A stretch of 52,024 nt of DNA from Bacilli bacterium (GTDB lineage Bacteria > Bacillota_I > Bacilli_A > RF39 > UBA660). A program made the position numbers and the translations under genes. The stretch is from positions 1 to 52,024 of the forward strand of contig JAFRIU010000017.1 of the NCBI GenBank assembly GCA_017432645.1, written 5' to 3'. Below, piece by piece: positions 1 to 52,024 of the stretch. The notes beneath the pieces were generated by a model. The model did not search any database, was not told the origin of the DNA, and was given only the letters and a program-made list of their open reading frames with translations. Position 1 is the stretch's first letter. Each line of letters opens with the position of its first letter.

Positions 1-214
1 AGTTTTCTACAAATTTTTCTTTATCGATTCGATATAATCCACATGTTCTTAAATATACCAAATCAATAGAGTCTTCCATCGCAGCATCTGCTGTTTCTTT
101 TACTAAGTAGTAGTCTAATTCACTACCTGTTGAATAATTGGTTAGTAAATTAATCATTAGTAAAGCAATCACACTAAGTAGAATGATTCCGACTGTTAAT
201 ATTCCTTTATTCAT
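1..214 (-). CDS. TadE/DUF5411-like small membrane protein, 3' part missing
   Basis: The first 71 residues are visible; the gene runs off the left edge. It begins MNKGILTVGIILLSV, with one N-terminal hydrophobic helix (about residues 4-26), followed by NYSTGSELDYYLVKETADAA, an acidic amphipathic stretch as in TadE-like or DUF5411-like pseudopilin proteins. The ATG at 212-214 follows AAGGAGAG at a good distance and overlaps the stop of the upstream Cys-rich gene by 8 bases, so the two are translationally coupled. It is the last visible gene of the sortase locus. The family assignment rests on the N-terminus only and is a guess; that it is a small membrane-anchored protein of this locus is well supported. 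Confidence 0.6.
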   Translation of the reverse strand, partial: MNKGILTVGIILLSVIALLMINLLTNYSTGSELDYYLVKETADAAMEDSIDLVYLRTCGLYRIDKEKFVEN

Positions 215-3200
215 TCGTACCACTCTCCTTTGTTTCTAGTTCTTCATAGTCTAAACAATCTGCCATATATCCTTCTTTCCCGCCAAGATGCTTACCAATG
301 TTATTACATCTTAATACTGAAAGGCTTGGGTAAGACACATCACTTATCTTGAAGGTTTCTCTTGCTTGACCTCTAAGTAATGGGCTTAGATAGTTTACAA
401 CAGGTGATGATTTTAATACTTCTGCTTGTCCTTCAAAGTTTGCATAATTTGTGACATCTGCTTTTTTGATTTCACTAATACTTTCTTTTGTTAGTTTAAC
501 ATAATAATCTAGATAATCATCTGAATAAACATTGTAGTTTTCTGCTTCTACCCATTCCTTGTATAGAGATGGATAAGAAGTATATTTCTCATTCTTTTCT
601 TGTACAACACCTGGTGTATCTAATTTTTCTTTTGTAACAGAAGCATACGTACTCCAGTTAAATCCAGGACTTCTTTCTGAATTGTCATCTGTACTTGATG
701 GGAACATCTGTTGCAAATCTACTGATCGAATCGTATAACCAGTTGAACAATTATCACTCTTACAAGACTTGTTGTCTGCAAATCTAGCAGTATCTGTATT
801 GGTTGCATAGAAGCATGAGATATCAATATTCCAACTGAACATACCAAAGTTTTTAGCATGAGCATTGATGTTGTAATCTTTTACTGTTGTGCTTGATTTT
901 ACGCTTTCGCAACTAGTAGCAGTACATTTTGTTGCATCTATACCATTCATGTAATCTTGATCTTCATAAGAGAATTCAATACCTTTTTCTGTTGCTCTTG
1001 CTTCATAGTAAGCATTCCACCATTCTACGTTTGTACTGGTTGCATCTAATGGTAGACAGAATTTATTTTTCTTGATCCATGAATCATTTCCTTGATATTC
1101 ATCAGAATATGAGATCACACCGTTTTTCTTATTAATCCAGGTTGGAGGTAGTCCCCATTCTGTTTGATAAGATACTTCTCCTGGTTCCTTTTTATTACAT
1201 AAGTAGCATCCATCGCCAAAATTAAGTGTTGAATTTGCTTTGGTTTTACTACAGGTAATGCTATCTTTTGTATATGTAATTGTATCCTTTGTTGTTTGAT
1301 CATTGTCTGAATATGGGAAGTGAATATTTGCACCAGTTTTTTTACTTTCTGGATAATTATAAGTTACATCGATAGAGAATTCAGCAGTGGTTGTGTTACA
1401 TTTTATAAAGCTATCACAAGCTGTTTTTGCTTTATCATAAACTATTTGATTCTTTGCAGCGTCTCTTTCTGCTTCTCCTGCATTTAGATAAACATCTTTT
1501 CCACCGTTGCCACATTTTGTCCATTTACATTCTAGGACACAGCTCATGGCACATGGAATTCCTCCGCCGTTGGCATAGTTTTTAACATATGTATAGGTAC
1601 CATGATATTTTCCATCTTCACTTAAATATGGAGTAGCAACACAGTCAACTTGTCTCCACTTAATAGTGCTTCCTATACTATAGAAGAAGTTCTTTGAATT
1701 ATCACAATTCTTAGCCATTGGGTTCTGATTTCTTAGTTTTTCTATTACTTCTGAAAAATCAACTACTTTGTTCTTTAGAACACTGCTTGATGTTCCATAT
1801 ACTTCGTTGTAACAATAATGAGTACATTCGTCGGTATATTTTCCACCATCACATGCTGTTACACACATATCGAAGTCTTCATTAGGACCTTCAGGGTCAT
1901 AATAATAGTAAGTTCTTACTGGTGGAGATGGAGGCTTTGGAGTGATACAAGACGCGGTTGGTTTACAGTACTGTGGGTCGTCTTTTGGCGTGGTCTCAAG
2001 CTTAGAAGTACAATTGATACGGCTCGTTGTTTTTACTTTATATTCAAAGCAAAGTCCAGCAGCAGAAGCAACTGGTGGCCCATATTCTACTGTAACAACT
2101 TCTGTACAATTTACATTACAATAAATATCTTGTGTAGTTGGTTGAACATATTGTCCATTTTTAGGATTATCACTCTTATATGGCGCTTTTCCTACTAATG
2201 TTTCACCATATGCTTCTGTATATTGTCCTCCATAGTTATATACATATTGAAGAGCAGCACCCTTATCATCTTTTAATTTTACTCTTTGTGTAATGGTTCC
2301 TACTATATATTGCTTTTCCGTGTAATAAGATCCATCTGCAGCTGCTGTTACAAAAGGACTACATTTAAAAGTACTTATTGATTTTTTTGGATTCTTTTTG
2401 ATGTAATCTGCATAGGTTGGTATACTTTCATCTGTTTTACCACTTGATGTAAATTTTATAAAGTTTTTATTGTTACATTTTTCTACTTCGTAAGTACCGC
2501 AAGCAGCATATAAATCTGCACAGTAATTAGCCTCGAAAGATCCAGCTGGATGACTACTATAGCAATCAATCAAGTTTTTCGTTGGTGTTGCATTTTCATC
2601 ATATGTGATATGAAGTGTCGTTATCTCTTCTGGTGATCCATAGGCATATACTGGAATAGCAAAGTAAGATTTTGCATCATCGATACCACATTCACTACTT
2701 AGAATTGAATCATATTCTGTTGACTCTAGTACAATGTAATATACTACAACATCACTACGTACATTACGGAATTGGATTGTTGAATTTTCTGATAATACTT
2801 GACTCCAAATACCAAATTCACTGTTTAATCTATCTTGTGTATAAATATCATCTAGGATGTTTAATAAACTATTATCTGCTAAATATTCCTCGTATCCAAT
2901 TACTCTGGTTGTTGGACTAGCAATTAAGATTCTAGATACTGTAAAACTTGGATTGGCATATCTTAGTTCTGGATAATCTCTAAATTTATCTTTATCTGGT
3001 TTCATAGATAGCGTAAATACTCCATCTGTATCCAAATCTAGTCCAAGATTATATAATTCCATTAAATCTTTTGCTTTTCCGGTTGAGGCACATTTTAATG
3101 CGTCAATAACTTTTTTGTATCCTTTTTCTTCTTCTGTCAATGTTGAATCATCTTGGTTACCTGAATTATCCTGATTTCCTGAATCATCTTGTTGATTGTT

Positions 3201-3359
3201 GTCATTATCGTTACCTCTATTAAAGAAATCTCGAACGAAATCTCTAAAGCTACCACCCCAGTCAAATGCCTGTACTTCTAGACAGGAGCAAGAGTAGATA
3301 ATTAGTGCAACCCCTAATAGCAAAACTAAGAATTTTTTCTGTTTGCTACATGTCTTCAT
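207..3359 (-). CDS. Very large Cys-rich exported protein of the sortase locus
   Basis: About 1050 residues. I recognise no family. A basic N-terminus and the hydrophobic stretch LVLLLGVALIIYSCSC (about residues 12-27) form a signal peptide; I-Y-S-C is a weak lipobox, so a lipoprotein is possible. An Asn/Gln/Asp-rich low-complexity linker follows (about residues 45-75). The remainder carries about 36 cysteines in C-x(2-6)-C pairs plus many Tyr, Thr and Lys, as in a disulfide-stabilised extracellular protein. There is no C-terminal membrane anchor and no LPxTG-like end. ATG at 3357-3359 is used; a GTG three codons upstream is possible, and neither has an ideal ribosome site. It overlaps the sortase stop by 14 bases and the next gene by 8, so the locus is translated as one unit. 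It is probably a surface or pilus-associated structural protein; this is inference from context. Confidence 0.75.
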   Translation of the reverse strand: MKTCSKQKKFLVLLLGVALIIYSCSCLEVQAFDWGGSFRDFVRDFFNRGNDNDNNQQDDSGNQDNSGNQDDSTLTEEEKGYKKVIDALKCASTGKAKDLMELYNLGLDLDTDGVFTLSMKPDKDKFRDYPELRYANPSFTVSRILIASPTTRVIGYEEYLADNSLLNILDDIYTQDRLNSEFGIWSQVLSENSTIQFRNVRSDVVVYYIVLESTEYDSILSSECGIDDAKSYFAIPVYAYGSPEEITTLHITYDENATPTKNLIDCYSSHPAGSFEANYCADLYAACGTYEVEKCNNKNFIKFTSSGKTDESIPTYADYIKKNPKKSISTFKCSPFVTAAADGSYYTEKQYIVGTITQRVKLKDDKGAALQYVYNYGGQYTEAYGETLVGKAPYKSDNPKNGQYVQPTTQDIYCNVNCTEVVTVEYGPPVASAAGLCFEYKVKTTSRINCTSKLETTPKDDPQYCKPTASCITPKPPSPPVRTYYYYDPEGPNEDFDMCVTACDGGKYTDECTHYCYNEVYGTSSSVLKNKVVDFSEVIEKLRNQNPMAKNCDNSKNFFYSIGSTIKWRQVDCVATPYLSEDGKYHGTYTYVKNYANGGGIPCAMSCVLECKWTKCGNGGKDVYLNAGEAERDAAKNQIVYDKAKTACDSFIKCNTTTAEFSIDVTYNYPESKKTGANIHFPYSDNDQTTKDTITYTKDSITCSKTKANSTLNFGDGCYLCNKKEPGEVSYQTEWGLPPTWINKKNGVISYSDEYQGNDSWIKKNKFCLPLDATSTNVEWWNAYYEARATEKGIEFSYEDQDYMNGIDATKCTATSCESVKSSTTVKDYNINAHAKNFGMFSWNIDISCFYATNTDTARFADNKSCKSDNCSTGYTIRSVDLQQMFPSSTDDNSERSPGFNWSTYASVTKEKLDTPGVVQEKNEKYTSYPSLYKEWVEAENYNVYSDDYLDYYVKLTKESISEIKKADVTNYANFEGQAEVLKSSPVVNYLSPLLRGQARETFKISDVSYPSLSVLRCNNIGKHLGGKEGYMADCLDYEELETKESGTNE

Positions 3360-4161
3360 TTTCTTCACTACCTTTCAATATTTTTTCTACTTCTTTATAA
3401 TTTTTATTTTTTGAAACGGAATAATTGTTTATTTTTTCGTTGTCTCTTACTAATCTACCTACTACGTAGAAGCTTTGATCACTATCTTGGCCAAAGAATC
3501 TTGTACAAGTGTTTAGGACCAGTACACTATCTTTTGTTGAAACATCAATGTTGAAATTATATATATTATGATTTTCAATTTTTTCTAAGAATTCTTTCAT
3601 TTGATCTTCTGTATAATCAATATCAAATGGAAGACGATAAGCCGTAGTATCTGGAATAAAGCCTACCATGAATATTTTATAGAGATATTCTTTTCCTCCA
3701 TAGGTTAATTGAATATACTTGTTTTCTTTAACAAAGTCATAATAAACAAATGCCATTAATGCTTCGAATCTTACAAAATCCTCAGATTCTATTTTTGGAT
3801 GAGCGGATAAGTTAAAGATATTGTGACCTCCTACTTCCATATGATTATGAAATCCTGGATAGTATTTTGTCATATGTGCATAACCCTCTAATTCTACAGG
3901 GTATCTCACATCGAAGCTATATAGAACCGGTAAATCAATAGAAGTTCCTTGTATTTGAATCCAACCTACTTTTTTATATGAGTAAGTTTCCCCATTATAT
4001 TCACCTTCTGCTTTATCTGTTCTTGGCTTGATTTTGTAGTAATCTTCTTTTGGACTATTCAACAAGCCAAGAATGATAAGTAAAACAATAATTAATAAAA
4101 TCGGAATTCCTATTAAGAGAAATATGATTTTCTTTTTTCCTTTTTTTGCTTTTTTTCTCAT
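3346..4161 (-). CDS. Sortase, class-B-like transpeptidase
   Basis: 271 residues. Sortases cleave a sorting motif with an active-site Cys and join the protein to the wall or to another pilin. A basic N-terminus (MRKKAKKGKKK) and one membrane helix (about residues 12-34) give an N-in, C-out enzyme. The catalytic triad is readable: His in VGGHNIF (about 113), Cys in LVLNTCTRFF (about 218), Arg in FYVVGRLVR (about 233). VGWIQIQGTSIDLPVLYS matches the early strand typical of class B-like sortases. AGGAG lies at good spacing before the ATG. It sits 9 bases after the pseudopilin-like gene and overlaps the Cys-rich gene, so its substrates are probably these neighbours, although no LPxTG is visible in them. 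The 595-residue neighbour ends in NPYTVK, which only loosely recalls the NPxTx motifs of class B. Confidence 0.88.
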   Translation of the reverse strand: MRKKAKKGKKKIIFLLIGIPILLIIVLLIILGLLNSPKEDYYKIKPRTDKAEGEYNGETYSYKKVGWIQIQGTSIDLPVLYSFDVRYPVELEGYAHMTKYYPGFHNHMEVGGHNIFNLSAHPKIESEDFVRFEALMAFVYYDFVKENKYIQLTYGGKEYLYKIFMVGFIPDTTAYRLPFDIDYTEDQMKEFLEKIENHNIYNFNIDVSTKDSVLVLNTCTRFFGQDSDQSFYVVGRLVRDNEKINNYSVSKNKNYKEVEKILKGSEENEDM

Positions 4162-4170
4162 GATGAACTC

Positions 4171-5958
4171 CTATTTTACTGTGTAAGGATTTTCAAGGGT
4201 TCCTTCTCCGGTAGATATTTTTGTTCCTTTTTTCAAGTATCCCACAACTCTAACATAAGCTGTCTTATATTTTGTTACTTCTTCCTCATATGGGTCATTG
4301 TTACCAATAACTCCTGTTCTTCTTTTAGCTTTGCTTGAATTAATTAACCAATAAGGATTCATTGTTCCATCTTTTGTTACAGCTGAGAACATTTCATACA
4401 TGTTAGGTGCACTTAATTTTACTTTATATTTTTTGGTTTCTTTTTCTTCACCGTAAATCATTTTATCTTTATAGATTGGTACTTCTATTTCGTGATTTAC
4501 GAAGTAATCCATATTGATATATGCAGTTGCTTTGTTATTGATGAAATAAGCAACACTAGTTGAGTCTTTTGGATCATAAACAATAACTTCTTTATCTCCA
4601 CTTGCTGTGCAAGTAACCTCATCATCTCTTCCTATTGTGAAGTTAGCAATTACTCTTGTTGTTCCATCTTTTTCTGTTTCTACAATTCTATAGACATCTC
4701 CTTCTATTGAAATGTATTCACCGGTATAGCGATCGTTTACTAATGCTCCGGCTTTTGCTTTTTCAACATCACCTACTGTGTAAGGATTTCTTTCTGTTCC
4801 ATTTCCACCAGTAATAAGTGTTTTCCCTTTAATAGTCATGATTGGTCGAATTCCACAGTTAGCTGAATTGTCTCTATCTATATAGCTATATAGAGGATTG
4901 ATAGCATAGAATAGTTCGCTAACAAGGTATGACATATCTTTGTCTTTTGTATTTGCTGTCCAAGATAGTCCATAAGCTTTCATGAAGTTTACGTCCTCTT
5001 CCATAGCATTATTAATCATAGATATGGATGGAACATATACTTTTCTATCTTTTGTATAAGAGCTACAAGTTGTTGTATCTAAGTGGTCTGCAGCTAGTGT
5101 TTCGTTACAGTACTTACTCTCTACGATTAATTTCTTTGTTCCTTCATTTAAATTCTTATAATAATATTCTAGCCATTTATCTATCTTCGTGTAACTGATA
5201 TAAGATACATCTTCATCAGATACTACGATAATGTTGTCTTTCTCATCGATTCCATAGATACGGAATAACATGTTAGAAAGTCTGATGTAGTTATTTTCTG
5301 GATTACCTTTGTAATTCTTTGCTCCTTGTAAATCATTTTTGATTGTATTGTATAGAACTTGTACAACTGTTACTTCTCTTTTTACTACTGTCTTGTTATT
5401 GAAACTATCTGATATGGTGTAACTTACTTCATAAGTTCCTACTTTAGATGTGTCTACGTTGCTTTTTACTTCAACTTTAGAAATATCAATCTTTCCATCT
5501 GTTTTATCCGTTACACTTTTGATGCCTGGATCCGTGAATGTTTCATCCTTTGATAGTTGCATAGATTTGCTTCCATTCAACTTAATTTCAGGTCCTTTGT
5601 GGTCTATATTAGATGAGAACATTCCACATTTTAGATAAGTGTAATACTTATATTCTCCATCTACTTTTTTGACTTTTACCCAGCTGTCTTCTAAAGAACA
5701 AGTCTTGTTGCTATAAGGAATATAGATGTTACCGTTGACATAAGATTGATGATATAAATCCACTAAAGTAACTGTCTTTATCCTTTCTCCGGTAGGTAGT
5801 TGGTTGGGATTTAATTCAAAATATCTTTGAGCTGCTTTTTTTAGTTTTGTTTCATTATCATGAAAAATCATCATTGGGTTTACAATGATAAGAAAAATCA
5901 ATCCCAAAGCACATATTATGATTAAAATCCATCTCAATTGATTACTTATTTTCTTCAT
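4171..5958 (-). CDS. Membrane-anchored pseudopilin-like surface protein with DUF5011-like domain
   Basis: 595 residues. One N-terminal helix (WILIIICALGLIFLIIVNP, about residues 9-27) is followed by a pilin-like KLKKAAQRYFELNP helix and a Cys-bounded module (TCSLEDSWVKVKK to YTYLKC, about residues 79-106). Next comes a DUF5011-type Ig-like domain (GPEIKLNG to VVKREVTVV, about 115-195). Then two related modules (about 205-395 and 405-595) each contain an F/Y-R-I strand region (NMLFRIYGI; GDVYRIVE) and each end in G-x-G-T-x-x-N-P-Y-T-V. ATG at 5956-5958 is chosen because AAGGAGG sits 5 bases before it; the longer TTG start would contain that site. It is first in the sortase locus, with its own promoter and a structured leader. 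It is probably exposed on the cell surface; function unknown. Confidence 0.78.
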   Translation of the reverse strand: MKKISNQLRWILIIICALGLIFLIIVNPMMIFHDNETKLKKAAQRYFELNPNQLPTGERIKTVTLVDLYHQSYVNGNIYIPYSNKTCSLEDSWVKVKKVDGEYKYYTYLKCGMFSSNIDHKGPEIKLNGSKSMQLSKDETFTDPGIKSVTDKTDGKIDISKVEVKSNVDTSKVGTYEVSYTISDSFNNKTVVKREVTVVQVLYNTIKNDLQGAKNYKGNPENNYIRLSNMLFRIYGIDEKDNIIVVSDEDVSYISYTKIDKWLEYYYKNLNEGTKKLIVESKYCNETLAADHLDTTTCSSYTKDRKVYVPSISMINNAMEEDVNFMKAYGLSWTANTKDKDMSYLVSELFYAINPLYSYIDRDNSANCGIRPIMTIKGKTLITGGNGTERNPYTVGDVEKAKAGALVNDRYTGEYISIEGDVYRIVETEKDGTTRVIANFTIGRDDEVTCTASGDKEVIVYDPKDSTSVAYFINNKATAYINMDYFVNHEIEVPIYKDKMIYGEEKETKKYKVKLSAPNMYEMFSAVTKDGTMNPYWLINSSKAKRRTGVIGNNDPYEEEVTKYKTAYVRVVGYLKKGTKISTGEGTLENPYTVK

Positions 5959-5963
5959 AAAAT

Positions 5964-5970
5964 CCTCCTT
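5964..5970 (-). promoter_or_regulatory. Ribosome binding site deciding the start of the 595-residue protein
   Basis: AAGGAGG on the minus strand, 5 bases before ATG 5956-5958. It lies inside the reading frame that a TTG start at 5973 would open, so the ATG is the likely true start. Confidence 0.85.
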
Positions 5971-5984
5971 CAATCAAAGAAATT

Positions 5985-6031
5985 AGGAAGATTTTTTTGC
6001 GTTTTCATAGAAACGCTATCCCTATCTTCCT
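5985..6031 (-). promoter_or_regulatory. Structured 5' leader of the sortase locus
   Basis: Between promoter and ribosome site the transcript can fold into a nested hairpin. An outer 8-bp stem pairs 6024-6031 with 5985-5992 (AGGAAGAT/ATCTTCCT), and an inner 6-bp stem pairs 6011-6016 with 5999-6004 (GCGTTT/AAACGC) under a short loop. A purine-rich bulge and an A-run separate the stems. No U-tract follows, so it is not an ordinary terminator. It could be a regulatory or stabilising leader. I could not match it to a riboswitch class. Confidence 0.5.
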
Positions 6032-6053
6032 ATCCATGCTATCTTTATAATTA

Positions 6054-6081
6054 AGTGTATCATAGTTCGTTAAAAAGTCAA
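6054..6081 (-). promoter_or_regulatory. Sigma-A-type promoter of the sortase locus
   Basis: On minus: TTGACT (6076-6081), 16-base spacer, TACACT (6054-6059). The start would lie near 6046, leaving a leader of about 85 bases before the ATG. Confidence 0.72.
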
Positions 6082-6150
6082 GTCTATTTCCGTCTGAATT
6101 TCATTGATTTTTCAGCTGAAAGGCTACTTTTCAAAATCCTTTCTGGCAAC

Positions 6151-6176
6151 AAAAAAATAGATTCGAAAATCTATTT
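6151..6176 (-). terminator. Terminator after PP2C gene
   Basis: Stem AAATAGATT/AATCTATTT (6168-6176 with 6155-6163), 4-base loop, then a U-run. The stem overlaps the first bases of the PP2C stop codon (6175-6177). Confidence 0.85.
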
Positions 6177-6975
6177 ATTTTTCCGGAATATAGATACATC
6201 CACTGGCATTATCTCTTCCTGGAAAAGGTACCACATAATTCTCTGTATACTTTTTCTTTAAGTATCTTGGAATATGAAGATGTTGGTCTACATAAACTGC
6301 TTCATATATGAAACTGCTCAATAAGTATTTTGGAGATACTTTATGGATTAGTCTTTTTATTTTTTTATCAGTAATATTGTCCGTTACCCCATCTGTTAGT
6401 AGAAAAATCATATCATAATCATTTTCTATTTTCGTAAAAGAAATTCTACATAGTTCAGGATAAATACCAATGCAGGATGTTACGATGCTATTACTAGCAA
6501 AATAGCGCAAATCATCTTTTTTAACCTTACCATGTTTGTAATAGTTCCATACGTTAGAGGCATCTTCACTGATTTGAATTAGTTCTTTTTTTTGATAGAT
6601 ATAAGCTCTAGAATCTCCAACATTTGCAATTAAAGTATGATTCTTATTAACGATTGCTAAAATGAGAGTGGTTCCCATTTTATCTTGGCCATTCTTTTTT
6701 ATGAACTTGGTGTTCAATGTTTTGATGTGTTTTCTTAATAATTTTTCTAGTTTTTCTGTATCATTTAAAGTTTTACTATTTTTTTTGATAAACCAATCTT
6801 GAATGGATGAAGCAATAAAGGTAGAAGCAATTTCTCCTTTTTCTCTTCCTCCCATTCCATCTGCAGCAAGTAAAAGCTTGATTGCCTTATTTTTAGGGTG
6901 AGAAAGAGCAAGTACGATGTCTTCGTTATTCTCTCTCACAAGTCCTATATCTGTTCTTGTTTGTAATAATTCCAT
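6175..6975 (-). CDS. PP2C-family (PPM) Ser/Thr protein phosphatase, PrpC-like
   Basis: 266 residues, usual length for soluble bacterial PP2C. It removes phosphate from Ser/Thr-phosphorylated proteins using two metal ions. Motifs in order: TDIGLVRENNED (residues 8-19), AADGMGGREKGEIAS (about 38-52, the metal-binding DGMGG), NVGDSRAYIY (about 119-128), LLTDGVTDN (about 192-200) and GRDNAS near the C-terminus (usually D-N-x-T). The usual DHS after the GDSR strand reads EDAS here, a mild departure. No membrane segment. It is the last gene of the pseudouridine synthase-NagZ-thioesterase-AsnRS operon. The usual partner, a PASTA kinase, is not in this window, so its substrates are unknown. Confidence 0.9.
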   Translation of the reverse strand: MELLQTRTDIGLVRENNEDIVLALSHPKNKAIKLLLAADGMGGREKGEIASTFIASSIQDWFIKKNSKTLNDTEKLEKLLRKHIKTLNTKFIKKNGQDKMGTTLILAIVNKNHTLIANVGDSRAYIYQKKELIQISEDASNVWNYYKHGKVKKDDLRYFASNSIVTSCIGIYPELCRISFTKIENDYDMIFLLTDGVTDNITDKKIKRLIHKVSPKYLLSSFIYEAVYVDQHLHIPRYLKKKYTENYVVPFPGRDNASGCIYIPEK

Positions 6976-6999
6976 AGTTGCTCTTTCTCCTCTCTTTTT

Positions 7000-8376
7000 T
7001 TAATAATCGCAATTCCCTGGGGTTCTTGGATAAGGAATGACATCACGGATGTTTTCGATTCCTGTTAAATACATAATTAATCTTTCAAAGCCCATTCCAA
7101 AGCCAGCATGAACACAGCCACCAAATCTTCTTAAATTCATATACCAATCAATGGCTTCTGTATCAACACCCATTTCTTTGGCACGACTGATTAATACATC
7201 GTAATCATCTTCCCTTTGACTACCACCCATTAATTCACCAGCACCTGGTACTTGTAAATCCACTGCTGCGACAGTTTTATTATCACTATTTGTTTTCATA
7301 TACCATGCCTTAATATCTTTTGGCCAATTTGTGATGAATACTGGTCCACCAAAGTAATCAGTAATATATTTTTCGTGTTCTTTAGCAATATCACCTTCAT
7401 AACTAGGTTCAAATTCCCATTTTTCCTTAGCTTGTTTTAGAATATCAATTACTTCTTTATGAGTTACTCTTGTGAAGGAAGAATTTACTAGTTTTTCTAG
7501 TCTTTCTCTTAGTCCCTCTTCTACAAAGGCATTGCAGAAATCTATTTCAGCCCCACAATGGTCTAAAACATATTTTACAATGTATTTTAGCATGTCTTCT
7601 TCTATATCCATTAATTCATTTAAATCACAAAAAGCCATTTCTGGTTCAATCATCCAGAATTCATTGGCATGTGTTTTGGTATTGGAATTCTCCGTACGGA
7701 AGGTTGGGCCAAAAGTATAGATTTTATTGAATGCAAGAGCAAACGTTTCTCCATGTAATTGACCGGATCCTGTAATATAAGATAGTGCGCCAAATAAATC
7801 TTTTGACATATCTACTTTTCCGTTTTCTCCTTTTGGTAGATTATTCAAGTCTAAAGTCGTTACTTTGAACATTTGGTCACTACCTTCACAATCTGCAGTT
7901 GTGATTAATGGAGTGTGAACATAGAGATAACCATTCTTTTGAAAGTAATCATGGATGGCAAAAGAGGCAACACTACGAATACGGAATACAGCTTGGAATA
8001 AATTCGTTCTTGGCCTTAAATAAGCTTGCTCTCTTAGAAATTCTCTTGAATGCTTTTTTGGTTGCATTGGGTAATCTTCTGGACAATCTCCTAGTAGACG
8101 AATCTCATCTGCATTAATTTCAAAATCTTGTTTTCCTTCAGATCTTACTACTTTTCCTGTTACTTCAATTGCACAACCATTATGTAGTTTTTGAATTTCT
8201 TCAAAATCTTTTAATTTATTTTCATAAACAATTTGAATATGTTGAAAAGCCATTCCATCAGAAAACTCTATAAAACCAAAATCTTTTTGCTTTCTATGAT
8301 TTCTAATCCATCCTTTTAGAGTAACTTCTTTTCCTATATATTCTTCCTTGTTTTTTAATAATTCTCTACTATCCAT
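7000..8376 (-). CDS. asnS: Asparaginyl-tRNA synthetase
   Basis: 458 residues, normal length. It charges tRNA-Asn with asparagine in the cytoplasm. An N-terminal OB-fold anticodon-binding domain (VTLKGWIRNHRKQKDFGFIE, about residues 18-37) precedes a class II catalytic core: GSGQLHGETFALAF, the motif 2 region FGPTFRTENSNT with THANEFWMIEPE, and motif 3 GFGMGFERLIMYLTG. The end VIPYPRTPGNCDY is the AsnRS signature that separates it from AspRS. AAGGTAAGAAT precedes the ATG. It follows the thioesterase by 4 bases. With GatCAB also in this window and a tRNA-Asn at 23413-23489, direct Asn-tRNA charging is available, so GatCAB probably serves Gln-tRNA. Confidence 0.97.
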   Translation of the reverse strand: MDSRELLKNKEEYIGKEVTLKGWIRNHRKQKDFGFIEFSDGMAFQHIQIVYENKLKDFEEIQKLHNGCAIEVTGKVVRSEGKQDFEINADEIRLLGDCPEDYPMQPKKHSREFLREQAYLRPRTNLFQAVFRIRSVASFAIHDYFQKNGYLYVHTPLITTADCEGSDQMFKVTTLDLNNLPKGENGKVDMSKDLFGALSYITGSGQLHGETFALAFNKIYTFGPTFRTENSNTKTHANEFWMIEPEMAFCDLNELMDIEEDMLKYIVKYVLDHCGAEIDFCNAFVEEGLRERLEKLVNSSFTRVTHKEVIDILKQAKEKWEFEPSYEGDIAKEHEKYITDYFGGPVFITNWPKDIKAWYMKTNSDNKTVAAVDLQVPGAGELMGGSQREDDYDVLISRAKEMGVDTEAIDWYMNLRRFGGCVHAGFGMGFERLIMYLTGIENIRDVIPYPRTPGNCDY

Positions 8377-8380
8377 ATTC

Positions 8381-8782
8381 TTACCTTCCTTCTTCTATAT
8401 AGTAATAGTTAGCTGTCATTACTGCTACTAAACTTTCTTCTTCATCATATATTTTTGCTTCCGCAAAAGCCGTCTTTTTACCATTTTTTATGATTTTGGA
8501 TTTTGCTTCTACGTAGGCTCCTCTTCCTGGTTTTAGAAAGTTAATATCACTGTTTAGAGTAACTCCTTTTCTACCAGTCTTTGCTACTAAAATTCCCATT
8601 GCTGTATCCCCTAATCCGAATAAAAATGCTCCATGCGCCATCTCATAGGGATTCATTGCTTCTTCTTTTAACTCTGCTTTCAAAATGACTTCTTCCTCAT
8701 CAATTTTCTCTACCTGATAATGATTGTGTAGAAAAAAACCATTTTCTTTTACTAATTTTTCTAGCATTTTTTCATTTTTCAT
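8381..8782 (-). CDS. PaaI-type hot-dog fold thioesterase
   Basis: 133 residues. PaaI-like enzymes hydrolyse acyl-CoA thioesters. The family signature is visible: NPYEMAHGAFLFGLGDTAMG (about residues 43-62), where MAHGAFLFGLGD is the H-G-x(n)-D/E active-site region, then a hot-dog beta-sheet (VTLNSDINFLKPG, GAYVEAKSKIIKNGKKTAFA). AGGAGAG precedes the ATG. It lies between the NagZ-like gene and asnS with very short gaps, and has no visible functional tie to either. The substrate is unknown. Confidence 0.85.
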   Translation of the reverse strand: MKNEKMLEKLVKENGFFLHNHYQVEKIDEEEVILKAELKEEAMNPYEMAHGAFLFGLGDTAMGILVAKTGRKGVTLNSDINFLKPGRGAYVEAKSKIIKNGKKTAFAEAKIYDEEESLVAVMTANYYYIEEGR

Positions 8783-8790
8783 ATGCTCTC

Positions 8791-9936
8791 CTAAAATAGT
8801 TTGTTTTTATATTTCCAAGATAGGATTCTTATCACCGCATTGGTGATATCTTCCTCTTTTATTTTTCCCTCTTTTACAGAATGAACCATTTCTTGATACA
8901 TAGAAGAAAAATCACTTGTAATAATCATATCATTTCCAGCGAGAAATGCCATCGTAGCTGCTTCTTTATTTTCTACATAATTTTTTACGGCATCCATCGC
9001 TAGATCATCGGTCATCACAATTCCTGTAAATCCTAGCGTTTTTCTTAATTCTTGGATTACTTTAGCACTTAGTGAAGAGGGATATTTTTCATCTATCGAT
9101 TTTACGATGTTGTGCGATACTAAAATACAAGGTACTTGTGCTTTGATTCCTGCTTGGAATGGAAGAAAGTCTTCTTGTAAAAAAGTTTCATATGCTCGAT
9201 CATCTATGGCAATTCCTGTATGAGTATCTTGATTATTACCATATCCAGGAAAGTGTTTTAGACAAGAAGATATTCCATTATTATTAGCATATGTTACCAT
9301 GTTCTTCGCAAATTCTGCTGTTTCTTCGGCATTTTTTCCAAAACTACGATTATATATGAAGTCTTTTTCATCTGTTGAAATATCAACAACTGGCGCTAAA
9401 TTCAAATTTATACCTAATGATTTTAATAATTGTGCTTTTTCTTTTTCTGTTTGTTCTAGAAGAGAATATCCACCTGTTTCATAATAATACTTAGGTGAAG
9501 AAAACTTCTCTTTTCGATAAGCCGGAAAGCGACTCACTCTTGTCACATATCCTCCTTCTTCATCTACTGCTAAAAGGAGTGGATATTTATTTTTAGATTG
9601 AACTTCTTCTAATTCTTTTTTCATGCTTTCTTTCGTATTGGATTCAAAATCTTTTGCAAATAGTATATATCCTCCTGGAGAAAGATCTTTATTTTTTTCT
9701 ACTTCATTTTTATCATATCTTACTAAGAAGAGTTGTGCAATTTTTTCTTCTAATGTCATTTGATTTGCTAAGGTTTTTGCTTGTTTGTAGTATTCTTGAA
9801 ATAAATAGTTTGGAATTTGCTCTTCTTCTTTTACTTCTTTCTCTTCTTTTTTAGGAAAAAGTTCTTCTCTTTTGTAATAAAGAAAAGTTCCTGCTATTAG
9901 TAGTAATACAAAAAGAATCATTAAAACTTTTTTCAT
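8791..9936 (-). CDS. Glycoside hydrolase family 3, NagZ-like, membrane-anchored
   Basis: 381 residues. GH3 NagZ-type enzymes release N-acetylglucosamine from cell wall fragments. An N-terminal membrane helix (MKKVLMILFVLLLIAGTFLYY) plus a Glu/Lys-rich linker anchors it with the catalytic domain outside. The domain has the NagZ-like KHFPGYGNNQDTHTG (about residues 224-238, with the Asp-His acid/base dyad) and GIVMTDDLAMDA (about 308-319) with the nucleophile Asp. LAVDEEGGYVTRVSRFP is the other conserved stretch. It is one domain, about 330 residues beyond the anchor, as in NagZ rather than a two-domain beta-glucosidase. It is the second gene of the operon, 4 bases after the pseudouridine synthase. 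Likely role: peptidoglycan recycling at the outer face. Confidence 0.9.
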   Translation of the reverse strand: MKKVLMILFVLLLIAGTFLYYKREELFPKKEEKEVKEEEQIPNYLFQEYYKQAKTLANQMTLEEKIAQLFLVRYDKNEVEKNKDLSPGGYILFAKDFESNTKESMKKELEEVQSKNKYPLLLAVDEEGGYVTRVSRFPAYRKEKFSSPKYYYETGGYSLLEQTEKEKAQLLKSLGINLNLAPVVDISTDEKDFIYNRSFGKNAEETAEFAKNMVTYANNNGISSCLKHFPGYGNNQDTHTGIAIDDRAYETFLQEDFLPFQAGIKAQVPCILVSHNIVKSIDEKYPSSLSAKVIQELRKTLGFTGIVMTDDLAMDAVKNYVENKEAATMAFLAGNDMIITSDFSSMYQEMVHSVKEGKIKEEDITNAVIRILSWKYKNKLF

Positions 9937-9940
9937 AGAA

Positions 9941-10795
9941 TTACCTCGAATTCATTATTTTTTTAAATTCTGTTGGAACTGGTGTTTCAAATAATATCTC
10001 TTTTTTTAATTCCGGATAATACATTTTTAAGCGATTCGCATGCAAATACAAGCGAGAAGCATGATCTTCTTTTAGACCATATTTTTGATCTCCAACTAGA
10101 GGATTCTTTAGCGAAGAAAATGCTACACGAATTTGATTTTTTCTTCCTGTTTCAATTTGAATACTTACCATCGAATAGTTTTCATTTTCTTTTAGAACTT
10201 GATATTTAGTAATAGCTTCTTTGGCATCTTCATCTTTTGATACATATACTAAATTTGTTTTTGTCTCTTTCAATTTTTGAATAATGGTGTCTTCTTTTTT
10301 CTTTAAAGTTCCATGAACGATACCAATGTATTCTCTTAAAGAAACAAATTCATTCCAATTGTCTTGTAATTGTTTCTTTGTTTTTTCATCTTTGGCTAAA
10401 ACAACAATTCCACTAGTATCTTTGTCTAGACGATGGACAATAAATATTTTGGCATGTTTGTTTTTTTCTTGAATATATTCTCTTACGATATGATATAAAG
10501 TTTTCTCTTTTTCTTTTTCTGTTGCGATTGTGAGTAATCCACTTGGTTTATTAACTACGATTATATGATTATCTTCAAATAAGATGGAGAATGGGCATTC
10601 TTTTTTTCCCTTACTATCTGTTGCAATCACAATATTCATGCCTGCTATTAAAGGATAATTATATTTTGTCACTTTATTATTGTTTACATAGATTGAACCA
10701 TGTGTTAGATATTGCTTAATCCTTTTCTTCGGCATTTCTAGTTTTTGATATAAATAATCTAATAGTTCTCCATTTTTTTCTACAACTAGTTTCAT
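9941..10795 (-). CDS. RluA-family RNA pseudouridine synthase
   Basis: 284 residues. It isomerises specific uridines in rRNA or tRNA. An N-terminal S4 RNA-binding domain (about residues 8-75; MPKKRIKQYLTHGSIYVNN) precedes the catalytic domain. FIVHRLDKDTSGIVVLAK (about residues 142-159) holds the catalytic Asp of HRLDxxTSG. ETGRKNQIRVAF is the RxHQIR-like motif in a Lys-Asn variant, and NPLVGDQKYG follows. ATG 10793-10795 is chosen since GAGGAG lies 10 bases before it; an upstream in-frame ATG at 10813 has no ribosome site. It is first in a five-gene operon with a clear promoter. RluD or RluC-like target site cannot be told from sequence alone. Confidence 0.92.
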   Translation of the reverse strand: MKLVVEKNGELLDYLYQKLEMPKKRIKQYLTHGSIYVNNNKVTKYNYPLIAGMNIVIATDSKGKKECPFSILFEDNHIIVVNKPSGLLTIATEKEKEKTLYHIVREYIQEKNKHAKIFIVHRLDKDTSGIVVLAKDEKTKKQLQDNWNEFVSLREYIGIVHGTLKKKEDTIIQKLKETKTNLVYVSKDEDAKEAITKYQVLKENENYSMVSIQIETGRKNQIRVAFSSLKNPLVGDQKYGLKEDHASRLYLHANRLKMYYPELKKEILFETPVPTEFKKIMNSR

Positions 10796-10818
10796 AGCAC
10801 CACTACTCCTCATAGTAG

Positions 10819-10847
10819 ATTATATACCAAAAGATAGTAGAAACCAA
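10819..10847 (-). promoter_or_regulatory. Promoter of the rluA-nagZ-thioesterase-asnS-PP2C operon
   Basis: On minus: TTGGTT (10842-10847), 17-base spacer, perfect TATAAT (10819-10824). It lies just after the terminator of the HAD-like gene. Confidence 0.75.
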
Positions 10848-10878
10848 GAAAAAACTTAAGAACTATGATTCTTAAGTT
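10848..10878 (-). terminator. Terminator after the HAD-like gene
   Basis: 10-bp stem AACTTAAGAA/TTCTTAAGTT (10853-10862 with 10869-10878), 6-base loop, U-run on the minus strand. Confidence 0.88.
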
Positions 10879-11582
10879 TATACTTTTTTTAAAATAAGTT
10901 CTACCCCTTTTTCCTCATTGGACTTGGTGATTTTCTTTGTCGTTTTCTTTAATAAGTCACAACCGTTTTTAACAATGTAGCTCTTATCAATATTTTTCGC
11001 TAAAGCATATTCACTTTCATTCGCGCAGATTGTCACAATCTCTTTTAGGGAAATTCCTAGTTTTAGACTTACTTGATCTACTCCTGTAAACATACTACTT
11101 CTATTTGAAGTAATTTCTAAATATTTTTTATTGTTCCAGCAGAAGACGGAAGAAGTTATCGTTAGTTTTTCTATTTTCTTTTGATCTTCTTCTGTTTTCA
11201 TTTCTACTTCTATTTTATATATATCTTGATCTTTGACATCATCTAGATTAGAGTAGGCATTTTCTTCTGTATAATAAGTCATTTTGTAATCTTGAAAGAT
11301 ATTAGATAATTTTTTGATATTGGCAATGGATAATTTGCTCTTACTAAAAAATTTCTTTTTTTCTACGTCATAGATACAACTTCCATTTAGTGAAACAATA
11401 TAATCAATAAAAGGAAAATCTCGATTGTAATCTAAAACTTCTTTAGCAAGACGATTGGTGCAAATTGAAAATACTACTCCTTTATTTCTAATTCGATCAA
11501 TTTCTAGCATGGTAGAAGATGGAATAGCTTCTTCTTCATTGATTAATGTATTGAAGAAACTACTTACGACCATTTTTATCAT
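10878..11582 (-). CDS. Cof/HAD-IIB-like protein lacking catalytic residues
   Basis: 234 residues with the layout of Cof-type HAD phosphatases, which cleave phosphate from small sugars or nucleotides. The catalytic motifs are lost. Motif I, normally D-x-D-G-T-L, reads SSFFNTL (about residues 6-12), so both aspartates are Ser and Phe. Motif II is kept as SICTNR. The final G-D-x-x-N-D reads ANESE. DYIVSLNGSCIYD matches the family's conserved middle strand. The start follows AGGGGGG and overlaps the end of the PAP2 gene by 23 bases, and a strong terminator follows, so the gene is organised as a real one. It is probably a non-catalytic relative (binding or regulatory), or a different chemistry. 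The frame is intact with no sign of decay. Confidence 0.72.
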   Translation of the reverse strand: MIKMVVSSFFNTLINEEEAIPSSTMLEIDRIRNKGVVFSICTNRLAKEVLDYNRDFPFIDYIVSLNGSCIYDVEKKKFFSKSKLSIANIKKLSNIFQDYKMTYYTEENAYSNLDDVKDQDIYKIEVEMKTEEDQKKIEKLTITSSVFCWNNKKYLEITSNRSSMFTGVDQVSLKLGISLKEIVTICANESEYALAKNIDKSYIVKNGCDLLKKTTKKITKSNEEKGVELILKKV

Positions 11583-12186
11583 TTTTATCCCCCCTAAACC
11601 AATTTGGTATTTTCTCTATCCAGAATAATAAGATAAATAGAGATAGACAATATCCTCCTAGTATATCACTAGGATAATGTACTCCTAAATATACTCTACT
11701 ACATCCTATTCCTAAAATCAAAACACTAAATAGAAATAGGAATATCCATCGGATATATTTGTTTTTTACTTCTTGATGGATGAAGTAGATAAAAAAGCCA
11801 TATAAAGCAATCGATATCATCGCATGTCCAGATGGAAAAGAATATCCTTTTTCTATAATTAATCTTAAATGATCTGGTCTTGGTCTTTGTATTAGAAATT
11901 TGAGTAATTGGTTCATTCCTACTGTTGTACAAACAGTTGTGAGTAGTAAATATCTTTCTTCTTTTTTTAAAAAGAATAAGGAGACTGCTATTATTAGAAT
12001 AACCGTTATCGTATTTCCACAAATTGTTATGTTAGAAAAAAATGTATCCAAAAAATGATTACGAAATGAAAATAAGGCTTGATAGATTCCTTCATCAAAA
12101 GAATTGGTTGAACAAATCTTAACAAATACTAAGATTCCTAAAAAACAAAGTAATGGAAGAATTAGAAGTACTTGTTTCTTTTTCAT
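11560..12186 (-). CDS. PAP2-family membrane phosphatase
   Basis: 208 residues with several membrane helices. The family dephosphorylates lipid phosphates such as phosphatidic acid or undecaprenyl pyrophosphate. All three motifs are present: KFLIQRPRP (about residues 91-99), SFPSGHAM (about 111-118) and SRVYLGVHYPSD (about 163-174). The His in PSGH and in VHYPSD form the catalytic pair. Its ATG overlaps the pgi stop by 4 bases (ATGA), so the genes are coupled. Undecaprenyl carrier recycling would fit an envelope-rich region, but lipid phosphate turnover is equally possible. Confidence 0.92.
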   Translation of the reverse strand: MKKKQVLLILPLLCFLGILVFVKICSTNSFDEGIYQALFSFRNHFLDTFFSNITICGNTITVILIIAVSLFFLKKEERYLLLTTVCTTVGMNQLLKFLIQRPRPDHLRLIIEKGYSFPSGHAMISIALYGFFIYFIHQEVKNKYIRWIFLFLFSVLILGIGCSRVYLGVHYPSDILGGYCLSLFILLFWIEKIPNWFRGDKNDKNGRK

Positions 12187-13379
12187 AATTCACCTATTGA
12201 TTTTTTTACTTCCTTTTTATATACCTCTACTCCTGGCTGATTAAATGGATCTACTCCAAATAATAAACCACTAAGAGAAGCAGATAATAAGAAGAAATAA
12301 ATAAGAGAAGAAACATTTTTTTCTGTTAATTTGTCCATGGTAATTTCTATACAAGGTACTCCTCCACTATGATGTGCTCTTACTACAGAGTCTAATACTA
12401 AATTATTCATTTCGTGTAGATTTTTTCCCTTATAAAGAATATAATTAGAAGATTTTTCTATCTTTATAAATGTTTCAAAAATAACTTTATTTCCTTCTTG
12501 AATGAATTGCCCTAGAGAGTGTAAATCCCTAGTATGAACAGAAGAAGTAGGATAAATTCCAACTCCATTTTTGCCTTCTGTTTCTCCAAATAATTGTTTT
12601 AACCATTCTGTAAAGGCACTTAGTTTTTCTTCATATATGCAATAATTTTCTACATATTTTCCTTGATCAAATAAAAGTTTTCTTGTTACGGCATATTCAA
12701 ATGCTTCTTCTAAATATCTTTTTCCATCATAGTAACCATCTATGATTTCATCTATATTATAATTTATCGCTAATGGTAATAGATGTGCTGGTGTTATAAA
12801 AGAATATCTACCACCAATATCTTCAGGTATTTCAAAAGATAAGTAATTTTCCTCCATTACTTCTTCTCTTAGTTTTCCTTTTTCTTTATCGGTAGTTACA
12901 ATGATATGTTTTCTTAATTCTTCTTGACTGTATTTTCTCTTTAATAAATCTTTTAGAATGTGATAGGTAACACTAGTTTCCATAGTCGTACCACTTTTAC
13001 TGATAACATTGATACAAAAGTTCTTATTTTCTAGGTACTCAACTAATTCTTCTAAGTATTCATCGGATAAAGTAGTCCCTGCATAAATAAGCTCAAAACT
13101 ATCATCTGAAAAATACTTTTGAAAGCTTTTATGAAATGCATAACTTCCTAAGAAAGATCCACCTATTCCTATCACTACTAAACAGTCAAACTGCTGTTTG
13201 ATTTTCTCTGCTGTGGTTTTGATTTTTTGAATAGTATCAGAATCTACTTCCTTCATCCAACCGGTCATTTCGCATTTGGAAAGTTTCTCTAACCATTCTT
13301 TTTTCTCGCTATATAGTTTTGCGTATTCTTCCTGATTGATAAATTCTTCGGTATCCGTTTTAAAATCAAATTTTATCAT
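12183..13379 (-). CDS. pgi: Glucose-6-phosphate isomerase
   Basis: 398 residues, somewhat shorter than the common 445-450 of Bacilli. It interconverts glucose-6-phosphate and fructose-6-phosphate. VVIGIGGSFLGSYAF (about residues 69-83) and VISKSGTTMETS (about 124-135) bind the sugar phosphate. GGRYSFITPAHLLPLA and the His in LHSLGQFIQEG belong to the active site. QPGVEVYKKEV carries the C-terminal Lys. AAGGTGAG precedes the ATG. It ends with TGA, overlapping the PAP2 start. It is in an operon with the DnaQ-like gene, PAP2 and the HAD-like gene. Confidence 0.96.
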   Translation of the reverse strand: MIKFDFKTDTEEFINQEEYAKLYSEKKEWLEKLSKCEMTGWMKEVDSDTIQKIKTTAEKIKQQFDCLVVIGIGGSFLGSYAFHKSFQKYFSDDSFELIYAGTTLSDEYLEELVEYLENKNFCINVISKSGTTMETSVTYHILKDLLKRKYSQEELRKHIIVTTDKEKGKLREEVMEENYLSFEIPEDIGGRYSFITPAHLLPLAINYNIDEIIDGYYDGKRYLEEAFEYAVTRKLLFDQGKYVENYCIYEEKLSAFTEWLKQLFGETEGKNGVGIYPTSSVHTRDLHSLGQFIQEGNKVIFETFIKIEKSSNYILYKGKNLHEMNNLVLDSVVRAHHSGGVPCIEITMDKLTEKNVSSLIYFFLLSASLSGLLFGVDPFNQPGVEVYKKEVKKSIGEL

Positions 13380-13402
13380 TTTCTCACCTTCTAATTACTG
13401 TC

Positions 13403-13408
13403 ATTATA
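13403..13408 (-). promoter_or_regulatory. Possible internal -10 element before pgi
   Basis: Perfect TATAAT on minus, 24 bases before the pgi ATG. The region 17 bases upstream is TGTAAA, a poor -35. An internal promoter is plausible but uncertain. Confidence 0.4.
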
Positions 13409-13425
13409 CCATAAGTAGCATAGAT

Positions 13426-13899
13426 TTACATATCTTTTCTGTTATTTTCTTCATAGATAATAGCTTCATATAAGAGATCTACTAAATGATTGGTAGGCTC
13501 TAATTGGTATTTTTCCATGATTTTTTCAAAAATATCTTCACTATATTCTAAATCTAGATATGGATAGATAAGCTCTTTTTTGTTTTTAAGTGATTCTAAA
13601 TACTTTGGTGTATAGTTTTCTTCTATTATTAAAAGTGGGTAGTCTTTTGACCATTGCTTGAATTTCTCTAGTATAAAATAGATGTTATCTATATAATTAA
13701 ACATTTCTTTATCATAAGAAATTATTTTTCTTAAATCTTCATTCTCTATTAAATTATTACTTACTCGATAATCAAAACGATCAATTAGACGAATTCCCTC
13801 TAATTTTAACGCACTGATTTGTGCAATGAATCCATGTTCTGGATTACTATTAGTAGGAATGATTTCTACAATAATATATTTATCTTTTTGTACGTTCAT
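13426..13899 (-). CDS. DnaQ-like (DEDDh) exonuclease-fold protein, catalytic residues altered
   Basis: 157 residues. YIIVEIIPTNSNPEHGFIAQ (about residues 8-27) followed by ISALKLEGIRLIDRFDYRV lines up with the first two strands of DnaQ-type 3'-5' exonucleases, where the first motif is D-x-E-T/T. Here that position reads VEII, so the metal-binding D-x-E is not there. NHLVDLLYEAIIYEE near the C-terminus resembles the H-x(n)-D helix of motif III. It is a likely degenerate DnaQ relative; the assignment is tentative. The start follows AAAAGGAG. It sits between the glucan synthase terminator and pgi. Role unknown. Confidence 0.45.
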   Translation of the reverse strand: MNVQKDKYIIVEIIPTNSNPEHGFIAQISALKLEGIRLIDRFDYRVSNNLIENEDLRKIISYDKEMFNYIDNIYFILEKFKQWSKDYPLLIIEENYTPKYLESLKNKKELIYPYLDLEYSEDIFEKIMEKYQLEPTNHLVDLLYEAIIYEENNRKDM

Positions 13900-13925
13900 A
13901 CTATTCTCCTTTTCTTTTATTATAA

Positions 13926-13958
13926 CAAAAGAACCAATTTCTTTCTATTGGTTCTTTT
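13926..13958 (-). terminator. Terminator of the glucan synthase gene
   Basis: Stem GAACCAAT/ATTGGTTC (13947-13954 with 13931-13938), 8-base loop, then TTTTGTT on minus. The TAG stop (13945-13947) overlaps the loop and stem edge. A -10-like TATAAT (13919-13924) follows and may serve the next gene, without a recognisable -35. Confidence 0.82.
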
Positions 13959-16900
13959 CTTTTGATAGAGTTACTACCACTGAATGCTCTTTTGCATCTT
14001 TTACAAGAGAAATATAAGAAGTAGATATTTCTTTTCCATCTAATACTATACTCTCTTTTGTTCCTTTTTGAATTTCAATATTGTAAATGGTATCAAAGTA
14101 ATGATAAACCATACGATAGCCATCCCATGAAGTTGGCATATTTGGTTCTATACTTATTTTATTTCCATGTCTTTTTAAACCTAATATTTCTTCAATTGCT
14201 ACTCTATAATACCATCCTGCAGAACCGGTATACCAAGTCCAACCACCTCTTCCTGCGAAATGAGGTGCAGAATAGATATCTGCTGCGATAACGTAAGGCT
14301 CTACTCGATATTTTTCTACCATAGCTATATCCTTCGTACGATTCATTGGGTTAATCATTTGATAGTATTCATATGCTCTATCAGAATATCCTGCTTTCAT
14401 TAGAGCCATTATATACCAAGCCGTAGCGTGAGTATATTGTCCTCCATTTTCTCTGATTCCTTCTGGATAATTCATAATGTATCCAGGATTGTTCAAAGAC
14501 TTTGAAAAAGCTGGAGTTAATAGTTTAATGATACGATTTTTCTTATCTACTAATTGATCTTCAACAGATGCAATTGCCTTTTCTTCTTTTTCTTTTGGTG
14601 CAACTTCACTAAGAACAGAAAAGCTTTGTGAAATTAAGTCAATCTTACATTCACTGTTTTCATGACTACCTAGTGGATCTCCATTATCAAAGAATGCTCT
14701 TAAATAGTATGATCCGTCCCAAGCTTTCTTATTTAAGTTTTCTTTTAATGTTTCATTGAAACTTGTGTATTCCTCAACGTCTAAAGATTTGTCGTGTTTT
14801 TTCAATATTTTGACAAAAGAATCGATACAGTTATAAAGGAAGAATCCTAACCATACACTTTCTCCTTTTCCTTTGATTCCTACCAAGTTCATACCATCGT
14901 TCCAGTCTCCTCCACCCATCAAAGGAAGCTTATGACGACCCATAGAATGCATCGCTAATTGGATAGAGTTTAAGCAGTGATCTAATAAAGGTACTTTCTT
15001 TTCAGAGTAAGAGAAATTAATTCCTTTTTCATTTTCATATTCACTTAGTTTTTCTCCCTGAATATATGGAACTAATTCTTCTAATATCTTGTAGTCTTCT
15101 GTTACTTCAATATAGTGTGTCGTAGCGTAAACTAACCATAGATAATCATCTTTAAATTTGCTTCTTAAACCAAAGTGATTCTTTTCATGCCACCAGTGTA
15201 AGACATCTCCTTCTTCAAATTGATGAGCAGCATTAATTAAAATCTGCTTCTTTGTCTTCTCACTGTCGACAGTTACAATATTCATAGCATCTTGTAATTG
15301 GTCACGATAACCGAAAGCACCACTTACTTGATAGAAACCTGATCTTGCTAGCATTCTAGAAGCGATGGTTTGGTATAAGTACCAACCATTGGTCATATAG
15401 TCAAAACTACTATCTGGAGTTTTTACTTGAATTGATCCTAATATTTGATTCCAATTTTCTTTTACTTTTCTTAACTCTTTTTTACAGTTAGATACATCTG
15501 TATATTTATGGATTAATTCTAAGTTCTTTCTATCACTATATCCACAGCCTAAAACAAAAGCAATTGTCTTTTCTTCTTCTGGTTCAAAAGTAGTAGAAAA
15601 ATCAATACTCTTTACAAGCATCTTATTACATTCAGCCTTTTCTATTTTTTCAGAAGAAGACATGAAGACGTTAACATCTCCGTAATAGATACTATAAACA
15701 TTTCTCATTTTTAGGTAATTATCTTTTTGAAGGAATTCCGTTAAGATACGGCGGGCTGTTTTTTCCTCAAAATTACCAAATGTTGGATTAATCCAGAAGG
15801 TAATATCTAACTTAGATTTTTCTTTTTTCTTATTCGTTAGTTTTAATAAATAGATTTTGACAGTATCTTCAGAAGCAACAAACTCTGTTACTTCTTGTTT
15901 GAACTCTTTGGTTTCACTTTCTAAAACACTATAACCAAAACCATGTGTACACTTTTCAGGATCAAATGTTTTTTCATTAAAGTAGAATCCCTCACTCTTG
16001 TCATTCGATACCATGTCGTTTGTCCAAGAAGTAATCTTAAATTCTCCTGAGTTGTATGCGTATGTGTATCCACAACCATTGTTCGTTATTATCGTACCAA
16101 AGTTTTCATTGGCAATGATATTACTCCATGGAGTTGGGGTGTCTTTTTTATAAATGACATATTCTTTTCCATTATTCTTAAATCCACCATATCCATTGTT
16201 GAAAGTAATTTTCTCATCCATTTCTAATGGAATATTTTCTTGTTTTGAATAAATTGGATAATCGTGTATCTTATTTACTTTTTGTAATTCTTCTACGGCC
16301 TCTTTTAAAACAAGGTGATCTTTTGCTACAAAACGGATTCTTGGCACAATGTTCAATAAGCTTCTGTCTTCCTCAGTAATGTCTGAGCTAGAAATTAATG
16401 TAACACTACCTGGTATATGATAGAAACTATTTAGACTATAAATTCTGTAAAGTTCCTTATCCACTTCTTCTTTAATAATCTTAGCAAATTCATCTTTCTC
16501 ACTATTAATAATAATGATATCTACGAATATGGATTTGCTTTTGTAGTATTCAAATAATTTCAATATTTCTCTTACAAAGCTCATATCACTTACATCATGA
16601 ATTTCTACACTGATAATTGGACGATCTCCACTAATTCCAAACTTCCATAGACCTGTTTGCCCTAGGGCATTTTTTCTTAATAAGTTCATTCTTTCTTCAC
16701 TCATAGAAATTCGCGTTGTTTGATATAAATAATTCAACATGATATGGAATGTTCTCATATCTTGTCCTGAAATATTTAGATTCTTGGTATCAATTACATT
16801 CATTAAAGTAGAAATCTGGAATGTTCTTTCTAATTCTTGTGTAGAACTATAGTAATTGATAATTTCATCAATCTGTTCTCTACTTCTACCAAATCCTACC

Positions 16901-19900
16901 AATAAGTAGACCGTAACCGAATCATTGGCTGGAACTATTATTTTATTTCTTAGAGAAAGAACAGGATCTAGGTTATCTCCAGCATAGTTAGAAAGATTCT
17001 TAGAGAATGCATCGGCATCATGTAGATTATGATTTCTTCCTAAGAAGACATCTCTTTCTGTTTCATAAGAGTATTTTTCTAGTGGTTCTTCTAATATCAT
17101 TCTAGTTACCATATAACTGTTAATATTAGAATCTCCTCTACTCTTTCTTCTGGCAATCAAACTATCTGTTTTACTATCAAATTCTGTTTTTAAGAACATA
17201 TTGTTGAAAACTCTATGACTGACATCATCCATGTTTTCAGAAAGAATTGGCTCTGTATAACTTGTAAGTTCAAGTTCTTTGTCTTCTTCCCCTTCATTTT
17301 TTAGGGTAATTTTACGAACTTCGGCATGATGATTCTTACATACGACAATTTCTGTCTTAGTGAAAATATCATGATCTTTTCTTAAGAATTTAATCTTATC
17401 AGAAGCAAATACCACTTCATATTTTTCTGGCATTTCATTCATTGGTGCATAGGTATTACTCCAAACCATATCATTAGAAGTATCTTTCATGAATAAGAAA
17501 ATACCATATTCTAATTCTGTTACTTTACGATAACGGTTTAACTGCAAAGTACGATATCTAGAGAAACTATTTCCTCTATCATTCATGATAAGAGAGTATT
17601 TCTTATTTGATAAAACTGACATTTCTGGCAAATACGAAAGACTGTCAAAGGCACGAATATCATTTTCGATGACTCCTTTTTTATAATTATACTTTTTATA
17701 TTTTGCCATTTTTAAGTCTATATTAGTCTTGACCTGAACTTTTTCCTTCAATAATAATTCAAATGTACGAACATTGACATTTTCATGGAAATAGTTTTTC
17801 ATGACTCCTTCTTTTAGATAGTTAGCAAGTCCCATTAAAGCCATTCCTTGATGGTGAGCAAAATATGCTTTTACGACTCCCTTATTATCATAATCATAGG
17901 CTTCATATAAACCGTAAGTAGATTCCATTCCTAATTCTTTGAATTTTTGAATATTCTCATACACATCTTCTGGGAATAATTCTAATGCCATGATAGAAGA
18001 ATATGGAGATAATACAATCCTATTTTCTTTATCTTCTTTGGCCTTTAGGTATGGAACAGCAAATGCTTTGTATTTGTAGTTTAGGGCGTTATCTAATTCA
18101 TTATAGGCTGATTCTGAAATTCCCCATGGTAATTTGTAATCTACCTTTCCTATGTAATCTTTTTGACAGAAATGTGCAAAAGAATAGGATTCATCAATTA
18201 GAGTATTTGGATAATTTCTCATGAATAATAATGGCATGTAATACTCAAAGGCTGTTCCTGACCAAGAAATTAATCCTTTTCTACCTTTGTAAGTAGTAAG
18301 AGATTTTTCTAGAGCGAACCAGTGCTTATTATCTACTTCTCCTAAACAAATTGCTAGATAGCTTGTTAGTCTAGATTCACTAGCAAATTTATTGTAATTA
18401 TAAGTAGAAAGCTTTCCATCATCTTCATCATAACCTATACTGAAGATTTCCTTTTTCGTATATAGTTTTTTAAAGTTTGTATTTTTAATTAATCTATCAC
18501 ATAGTTTTACTAATGTTTCTTCTTCATTTTTATTTAAAAATTCTCTTGCAATGACTAAGCAGGCAATTAAGTTTCCAGAGTCTACCGTTGAAACAAAGTG
18601 AGGTGGTAATACCTTCTTGGTCTTTATGTTATACCAGTTAAATAGATGACCATGCCATTTTTCTAGAGAATCTATTGATTTTAGAATTTTTTCTAGAAGG
18701 AAAATGGTTTCTTTTTTATCAATAAACTCAAATTCATAAGCTGCAATAACACTTGTTAAAGAATATCCAATAGCTGTTGGAGAAGTTCTTACATCTGCTT
18801 TTTCTTCTCTATTCTCTTGATAGTTGTCAGGAATTAGATAATTATATTCTTCATTTAAATAGTCTTCAAAATAGCTCCAAGTTTTCTTTGCTAAAGACTC
18901 TAGTTCTTGAACTTTTTTATCTTTTAGCTCCACTTTTGTGAAAAGATTATCTTGGCTAATATACCATAATACAAATGGTGCACTTAAGAACATGGCAGCA
19001 ATGACATAGGCAAGGTAATTTTCTCTCCAAATACCAAGTGCAATAAATAAAATAGCAGCTATGATATTTGGTATGAAATTACGGATATAGCTTTTCAAAC
19101 TGTTGTCGCTTGTTTTTTCTGCTTCTTCGGCAGTAATCCAGTTTAGTAAATTCTTATGAGAAATGAATAAACGATACAAGGTGCGGAAGAAAGCATCCAT
19201 ATATAATTTAGTATAGTAAGGAAGAGTTGCAAAAGTGATATATGCTCTTAATAATATACTTCTTGCACCATAATATAAGTTTTTGTAATAGATCTCTTTG
19301 ATTCCTTTTCTTTGACGATTCATTTTACTACGTAAGAAAAAGATAATGGATATAGCAATTTCTAAGAAAACTAATCCTGTCCAGCAAAGAGCGTATGGTA
19401 AGGTTCCATAGCATGCTAAGAATAAAACAAGTAATAGCATTGGATGTAGGAACATACGAATGATATTATCTAGTACTTTATACTTTCCAAGGAGAGTAAT
19501 TGGATTTTTTACTTTCTTTAATTGTTTGTTTCTTACTTTTGAAAATAACCAACCAATAATTTGAGTATCTCCTCTTGCCCATCTATGTTGTCTACTAGAA
19601 TCTGCTAGAAATTTAGCAGGGAAATCATCCATTAATTCAATGTCTGAAACAAAGGCACAACGTAAGTAGTTTCCTTCAATTAAGTCGTGAGATAATATCA
19701 AGTTATCTGGGAAAGTTTCTGCTAGTACTTTTTGGAATACTTCTAGATCATAGATTCCTTTTCCAATAAAGCTTCCTTCTTGGAAACAGTCTTGATAGAA
19801 GTTTGGTAAAGCAAAGGTATAGCTGTCAAATCCTCCTATTCCAGCAAAGACTTGACTATAAATACTCTTATTCGTTGATTCAATGTCTACACTAACACGT

Positions 19901-21588
19901 GGTTGCATGATTCCATAACCATGAATTACCTTTGTCTTTTCTTTATTTAAAACCGGCCTATTCATAGGATGTGCCATAGCACCTACTAAATTTAAAGCGG
20001 AATTTAGGACTAATTTCGTATCTACATCTAGTGTAATTACATATTTAATTCCTAATTTTTTTCCATGAAGCATATTTACATTAAAGTATTTTTTCTCATC
20101 AATAGCTTCTCCCAATAATACTTTATTAAAATGTAAAAGAGCCCCTCTTTTTCTTTCATAACCTAAGAAACTATTTTCTTTTGGATTCCAAATTCTTTTT
20201 CGATAAATGAAATAGAATAATTCTTTTTTATACTTTTCATTTAACTTTTTAGCATACTTCTCTCCAAATTTCATAATTTCTTCATCATAAGGCATTTCTT
20301 TAGAGTTTTCTGCTTTTACATCACCTAGTAATGTAAAATATAGGTTGTCTGTTTTGTTGATTAAATAGAATGTTTCCAATACATCAAACATCTTTTTTAT
20401 TTTTTCCGTATTAGAAACGATACTTGGCATAACTACCATTGTCTTGGATTCTTCTGGAATTCCCTTTGAATAATCCAATTTTGGTATATGAGTAATGTGT
20501 ACTATATGTACTAATATTTCGTTTAAAATTTGACTGATTAATTGACCAAGTGGAATGCATAAAATAAGAAAGCCAATTACTCTAGGCTTTATAAAATAAG
20601 CAGATAAAAAATAAGATGAGCCAAAGGTTAATAATGTTAAAAAGATAAGATAAAAAGCCATCCTAAGAGCACTATTTGGCTCTTTAAATAATTGGAAACC
20701 AATATGTTCTTCTGGATTAAATATTTTTTCTAAATACTGATATTCTGACATATGATTCTTCTTAGCTAATTTTACTAGTTGACGTCTGTAGTTGAATTTA
20801 GAATCTACTGTCATGTTCTTATAATTTGGACTAGTTAATAGTAGTCTTTCTGTTTTAGAAACCTTCTCATATAACTCTTCTAAGGAATATTCAAAAAAGT
20901 CTTTCAAATCATTAAAAATATTGGAAATTAAAATATTATTATCAATATTCTTTTGATATTCTTCATTTAATAATTCTTTTAAACTTACATTGTGAGATTT
21001 TAAATATTCATTATATTCTTTAAATAGTTCATCACTATTGTTTCCAACTCGGTATAATTGATTATTGATTTCAAATAAAAAATATGAATTGCTGTTGATA
21101 TCAAATTTTTCTGGAATAAAATCTTTTAATTCCAAGGTGTTATGATTTTTGATAATATTTGAAACATTTTCTCGAATTTCTAATCTTTGATATTCCTCAC
21201 GACATAATTGATTTAATCTTTCTGTATAAAGAAAGATAAGTGTAGGAAAAACTGCAGATAATTCTTGATATGTAAAAACTTTTCTATTATCTTTTTGATA
21301 TTTTCTTAATTCTTCTACTAATATTTTAAAACTAACATTATAGTTTTTACTGTTTACTATTTCTCTTAAAAAATAGTAGTTTTGATGAATCTTTTTGATA
21401 TCTTTTTTTAAATTCTTCTTCGAATTTAAAATGTTATTTTTATGTTCTACTAATATATAGTAATTATCAATTAACCATTCATTTGTAATCTCCACATATT
21501 CGCGATTTTTGGTTTTGTTTACTAAAAAATTATAGTATTCTGTTATATCATTAAAATCGCTAAAAAACTTTTTTATTCGGTTATCCAT
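13945..21588 (-). CDS. Cyclic beta-1,2-glucan synthase-like protein (GT84, glycoamylase-like, GH94)
   Basis: 2547 residues, matching the 2500-2900 of ChvB/NdvB-type enzymes, which make cyclic beta-1,2-glucan. Domain order: N-terminal region (1-310); membrane helices around 315-355; GT84 glycosyltransferase with TLDVDTKL (D-x-D, about 520) and QHRWARGD (about 665, QxxRW); membrane helices about 720-770 and 845-880; a glycoamylase-like domain with AYFAHHQGMALMG (about 1245); then the phosphorylase half with SGAFGYRDQLQDAM (about 2090, putative general acid Asp) and MGGGDWNDGMNLVGIKGKG (about 2225). ATG 21586-21588 is chosen because GGAGGAG lies 9 bases before it; a GTG six codons upstream is contained in that site. 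Single gene with its own promoter and terminator. The final product (cyclic or linear) cannot be read from sequence. Confidence 0.88.
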   Translation of the reverse strand: MDNRIKKFFSDFNDITEYYNFLVNKTKNREYVEITNEWLIDNYYILVEHKNNILNSKKNLKKDIKKIHQNYYFLREIVNSKNYNVSFKILVEELRKYQKDNRKVFTYQELSAVFPTLIFLYTERLNQLCREEYQRLEIRENVSNIIKNHNTLELKDFIPEKFDINSNSYFLFEINNQLYRVGNNSDELFKEYNEYLKSHNVSLKELLNEEYQKNIDNNILISNIFNDLKDFFEYSLEELYEKVSKTERLLLTSPNYKNMTVDSKFNYRRQLVKLAKKNHMSEYQYLEKIFNPEEHIGFQLFKEPNSALRMAFYLIFLTLLTFGSSYFLSAYFIKPRVIGFLILCIPLGQLISQILNEILVHIVHITHIPKLDYSKGIPEESKTMVVMPSIVSNTEKIKKMFDVLETFYLINKTDNLYFTLLGDVKAENSKEMPYDEEIMKFGEKYAKKLNEKYKKELFYFIYRKRIWNPKENSFLGYERKRGALLHFNKVLLGEAIDEKKYFNVNMLHGKKLGIKYVITLDVDTKLVLNSALNLVGAMAHPMNRPVLNKEKTKVIHGYGIMQPRVSVDIESTNKSIYSQVFAGIGGFDSYTFALPNFYQDCFQEGSFIGKGIYDLEVFQKVLAETFPDNLILSHDLIEGNYLRCAFVSDIELMDDFPAKFLADSSRQHRWARGDTQIIGWLFSKVRNKQLKKVKNPITLLGKYKVLDNIIRMFLHPMLLLVLFLACYGTLPYALCWTGLVFLEIAISIIFFLRSKMNRQRKGIKEIYYKNLYYGARSILLRAYITFATLPYYTKLYMDAFFRTLYRLFISHKNLLNWITAEEAEKTSDNSLKSYIRNFIPNIIAAILFIALGIWRENYLAYVIAAMFLSAPFVLWYISQDNLFTKVELKDKKVQELESLAKKTWSYFEDYLNEEYNYLIPDNYQENREEKADVRTSPTAIGYSLTSVIAAYEFEFIDKKETIFLLEKILKSIDSLEKWHGHLFNWYNIKTKKVLPPHFVSTVDSGNLIACLVIAREFLNKNEEETLVKLCDRLIKNTNFKKLYTKKEIFSIGYDEDDGKLSTYNYNKFASESRLTSYLAICLGEVDNKHWFALEKSLTTYKGRKGLISWSGTAFEYYMPLLFMRNYPNTLIDESYSFAHFCQKDYIGKVDYKLPWGISESAYNELDNALNYKYKAFAVPYLKAKEDKENRIVLSPYSSIMALELFPEDVYENIQKFKELGMESTYGLYEAYDYDNKGVVKAYFAHHQGMALMGLANYLKEGVMKNYFHENVNVRTFELLLKEKVQVKTNIDLKMAKYKKYNYKKGVIENDIRAFDSLSYLPEMSVLSNKKYSLIMNDRGNSFSRYRTLQLNRYRKVTELEYGIFLFMKDTSNDMVWSNTYAPMNEMPEKYEVVFASDKIKFLRKDHDIFTKTEIVVCKNHHAEVRKITLKNEGEEDKELELTSYTEPILSENMDDVSHRVFNNMFLKTEFDSKTDSLIARRKSRGDSNINSYMVTRMILEEPLEKYSYETERDVFLGRNHNLHDADAFSKNLSNYAGDNLDPVLSLRNKIIVPANDSVTVYLLVGFGRSREQIDEIINYYSSTQELERTFQISTLMNVIDTKNLNISGQDMRTFHIMLNYLYQTTRISMSEERMNLLRKNALGQTGLWKFGISGDRPIISVEIHDVSDMSFVREILKLFEYYKSKSIFVDIIIINSEKDEFAKIIKEEVDKELYRIYSLNSFYHIPGSVTLISSSDITEEDRSLLNIVPRIRFVAKDHLVLKEAVEELQKVNKIHDYPIYSKQENIPLEMDEKITFNNGYGGFKNNGKEYVIYKKDTPTPWSNIIANENFGTIITNNGCGYTYAYNSGEFKITSWTNDMVSNDKSEGFYFNEKTFDPEKCTHGFGYSVLESETKEFKQEVTEFVASEDTVKIYLLKLTNKKKEKSKLDITFWINPTFGNFEEKTARRILTEFLQKDNYLKMRNVYSIYYGDVNVFMSSSEKIEKAECNKMLVKSIDFSTTFEPEEEKTIAFVLGCGYSDRKNLELIHKYTDVSNCKKELRKVKENWNQILGSIQVKTPDSSFDYMTNGWYLYQTIASRMLARSGFYQVSGAFGYRDQLQDAMNIVTVDSEKTKKQILINAAHQFEEGDVLHWWHEKNHFGLRSKFKDDYLWLVYATTHYIEVTEDYKILEELVPYIQGEKLSEYENEKGINFSYSEKKVPLLDHCLNSIQLAMHSMGRHKLPLMGGGDWNDGMNLVGIKGKGESVWLGFFLYNCIDSFVKILKKHDKSLDVEEYTSFNETLKENLNKKAWDGSYYLRAFFDNGDPLGSHENSECKIDLISQSFSVLSEVAPKEKEEKAIASVEDQLVDKKNRIIKLLTPAFSKSLNNPGYIMNYPEGIRENGGQYTHATAWYIMALMKAGYSDRAYEYYQMINPMNRTKDIAMVEKYRVEPYVIAADIYSAPHFAGRGGWTWYTGSAGWYYRVAIEEILGLKRHGNKISIEPNMPTSWDGYRMVYHYFDTIYNIEIQKGTKESIVLDGKEISTSYISLVKDAKEHSVVVTLSKEKNQ

Positions 21589-21608
21589 GTAATACAACTC
21601 CTCCACCT

Positions 21609-21637
21609 CATTTTATCAGATTTCTCTGGAAAAGTCA
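21609..21637 (-). promoter_or_regulatory. Promoter of the glucan synthase gene
   Basis: On minus: CTGACT (21632-21637), 17-base spacer, TAAAAT (21609-21614). Confidence 0.6.
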
Positions 21638-21667
21638 GTAAATAAAAGATTTTTTGTCGAAAAAAGA

Positions 21668-21700
21668 AGAAAAAAACAAAAAAACTCGATAAATCGAGTT
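21668..21700 (-). terminator. Terminator of tRNA-Ser
   Basis: 7-bp stem AACTCGA/TCGAGTT (21694-21700 with 21683-21689), 4-base loop, then a run of U on minus; directly downstream of tRNA-Ser. Confidence 0.88.
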
Positions 21701-21709
21701 ATTTTTATA

Positions 21710-21801
21710 TGGCGGAGTAGGAGAGATTTGAACTCTCGCACCAGTATTCCCGGTCTACACCCTTAGCAGGGGCGCCTCTTCAGCCTCTTGAGTACTACTC
21801 C
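21710..21801 (-). tRNA. tRNA-Ser (GCU anticodon)
   Basis: 92 bases including encoded CCA. Acceptor pairs GGAGTAG with CTACTCC; discriminator G; long variable arm; anticodon loop CTGCTAA gives GCU, reading AGC/AGT. Confidence 0.95.
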
Positions 21802-21825
21802 ATTCTCAATGACATCCGCATAAGT

Positions 21826-21855
21826 ATTATCGCATAATCGTTTTGCAAATGTCAA
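21826..21855 (-). promoter_or_regulatory. Promoter of tRNA-Ser
   Basis: On minus: perfect TTGACA (21850-21855), 18-base spacer, GATAAT (21826-21831), 24 bases before the tRNA. Confidence 0.78.
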
Positions 21856-21884
21856 GGAAAACCTGTAAAACTCAAGGGCTTTTT

Positions 21885-23210
21885 TTAGTTGTTTCCTCCC
21901 ATACTAATACTATCATTTTCTATAGATGAACCATCAATCTCATCGTTGATTCCTAATCCTAAGCTATGTAGCCATTCCTTGTTTTCACTGGTTGATCTTT
22001 CTATCTTTTTACCACTATTTAAATCTAATTCTTCTAAATCTTCATCTTCTAGATATTCTGCTTCTTCTTCCTCTTCTTTTTTCTTTTTTGCAAGAAGAGC
22101 AATTCCTCCTGCTGCTCCTACTAATCCTATTCCAGCTAATGGAATCATGGCGGTCGCATCAGAGTTACTACTCTTTGTTTGCGCTTTGATTACTCTTGGT
22201 GTTGTGGCAGCTGGGGTTGTATTCGTTGTAACTGGTACTTCTGGCTGAGTTTCCTCTACAGGTGCTACTTGAGCTTGTTCTTGATAGCCTCCATATCCAC
22301 CATAACCTGCTGCTTGTACTGGTTCTTCTTGAATTGCTGCCTCCACTACTGTTGCTTCTGGTTCTGCTGTTTCTGTAGTTTCTTTCTTGTCTGTTGCAGA
22401 TTCTTTATCAGTCTTTTTATCTGCTGATGCTTCTTTTTCTGCTTTTGGTTTAGATTTTTTATCTTCGTCTTCTTTTTTCTCCGAATCCATTTTTATAGGA
22501 GTTGTATCCCTTGTTTCTTCCTCCTCATCTTCTCCTTTGATATATTTTACTAAGTTTTCTTGCAATCTAGTGTGGTTATCCACTACTGCCTCAATTACTG
22601 TGATAGTATTTTGAACCCTATTACTGCAGATTTGTAAATTGTTCGCTATCTTTTTCACCATATCAGCTATTTTTACTTCAAAACCAGTTATTCCTACAGT
22701 TGTTTCATAACTTAAAACCTTGGTTCTTAACTGATCTATGTTGGTTTTGATTGTTTTGAAATTACTATTCGTAATATCCGTATTTAGTCGAAAGACTTCT
22801 TTGGTATCTTCTTTTTTAGATTGGATAATTAATTTCTGTGGAGCAAGATAGCGCTTTCCTACAAAGTTTGTTGCTCCTACCGTAATATTCTCTAAATCCT
22901 TGATATCGTAAAAAAGCTCTTCTATCTCTGTTGCCTTTTTATTGATACTTTTCATTTTTGATTCTCTAGAACTAGAAGTTTCTTTATGAGCAGATGTACA
23001 CATTTCATAATATTCACAAATTGTTGATAGGTATTCCATCATTTTTACAACATCCGTAGCATTCTTGGCAAAAGCATCTGCTTTTTCTTTTAGTTTGTTG
23101 TAAGACATACCTTTCCAGTCTGTCTGTAATGCCTCAAATCTATTGGCATAATCTGTTAGATAAAGAGCAAGCTTTTCGCTATCACTTTTTACGACTGTAC
23201 TTTTTACCAT
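21885..23210 (-). CDS. WXG-like membrane protein with repetitive charged and Gly/Tyr-rich linker
   Basis: 441 residues from the ATG at 23208-23210; AGGTG lies 9 bases before it, while the GTG 12 bases upstream would contain the site. The N-terminus has no signal peptide. It resembles a WXG100/ESAT-6 hairpin: helix, LQTDWKGMSYN (Trp 32, Gly 34), helix to about residue 75. Further helices (80-225) suggest coiled coil. A long acidic/Lys-Thr-rich linker (230-345) includes GYGGYGGY. One membrane helix follows (IPLAGIGLVGAAGGIALLA, about 357-375), then KKKK and an acidic tail. The helix plus KKKK resembles the end of a wall-sorted protein, but about 65 residues follow it and LPxTG is missing. It may be a type VII-like exported or cytoskeleton-type surface protein. 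No type VII gene is in the window. Confidence 0.62.
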   Translation of the reverse strand: MVKSTVVKSDSEKLALYLTDYANRFEALQTDWKGMSYNKLKEKADAFAKNATDVVKMMEYLSTICEYYEMCTSAHKETSSSRESKMKSINKKATEIEELFYDIKDLENITVGATNFVGKRYLAPQKLIIQSKKEDTKEVFRLNTDITNSNFKTIKTNIDQLRTKVLSYETTVGITGFEVKIADMVKKIANNLQICSNRVQNTITVIEAVVDNHTRLQENLVKYIKGEDEEEETRDTTPIKMDSEKKEDEDKKSKPKAEKEASADKKTDKESATDKKETTETAEPEATVVEAAIQEEPVQAAGYGGYGGYQEQAQVAPVEETQPEVPVTTNTTPAATTPRVIKAQTKSSNSDATAMIPLAGIGLVGAAGGIALLAKKKKEEEEEAEYLEDEDLEELDLNSGKKIERSTSENKEWLHSLGLGINDEIDGSSIENDSISMGGNN

Positions 23211-23243
23211 AATGAAAGACACCTACTTTCGTAATCTAAGACA

Positions 23244-23272
23244 ATTGTAGCAAATTTTTTTTTAAAAGTCCA
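23244..23272 (-). promoter_or_regulatory. Promoter of the WXG-like gene
   Basis: On minus: TGGACT (23267-23272), 17-base A/T spacer, TACAAT (23244-23249). Confidence 0.65.
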
Positions 23273-23294
23273 TGTCTTTATTTTATTTTTGTAC

Positions 23295-23325
23295 AAAATA
23301 AAAACCATTGGTAATCAATGGTAAT
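23295..23325 (-). terminator. Terminator of the Ile-Asn-Glu tRNA cluster
   Basis: 7-bp stem ACCATTG/CAATGGT (23316-23322 with 23304-23310), 5-base loop, then U-rich on minus, immediately after tRNA-Glu. Confidence 0.78.
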
Positions 23326-23332
23326 TTCTTCA

Positions 23333-23409
23333 TGGTGACGAGTACGGAATTCGAATCCGTGAATGCTGCCGTGAAAGGGCAGTGTGTTAAGCCACTTCAC
23401 CAACTCGCC
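23333..23409 (-). tRNA. tRNA-Glu (UUC anticodon)
   Basis: 77 bases with encoded CCA. Acceptor GGCGAGT pairs with ACTCGTC; anticodon loop CTTTCAC; TTCGAAT T-loop. Last of three minus-strand tRNAs, 3 bases after tRNA-Asn. Confidence 0.94.
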
Positions 23410-23412
23410 ATA

Positions 23413-23489
23413 TGGCGCCCCAACTAGGACTTGAACCTAGGACCCCTTGATTAACAGTCAAGTGCTCTAACCGACTGAGCTATTGAGGC
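23413..23489 (-). tRNA. tRNA-Asn (GUU anticodon)
   Basis: 77 bases with encoded CCA. Anticodon loop CTGTTAA; acceptor GCCTCAA with TTGGGGC (one G-U pair); discriminator G as expected for Asn. Confidence 0.95.
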
Positions 23490-23493
23490 AAAA

Positions 23494-23570
<77 letters not shown>

Positions 23571-23589
23571 ATCACATTCGTACTTCTTA

Positions 23590-23618
23590 AGTATACTACA
23601 AATCCGTACTTTTCGCAA
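23590..23618 (-). promoter_or_regulatory. Proximal promoter of the tRNA cluster
   Basis: On minus: TTGCGA (23613-23618), 17-base spacer, TATACT (23590-23595), about 20 bases before tRNA-Ile. Confidence 0.68.
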
Positions 23619-23651
23619 TAAGAAAATAACTTTTCTTCTAATTGCATGAAT

Positions 23652-23681
23652 AGAATACTATAAAAAAAGAAAGGAAGTCAA
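23652..23681 (-). promoter_or_regulatory. Possible distal promoter of the tRNA cluster
   Basis: On minus: TTGACT (23676-23681), 18-base spacer, TATTCT (23652-23657). Tandem with the proximal one; stable RNA genes often have two promoters. Confidence 0.5.
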
Positions 23682-23720
23682 GTTTTTTTTGGATAATTTT
23701 AGAAAAAATTCAATTTTTGA

Positions 23721-23749
23721 TTGCTCTCTTCTTATTCTTGTGTTATACT
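23721..23749 (+). promoter_or_regulatory. Promoter of tRNA-Lys
   Basis: TTGCTC (23721-23726), 17-base spacer, TATACT (23744-23749) on plus, 23 bases before the tRNA. Confidence 0.65.
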
Positions 23750-23772
23750 AATACAGTAAATTTAATTTGCAT

Positions 23773-23848
23773 GGGCTGTTAGCTCAGTTGGTAGAGCAAC
23801 TGACTCTTAATCAGTGGGTCTAGGGTTCGAATCCCTAACAGCCCACCA
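23773..23848 (+). tRNA. tRNA-Lys (CUU anticodon)
   Basis: 76 bases with encoded CCA. Acceptor GGGCTGT pairs with ACAGCCC; anticodon loop CTCTTAA; the only plus-strand gene in the window, divergent from the Ile-Asn-Glu cluster. Confidence 0.95.
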
Positions 23849-23860
23849 TGTTTGTTGATA

Positions 23861-23887
23861 AAGCAATTTTCTAAATTGCTTTTTTTG
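23861..23887 (+). terminator. Terminator of tRNA-Lys
   Basis: 9-bp stem AAGCAATTT/AAATTGCTT with a 3-base loop and a T-run. It faces the ddl terminator, so the two converge within 60 bases. Confidence 0.88.
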
Positions 23888-23892
23888 TTATA

Positions 23893-23920
23893 TAAAAAGG
23901 AAAACTATCTTAGTTTTCCT
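23893..23920 (-). terminator. Terminator of the ltaS-murF-ddl operon
   Basis: 10-bp stem AGGAAAACTA/TAGTTTTCCT (23911-23920 with 23898-23907), 3-base loop, then TTTTTATAT on minus. The ddl TAG stop (23905-23907) lies in the stem, so the last ddl codons form the hairpin. Confidence 0.85.
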
Positions 23921-25122
23921 TTCATTCCTTTTGCTCCACCATTTGCGGCAAATCCTTGAAGAATATTCGATTCAAAAGAATGAGTTTTACTGGTTCTCTT
24001 TTTATAATCCTTAATTCCTATATTGATCATATCATCTAATACTTGAGTAAAGCTAATATCTTTTGCTTCCCATAAATAGAATGCCAAACTTCCTGGAATA
24101 GAATTGATTTCATTGATATATACTTTATGAGTCTTATCATCAATCATAAAATCGATTCGAGAGTTTCCAGAAGTTCCTAGTGCCTTGAATGCTTTAATTG
24201 CAATCTCTTCTATTTCTTTTCTTGTTTTTTGATCTAAATCAGCTGGTAATTTACGGCTAGCAGAAGCCATTCCTTTACTAGTTGTTTTAAGAGAGGCCTT
24301 ACATCCTTTTAGTTTTCCTTTTCCTCCTCCAATATATTTATCATTGAAAGTTAAGAACTTACTACCTGAAAATACCTCTTCTATTTCACTTACTTTTTGG
24401 CTTTCATAATTTCCCATGACAGCAATGTTTACTTCTTTTAAGTTTTGTACTACTTCTTCTACTAATATCTTATTATCATATTGCATTGCTTCATCTAGAG
24501 CTTCTACTAATTCTTCATCGTTTTCGCAAATATTAATTCCAACACTAGAACCTGTAGATGATGGTTTTACGATTAGTGGAAAATGAAGAGTATGAATTTT
24601 TTTCAACACTTCTTCTTGTTCTTGTCTATAATCATTGTCATAGAACCATACATATTTAGTCATAGGAAGATCCCATTTGCTCCAGATGTCTTTCATAATG
24701 GCTTTATCTTGCCCAGCTACTCCAGCATATACATTTGGTCCAACATATGGAATTCCAATGGTTTGTAAATAACCTTGTAGTACTCCATCTTCTACGTTGG
24801 TACCATGAACAATTGGAAAAGCAATATCAATTTCTTTTACAACATTCTTGATTAAGCCATTTTTCTTTTGTAAAACGTAACTACCATTCTTGTAGTAAAG
24901 AACGACATTATTACTATAGTTTTTAATTAAGTTAAGATCTTGATACACATCAATATCTTTTAACATATCTCCTGTGTACCATTCTCCCTCTTTGGTAATA
25001 TAGATGGGGATAACTTCATATTTTTCCTCGTCCATTTTATTCATTGCTTGGATTGCTGTGATGATACTTACTTCATGCTCTACTGTTTTTCCTCCAAAAA
25101 TGACTCCTACTTTAATTCTCAT
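23905..25122 (-). CDS. ddl: D-alanine--D-alanine ligase
   Basis: 405 residues, rather longer than the common 310-370. It joins two D-alanines using ATP, making the dipeptide that MurF adds to the peptidoglycan precursor. GVIFGGKTVEHEVSI (residues 6-20) is the N-terminal signature. KPSSTGSSVGI (about 189-199) is the ATP-grasp loop. INEINSIPGSLAFYLWE (about 341-357) carries the metal- and D-Ala-binding E-x-N. The tail after about residue 378 (FESNILQGFAANGGAKGMKG) is an extension of unclear role. Start by AGGAGG. It lies 11 bases after murF, closing an envelope operon, and its stop is inside the terminator. Confidence 0.95.
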   Translation of the reverse strand: MRIKVGVIFGGKTVEHEVSIITAIQAMNKMDEEKYEVIPIYITKEGEWYTGDMLKDIDVYQDLNLIKNYSNNVVLYYKNGSYVLQKKNGLIKNVVKEIDIAFPIVHGTNVEDGVLQGYLQTIGIPYVGPNVYAGVAGQDKAIMKDIWSKWDLPMTKYVWFYDNDYRQEQEEVLKKIHTLHFPLIVKPSSTGSSVGINICENDEELVEALDEAMQYDNKILVEEVVQNLKEVNIAVMGNYESQKVSEIEEVFSGSKFLTFNDKYIGGGKGKLKGCKASLKTTSKGMASASRKLPADLDQKTRKEIEEIAIKAFKALGTSGNSRIDFMIDDKTHKVYINEINSIPGSLAFYLWEAKDISFTQVLDDMINIGIKDYKKRTSKTHSFESNILQGFAANGGAKGMKGKLR

Positions 25123-25133
25123 ATTTCATCCTC

Positions 25134-26729
25134 CTATTTCTCATTATATGTATCTGGTAAATCATTTTCAAATAAGGCATATGTTTCTTCTTTTAAACTG
25201 ATTTGTTCAATAAAAGGATATGCTTCTCTAACATCATTAAATACAATTATTTTTTCTTTGTCAAATCCTTTTTCTAATAATCCTTCTTTAATTGGTTTAG
25301 TTTTCTTCTCACCAATTAAGACTACGTAATCAGCTACTTCCTTGATTTGTTCTCCAAATATTTTATTATATTCTTCTTCTTTTTCTCCTAATTCAATCAT
25401 TCCTGGAGTAACTACTATTTTTACTCCTGGCATCATTTTTAGTACATCTAAAGCACTTTTTGCTCCTACTGGATTTGAATTATAGGCATCATCTATCATG
25501 TAGAATTTTCCTAATTTTTTTAATTCTAGACGATGTTCTACTGGTTGGACTGTTTTTACAGCTTGAATTAAGTCTTCCATATCAATATCAAATTCTCTTC
25601 CACAAGCAATACCATCCAAAATATTATATACATTGTGCTTTCCTAATAATTTTGTTTCAAAATGATATTTTTTAGAATCATTTTTTAAAACTACATCAAA
25701 AGAAGTTCCTTTGGAAGAACACTTAATGTTTTTCGCAACAACATCTGCTTCTTTATTATCGATTCCTATCCAAATGGTTTTTACTTTGTTTTTTAGGGAA
25801 TAATTTACTTGCTTTGGATCATCTCCATTTAAAATAGCAAATCCATTTTTTGGTAAAGATTCAATTAATTCAAATTTCCCTTCAATGATATTTTGTTCAC
25901 TACCAAAGCTTTCTAAATGTGCTGTTCCTATCGTTGTTAAAATACCATATTGAGGATGAACTAACTTACACAATCCTTTGATTTCTCCTTTTACATAGGC
26001 ACCCATTTCTGCAATAAAAATATTAGTAAATTTATCCATATAATTATTTACTGTCATGATTAATCCATTATATGTATTTAAATTTTTAGGTGTGGGTAAA
26101 GTATTATACTTGCAGCTTAAAATAGCACTTAAAATATTTTTACTACTCGTCTTTCCATAACTACCAGTAATTCCAATGATTTTTAGGCCATTCATTTCCT
26201 TTAATTTCTTTTGTGCTTTGTTTTTATAATGTAGATAGACACATTTTTCAATAGGAGTATTGATGATCATAGCAATCCATACGATAAAGCAGTTGAAATA
26301 TGTCATTCCACTATAAATAAGAATTAAAATCCATCTATTTTGATAGAAGAAAATAATAGGAATTATGAATAGAATCATAATGGTTACTATTAATCTTTTG
26401 ATACGTGCTGTATACACAAGTTTTTTCTTGTTTTGATCTAAAGCCATTTTCTTCTTCATTCTTAACCCGATTAAGATTAAGAAGAAAAAGATTAGCCATT
26501 GAAGTAAGAGAGAAACAAATTCCAGATTTAGAACATGGAATAGCTCCAATATAGAAATTCCTATTAAGAATAGTTCTAAACCTATGAATAGTTCTTTATT
26601 ACGAAAAATCCACTTAATATAGCGATGATTTTCATCGTATAAGTTTTGTTGTAACATATGCAAAGATCTTTTCGTTTTATAACAATTTGCATATATAAAA
26701 GCTATCATTAATAATACTAGTAATATCAT
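25134..26729 (-). CDS. murF: MurF-like Mur ligase with N-terminal membrane domain
   Basis: 531 residues. It adds D-Ala-D-Ala to UDP-MurNAc-tripeptide. The first about 170 residues form a membrane domain with several hydrophobic helices (residues 1-14, 48-65, 70-88, 112-160), unlike the classical soluble 450-residue MurF. The Mur ligase part holds the P-loop ITGSYGKTSSKN (about 184-195), NTYNGLI, IFIAEMGAYVKGEI, GTAHLESFGS with the Mur-ligase His, GFAILNGDDP, and VEHRLELKKLGKFYMIDDAYNSNP near 393-412. The C-terminal domain follows. The gene order murF-ddl supports MurF over MurE/MurC. AGGAGAG before the ATG. Whether the membrane domain affects catalysis is unknown. Confidence 0.9.
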   Translation of the reverse strand: MILLVLLMIAFIYANCYKTKRSLHMLQQNLYDENHRYIKWIFRNKELFIGLELFLIGISILELFHVLNLEFVSLLLQWLIFFFLILIGLRMKKKMALDQNKKKLVYTARIKRLIVTIMILFIIPIIFFYQNRWILILIYSGMTYFNCFIVWIAMIINTPIEKCVYLHYKNKAQKKLKEMNGLKIIGITGSYGKTSSKNILSAILSCKYNTLPTPKNLNTYNGLIMTVNNYMDKFTNIFIAEMGAYVKGEIKGLCKLVHPQYGILTTIGTAHLESFGSEQNIIEGKFELIESLPKNGFAILNGDDPKQVNYSLKNKVKTIWIGIDNKEADVVAKNIKCSSKGTSFDVVLKNDSKKYHFETKLLGKHNVYNILDGIACGREFDIDMEDLIQAVKTVQPVEHRLELKKLGKFYMIDDAYNSNPVGAKSALDVLKMMPGVKIVVTPGMIELGEKEEEYNKIFGEQIKEVADYVVLIGEKKTKPIKEGLLEKGFDKEKIIVFNDVREAYPFIEQISLKEETYALFENDLPDTYNEK

Positions 26730-26738
26730 ATTTCTCTC

Positions 26739-27458
26739 CTAAATAAATTGATCTAATATAGAAATCACTCTTCCTAGGTTTTCTAGGTAAGCATAATGAG
26801 TACCTGGTAATATAATCAAGGCTGCATCTATCATAATCTTTTCTAATTCTTTTGCTTCTCTTACAGGGGCTTCTGTATCTTGCTCTCCCCATATCAGTAA
26901 AGTGGGTTCCTCGATTTCTCTGGCATATTTTGATAAATCTTCATTTACTACGTTCACAAGAGTTTGTCGCATAATAGGTGTTGCATTTTTATAGTCTCTA
27001 GACCCAATAAATTGTTTCATATATTCCCCTATTTTATCCATTCCTGGTAAGGTTTTTATTCTTTTTAGTACTTTTACATGGAATGGCAATTCTTCTTGAA
27101 ACCGAATACATGGACTACCAAATAATACTAGTTTTTCGATTGGATTTTTAGAGGAATATAGTATCGCTATTCTTCCTCCAAAAGAGTGTCCCATTACAAT
27201 TGGTTTTTTAATTTTTAATTGCTGAACAAATTCTTCTAACATTGCAGAATATTCTTCTATATTCCATGCTTCTTTTGGTTCTTCGCTTTCTCCAAAACCT
27301 GGTAAATCTAGGATTGTAATTCGAAAGCGATTGGAAAAGGCATCTCCTAATGGCTTCATCATTTCTATATTTTGACCCCAGCCATGAAGAAGAATGATGT
27401 CTTTTCCCTCTCCATATTGAACGTAATGAATATTTAATCCTTTTACTGTTATTGTCAT
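26739..27458 (-). CDS. Alpha/beta hydrolase
   Basis: 239 residues. IILLHGWGQN (about residues 20-29) is the oxyanion HG motif; VMGHSFGGRIAIL (about 93-105) holds the nucleophile Ser; GEQDTEAPV (about 190) the Asp; GTHYAYLEN near the C-terminus the His. The full triad suggests an active esterase or hydrolase; the substrate is not evident. AGGGGAAG precedes the ATG. It lies between the unknown 207-residue gene and murF inside the envelope operon, with 9 bases to murF, so a role in cell envelope lipid or amino acid chemistry is possible but not shown. Confidence 0.88.
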   Translation of the reverse strand: MTITVKGLNIHYVQYGEGKDIILLHGWGQNIEMMKPLGDAFSNRFRITILDLPGFGESEEPKEAWNIEEYSAMLEEFVQQLKIKKPIVMGHSFGGRIAILYSSKNPIEKLVLFGSPCIRFQEELPFHVKVLKRIKTLPGMDKIGEYMKQFIGSRDYKNATPIMRQTLVNVVNEDLSKYAREIEEPTLLIWGEQDTEAPVREAKELEKIMIDAALIILPGTHYAYLENLGRVISILDQFI

Positions 27459-27480
27459 ATCTTCCCCTATTTCACTATTA

Positions 27481-28104
27481 TTATTGTAATTCTACTAAAC
27501 TTAATTTTTGATCTTCATGTATAAAAACAAGAGTTGCCTTTCTTTGATATTCTGAAAACTGACTATCTGTATAAGACCATGTTGCATCTACAATATAAGC
27601 TTTTTCATCATTCTTATCTGCATAAGCAAATGCTTCTTGCTTTACACTGGTAATTTCAATATCAGAAACAACAGGTAGAGATTGCTTTCTGTTTTCATAG
27701 ATATTGTTTTCAATGTATTTATAATAAGTATTTTGAGCATTTTGTAAAACGTTTTCTAGTATTCCACTATAAATGAAATCTACTCCTCCGATATCCGTCT
27801 TTGCTGTTTTATCATTTAATGAATAAAAATCATAGATAAACATTTCTGCTATTTTTTTAACATATGCTTCCTCATCTACTTCTTTTTCGTTCAAAATAGT
27901 CTCTAATTCTTTGTACATTTTCTTGTATTCTTTTGTTTTATTTTCTTTTAGAGAATAGCCATATTTTTCCATTTGATGAATGACCTTTACTTCTTCTGCT
28001 TCAGGAGCTGGTTTATATTTTTGATAGAATAGATATCCTACTAATCCTAAAACAATTAATAGAAGGAAAAATAGAATCATCTTAAACTTCTTTTTTAATT
28101 TCAT
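27481..28104 (-). CDS. Membrane-anchored protein of unknown function in the envelope operon
   Basis: 207 residues. No family recognised. An N-terminal basic stretch and a helix (MILFFLLLIVLGLVGYLFYQ, about residues 9-28) give a single-pass anchor; the remaining about 175 residues would be outside, with alternating Lys/Glu and a predicted alpha then beta pattern (VDATWSY, ATLVFIHEDQKLSLVEL). It starts 1 base after the LtaS-like stop with GGAGGAG before the ATG, so it is tightly coupled to it. It may be an accessory factor for anionic polymer synthesis; this is inference from position. Confidence 0.7.
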   Translation of the reverse strand: MKLKKKFKMILFFLLLIVLGLVGYLFYQKYKPAPEAEEVKVIHQMEKYGYSLKENKTKEYKKMYKELETILNEKEVDEEAYVKKIAEMFIYDFYSLNDKTAKTDIGGVDFIYSGILENVLQNAQNTYYKYIENNIYENRKQSLPVVSDIEITSVKQEAFAYADKNDEKAYIVDATWSYTDSQFSEYQRKATLVFIHEDQKLSLVELQ

Positions 28105-28105
28105 C

Positions 28106-30178
28106 TTAAGACTCCTCCTTTTCTGTATTCTTTTCTTTGTTTAACAAATCAAATACAATCATATCATTTGAAACATCTAGTAGATGGTTCGTATATTCTG
28201 TATTTGCATTAATCTCATCTTCTGTAATTTCTTCTTCTGTTAGTGGCAAATATGCCACTTTTTGACTATTATAATATAATTTATTGTTGATCCAGTTTCC
28301 ATTAGGGAAAACAACGATATTATTTTCTTTGATGTTATAAATATCATGTCCTAAAGCATAAGGATTATAGAATCCTAGCATATTTCCTAATGTTGGCACA
28401 ACATCATACATTCCCATAACGTTATTATTTTCAAAATTTAATTTTGTGCCATTCATATCTTTCGTCCAAATGATAAAAGGAACTTTTCTTCCTAATTCAT
28501 ATTGATAGGAATCATATTCTTTGTAATTTGGATCTTCTTTGTCTAGAACATCATTCGTTTCTTTATCATAGTTGTATAGTAAGTTGTACTCTTTTCTTGG
28601 TAATCTAGCATCATGATCTCCATATAAAACAAGAACGGTATTTTCTAGTAAGCCTGCTTCATCTAAGCCTTGTATAAATTCTCCTAAGGCTTCATCGGCA
28701 TAATGTACAGATTTGAAATAGTTGCCTAATTTCGTTCCCTCCATATATGGGTAAGTAATCTCTTCTTCTTGACCTTCTTCATTTGTTACCATTTCCTTAA
28801 TATCGACAGGAAACTCTCCATATTTTTCTACTTCAGAAAAAGGAGTATGATTGGAAAGCATGATTAATAAGCCATACCATTTCTCATGATTTTCATTAAT
28901 CTCTTTCATTTTTTCAATGGATTGGTTAAAGAATTCTTTGTCTGATAATCCTAATCCAATGGTATTTTCTTTTGTTACTTCATAATCTTTTTTACTATAA
29001 AATCTATCATATCCTAAGTTTTTATGCATAGCTCTTCTATTCCAGAAATCAGCATTATTAGCATGCATACTAAAGGTGTAGTATCCTTTTTCTTTTAATA
29101 GAGATGGAATTCCAATATAGGTCTTGTCTGAATAAGATACAAATGCCGTACCACTTTTCGTAGGCATCAAAGAAGTATTAAATGTTAATTCCGAGTCGCT
29201 ACTAGTTCCTACACTTACTTGGGAATAGAAATTAGAGAAGAACATTCCTTCTTTTGATAAGCGATTTAGGTTTGGAACTACTTCTTTTCCATTAAAAGTC
29301 AAACCAATGGTATTGGTCATCATACTTTCAGCATGAATTACAATTACGTTTTTTCCTTCAAAAATATTGGTATATTCATTGGTTTCTTGTGTCTGTGGTA
29401 ATTCTGCAAAATAATCATTAAAACCTTTTTTGGCTTTATCATATCCAAACATAGAATTGATTCTTGGTTGTAGGGAAACAAAAACATCATTTGCTTGGTA
29501 AATGTAAATACCAAAACGCATTACAATATACTCTTTATTCCATTGTTTTAAAAATCTCGAAATGTCTAGTGAAGATAAAGAAGTAATAAATATCGTAAAC
29601 AATAAAGCAGAAACTACTAGAGAACGAAAAGCCATTCTCTTTCTATCTGACTTTAATTCTATCTTTTTCGAATAATTCTTTTTTACACTTTTTGCATAAA
29701 CAAAGAATAATGTGATTGGTGCGATTAAATAAATTACATCTTTAGGTTGTAGAACATTTTCTACTACCGCATCTCCAACATCTCCAATGTACTGCGTAAG
29801 AGATAACATAGAAATGGATGCAAAAGATGTATAGAATGTATAATAGACAGAGTTAATAATACAAATAGCTGTTAAAAAGATACAAAATCCCATATAGTAT
29901 GCAAAACGGTTCTTTGGTTTTAAAAGATATCCAAAAGAGGCAATTAAGGTAGCAACAAACGTGTCAGCTAAAAGAGCTTTCCAAGATAAATAGTTTTCAA
30001 CAGAATGCATACAAAGAAAGCGTAATAAAGTTGCATCTAATACAGATACTGCTATAAACACCAAAAAAAGTTGATTCTCTTTTATATATTCTTGAATCAA
30101 ATGCTCTTTTTTTGCTTTTTTAATTTTTCTCGAAATATTCATTTTCAATTTATAGAAAAAATTCTTTACTATTTTCAT
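28106..30178 (-). CDS. Lipoteichoic acid synthase-like (sulfatase-fold) membrane enzyme
   Basis: 690 residues. LtaS-type enzymes polymerise glycerol phosphate from phosphatidylglycerol outside the membrane. Five membrane helices occupy about residues 30-210 and an extracellular sulfatase-fold domain follows. The active site is readable: VIVIHAESMMTN (about 280-291, metal-binding Glu), GTSSDSELTFN (about 323-333, nucleophile Thr), HANNADFWNRRAM and VLYGDHDARL (about 520, Asp-His). ATG 30176-30178 is chosen because GAGGT lies 7 bases before it; the TTG two codons upstream would leave almost no spacing. It is first in a five-gene operon with a near-perfect promoter. LTA or another phosphoglycerol polymer is likely; the exact product is not proven. 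Confidence 0.88.
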   Translation of the reverse strand: MKIVKNFFYKLKMNISRKIKKAKKEHLIQEYIKENQLFLVFIAVSVLDATLLRFLCMHSVENYLSWKALLADTFVATLIASFGYLLKPKNRFAYYMGFCIFLTAICIINSVYYTFYTSFASISMLSLTQYIGDVGDAVVENVLQPKDVIYLIAPITLFFVYAKSVKKNYSKKIELKSDRKRMAFRSLVVSALLFTIFITSLSSLDISRFLKQWNKEYIVMRFGIYIYQANDVFVSLQPRINSMFGYDKAKKGFNDYFAELPQTQETNEYTNIFEGKNVIVIHAESMMTNTIGLTFNGKEVVPNLNRLSKEGMFFSNFYSQVSVGTSSDSELTFNTSLMPTKSGTAFVSYSDKTYIGIPSLLKEKGYYTFSMHANNADFWNRRAMHKNLGYDRFYSKKDYEVTKENTIGLGLSDKEFFNQSIEKMKEINENHEKWYGLLIMLSNHTPFSEVEKYGEFPVDIKEMVTNEEGQEEEITYPYMEGTKLGNYFKSVHYADEALGEFIQGLDEAGLLENTVLVLYGDHDARLPRKEYNLLYNYDKETNDVLDKEDPNYKEYDSYQYELGRKVPFIIWTKDMNGTKLNFENNNVMGMYDVVPTLGNMLGFYNPYALGHDIYNIKENNIVVFPNGNWINNKLYYNSQKVAYLPLTEEEITEDEINANTEYTNHLLDVSNDMIVFDLLNKEKNTEKEES

Positions 30179-30197
30179 ACACAATACCTCATTGTTT

Positions 30198-30226
30198 ATT
30201 ATATCATTCTATCTCTTATTTTTCAA
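30198..30226 (-). promoter_or_regulatory. Promoter of the ltaS-murF-ddl operon
   Basis: On minus: TTGAAA (30221-30226), 17-base spacer, perfect TATAAT (30198-30203). Confidence 0.82.
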
Positions 30227-30257
30227 TTCACTTTGTTCAACTATTTTCTACCTATTA

Positions 30258-30286
30258 CAAAAAACATCTTGGTGTTTTACCAAGAT
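30258..30286 (-). terminator. Terminator after yihY
   Basis: 8-bp stem ATCTTGGT/ACCAAGAT (30279-30286 with 30266-30273), 5-base loop, then GTTTTTT on minus. The yihY TAA stop (30277-30279) sits in the loop. Confidence 0.86.
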
Positions 30287-31113
30287 ATTTCTTTTTCTCT
30301 TTCTTCTTTTGTTCGATAGTCATTCGCATTAATAATCATACCAAATACATAAATATAAGATAAGAAATAAAGCCAAATCATCATAATTAGAATATTGGAA
30401 ATACTACCGTAGAAAACATTATAGGACGCAAAATGCTCTACATAAAAGGCATATATTTCTGTTGTAAGAATCCAACCGATTGTTGTAAAAACAGAACCTT
30501 TATTCGTGGTATTAGATGGAATTTCTTGATCTGGCGAAATCACATACATAATTTTGATATTCAAAAAAAGCATGAGAATGATAAATGGGTATTTCAAGAA
30601 TATCATTAAGTGTTGAATCGTACTTGAAATTAGTCCCTCCCCACTTACTTCTTTTAGAATGTTAAATAAAGTCGTTCCAAAAACAGATACAATTAAAAGT
30701 AAAATAAACAATCCTAAAAGGATGAATGTCATAAAGATAGCTTTAATTCTTCTACTTAGAATTCCGTTTGGAGTTACTTTATAAATTTCATTCGAAGCAT
30801 TAATCATAGAATGTGCCCCATTTGAAGCTAACAAAATAGCTGAGAAATAAAACACAATCATATTAAAATTAATTCCCTGTCCTTGGGTTATACTATTTAA
30901 AATGTTAACAACTTCTAGTGGCACATGAGCTAAAATGGCTGACTTCATTGCTTCTGTTGATATTGATAAGGCCGCTGCTAATGTTGTAATAAGTGCCACT
31001 AAAGGAATAATAGTCATGAACAAATAAAAAGCAAGATGTGCTGGTAATATTCTCATCTCTGGTTTTAACAATATCTTGAATATTTTATCCACAACGTCTC
31101 TTGCTTTTTTCAT
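30277..31113 (-). CDS. YihY/BrkB-family inner membrane protein
   Basis: 278 residues, six or more hydrophobic segments: AHLAFYLFMTIIPLVALI (about residues 21-38), INFNMIVFYFSAILLAS, FMTFILLGLFILLLIVSVF, FLKYPFIILMLFLNI, TIGWILTTEIYAFYVEHF and ILIMMIWLYFLSYIYVFGM. ASNGAHSMINASNEIY is the family's conserved inter-helix loop. The family is named for ribonuclease BN but has no shown nuclease activity; function is unclear. The terminator overlaps its stop. It ends the unknown-GGDEF-YihY operon; no functional link among these is evident. Confidence 0.9.
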   Translation of the reverse strand: MKKARDVVDKIFKILLKPEMRILPAHLAFYLFMTIIPLVALITTLAAALSISTEAMKSAILAHVPLEVVNILNSITQGQGINFNMIVFYFSAILLASNGAHSMINASNEIYKVTPNGILSRRIKAIFMTFILLGLFILLLIVSVFGTTLFNILKEVSGEGLISSTIQHLMIFLKYPFIILMLFLNIKIMYVISPDQEIPSNTTNKGSVFTTIGWILTTEIYAFYVEHFASYNVFYGSISNILIMMIWLYFLSYIYVFGMIINANDYRTKEEREKEISW

Positions 31114-31121
31114 TTTTTCTC

Positions 31122-33164
31122 CTACACTTTATATTCTTCTTTGTCTGAAATCATTTCCAAAGTTGCTTCATTGATAGCATCATCTAATGTTTTGATTTCA
31201 TCTGTAATCATACTATAGCCGACTGCTCCTCCAAATTCATGTGGAAGATTTTTCATCTCTTTTGATATCTTCTTTACATAGGTATCTACTTGTCTATCAC
31301 TATATCCAATTAGATAAATTAAGAATTCATTTCCATCGGTTCTTATAATTTCACTGTTTTCTAATTGTGTATTGACAAGAATTCCTGCTGCTTTGATGAT
31401 TAATTGATCTCCTTCTTCGTGTCCATAATTATCATTTACATATTTTACATTGTTTAAATCTACAATGACAATTGCCTGTGGGAATACTGTACAATCTTCC
31501 CATTCTTTCATCTTAGCATTTAGATAATTTCTGTTCTTTAATGAAGTTAACATATCGGTATATTTATGGCGATCTTGTATCTTAATCTTTTTGATTTTCT
31601 TTTTATATTTAAAGATTAAATAGAATAATCCAAATAAAACAAGTGGTGTAAATACCATAGCTAAAACAATTCCATAGACTTCTTCTAATGTAGAATCTTC
31701 TAAAATAGAAGCTTTTAAGCTTTCAATACCAGAATTTCTATAATTGTAGTATGAATTAGTATTGATAATATAATTGAATAAGTCATAGAATGCTTCATTT
31801 GTATTCTTTACCATAAATTTATAATCATTCATCATGGTATCTTGATATAAAAGTTTTAAGTTCTTGAATTCACTATTTTGGTAGTATGTATAAACTTCTT
31901 TATCTACTACAATGATTTTTCCTTTTGATTTTTTTACTAAGGAATGAATGTTTTTATACTCTGTGATGTTTGCTCTAGAATTATTTGAAAAATAACTATG
32001 TAGAGCATCACCCTTTAACATAGCAATATTCTTTCCTTTTAGACTTTCAAAGGAATTGACAATAAAATTATCTTCTTGTCTTCCTAAAATAACGTAGTCT
32101 TCAATAAAGGTAGAAACCGTTGCTAAGTATTGACTATTATTGTAATTATAATAGTCGAAGTATAAATCTACTTCTCCCTTTTCAATTGCTTTTTCAAGGG
32201 CTTGTTTACTATCATACTTTTTGTATTTAAAATTAATATCTGCTAATCTGGAAATTCGATTAACATATTCTCCTGCAATACCGGCTACTTTTCCATGATT
32301 TGTTACTTCATAAGGAGCATTTTCTACGTAACCATAGGTATAGTTTTTAGAAATTAGTGAAGCCTTCGTTTTTCCATCTAATTTATTCTTTTCTAGGTAA
32401 TAATTTAAATATGCTTCATTGTACTCTTCAACGTAATTTAGTTGTCTCCATTTATTATAATACTTGGTTATAATGGTATTTAACTTTTTGTTTTTATCAC
32501 TTAATGTCAAAACAATTTGTTTTCTCATTTCTGTAAAATAGTAGTTGATAAAGTATTTATTTTTTTCAATTGTATAATCTAAATACATAATATTTGGAAC
32601 AACAATCATATTGACTTCTCCACGATCTAGTGCAGCATACAAATTAGTTATATTGTCATAGTATTTATAAGAAAGATTTATTCCACTCTTTAGGTAGAAA
32701 CTAACTTCATCTTTATCACTTTCTAATGTACCGAAAACGATGTTTTTCATATCACTGATATGATTGATTCTTTGATAGGTTTTTCCCACCGCAACATAAT
32801 TATCATAAAATAGTAGTAAATCTTTCTTCGTCAATTTTTCGGAGTTTCCCAAAATACTAATACGATACTCATCTGTTTTAGGCGTAGAAGTTTTTAAATA
32901 TGGAATCTTATTGAAATCAATTCCTATTTTCTCTTCAAAATCTTTAATAAAGTGAAAGATTACTCCTTCTCCATTTACTCCATAAAGAGGATAGTCATTG
33001 ACTACTTCAAAATCATATGATTGATCTTTATGATTTTCTACCCAACGTTTTTCAGAAACTGTTAAAGTGGTTGTCTGATCTTCCTTATTGTAATATTTAT
33101 AAACGAAGAAAAAAACAACAGCGGCAATGATGATTGGAATAATAAAAATAAGTTTCTTTTTCAT
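31122..33164 (-). CDS. Membrane receptor with SBP3-like sensor and GGDEF domain (variant signature)
   Basis: 680 residues. An N-terminal helix (residues 4-21), then an extracellular region of about 470 residues with two solute-binding-like parts (about 35-260 and 265-495), a second membrane helix (about 503-525), and a C-terminal GGDEF domain (about 540-680). The GGDEF substrate region is normal up to DLNNVKYVNDNYGHEEGD, but the signature, usually GG[DE]EF, reads DGNEF (in RTDGNEFLIYL). The active-site Asp of VDLNNVK is kept. It may still make c-di-GMP, or act as a GTP or c-di-GMP sensor. GGAGAG precedes the ATG. Between a small membrane protein and YihY. Confidence 0.85.
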   Translation of the reverse strand: MKKKLIFIIPIIIAAVVFFFVYKYYNKEDQTTTLTVSEKRWVENHKDQSYDFEVVNDYPLYGVNGEGVIFHFIKDFEEKIGIDFNKIPYLKTSTPKTDEYRISILGNSEKLTKKDLLLFYDNYVAVGKTYQRINHISDMKNIVFGTLESDKDEVSFYLKSGINLSYKYYDNITNLYAALDRGEVNMIVVPNIMYLDYTIEKNKYFINYYFTEMRKQIVLTLSDKNKKLNTIITKYYNKWRQLNYVEEYNEAYLNYYLEKNKLDGKTKASLISKNYTYGYVENAPYEVTNHGKVAGIAGEYVNRISRLADINFKYKKYDSKQALEKAIEKGEVDLYFDYYNYNNSQYLATVSTFIEDYVILGRQEDNFIVNSFESLKGKNIAMLKGDALHSYFSNNSRANITEYKNIHSLVKKSKGKIIVVDKEVYTYYQNSEFKNLKLLYQDTMMNDYKFMVKNTNEAFYDLFNYIINTNSYYNYRNSGIESLKASILEDSTLEEVYGIVLAMVFTPLVLFGLFYLIFKYKKKIKKIKIQDRHKYTDMLTSLKNRNYLNAKMKEWEDCTVFPQAIVIVDLNNVKYVNDNYGHEEGDQLIIKAAGILVNTQLENSEIIRTDGNEFLIYLIGYSDRQVDTYVKKISKEMKNLPHEFGGAVGYSMITDEIKTLDDAINEATLEMISDKEEYKV

Positions 33165-33165
33165 A

Positions 33166-33621
33166 TTAACTCTCCGCCCTATCGTAAGTCCAACTGATGC
33201 TTTCTTTATTATGATGTTTATAACCTATAATTGGAAACTGTTTACTTTCTGATTTGCTTTCGATGATAATCTGAATATCATAGTAAGCTTTTTCCTTGTC
33301 AGAAAAATACTCTAGTGTTTTATTTCCTAATTCCTTAGCGGCCTCTAAAGTGGTTCCTTCTTTTACCGTCATACTGATATTGATAATTCTTCCTTGTAGG
33401 CGGATAGCAAAGGAAGCAGTTTCTTCTTTAAACGCGTTCTTTATTTTTTTCTTTACTTCTGCAGTGATAGGAACCTCTTTTATTTTAGAAAGTCTTGTTC
33501 CATAAATTGCTTCTGTATCACTAGAAAAAAAGAATTCTTTGGCTATCATAGCTCCTAAAACGAGCAAAATAAGAATGATAGCTAACCAAATTACTGTTTT
33601 ATGTTTCCTAAAAAATTTCAT
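33166..33621 (-). CDS. Small single-pass membrane protein of unknown function
   Basis: 151 residues from the ATG at 33619-33621, where AGGATG sits 7 bases before it; the longer frame starts inside the -10 of the promoter. No family recognised. N-terminal basic residues and a helix (VIWLAIILILLVLGAMIA, about residues 9-26), then a soluble domain with IRLQGRIINISMTVKEG and YYDIQIIIESKSESKQ strands. First in the operon with the GGDEF receptor (1 base apart) and yihY. Function unknown. Confidence 0.72.
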   Translation of the reverse strand: MKFFRKHKTVIWLAIILILLVLGAMIAKEFFFSSDTEAIYGTRLSKIKEVPITAEVKKKIKNAFKEETASFAIRLQGRIINISMTVKEGTTLEAAKELGNKTLEYFSDKEKAYYDIQIIIESKSESKQFPIIGYKHHNKESISWTYDRAES

Positions 33622-33639
33622 ATTTTCACATCCTAATTC

Positions 33640-33668
33640 ATTATACACTAAGTATATGTTATTTTCAA
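33640..33668 (-). promoter_or_regulatory. Promoter between gatB and the small membrane protein
   Basis: On minus: TTGAAA (33663-33668), 17-base spacer, TATAAT (33640-33645), immediately after the gatB stop at 33670-33672. It also argues that the downstream ATG is the true start of the next gene. Confidence 0.8.
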
Positions 33669-33669
33669 C

Positions 33670-35100
33670 TTACAATTCTTGTAAGCAGCTTGTTAAAATA
33701 TCCATAGCTAATTTTGGATTGGCTTTTCCTTTTGTTTCTTTCATGACTTGTCCCATAAGATATTTAATGGCTCTATCATGACCATTTTTATAGTCGTTTA
33801 CGCTTTCTTTATTTTCTTCTATGATTTTTTGAATAATTGATTTTATCTCATCATCATTCGTGATATTTTCGATTCCTTTTTCTTTCATAATCTCTTCTAT
33901 CTTCTCTGTGCTTTCTAATACTTCGTTCAAGATATCTTTTAAGTTCTTACTAGTTAGTGTATTATTATCCATTAACTTAATTAGTTCTAGGAATCTTTCT
34001 TTTGTTAAAGTGGTTTCTGTTATTTCCTTTTCTTTTTTATTTAAATAAGCGGCAATATCTCCTAAAAGAAGGTTACTTGCTGTTTTGAAGTTTGTCTTTT
34101 CTTCTAATAGTGTATTGAAATAATCACTCAATGATCGATTTGCTACTAGTTTTGTAGTATTAATGTCAGATACTCCTAATTCTTTGTATTTTTCTCTTCT
34201 TTCATCCGGAAGCATAGGAATTTCTTTTTTTGCTTTTTCTATCATTTCCTCTGTGATAATGACATAAGGAATATCTGGTTCTGGGAAATAACGATAATCA
34301 TTTCCCGTTTCCTTTACACGCATTAGTACTGTATCGCCTAACTTGTCATCAAAACGTCTAGTCTGAGGTAAGAAAGTTTCTCCATTATCATATAGTTTTG
34401 TTTGACGCTCTATTTCTTTTTCTACTCCTAATTTTGCATTGGAGATAGAACCAATATTTTTAATTTCGGCTTTGATTCCAAGAGGATCTGATTCCTCTTT
34501 ACGAAGAGAGACATTAACATCCGCTCTCATAGAACCTTCTTCGATTTTACAGTCACTAATGTTTCCAAAAGATAATAATTCTCTTAGTTTTTCTAGATAT
34601 AATTTTACTTCCTCTCCACTTTTCATACATGGTTTTGTGACAATTTCAATTAGTGGAACTCCTGCTCTATTAAAGTCAAGTAATGTCCTATTTCCTCTAT
34701 GTGCACTTTTACAAGTATCTTCTTCTATATGCATTTCTTCAATGTAGATTTTCTCTTTTTCACCAGAAGATGTTTCTATTTCTACATAGCCGTCATATCC
34801 GATTGGTGTATCATTTTGTGTAATCTGATAGTTTTTAGAAATATCTGGGTAGAAATAATTTTTTCTATCAAAATGCATTTTTCTTTGAATATTACAGTTT
34901 AGAATGGTAGCGGCACGGATAGCTAAATTGATAACCTCTTCATTTAATGTTGGCAAAGTACCTGGATAAGCTAGGTCTACTACGTTAGTTAGTGAATTTG
35001 CCATCTGTCCATAACCATTTTCAGAATTTGAGAAAATCTTAGTTTTGGTTTTTAATTCTACGTGTACTTCTACTCCAACTGTTGATATATAATTTGACAT
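33670..35100 (-). CDS. gatB: Aspartyl/glutamyl-tRNA amidotransferase subunit B
   Basis: 476 residues, normal length. It binds misacylated Glu-tRNA(Gln) (or Asp-tRNA(Asn)), activates it with ATP and transfers ammonia delivered by GatA. VGVEVHVELKTKTKIFS (residues 8-24) is the family start; HFDRKNYFYPDISKNYQITQ and the Zn-type HIEEDTCKSAH motif are present; EIKNIGSISN (about 214) and the C-terminal YqeY-like helical tail (about 330-476) complete it. The ATG overlaps the gatA stop by one base (TAATG). Third of gatC-gatA-gatB. Confidence 0.97.
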   Translation of the reverse strand: MSNYISTVGVEVHVELKTKTKIFSNSENGYGQMANSLTNVVDLAYPGTLPTLNEEVINLAIRAATILNCNIQRKMHFDRKNYFYPDISKNYQITQNDTPIGYDGYVEIETSSGEKEKIYIEEMHIEEDTCKSAHRGNRTLLDFNRAGVPLIEIVTKPCMKSGEEVKLYLEKLRELLSFGNISDCKIEEGSMRADVNVSLRKEESDPLGIKAEIKNIGSISNAKLGVEKEIERQTKLYDNGETFLPQTRRFDDKLGDTVLMRVKETGNDYRYFPEPDIPYVIITEEMIEKAKKEIPMLPDERREKYKELGVSDINTTKLVANRSLSDYFNTLLEEKTNFKTASNLLLGDIAAYLNKKEKEITETTLTKERFLELIKLMDNNTLTSKNLKDILNEVLESTEKIEEIMKEKGIENITNDDEIKSIIQKIIEENKESVNDYKNGHDRAIKYLMGQVMKETKGKANPKLAMDILTSCLQEL

Positions 35101-36548
35101 TATTTCTCACCTCCTGGAGTAAGATCTAGATTTAATTCTTTTTCAATAAAGCTACCTAGTTGGTACATTTTAGCTTCTTCAAAATAATTTCCAATGATTT
35201 GCATACCAATTGGCATGTGATTTTTGTCAAATCCTACCGGAATATTCATCCCTGGAAGTCCCGCCATATTTACAGGAATTACCAAAACATCATCCATAAA
35301 GGATTTTCTAGGATCATCCATTGGATCAGATAGATCATACGCTGTTGTGACACTAGTAGGTCCAATGATCAAATCATAATTTTGAAAAGCTTTTTGGAAT
35401 TCTTTTTTCATATCATCCCTAATGGATAATGCTTTATGGTAATATACTTTCGCATTTTCTCCACTTAAAAGATAAGATCCTACCATGATTCTTCTTTTTA
35501 CTTCGTCTCCAAAACCTTGTCCTCTTGTTTCTAGATAAACATCTTCAATGTTTTCTACATTTTCTGCTTGGAAGCCATAGCGAATTCCATCAAATCTAGC
35601 TAGATTAGAAGATGCTTCCCCCATCGCAATAATTTGGTAAAGAGTCATAGCATTTTCCAAGTATTTGATATCGATGTAGTCAACAGTTGCACCTTTTTCT
35701 TTTAGTAAAGAAATCACTTCTTCTATTTTCCCTTTTACTTCACTAGACACAACATCACCCATTAAGAAATTAGGAATAGCTATTTTCATACCTTTAATGT
35801 CTTGTCCAATCCATCTAGTAAAATCTTCCTCTTCTTTATTTGCAGAAGTTAAATCTTTTTCGTCTTTTCCTACAAGGGCATTTAATAGTACTGCGTTTTC
35901 ATATACATTTTTGGTCATTGGTCCCATTTGGTCTAAGCTAGAGGCAAAAGCAACTAGTCCATATCTAGAAATTCTTCCATAAGTTGGCTTCATTCCTACG
36001 ATTCCTGTATAAGAAGCCGGTTGACGAATGGATCCACCTGTATCAGAACCTAGGGCAAATAATACATCTCTAGCAGCTATCGTTGCAGCAGATCCTCCAG
36101 AAGATCCTCCACAGATTTTATTCTTGTCCCATGGATTCTTTGGTGCTCCAAAATAACTTGTTCTAGAGCTAGATCCCATCGCAAACTCGTCCATGTTAGT
36201 TTTACCAATAATGATCATATTCTTGGCTTTTATTTTTTCCACAACAGTTGCATCATAAAGAGGAATAAAATTCTCTAATATGTGAGATGCACAAGTTGTT
36301 TTTAAATCTTTTGTTACGATATTATCTTTTAAAGCGATTGGTAGTCCAAATAAAAGATTATCTACTTCTTTGTCTTCTAATTCTTTTGCAGTTTTTAGCG
36401 CTTCTTCTTTATTCAAGGTAATATAAGCATTTAATTCTTGATTCTTTTCAATGTTTTCAAAGGCTTCTTCTACCAAATCAATTGGTTTTATTATTTTTGA
36501 TTTTAATAATTCGTGAATTTCTTCTATTCCTTTATTCAAATACTTCAT
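35100..36548 (-). CDS. gatA: Glutamyl-tRNA(Gln) amidotransferase subunit A
   Basis: 482 residues. Amidase-signature enzyme that releases ammonia from glutamine. Ser-cisSer-Lys triad: LPIALKDNI (Lys, about residue 73-81), GGSSGGSAATIAARD (about 147-161, cis-Ser) and GSDTGGSIRQPASYTG (nucleophile Ser, about 168-183). GLPGMNIPVGFDKNHMPIG near the C-terminus is conserved. The ATG overlaps the gatC stop by one base. Confidence 0.97.
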   Translation of the reverse strand: MKYLNKGIEEIHELLKSKIIKPIDLVEEAFENIEKNQELNAYITLNKEEALKTAKELEDKEVDNLLFGLPIALKDNIVTKDLKTTCASHILENFIPLYDATVVEKIKAKNMIIIGKTNMDEFAMGSSSRTSYFGAPKNPWDKNKICGGSSGGSAATIAARDVLFALGSDTGGSIRQPASYTGIVGMKPTYGRISRYGLVAFASSLDQMGPMTKNVYENAVLLNALVGKDEKDLTSANKEEEDFTRWIGQDIKGMKIAIPNFLMGDVVSSEVKGKIEEVISLLKEKGATVDYIDIKYLENAMTLYQIIAMGEASSNLARFDGIRYGFQAENVENIEDVYLETRGQGFGDEVKRRIMVGSYLLSGENAKVYYHKALSIRDDMKKEFQKAFQNYDLIIGPTSVTTAYDLSDPMDDPRKSFMDDVLVIPVNMAGLPGMNIPVGFDKNHMPIGMQIIGNYFEEAKMYQLGSFIEKELNLDLTPGGEK

Positions 36549-36856
36549 TAGGCACCTTCACTTTCTCCAATAACTACTGGTACTTCAATGTAGTTACCTG
36601 CATGATGAGGGGCATTTTCAACTACTTGTTTTGGATCTAACATATTTCCTACTTCATCTTTTCTTAATCTTGCAAATTCATCCCAGCAAGCAATAAGGAT
36701 ATCTTCATCATACCCTTCTACTTCATTTATTTTTTCTACGTCCGTTAATAGTTTTTTTAACTCTACTTGGTACTTTTCTATTTCTCCTTCTGTTAGCTTG
36801 ATTCTAGCAAGATTTGCAACATGTAGAACTTCTTCTCTCGATAGTTTTTCTTTCAT
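36548..36856 (-). CDS. gatC: Glutamyl-tRNA(Gln) amidotransferase subunit C
   Basis: 102 residues, typical length. Small subunit that wraps GatA and GatB. LSREEVLHVANLARIKLTEG (residues 4-23) is the signature; RKDEVGNMLDPKQVVENAP is the conserved C-terminal region. AAGGAGGAG precedes the ATG. First of gatC-gatA-gatB. AsnRS at 7000-8376 makes Asn-tRNA directly, so in this cell the complex most likely makes Gln-tRNA. No GlnRS is visible in this window. Confidence 0.95.
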   Translation of the reverse strand: MKEKLSREEVLHVANLARIKLTEGEIEKYQVELKKLLTDVEKINEVEGYDEDILIACWDEFARLRKDEVGNMLDPKQVVENAPHHAGNYIEVPVVIGESEGA

Positions 36857-36883
36857 GAAAAAACTCCTCCTTTTAACTTTTTT

Positions 36884-36889
36884 ATTATA
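36884..36889 (-). promoter_or_regulatory. Likely -10 of the gatCAB promoter
   Basis: Perfect TATAAT on minus, 27 bases before gatC ATG. The -35 region is T-rich and weak because it lies next to the terminator of the preceding gene. Confidence 0.5.
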
Positions 36890-36899
36890 TCATTATAAA

Positions 36900-36931
36900 C
36901 AAAAGAAAAAAAGTATTTATCCCATACTTTT
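36900..36931 (-). terminator. Terminator after the 243-residue membrane protein
   Basis: 8-bp stem AAAAGTAT/ATACTTTT (36924-36931 with 36909-36916), 7-base loop and U-run on minus. Confidence 0.75.
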
Positions 36932-36945
36932 TTCTATTCTCTTTT

Positions 36946-37677
36946 TTACTGCTCTGCAAAGCAGTTACTAACATAAATAGTTTGATTGCGTCTTTCTTTG
37001 ATTGTACCAATAATTGTGATTGGTTTTTCTACTTCAAATATATCTAAATCGTTTTGATCTTCTACCATATTGCAAATGATATCTAAAGAATACTTTCCAT
37101 CTTCATCTATATAACCTAATGTAATTTGATGACTATTCATATTTACTCCGTGTAACGTAGAAATGATTCTTACAAACTTTTTATGATATTTTTGATAGAA
37201 TTCTTCCTTATCTACCATTCCGATAGCCAAGTCAATATCTTTTATGGTTATGGCACTAGTATTATATTCTAAATTCCAAAAGCCTAATTCTTTATCTCTG
37301 CGGCCTTGTACTTGATGATAAGAAATCACTTTATAACCAAGACCATAATACTCTCTTGTTCCTCCATCTTTATATTGAACTCCAGGAATGGCAAAAAATG
37401 GTCCTTTGTTATAATACGCAACTGCAATTACATCAATTGCAATCAAAATAATTATAATTAAAATAATAGCAAAAATAATATTTCGAATTCTTTGCCTTCT
37501 TCTATTTCTTTCTAATAATCCTTCGTCTACAAAGTCTTCGTAATCATCTAATCCTTCTTCATCTTCTTTTTCTTGGCTAAGTTCATATGACTGTAAAATT
37601 TCTGATTCTTTACTACTCATGCTCATCGTATCTTCTTCTTGGAAGAATTCTTCTTGTTCATTCGTTTCATCTGACAT
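36946..37677 (-). CDS. Single-pass membrane protein with acidic N-terminal tail, unknown function
   Basis: 243 residues. No named family recognised. An unusual acidic cytoplasmic tail (Glu/Asp-rich, residues 1-55), the RNRRRQRIRN basic cluster, one membrane helix (IIFAIILIIIILIAIDVIAVA, about 67-87), then about 155 residues outside, with YYGLGYKVISYHQVQGRRD (about 108-126) as a conspicuous motif and ITIIGTIKERRNQTIYVSN near the end. AAGGAGG precedes the ATG. Promoter just upstream, terminator downstream. Confidence 0.72.
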   Translation of the reverse strand: MSDETNEQEEFFQEEDTMSMSSKESEILQSYELSQEKEDEEGLDDYEDFVDEGLLERNRRRQRIRNIIFAIILIIIILIAIDVIAVAYYNKGPFFAIPGVQYKDGGTREYYGLGYKVISYHQVQGRRDKELGFWNLEYNTSAITIKDIDLAIGMVDKEEFYQKYHKKFVRIISTLHGVNMNSHQITLGYIDEDGKYSLDIICNMVEDQNDLDIFEVEKPITIIGTIKERRNQTIYVSNCFAEQ

Positions 37678-37702
37678 GTTTCTTCCTCCTTCACGCGGGA
37701 TT

Positions 37703-37731
37703 ATCTTAACACTCTTTTTTTATCTTGTAAA
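37703..37731 (-). promoter_or_regulatory. Possible promoter of the 243-residue protein gene
   Basis: On minus: TTTACA (37726-37731), 17-base spacer, TAAGAT (37703-37708). Confidence 0.5.
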
Positions 37732-37732
37732 G

Positions 37733-38239
37733 TTATTCTTCTTCACAAGTATATCCACTTGTTTCCATATAATCTGTCCATCCTTTATAGTCAAAGATGC
37801 CTTTTTCATTCATATAATCAAACTGTTTTAATTTCATGTCTTCTCTATCGATTTCTGAAATCATATAAACAGCGGATGCATTTCCGGTTTGCTCATCACA
37901 AGTTACACTAGCATTTACTCCTTTTTTGGTATTTAGACCATTGGTCTGATCAGTGTAATACTCACATGTCCTTTCTTTTGGCTCTGCTTTTGTCCACACA
38001 GCAGAAGTTCTTCTTGTGATTAGAATACCATTTTCCATATATACTGTTTCTGTTTGTTTTACCTCATCATGGCCCACTTCTTTGATACAAGTGATTGTCA
38101 TTGCTTCCTTATATTCTGGTTTTGTATCTTTTTCTTTGGAATCTCTTGCATTCATAGATAAAAAGATAATGGCACTTAGTAATAAGATGAGCAAAATGAT
38201 GACAATAATTATGATTAAAATTTTTGTTCTTTTCTTCAT
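37733..38239 (-). CDS. Small membrane-anchored protein of unknown function
   Basis: 168 residues. No family recognised. ATG 38237-38239 is chosen because AGAGG sits 7 bases before it; an ATG two codons upstream would sit directly on that site. Basic N-terminus with a helix (ILIIIIVIILLILLLSAIIF, about residues 7-26), then a soluble part with C-x(n)-C spaced cysteines (ITCIKEV, RTCEYYT, VTCDEQTG, YTCEEE), likely disulfide-bonded outside the cell. It follows ligA by 12 bases. Confidence 0.68.
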   Translation of the reverse strand: MKKRTKILIIIIVIILLILLLSAIIFLSMNARDSKEKDTKPEYKEAMTITCIKEVGHDEVKQTETVYMENGILITRRTSAVWTKAEPKERTCEYYTDQTNGLNTKKGVNASVTCDEQTGNASAVYMISEIDREDMKLKQFDYMNEKGIFDYKGWTDYMETSGYTCEEE

Positions 38240-38251
38240 ATTCATTCCTCT

Positions 38252-40273
<2,022 letters not shown>

Positions 40274-40305
40274 TCAAAAGGAAAAGATGATTGTACATCA
40301 TCTTT
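40274..40305 (-). terminator. Terminator after the ProA-like gene
   Basis: 9-bp stem AAAGATGAT/ATCATCTTT (40297-40305 with 40283-40291), 5-base loop, then TTTTCCTTTT on minus. The TAA stop (40304-40306) overlaps the stem. Confidence 0.82.
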
Positions 40306-41281
40306 ACTTTTTAAATGGAATAGGATAAATGATTGTTTTTTTGATCATTAGATCCTGTTGTCTGATATCTAGTATTCTTTCTACTGTTGGACTTGTATTT
40401 ACTACTACTTGTGGATATTTTACTTCTTTTAAGAACTTAGAAGCGTTCTCACTAGAGGAAGTAAAAATCGCAGCACTATAGGAAGAACCATTATATTGGA
40501 TTTCAGCAATTGCCTCATCCATGTCCATAACCGTCATAACATTTTCTCCATCTAGTTCGATTCCTTCTTTTACATATACTTGAATGTTAGGAGTGCTATC
40601 TATTATCTTCTTGATGAAGTCTAGATTGGAATCATCTTCTACATATAAATCAAAGTTTTCGTAACCACTGGTAATAGTTTTAACTGGAGATTTTTGCAAG
40701 ATATGATTTTGGAAGACTCTATCTCCGATTGCAACAACTAGACTAATATTAGCACAACGAGAGAAAAGAATATCATATTGATTGGTAATCAACATTTGCA
40801 TCATATTTTTAGAAACAGAGAATTTTTCTAATACTTCTTGGCAAATTTGTAGAACTAGTTGATTGGTTCCTAACATATATCCATCATTAATAAATAGCAT
40901 TCCATTTCCTGCCATGATATTTCTTAGGATCATTTCTAATAGTACATAACTATCTCCATTATGAATTATTGCAACATTTCCAATATCCATGACTTCTTTT
41001 CCATAAATCATATTTTCGGAATCCATTTTTTCTGATGTTATGACATCTCCATAAGCAAGTTTTTGTTTACTTAAATTATCAAAAATATTTTCTATGATTT
41101 GAAAATCAATTGCTTTCCCGTTTTTCCTTTTTTCATCTAATTTACTAGTTTTTAATAGTAAATCTTCATTTAACCGTATGGCTTTTTTGATGGCTTTAAA
41201 CACTTCTCTGGTATGTCCAATTAATGATTCTTTTTTTATCTCAACCATGTTTGCAATCATTTTTTCTATATTATCTTGCAT
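40304..41281 (-). CDS. ProA/aldehyde-dehydrogenase-fold protein without the catalytic Cys
   Basis: 325 residues. The closest pattern I recognise is glutamate-5-semialdehyde dehydrogenase (ProA): the MDEAIAEIQYNGSSYSAAIF to VVVNTSP stretch (about residues 253-298) matches ProA's AIxHIxxYGSxHSxAI to VYVNAS, and EMILRNIMAGNGMLFINDG matches the lysine/nucleotide-binding loop. The active-site Cys of ProA's C-N-A motif, which should lie near residue 225-235 (SNLDFIKKIIDSTPN), is missing, as is the IPRGG region. Length is also short (ProA about 415). It starts within the end of the 1487-residue gene (11-base overlap), so the two are coupled. It is probably a non-catalytic partner or nucleotide/ligand binder of that protein. 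Confidence 0.55.
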   Translation of the reverse strand: MQDNIEKMIANMVEIKKESLIGHTREVFKAIKKAIRLNEDLLLKTSKLDEKRKNGKAIDFQIIENIFDNLSKQKLAYGDVITSEKMDSENMIYGKEVMDIGNVAIIHNGDSYVLLEMILRNIMAGNGMLFINDGYMLGTNQLVLQICQEVLEKFSVSKNMMQMLITNQYDILFSRCANISLVVAIGDRVFQNHILQKSPVKTITSGYENFDLYVEDDSNLDFIKKIIDSTPNIQVYVKEGIELDGENVMTVMDMDEAIAEIQYNGSSYSAAIFTSSSENASKFLKEVKYPQVVVNTSPTVERILDIRQQDLMIKKTIIYPIPFKK

Positions 41282-44200
41282 GATGGATTCCCCTTTCTAT
41301 TTCTAATTCTTCTTGCTCTTTTCGTGCTTTTTGATACATTTTTTTCTGCTCTTCATTTAGAAGATGTAAATCTACTTCTTTTGATTCTATGATTTGATCT
41401 AATGCAAGTGACATTTGCATCAATACAATGTCTTCTATATTTTTTGCCTCATTACCATTCTTTATTTGAGTATTAAATAGTAAATCACCTATTACTACTT
41501 TATCCTCTTCTTTTTCATAGACAATTGCGAAATTTGGATGAAGAATAATTCTTGTTTTTGCTGGATCTAGTTCATAATTTTCAGCTATAGAAGTGACAAT
41601 ATGATGCGAATCATAATCGTCAGTAAAAGCACTAGAAAGGCTAGAATATCTTTTGGTAATCAGTTCTAAATTAATTAATGTTTCTAGCATGGTTTCATTA
41701 AAACTTTTATCATCCTGTTCTTTATAAGAATCATAAAATACCGTTAGGGTATCTTCTTTCGATCTTTTTATTTCTGAGTCTCTTTTTGAAGAATTCTCTG
41801 CCAGAATGTATTGAACAATACAGGCATCTGAATATGGACTTCTTCCTTCAGGAATCGGTCTTGTCCTTTCTGCATCTTGAGGAAGAGTTTTTAATGATCC
41901 AAGAATATTACTAAAGCCTTCTCCTGTCGTTATTTTTCGAAGACGAGATTTTTCATATTGCTCTTCTGTTATTTGTCCTTTTTCTAGTAGTTCTTGGTAC
42001 ATTCTAGCATCTTCTTCTAGAATTTCTTTAGCTGCTTGCTGATAAACTGCTAACACTTCATCTGTGAATTGGTTGCGAATTTCATGGTCTTCTTCTCCTT
42101 TTTTAATTCCATGAAGGTACATCTGTTTATCTGGTACTTCGATATTGTCAAAACATAATACATCCATATTTCTCCATACCCAACTTTGTGCAACAATGGT
42201 GCCTAATTCATCACGGACTACAAAAATACGTCCATGTTTACTGGTCATACTATGTCTCATGCAACTTTCTCCTGTCATGTGTAGACCTTGACAACAGTCA
42301 CTTCTATCTCCAATTGTTAGAGCTAGGCAGTCATCTAATCGTAGTATCTCATAAGAATACTCTCCCTTTTTACTTTCTACTCTTGGGATACTGCTAGTAA
42401 CTCTTTGTTTTCCCTCATTATATATTTCTTGTAACTCATCCCAATCTAACTGGCTATAACATCTCTTTCCTTCTGATAGATAGTTGTTTGTTTCTACTTT
42501 TGCCACTTCGCTAGCTGCTTGTTCATTTCCTGCATTTATATTCTTAAATCTATTTTTTTCTACCTGTCTGCAAGCAAAGTCGATGCTTAATAATTGCTTT
42601 TTATTGTTACTTTTATAGGCACATTCTATTTTGGCAAATTCACATTGAATTTTGGAAATATTTACTAGATATCTTTTATCCATTAAGATGGATTCATAAT
42701 TTCTTAAGAAAAACTCTCTAAAACCCGATTGATACTTTATATCAAAATCTGTAAAGTATTCTCCTGCTTTTTTAGGAGTCAAGATAGGAAGTTCTTCTTT
42801 TTGTTCTAATATTTTTCTCATCCATTTACAAGAAAGTGGGTAACTCTGGGCATTGATTCTTAGAGAGTAAGATCCATCTTTGTTTTTCTGATATATTTGC
42901 TCCAAAAGTCCTTCTTCTGATACTTTTTTTAGGCCTTCTTTTTCCATGGCTTCTTTTAATTTTTCATATAAGTTAAAAATCGTAACTATTTTTATAATTT
43001 GTTCTACTTCAACTTCTGGAATTTGATTTGTGTTAAAATCTACTTTTCCAAATTTACTTAGTTCTTCCATGATAGGAGCATAAGATGCATCTATTTTTTT
43101 AGGTGGATCCATAAATATTTTCTTTAATGGTTTCCAGATTGCATCTTCTTTTTCCTTTTTAGAGGCACTACTTTCGAACATTCCTAGAGCATATGCCATC
43201 TTTAACATAGCTTCTCTTGCTTTATCTGGTTTAGAAAAGTCTTCTATTTTCATTAATCTATTCCAAAGCCATCCTGTTTCCAAATATCTATCTACTTCTT
43301 CTATTGGAAAGTTTTCCATTACTACAAAGTCTGGTATGAATCTTTTTCCAGTTGCTAGATACCATTTTTCCATTAGAGATAATTGATTTTTCTCTATCAT
43401 TTTGCTTATCGTTTCTTGCTTCTGAATTCCTATAGACAAGGCTTTCTCTCCAAAAATTTCAAAGAATTCTTTTAACCTATTTCTATGTTCCTCTTTTCTT
43501 AGCATTGCTGCTTTTACTGATTTTCCTTCTAGGTGAGTAAGCCATTCAGGATGTTCTTGTAGTATTTCAAAACTCAATGGAATGTTTTCTTTACAATAGA
43601 AATAATTCTTTAGCCTATGTGGAGCATCTTCTTCCAAGAATAAATCTTTGCATTCTTCTTTTAAGAAAAATGGCGCATCTGTTTCTTGGTAATCTATTTC
43701 TCCGTTGTAGCAGCCTTCTTTTATTTTTGCTTCTACTTTCTTACATAATTCTTCAAAGCCTACATTTCTATATTCTTGAAAGATGGTAATATTCTCTATA
43801 TATCTTCCATATTTTTCACATAGTTTTAAAAATACTTCATTTTCTAATTGATAAAGACTTCTTTCTTTATCATAGTCTTTTAAATAAGATTCTGCTGCAT
43901 ATTTTTCATGAAAAGCTAATTTTAAATTTTTTTCTTTTAAAAAAGGAATAAGCTCCGGATATTTTTGAATGATTTCAGGGAATAGTTTTCCTTTGTAAAA
44001 GAGGTTTTCAATGCGTTCTTTTATTTCTGGTTTCATTTCTAACTCTTCTAAGTTAATAAATAAATCCGGATGTGCTTCTGAAAACTTTTTATTTTCTTTT
44101 AGGAATCTATACTTCGTCCACATTCCTGTTGTAATTTTTTGATATAAGCAGTCGTTAATTTCTTGTTTGATTTTTTCTATATCTGCAAAATCATCTTCAC

Positions 44201-45734
44201 TAATATGAATATCTGCTCGAATCAATCCTTCTCCATATTCACAGGATAATTCTAAAAAGCTATCTCTTCCTATTCTTTTTATGATATCTAACCAAGTATA
44301 GTGTTTTTCTTCCGTTTGAATAGGCTCAATTTTTAATTCATATTGGTTAAATGCATTGATAAAATCTTTTCCTTTTAGATAAGGTATATATTCTTTATGA
44401 TTGTATAATCCTTGAAAGAAAAGAGTAGTTTCATAGAAAAGCTTTTTCAATTCTGGTGGTGCGGATTCTTCCAAAAATATTTCTGGATATTGTTCATAAA
44501 ATCTATTAAAAGACCAATCAAAATAGTTTAAATATCTTCTGTTTGAATCGTGCAATAATTGGTAGCAAACCTCTTCATAAGTTAGATCTTTATTTGTAAA
44601 GGTAATATCTGGTATTTTACTTAAAAAGTCATTTAGTTTAATAAATGAGAAAAGATTTGTTTCTTGTTGCAGCCTTTTTATATTTTGAATACCAACCATT
44701 TCTATAGCTTGTTCCTGAGCTTTGTCCAATACAATAGTGGAATCATTATACTCCATTAATTCATCTATCCCACTTATTCTAGGTACAATCGTAAATAGGT
44801 TTCTCATCCACTCAGGAGCAAAATTCCATCTTTTAAAATCCCAATCATAATTTCCATTTATTGAATAATATACTTGATTGTATGTATGAGAAACGATATC
44901 TTCTCTGATTGCTCTTTTCAATTCCTTTTCTAATGATTCTAATGTAATTCCGGTTACTATATCATCTGCTGTGTTAAATGGATTTTGTTCCAGACGAACC
45001 AATGCATCTGATAATAAATAAGGATTTACCGATATGATATGTTCTATTGTATCTGGATATTTTTTTAATAATTCTATAAAAATAGGAGTTCCTATTCTCT
45101 TAATGATAATTCTTTTGGTTGTATCATAACCGAATGAATTTAAGAAATTTTCAATCGTAGGAATTTTTTTAAATTCATCTGGAGATTCCAATATATCAAA
45201 TAGTGTTAGATTTTTCTTATAATAATCTTTTAATAAACGTTCTGATATATTCAAGAATAAAATATCTGCATTGGTTTCTTGATAACGTTTTGGTATTTCT
45301 TCTAAAACAATAGGATCATTACCATATAATACATTGTTTCTTATAAAATTAGAGCAGATACTATCTACTTCATCTAGATTTCTTGCATTTATGATTGCAT
45401 TTTGAAAAAGAATATTATCTTTCCCATTCCAATAGTTTTCTGTTACCCAATTAATCGCTATCCATTTTTCTTTAGAATCTTTGTAATAATCTACTAATTC
45501 TGTTAAGGAAAAGCATCTCTGTAGTAAACTAGAAATATTTTCAAAAAATTTGCCTGATCTTTCTAGTTCTTGAATTTGATTTTTTGTTAGACTAGCTAGT
45601 TCATCCATATTTACCATAGAAGAAGATGCTATTCTTTGAAAAAGCTGATTTTGCTTTACAGAATTTGCTAGGTTGCTGATTTTCTTCTTCATATTCTCAA
45701 ATTTTAATGCAGAAAGCTTTAATTTTTTGATCAT
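41271..45734 (-). CDS. 1487-residue cytosolic protein of unknown function with internal repeats
   Basis: No family recognised; no signal peptide or membrane helix. Three related modules of about 140 residues start near residues 413, 553 and 695 (P-[ED]-[IL]-F-L-E-E-x-A-P, L-[KE]-x-x-F-Y then H-[KP]-E-[YW]-[IL]-x-x-L-[KE]-G-K). A basic central region follows. Near residues 1140-1165, LTIGDRSDCCQGLHMTGESC places CC and a third Cys in a short conserved-looking loop, then GRIFVVRDELGTIVAQSWVW (about 1170-1189) and FDNIEV look like a GNAT-type acyltransferase core. That last reading is a guess. The C-terminus is a charged helix. Good ribosome site and promoter; coupled to the ProA-like gene. Unlike the housekeeping genes around it, and a strong candidate for an undescribed system. 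Confidence 0.6.
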   Translation of the reverse strand: MIKKLKLSALKFENMKKKISNLANSVKQNQLFQRIASSSMVNMDELASLTKNQIQELERSGKFFENISSLLQRCFSLTELVDYYKDSKEKWIAINWVTENYWNGKDNILFQNAIINARNLDEVDSICSNFIRNNVLYGNDPIVLEEIPKRYQETNADILFLNISERLLKDYYKKNLTLFDILESPDEFKKIPTIENFLNSFGYDTTKRIIIKRIGTPIFIELLKKYPDTIEHIISVNPYLLSDALVRLEQNPFNTADDIVTGITLESLEKELKRAIREDIVSHTYNQVYYSINGNYDWDFKRWNFAPEWMRNLFTIVPRISGIDELMEYNDSTIVLDKAQEQAIEMVGIQNIKRLQQETNLFSFIKLNDFLSKIPDITFTNKDLTYEEVCYQLLHDSNRRYLNYFDWSFNRFYEQYPEIFLEESAPPELKKLFYETTLFFQGLYNHKEYIPYLKGKDFINAFNQYELKIEPIQTEEKHYTWLDIIKRIGRDSFLELSCEYGEGLIRADIHISEDDFADIEKIKQEINDCLYQKITTGMWTKYRFLKENKKFSEAHPDLFINLEELEMKPEIKERIENLFYKGKLFPEIIQKYPELIPFLKEKNLKLAFHEKYAAESYLKDYDKERSLYQLENEVFLKLCEKYGRYIENITIFQEYRNVGFEELCKKVEAKIKEGCYNGEIDYQETDAPFFLKEECKDLFLEEDAPHRLKNYFYCKENIPLSFEILQEHPEWLTHLEGKSVKAAMLRKEEHRNRLKEFFEIFGEKALSIGIQKQETISKMIEKNQLSLMEKWYLATGKRFIPDFVVMENFPIEEVDRYLETGWLWNRLMKIEDFSKPDKAREAMLKMAYALGMFESSASKKEKEDAIWKPLKKIFMDPPKKIDASYAPIMEELSKFGKVDFNTNQIPEVEVEQIIKIVTIFNLYEKLKEAMEKEGLKKVSEEGLLEQIYQKNKDGSYSLRINAQSYPLSCKWMRKILEQKEELPILTPKKAGEYFTDFDIKYQSGFREFFLRNYESILMDKRYLVNISKIQCEFAKIECAYKSNNKKQLLSIDFACRQVEKNRFKNINAGNEQAASEVAKVETNNYLSEGKRCYSQLDWDELQEIYNEGKQRVTSSIPRVESKKGEYSYEILRLDDCLALTIGDRSDCCQGLHMTGESCMRHSMTSKHGRIFVVRDELGTIVAQSWVWRNMDVLCFDNIEVPDKQMYLHGIKKGEEDHEIRNQFTDEVLAVYQQAAKEILEEDARMYQELLEKGQITEEQYEKSRLRKITTGEGFSNILGSLKTLPQDAERTRPIPEGRSPYSDACIVQYILAENSSKRDSEIKRSKEDTLTVFYDSYKEQDDKSFNETMLETLINLELITKRYSSLSSAFTDDYDSHHIVTSIAENYELDPAKTRIILHPNFAIVYEKEEDKVVIGDLLFNTQIKNGNEAKNIEDIVLMQMSLALDQIIESKEVDLHLLNEEQKKMYQKARKEQEELEIERGIHHAR

Positions 45735-45770
45735 GGCTTTTCACATCCTTCTACGTACTATCCTATTGTA

Positions 45771-45799
45771 ATCATATCATATATAGACTTTTTTTTCAT
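45771..45799 (-). promoter_or_regulatory. Promoter of the 1487-residue gene
   Basis: On minus: ATGAAA (45794-45799), 17-base spacer, TATGAT (45771-45776), about 37 bases before the ATG. Confidence 0.5.
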
Positions 45800-45833
45800 T
45801 AAAAAAAGAACATTTTCTCCATGTCCTTTTTCG
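45797..45833 (-). terminator. Terminator of the nucleotidyltransferase gene
   Basis: 9-bp stem AAAGGACAT/ATGTTCTTT (45821-45829 with 45805-45813; one G-U pair), 7-base loop, U-run on minus. Confidence 0.82.
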
Positions 45834-45836
45834 TTT

Positions 45837-46757
45837 TTATTGCCAAAGATTCTTTGGGTATTTTTTGTTTTCTACCAAATCTTTTAATGCTTTTTTTACT
45901 TTATCAGAGTCTTCTTTATAAGTTACTCCATACCAGGTAGCATTTGTAGAAATTACTTTGCAAGTAGCATATCCTTCTTCAATTGCTTGGAATAGAATAT
46001 CTGGTATTAAGTATTCGCATTTTTCTAAATTGTCTTGATTCTTATCTAGGAATTTTGAAAAGTTTTCTTCTATATATGAGAAGATACTTGGTGTAAATAA
46101 TAACATATTCATTGATACCATATCATTTTCATCTACTTCGAATTCTGGTAAAGTCTCATCTAATGGTTTTGCCATAATATTTCCATTCTCTGTTCTTCCT
46201 ACAGAGCTTTCCACTAGCTTCGTTAATTCTCCATTTTCTACTTGGCAAACTCCTCTTTTTACGGCACCATTTTCGGTAATCGTATTCTTTACAAGATATC
46301 CTATCATTCCATAAGGATAAGGGCGTTCTTCTTTGATATTTTTCAAGAATTCCGCACCTTTTTCGAATGCATCTCTTCCATAGAAATCATCAGAATTAAT
46401 CATCATGAATGGTTCATGAACTTTGTCTTTGCAACAAAGAATAGCATGAGCCGTTCCTAATGGCTTTACTCTATCTTCTGGTAAGGTATAGCCCGCAGGT
46501 AAATTATCATTTTTTTGGAAGCAATATTCTACATGAATATGTGGTTCTACTCTAGCACCAATAGTTTCTTTAAAGATTTCATAATTCTCCTCTTTGATTA
46601 AAAATACGATTTTGGTAAACCCTGCCTGAAGGGCATCATATACAGAATAATCAATTAAGAACTCATCATTTGGTCCTAATGGAGTAATTTGTTTTAATCC
46701 TCCGAAACGGCTTCCCATACCTGCCGCTAAAATTACTAAAGTAATATCTTTTTTCAT
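45837..46757 (-). CDS. Sugar-phosphate nucleotidyltransferase-like protein
   Basis: 306 residues from ATG 46755-46757, with AGGAGG 5 bases before; an ATG seven codons upstream has no site. LAAGMGSRFGGLKQITPLGP (about residues 9-28) is the NTP-binding G-x-G-x-R-F-x(n)-K loop, and MINSDDFYG (about 113-121) the Asp pair that binds the metal. It differs from GalU/RmlA consensus, so the sugar is unknown. A single gene with promoter and terminator, downstream of pcrA. It would supply an activated sugar for the cell surface; inference. Confidence 0.8.
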   Translation of the reverse strand: MKKDITLVILAAGMGSRFGGLKQITPLGPNDEFLIDYSVYDALQAGFTKIVFLIKEENYEIFKETIGARVEPHIHVEYCFQKNDNLPAGYTLPEDRVKPLGTAHAILCCKDKVHEPFMMINSDDFYGRDAFEKGAEFLKNIKEERPYPYGMIGYLVKNTITENGAVKRGVCQVENGELTKLVESSVGRTENGNIMAKPLDETLPEFEVDENDMVSMNMLLFTPSIFSYIEENFSKFLDKNQDNLEKCEYLIPDILFQAIEEGYATCKVISTNATWYGVTYKEDSDKVKKALKDLVENKKYPKNLWQ

Positions 46758-46776
46758 TTTTCCTCCTAAACTATTC

Positions 46777-46789
46777 ACTTTGGATAGTT
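46777..46789 (-). repeat. 13-base direct repeat, copy A
   Basis: AACTATCCAAAGT on minus, between the -10 and the ribosome site of the nucleotidyltransferase gene. Its second copy is at 46836-46848. Confidence 0.7.
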
Positions 46790-46794
46790 AATTT

Positions 46795-46823
46795 ATTATA
46801 CATCACTTTTGGAGAAAATACAA
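46795..46823 (-). promoter_or_regulatory. Promoter of the nucleotidyltransferase gene
   Basis: On minus: TTGTAT (46818-46823), 17-base spacer, TATAAT (46795-46800), flanked by the two copies of a 13-base direct repeat. Confidence 0.6.
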
Positions 46824-46831
46824 AAACAGTT

Positions 46832-48928
46832 TTATACTTTGGATAGTTTTTTATGGTTCTTCATTAGTTTCTTCACACCATGTGGATGTTTAAAAGCAAC
46901 ACTTACTAGTGTATTTGTTACTTCTACTACGCGTCCTGTTCCAAAAGTTTCATGGTAGACAAAATCACCTACTTGATAATCCACTTCTTCGTCTCTAAAC
47001 ATTTCTCCTGTTTCTACTTTTATCTCCTCTTTTTCTTTTGACTCTTCCTTAGTTGCTTCAATTAAATCTTGTGGAATTTCGGATAAAAAGCGACTTACCG
47101 GGTTAATTTGATCGTTTCCAAATAGGGTTCTACGTCTTGCATTTACTAAATATAAATCATCTTTTGCACGAGTTATCGCAACATACATTAGTCTTCTTTC
47201 TTCTTCTACGTCACTACTTTCCATTAGAGAATTCATATGAGGAAAGATTCCTTCTTCTAGGCCTATGACAAATACATGATTAAACTCTAATCCTTTTACA
47301 GAATGTACAGTCATTAAACTGATTCTATTGGGATCTTCTCGATATTCTTCTACATCACTAATTAAACTAATTTCTAATAAGAATTCTTCTAGTGATACTA
47401 ATCCTTCTTGTTCTTCAAAAGATTTTGTAATAGACTTGAATTCTTCTAGGTTTTCTAGTCTTACTTCTGCTTCTAGACTCTTTTCGCTTTCTAGTTCTTG
47501 TCTCATGCCAGAAGCGTCTAATACTTTATCAATCAACTCGGTTAGTGTTAATTCTTCTTTGATTTCCTTTAGTTTTTCGATCAGATTTTTAAATTCTAAT
47601 TCTTTTCCGGAAGAAATGGCTTCATACATACTAATTCCTTCTTGATCAGCAATCTCTGTTAAATTCTCTATTGTTTTTAAGCCAATTCCTCTTTTTGGAG
47701 TATTGATTACTCTTAGTAAAGATACATTATCTTTAGAATTGTGTATTAATCGCAAATAGGCTATTAGATCTTTGATTTCTTTTCTAGAATAGAAATAAAT
47801 ACTACCAATTACTTTATAAGGCAAATTCTCCTTTAGTAGTGCTTCTTCTATTACACGGGATTGGGCATTCGTACGATATAAAACGGCAATATCTTGATAG
47901 TTTTCTCCTTTACTTATCAATTCTTTTATTTTTTCAACAACATAAGATGTTTCATCTTTCTCATCGTAGGCACGATAATATTTGATTTTTTCTCCTTCTT
48001 CTTTTGCTGTCCATAAATTCTTATCTTTCCTTTGCTTATTGTTCTTTATAACTGCATTAGCGGCTTTTAGAATGGTACCAGTTGAGCGATAGTTTTGTTC
48101 TAAAAGAACGACTTTCGCATCTTTATAATCTTTTTCAAAATTTAAAATATTCTTATAATTTGCACCACGGAAGCTATAGATACTTTGAGAATCATCTCCT
48201 ACACAAGTGATATTTCTACTTTTTTCGCTTAGTAATTTCGTTAAAGTATATTGTGCTTCATTCGTATCTTGATATTCATCGATTAAGATATATTGATATA
48301 GGTCTTGATAGTCTTCTAAAACATCTTTGTAGTTTTGAAATAATTTAATCGGAAGTAAAAGCAAATCATCAAAGTCTACAGAGTTGTTTCTTTTCAATTT
48401 ATCTTCATATTTTTCATATACTTTTTGAATAACTTTTTCGTAGTCACTTATCGCATAACGTTCATACATAGCAGGAGAAATCATTTCATTCTTACAACTA
48501 CTAATTTTGTTTCGAATTGCTTTTGGATTATATATTTTGGGATCATATCCCATATCTTTGATAATTTTTTTCACAACCGTTAGAGAATCATCACTATCCA
48601 TAATGACTAGATTTTTTTCATATCCTAATCTTTGATAGTTTTCTCTTAATAGTTTTAAACCAAAGCTGTGGAAAGTAGAAATGGTTAATTTCTTGGCTTC
48701 TGTTCCAATTTGAGCATAGATTCTATCTTTCATTTCTTTGGCAGCTTTGTTTGTAAAAGTAATTGCCAGAATATGATAGGGTTTTACCTTTTTCTCTTCT
48801 AATAGATAAGCAATTTTCATGGTTAGAGTTTTTGTCTTTCCAGCACCAGCACCGGCAATGATTAATAAAGGTCCTTCATTATATAAAACTGCTTCTTTTT
48901 GACGATCATTTAGTTCTTCTAAATTCAT
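46832..48928 (-). CDS. pcrA: ATP-dependent DNA helicase PcrA/UvrD family
   Basis: 698 residues, about the family size. A 3'-5' superfamily 1A helicase for repair and replication restart. Motifs: LNDRQKEAVLYNEGPLLIIA (Q motif), AGAGAGKTKTL (Walker A, about residues 26-36; Ala for Ser), TFTNKAAKEM, STFHSFG, IDEYQDTNEAQY (Walker B), VGDDSQSIYSFRGA, LEQNYRST, and GLEFNHVFVIGLEEGIFPH. The C-terminus after 620 is charged, ending KLMKNHKKLSKV with a Tudor-like SVAFKHPHG strand pair. AGGAAGTG precedes the ATG. Confidence 0.95.
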   Translation of the reverse strand: MNLEELNDRQKEAVLYNEGPLLIIAGAGAGKTKTLTMKIAYLLEEKKVKPYHILAITFTNKAAKEMKDRIYAQIGTEAKKLTISTFHSFGLKLLRENYQRLGYEKNLVIMDSDDSLTVVKKIIKDMGYDPKIYNPKAIRNKISSCKNEMISPAMYERYAISDYEKVIQKVYEKYEDKLKRNNSVDFDDLLLLPIKLFQNYKDVLEDYQDLYQYILIDEYQDTNEAQYTLTKLLSEKSRNITCVGDDSQSIYSFRGANYKNILNFEKDYKDAKVVLLEQNYRSTGTILKAANAVIKNNKQRKDKNLWTAKEEGEKIKYYRAYDEKDETSYVVEKIKELISKGENYQDIAVLYRTNAQSRVIEEALLKENLPYKVIGSIYFYSRKEIKDLIAYLRLIHNSKDNVSLLRVINTPKRGIGLKTIENLTEIADQEGISMYEAISSGKELEFKNLIEKLKEIKEELTLTELIDKVLDASGMRQELESEKSLEAEVRLENLEEFKSITKSFEEQEGLVSLEEFLLEISLISDVEEYREDPNRISLMTVHSVKGLEFNHVFVIGLEEGIFPHMNSLMESSDVEEERRLMYVAITRAKDDLYLVNARRRTLFGNDQINPVSRFLSEIPQDLIEATKEESKEKEEIKVETGEMFRDEEVDYQVGDFVYHETFGTGRVVEVTNTLVSVAFKHPHGVKKLMKNHKKLSKV
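46836..46848 (-). repeat. 13-base direct repeat, copy B
   Basis: AACTATCCAAAGT on minus, here the last codons of pcrA (L-S-K-V). Same sequence and orientation as copy A, 46 bases between them. Confidence 0.7.
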
Positions 48929-48950
48929 ATTTACACTTCCTGTCTTTTTT

Positions 48951-48956
48951 ATTATA
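48951..48956 (-). promoter_or_regulatory. Likely -10 of the pcrA promoter
   Basis: Perfect TATAAT on minus, 22 bases before the ATG. The -35 region is T-rich (TTTATT at about 17 bases) and weak. Confidence 0.45.
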
Positions 48957-49009
48957 ACTTAATATTTTATGGAAATAAAAGCTTTTACCTCTTCTTTACA
49001 TTTTTTGAT

Positions 49010-49043
49010 TTCAAAAAAGAGAAAGGACCAACTATCCTTTCTT
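49010..49043 (-). terminator. Terminator of the prepilin-adhesin gene
   Basis: 8-bp stem AGAAAGGA/TCCTTTCT (49035-49042 with 49020-49027), 7-base loop, then CTTTTTT on minus. Confidence 0.85.
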
Positions 49044-49047
49044 CTTA

Positions 49048-51966
49048 TTAATCTAAATAACCACTTTTGTATATATATGCTCCGCTACTTTTTGTATTGT
49101 AGATATTATTAATGTTTGAAGTCGAGTGTGAATAATATAAGTCTATTCTGCTGCCAGATTTAGTTGCGGCACTTTGAAAAGCTGAGCTATAGTTGGTTGG
49201 ATTACTGTAGAAATTGATTTTTGCGTCTATTTTTGGAACACTATAGAAAAAGGAATATATATTTTTAGCATATACTTTCAGTGTTCCTATACTAGACCAT
49301 GTCGTAGCACTATGACCTGCTCCTGAAAACATATAGCTCATATCCGTTACATTTGATGTATTCCATGATGACAAATTACCTATACTCCATGTTGTAGCGC
49401 TATAACCACTTTTATTAAATGCTCCTGATAAACTTGTTACTTTCGAGGTGTTCCAAGTTGATACATCAATTTGAAAAGATGTTGCCTTATATCCTGCTTC
49501 ACTAAAGATACCAATCATAGTTGTTACGTTAGAAACATCCCAAGATGATAGGTCACCTACATTCCACGTTGTGGAATTATATCCTGACTCACTAAATGCA
49601 TAATGTAGCGAGGTTACTTTTGAAGTATTCCAGTTTGATAAATCTATATTAAAAACTGTAGAGTTAAATGCTGTACGTAGAAATATGGAAGCCATATTGG
49701 CCACTTTGGAAGTATCCCAATTTGATATATATCCTATGTCACATGTCCTATCACTATAACATGCTTCCGAAAACATATATTGCATCGAAGTTACTTTCGA
49801 TGTATCCCAATTTGATAAATTTCCTACTTCCCAGGATGTTGTGGTACGTCCTGCCTTATGGAACATATACTCCATATTAGTTGAACTATTTGTATTCCAG
49901 TTTGATAAATCTCCTACATTCCATGTGGTAGCACTATATCCTGATTCGTTGAACATTCCTCCTAGATCCCATACTTTTGAGGTGTCCCAATTGTTCAGAT
50001 TACCTATATTAAATGTTGTGGCAGAATAACCTGCTTTATTGAACATTGATCCCATATCTTCTACATTGGAAGTATTCCATGATGATAAATTTCCTATGGA
50101 ATATGTAGTAGCACTATAACCACTACTTCCAAACATACTAGCCATTGTTGTTACGCTTGAAGTATCAAAATTATTTAAACCAGTAATTGTAAATGTTGTG
50201 GCACTGTATCCAGCATCATAAAACATTCTGTACATGGATGTTACATGGCTTACATTTAATTTACTGACATCTATTGTTTTTACTTTTTTAAATTCAGAAA
50301 AAGCTTTACTGCTATCTATATTCGCAATTACTCCACCAACTTGTCCAATATATAGTGCTCTATTTCCGCTAGAACCTGTATACCATGCCATGACACTTCT
50401 ATTTTTTTTGGCTGATACATCCCAAGAAGTAGCACCACTTGGAATATTAAGATGGTCTACTATTGTGATACTTGTGAATTGTGATCTTGCAATACTGTAG
50501 CCAAATGTCTTGGATTCTGTATCATCATGCACCATTAACATATCAACGACAGTACATCTGACATAGAGTGTTTCACTTCCATCTGTTATGCTTGGAACAT
50601 AAACTCCTTCGCTTTCATAGCTATCTCCACTTCCATCTGCTTTTGTGTTATAGGAACAAGAATATCCTACTTTCTTTACTTTTGGAAGAGTAATTGATGA
50701 GGCAGACCAATTGGCAGTTAAAACTACCTCTTCATTCGCATTTCCTAGATTTTTTATATAGATTGCTTCTTGTCCGATTAAGCTTTCTCCGTCCCATGAT
50801 ACTAAGTTCTCTGTTGCTACTCCATATTGAGCAAGTGGAGAAAGATTTGTTCCTCGCCATCCACTAAATGCTTGATTTAATTGAATATTTGTTATTGTAC
50901 TTTCTTCATTTGTGATGCTTGCTCCTTGACTATTTGGATCAAAATTTACCGTAAATGTTTTTCGTGGAGCATTTAGTGTTACCGTTTCTTTATAGTTAGC
51001 ACTTGTTGGAGAACCATCTCCTAGAGTTCCTCCATTCATTATGTATCGAATATTATAGGTATATCCTTCTATGTCCCATTGTGCATACAAGGTCTTATTT
51101 CCTGTTGGACTATAAGTGCCATCAACACGATTAGTATAGGACTCTTCCTCATACCATCCTTCAAAAACAAATCCTTCTTTGGTTGGAGTTGGTGGAATAA
51201 AGGAATCTCCTTGTAGAGTTAGAATGCTGCTTGGCTCTATCACCCCTCCATCGGCATCTAATGTCGTTTGATAAACACTCTTTGAAATTACTTGGCTACG
51301 ATTTCCTGCAGCATCTTTTGCTACTAGATAATAAGTTCCCGCTTCTGTTATTTCGATGTCATTGATTACTAGTTCATGCGGTCTTCCCACAACTTCTGTA
51401 TATGCCACAGTCGTTTGTTTTGGATTAGATTTTCCAAAATAATAACCTGCTATTCCATCATCACTATCTCTTATCGTTAATATTCCTACTTGAGTAGGTG
51501 CTATATTATTTTGTGAAGATAATGTTACAATTGGAATTTCACTACTTTCTTTGCAATCATCTCTATTTATTCCTTCTTTGGTATAAACTGTTTCTCCGTT
51601 ACTTGTACATTGCAAACTAATTTTGTAGATATATTCATTTCCTTTCTTTTCTACTGCAACAAAGGTATTGCTACTTTTACAAGAAACATTATCTATTCCA
51701 ATATCTTTTAATAGGCCTTTCTTTTCTAGTTCATCATATTCGATGATTGCACAGCTTTCATCTCCGTCTATTACAAACAGATCTTCTTTATGAGAATCCA
51801 TATATAATTTTGCACTATATTCCATACTTTCTATATAATTGCTGTACTCTTTATTTTGATTTTTTTCTCGTATGTTACGAATTAATGGAATACTAATTCC
51901 CGTGATGATTCCTAGAATAACAATTACAATTAATAACTCTACTAATGTAAAACCTTTTTTCTTCAT
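49048..51966 (-). CDS. Type IV prepilin-like protein fused to InlB-like and DUF285 repeats
   Basis: 972 residues. The N-terminus KKKGFTLVELLIVIVILGII is a class III prepilin leader: basic leader, Gly/Phe cleavage site, Glu at +5, hydrophobic helix. A pseudopilin-like helix and Cys-bounded module (about 83-115, VSCKSSNTFVAVEKK to ISLQC) follow, then an Ig-like region (about 145-235; AGTYYLVAKDAAGN), InlB B-repeat-like strands (GFVFEGWYEE, TLYAQWD, FTVNFDPNSQGA; about 238-425), a linker, and 11 DUF285/BspA-type repeats (about 566-894) with W-[DN]-T-S-x-V-x-x-M-x-x-M-F. The tail has Ser/Tyr/Asn-rich strands, no anchor and no LPxTG. Likely an extracellular adhesin carried by a pilus-like system or pseudopilin export. 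No prepilin peptidase or pilus ATPase is in the window. Confidence 0.88.
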   Translation of the reverse strand: MKKKGFTLVELLIVIVILGIITGISIPLIRNIREKNQNKEYSNYIESMEYSAKLYMDSHKEDLFVIDGDESCAIIEYDELEKKGLLKDIGIDNVSCKSSNTFVAVEKKGNEYIYKISLQCTSNGETVYTKEGINRDDCKESSEIPIVTLSSQNNIAPTQVGILTIRDSDDGIAGYYFGKSNPKQTTVAYTEVVGRPHELVINDIEITEAGTYYLVAKDAAGNRSQVISKSVYQTTLDADGGVIEPSSILTLQGDSFIPPTPTKEGFVFEGWYEEESYTNRVDGTYSPTGNKTLYAQWDIEGYTYNIRYIMNGGTLGDGSPTSANYKETVTLNAPRKTFTVNFDPNSQGASITNEESTITNIQLNQAFSGWRGTNLSPLAQYGVATENLVSWDGESLIGQEAIYIKNLGNANEEVVLTANWSASSITLPKVKKVGYSCSYNTKADGSGDSYESEGVYVPSITDGSETLYVRCTVVDMLMVHDDTESKTFGYSIARSQFTSITIVDHLNIPSGATSWDVSAKKNRSVMAWYTGSSGNRALYIGQVGGVIANIDSSKAFSEFKKVKTIDVSKLNVSHVTSMYRMFYDAGYSATTFTITGLNNFDTSSVTTMASMFGSSGYSATTYSIGNLSSWNTSNVEDMGSMFNKAGYSATTFNIGNLNNWDTSKVWDLGGMFNESGYSATTWNVGDLSNWNTNSSTNMEYMFHKAGRTTTSWEVGNLSNWDTSKVTSMQYMFSEACYSDRTCDIGYISNWDTSKVANMASIFLRTAFNSTVFNIDLSNWNTSKVTSLHYAFSESGYNSTTWNVGDLSSWDVSNVTTMIGIFSEAGYKATSFQIDVSTWNTSKVTSLSGAFNKSGYSATTWSIGNLSSWNTSNVTDMSYMFSGAGHSATTWSSIGTLKVYAKNIYSFFYSVPKIDAKINFYSNPTNYSSAFQSAATKSGSRIDLYYSHSTSNINNIYNTKSSGAYIYKSGYLD
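49285..50271 (-). repeat. 11 tandem DUF285-type repeats of about 30 residues (90 bp)
   Basis: Units begin near residues 566, 597, 626, 656, 686, 716, 746, 775, 805, 834 and 864. Most are exactly 30 residues (range 29-31). Core N-L-S-x-W-[ND]-T-S-x-V-x-x-M-x-x-M-F, then [AS]-G-Y-S-A-T-T-x-x-[IV]-G. Units diverge at DNA level, so they are an old expansion. Confidence 0.85.
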
Positions 51967-51988
51967 AACATCACCCTATTCTCTTATA

Positions 51989-52016
51989 AGTATATCATGC
52001 CTTTTTTTTCTGTAAA
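51989..52016 (-). promoter_or_regulatory. Promoter of the prepilin-adhesin gene
   Basis: On minus: TTTACA (52011-52016), 16-base spacer, TATACT (51989-51994). A weak AGGGTG lies before the ATG. Confidence 0.6.
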
Positions 52017-52024
52017 AGAAAAAA

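Follow-up and report, generated by a model that had tools for sequence, protein, structure and literature searches.

The gene at the end of the window (the whole 52,024-nucleotide stretch analysed, contig C11 below) encodes a protein that is best described, from its sequence and predicted structure, as a modular pilin with a DUF285 tip. We propose that it acts as a modular minor pilin that would be cut by a PilD-like peptidase, built into a type IV filament, and used to display an InlB-like stalk and a DUF285 solenoid for ligand binding, and we assign this reading a probability of roughly 0.7. It is based on the leader, the order of the modules, the machinery genes, the predicted folds and the recurrence of the fusion, for which the evidence is given here. 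The features referred to in the text are as follows:

49048..51966 (−): modular prepilin with DUF285 tip, 972 aa, whole ORF (ORF list, Pfam, NCBIfam)
51884..52024 (−): 141-bp block with promoter, RBS and leader codons 1–27, identical at the start of contigs C29 and C41
51989..52016 (−): candidate sigma-70 promoter within the duplicated block, TTTACA-16-TATACT, the second hexamer being preceded by TG (position and joint-best score)
51892..51963 (−): class III prepilin leader with the beginning of the hydrophobic helix, residues 2–25, N_methyl (Pfam, NCBIfam)
51547..51966 (−): pilin module, residues 1–140, with a long helix (8–58) and strands 70–76, 102–108, 111–122 and 125–130 (alignment, model, profile)
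51079..51273 (−): InlB B-repeat/Flg_new domain, residues 232–296, the last carrier part in common with the C31 gene (Pfam, solved structures)
51067..51087 (−): breakpoint zone, about codons 294–300, beyond which only about half of the residues match the C31 gene, as against 92/100 codons before it
50542..51081 (−): second InlB-like stretch, residues 296–475, homologous to stretches of C18b and C10
49267..50274 (−): 11 DUF285/PARCEL repeats, about residues 565–900, predicted solenoid (Pfam, NCBIfam, motif count, model)
49020..49042 (−): terminator-like hairpin 3′ of the gene (sequence scan)
46832..48928 (−): pcrA/uvrD-type helicase, which lies outside the system and serves, as a conserved downstream neighbour, to locate the insertion site

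Leader, pilin module and repeats

The reading frame starts with an ATG at 51966 and runs to 49048 on the minus strand, with 972 codons uninterrupted by stops, which bears out the length given by the sequence-only reading. The combination of leader, InlB repeat and DUF285 repeats in this gene is a confirmed observation. The leader, MKKKG/FTLVE, has its predicted cleavage site after Gly5 and a Glu at +5. The N_methyl profile (PF07963) matches residues 2–25 with an E-value of 1.5e-7 and 31.2 bits against a cut-off of 21.2, and the protein also scores above the cut-off of the NCBIfam model TIGR02532 for GFxxxE prepilins, so that the prepilin leader noticed earlier stands at curated thresholds.

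Among 10 sequences aligned over their first 230 residues, G5, F6, T7, L8 and E10 were invariant, and Y44, K53, Y55, D62, F64, Cys72, Cys96 and Cys120, well past the leader, were also kept. An AlphaFold2 model of the pilin module, made from a 23-row alignment, has a single helix at residues 8–58 followed by four strands, with a mean pLDDT per ten-residue block of 84–97 for residues 11–140. Structure prediction had been proposed as a check on the leader, and the outcome was a pilin-type head (α1 plus a β-sheet) over residues 8–140 at a pLDDT of ≈90. In a sequence search against solved structures, residues 2–59 matched the pilin domain 9egp (E = 5e-6), and a profile of the pilin region found solved type IV pilins, mainly over the helix, with a best E-value of 1.4e-10; Streptococcus sanguinis PilE1 was among them (2e-8). 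Foldseek returned no significant match in the PDB for this model or for the full-length one described below, and the pilin fold is therefore argued from secondary structure and sequence.

Farther along the protein, there is one copy of the InlB B-repeat (Flg_new; residues 232–296, E = 7e-12). Among solved structures, 2y5p, a B-repeat of internalin B, matches residues 230–298 (E = 3e-4), and matches to solved internalin B repeats span up to residues 228–301. The second InlB-like stretch (residues 296–475) has no Pfam match. In the C-terminal part, DUF285 (PF03382) matches six stretches (E = 2e-78) and the PARCEL model TIGR02167 nine (E = 6.6e-38), and counting the repeat motif gives exactly 11 copies, at residues 571, 601, 631, 661, 691, 721, 751, 780, 810, 839 and 869, in units of 29–30 aa. 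The InlB-like part and the count of 11 DUF285 repeats in the earlier description were thus both correct. The full-length model shows a regular solenoid at ≈560–900 with a pLDDT mostly of 85–98, while residues 141–556 are mostly unmodelled. The “very long” adhesive rod that had been envisaged was overstated, as 11 solenoid coils with a typical rise would make an estimated rod of only ≈5 nm. The protein has no hydrophobic segment besides the N-terminal one, and a motif scan found no LPXTG-type signal or hydrophobic tail at its C-terminus; it is therefore not placed in the sortase-anchored class, although a sortase gene adjoins the locus on C29.

Three other large proteins are encoded in the window. 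That at 13945–21606 (2553 aa) has two GH94 supersandwich stretches, a GH94 catalytic domain and a glycoamylase-like domain (Pfam) and resembles enzymes of the cyclic β-glucan synthase type, at a size that is unusual for a 1-Mb genome. Those at 41271–45734 and 207–3368 (1487 and 1053 aa) have no Pfam match.

Pilus machinery and proposed display of the tip

All three genes whose absence from the genome had been named in advance as an argument against a prepilin were found by profile search. A PilD-like peptidase (A24_N, 3e-29; Peptidase_A24, 2.5e-10) is encoded on contig C42 next to a PilC-like gene (T2SSF, 5e-51), and a PilB-like ATPase (T2SSE, 3e-119) is encoded on C45. Paralogous prepilins had likewise been expected, and four complete small ones are present, two on C16 and one each on C2 and C47. 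PilM was not detected in the draft genome (1.07 Mb, 95% complete, with the usual caveat on claims of absence), while the same search gave matches in controls, nor was there a third T2SSE ATPase that could be PilT. With neither PilM nor a PilT candidate, the machine is therefore read, from its gene content, as a reduced, Com-like type IV filament system. The sole T2SSE match besides PilB lies in a Tad-like cluster on C41 (16000–21105), which comprises this second ATPase, apparently two TadB/C-type genes, and two CpaB-like paralogues.

An ordinary signal anchor at the N-terminus was ruled out by the curated-threshold leader, the PilB, PilC and PilD genes, the paralogous prepilins and the pilin-type head; by sequence and model, the protein carries a genuine prepilin carrier. 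The expectation that DUF285 repeats normally sit on other carriers holds in this genome, where the two DUF285 proteins with a complete N-terminus start with a signal anchor. Two further DUF285 proteins of this genome, C18b, which has a signal anchor, and C10, which is cut at its 5′ end, share 40–43% identity over ≈600 residues with the tip of the window gene. Since the carrier, in turn, is shared with the gene on C31 (see below), tips and carriers are mixed: at the sequence level, one kind of tip is found on different carriers, and one carrier with different tips.

For cleavage, polymerization, tip position and ligand binding of the window protein we draw on knowledge of the family. The PilD-like peptidase would cut the five-residue leader after Gly5, and through the exposed hydrophobic helix the pilin module would join a type IV filament made by the PilB- and PilC-like proteins. 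This would place the InlB-like stalk and the DUF285 solenoid on the cell exterior, most likely at the tip of the filament, where they could bind a host, microbial or food ligand.

The prepilin leader could also be merely a membrane anchor, in which case PilD may cut the protein, which would never be polymerized and would act as a membrane-tethered surface adhesin. The very large C-terminal load, the lack of a detected PilM or PilT-like gene, and the occurrence of the same kind of tip on a plain signal anchor in the other DUF285 proteins of the genome are consistent with such an arrangement. However, a mere anchor would not need the conserved Cys72, Cys96, Cys120 and AKLYxDS or the predicted pilin-head fold, and large modular pilins, such as S. 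sanguinis PilB, belong to pili (PMC8179133). We consider an anchor-only role unlikely.

ComEC (2.9e-41) is encoded on the same contig as PilC and PilD, and in G013, a genome of the same genus, comEA- and comEC-like ORFs (read by eye) lie ≈5 kb from a 1185-aa modular prepilin. Together with the minimal, Com-like machinery in which PilM was not detected, this would fit a pseudopilin-like subunit of a short Com-type secretion or DNA-uptake filament, with a tip for DNA or a component of the cell wall instead of a host surface. Such a role nevertheless appears quite improbable: variable surface proteins are the main known setting of DUF285/PARCEL repeats (PMC2996958), and the paralogues have very different tips, which agrees better with diverse ligands than with a conserved uptake role. 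A modular minor pilin remains the preferred reading.

Recurrence, shared carrier and variable tips

The first 241 residues have a match in 112 of the 145 genomes of the family, many in frames of 500–1600 aa, with the leader alone contributing to the weaker matches; within the genus, every one of the 39 genomes has related prepilins, many of them encoded by long open frames. A motif screen yielded 15 further prepilin–DUF285 fusion proteins in eight other genera, counts that are not frequencies, as the screen took in DUF285 proteins in stretches chosen for DUF285 content. When nine of the fusion proteins were checked against Pfam, seven, from seven genera, passed both the N_methyl and DUF285 cut-offs, the protein from G039 fell just under the N_methyl cut-off, and one of the two from G120 had no N_methyl match. 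Most other DUF285 proteins of the family in the screened stretches begin with a signal or anchor sequence, and none of 68 DUF285 proteins from viral contigs has a prepilin-like leader. Judged by these profile matches, the fusion recurs in at least seven other genera of the family and is therefore neither a one-off nor an assembly chimera.

Other kinds of large prepilin were seen in the family. G117, which also has five prepilin–DUF285 genes, encodes at least six paralogous prepilins of ≈780 aa (L082–L087, L081) with near-identical N-termini, β-propeller-like repeats and the same ending (FNFDISLTPN). In G153 (L239, 739–10688) and G151 (L241, 762–7212), very large prepilin genes (1630–1660 aa plus ≈1050 aa) form tandem pairs that are conserved at the 5′ ends and differ towards the 3′ ends. 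On contig C2 of G038, at about 118900–123800, DUF285 matches occur within an open frame of 7120 codons, possibly encoding a giant surface protein.

Only 58 bp separate the start of the window gene from the contig end, and the final 141 bases of C11 recur as the first 141 bases of both C29 and C41, a length that suggests a k-mer overlap at a branch of the assembly graph. Promoter-like sites in the region number 14, compared to 16.1 in shuffles, and it is the position and joint-best score, not the count, that argue for the candidate promoter in this block. The block has two upstream flanks and two bodies. The second body, on C31, begins within the equivalent of codon 194 and matches the window gene in 92 of 100 codons over codons 194–293, with five synonymous differences. 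Over residues 294–473, 92 of 180 residues agree, and there is little similarity further on; the C31 tip is without DUF285 and is Cys-rich at its end.

The gap before pcrA could be read in 18 relatives and contains no prepilin in any of them (18/18). In 17, a sortase operon, consisting of a surface protein or other gene, a sortase and a membrane protein, is located directly upstream of pcrA, usually at a distance of 56–211 bp; the one exception, G155, is also without a prepilin there. A matching operon is present on C29, which by this synteny is therefore most likely the native upstream neighbour of C11, while C41 (the rmuC side) pairs with C31 by elimination. The modular pilin gene would thus most likely occupy a spot that is empty in the 18 relatives. 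An invertible switch or a strain mixture is a less likely explanation for the C29 and C41 ends, as two real loci account more simply for the two flanks and two bodies and fit the synteny; a minority arrangement may occur at the C29/C41 junction. That the assembly artificially fused another gene's leader with a DUF285 protein at the end of the contig, as the short distance to that end and the 141 bp common to two other contigs might suggest, is very improbable, since two flanks and two bodies are expected for two real loci, the C29-type operon directly precedes pcrA in nearly all of these relatives, and other genera have this fusion unbroken in the interior of long contigs.

Prepilin leaders are also found at contig ends in several relatives (G159:C162 and C66; G165:C10; G177:C18 and C71; G169:C16; G179:C73). 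Their position there and in the window genome suggests that assemblies break at these repeated leaders and that the true copy numbers are higher than those counted.

Carriers (first 122 residues) and tips (last 300 residues) were compared for 25 genes from 12 genomes of the genus. Median carrier identity was 70% within and 47% between genomes. The genes had been selected for their resemblance to the window protein; this could raise carrier similarity in general, but would not raise it specifically within genomes. The within-genome mean was 0.71; shuffling the labels 2000 times gave 0.49, with no shuffle above 0.59. Tip identity within genomes was 0.27, compared to 0.26, which is the floor of forced alignment (0.25–0.27) and means that the tips are unrelated. 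DNA identity along most gene pairs was ≈0.7–1.0 for 0.8–2 kb and then 0.4–0.5. Recent duplication with tip replacement and carrier conversion both fit this pattern; selection on the tips alone would not by itself suffice for the synonymous agreement before the C11/C31 breakpoint.

In this multi-copy family, the promoter-plus-carrier blocks of one genome remain alike and the outer part is exchanged, which would provide several filament tips for one cell. Because the breakpoint is sharp and the insertion site is occupied here and empty in the relatives, we infer that the block moves by recombination. Tentatively, the family might be a dispersed, recombinase-free counterpart of the PilV shufflon, in which copying or conversion carries a promoter-plus-pilin block from one locus to another and new tips are attached to it, at the boundary of the InlB repeat in the case of the window genome, giving each species interchangeable filament-tip adhesins.

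Comparison with known systems

Modular type IV pilins that serve as adhesins are a described class (Raynaud et al. 2021, PMC8179133), and the idea of a prepilin–adhesin fusion is thus less new than it looked. The survey of modular pilins includes 264 architectures, the most extreme of 860 residues, and S. sanguinis PilB has a mass of 50.5 kDa (PMC8179133). The window protein shares with S. sanguinis PilB and PilC the class III leader, the small pilin module, the monoderm host, the expected processing by PilD, and a bulky functional domain that is not specific to pili and is grafted C-terminally, in this case Flg_new and DUF285. It differs from these proteins, which have vWA or lectin modules, by its InlB B-repeat and 11-unit DUF285 solenoid, its length of 972 aa and the many copies per genome with a common carrier.

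A constant pilin-type N-terminal part with variable C-terminal adhesin parts is also seen in the PilV tip adhesins of IncI shufflon plasmids (PMC5430464). Unlike in PilV, however, constancy and variability are distributed across paralogues rather than within one locus, with separate full-length genes at scattered loci. No Rci-type recombinase was found near the locus; the only two tyrosine recombinases of the genome (≈310 aa) are on C38 and C43, away from the contigs in question. There were no inverted repeats at the constant/variable junction near 51085, and a single pair was found at 50616/50833. On these two grounds, a strict shufflon was rejected.

Like the DUF285/PARCEL surface proteins (PF03382, TIGR02167), such as the lipoprotein LppQ, the window protein has tandem repeats of 25–30 residues that match the same profile and vary in their surface residues (PMC2996958). 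The described proteins are lipoproteins or have other membrane-targeting sequences, whereas the carrier here is a prepilin, and the PARCEL paper makes no mention of pilins (PMC2996958). With internalin B of Listeria, only the one B-repeat (Flg_new), detectable by sequence, is in common; no match to the internalin LRR region was reported. A literature search returned no paper joining prepilin with DUF285, or prepilin-type with “BspA family leucine-rich”. Going by the open papers searched, neither the DUF285 tip nor the multi-copy organization with constant carrier and variable tips has been described.

The fusion ties the widespread, functionally obscure DUF285/PARCEL repeat to a filament system, where exchangeable tips would be a plausible job for it, in a small-genome gut lineage that invests in many large pilins. 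The pattern of constant carriers and variable tips makes the diversification of pilus tips in monoderm gut bacteria a testable question.
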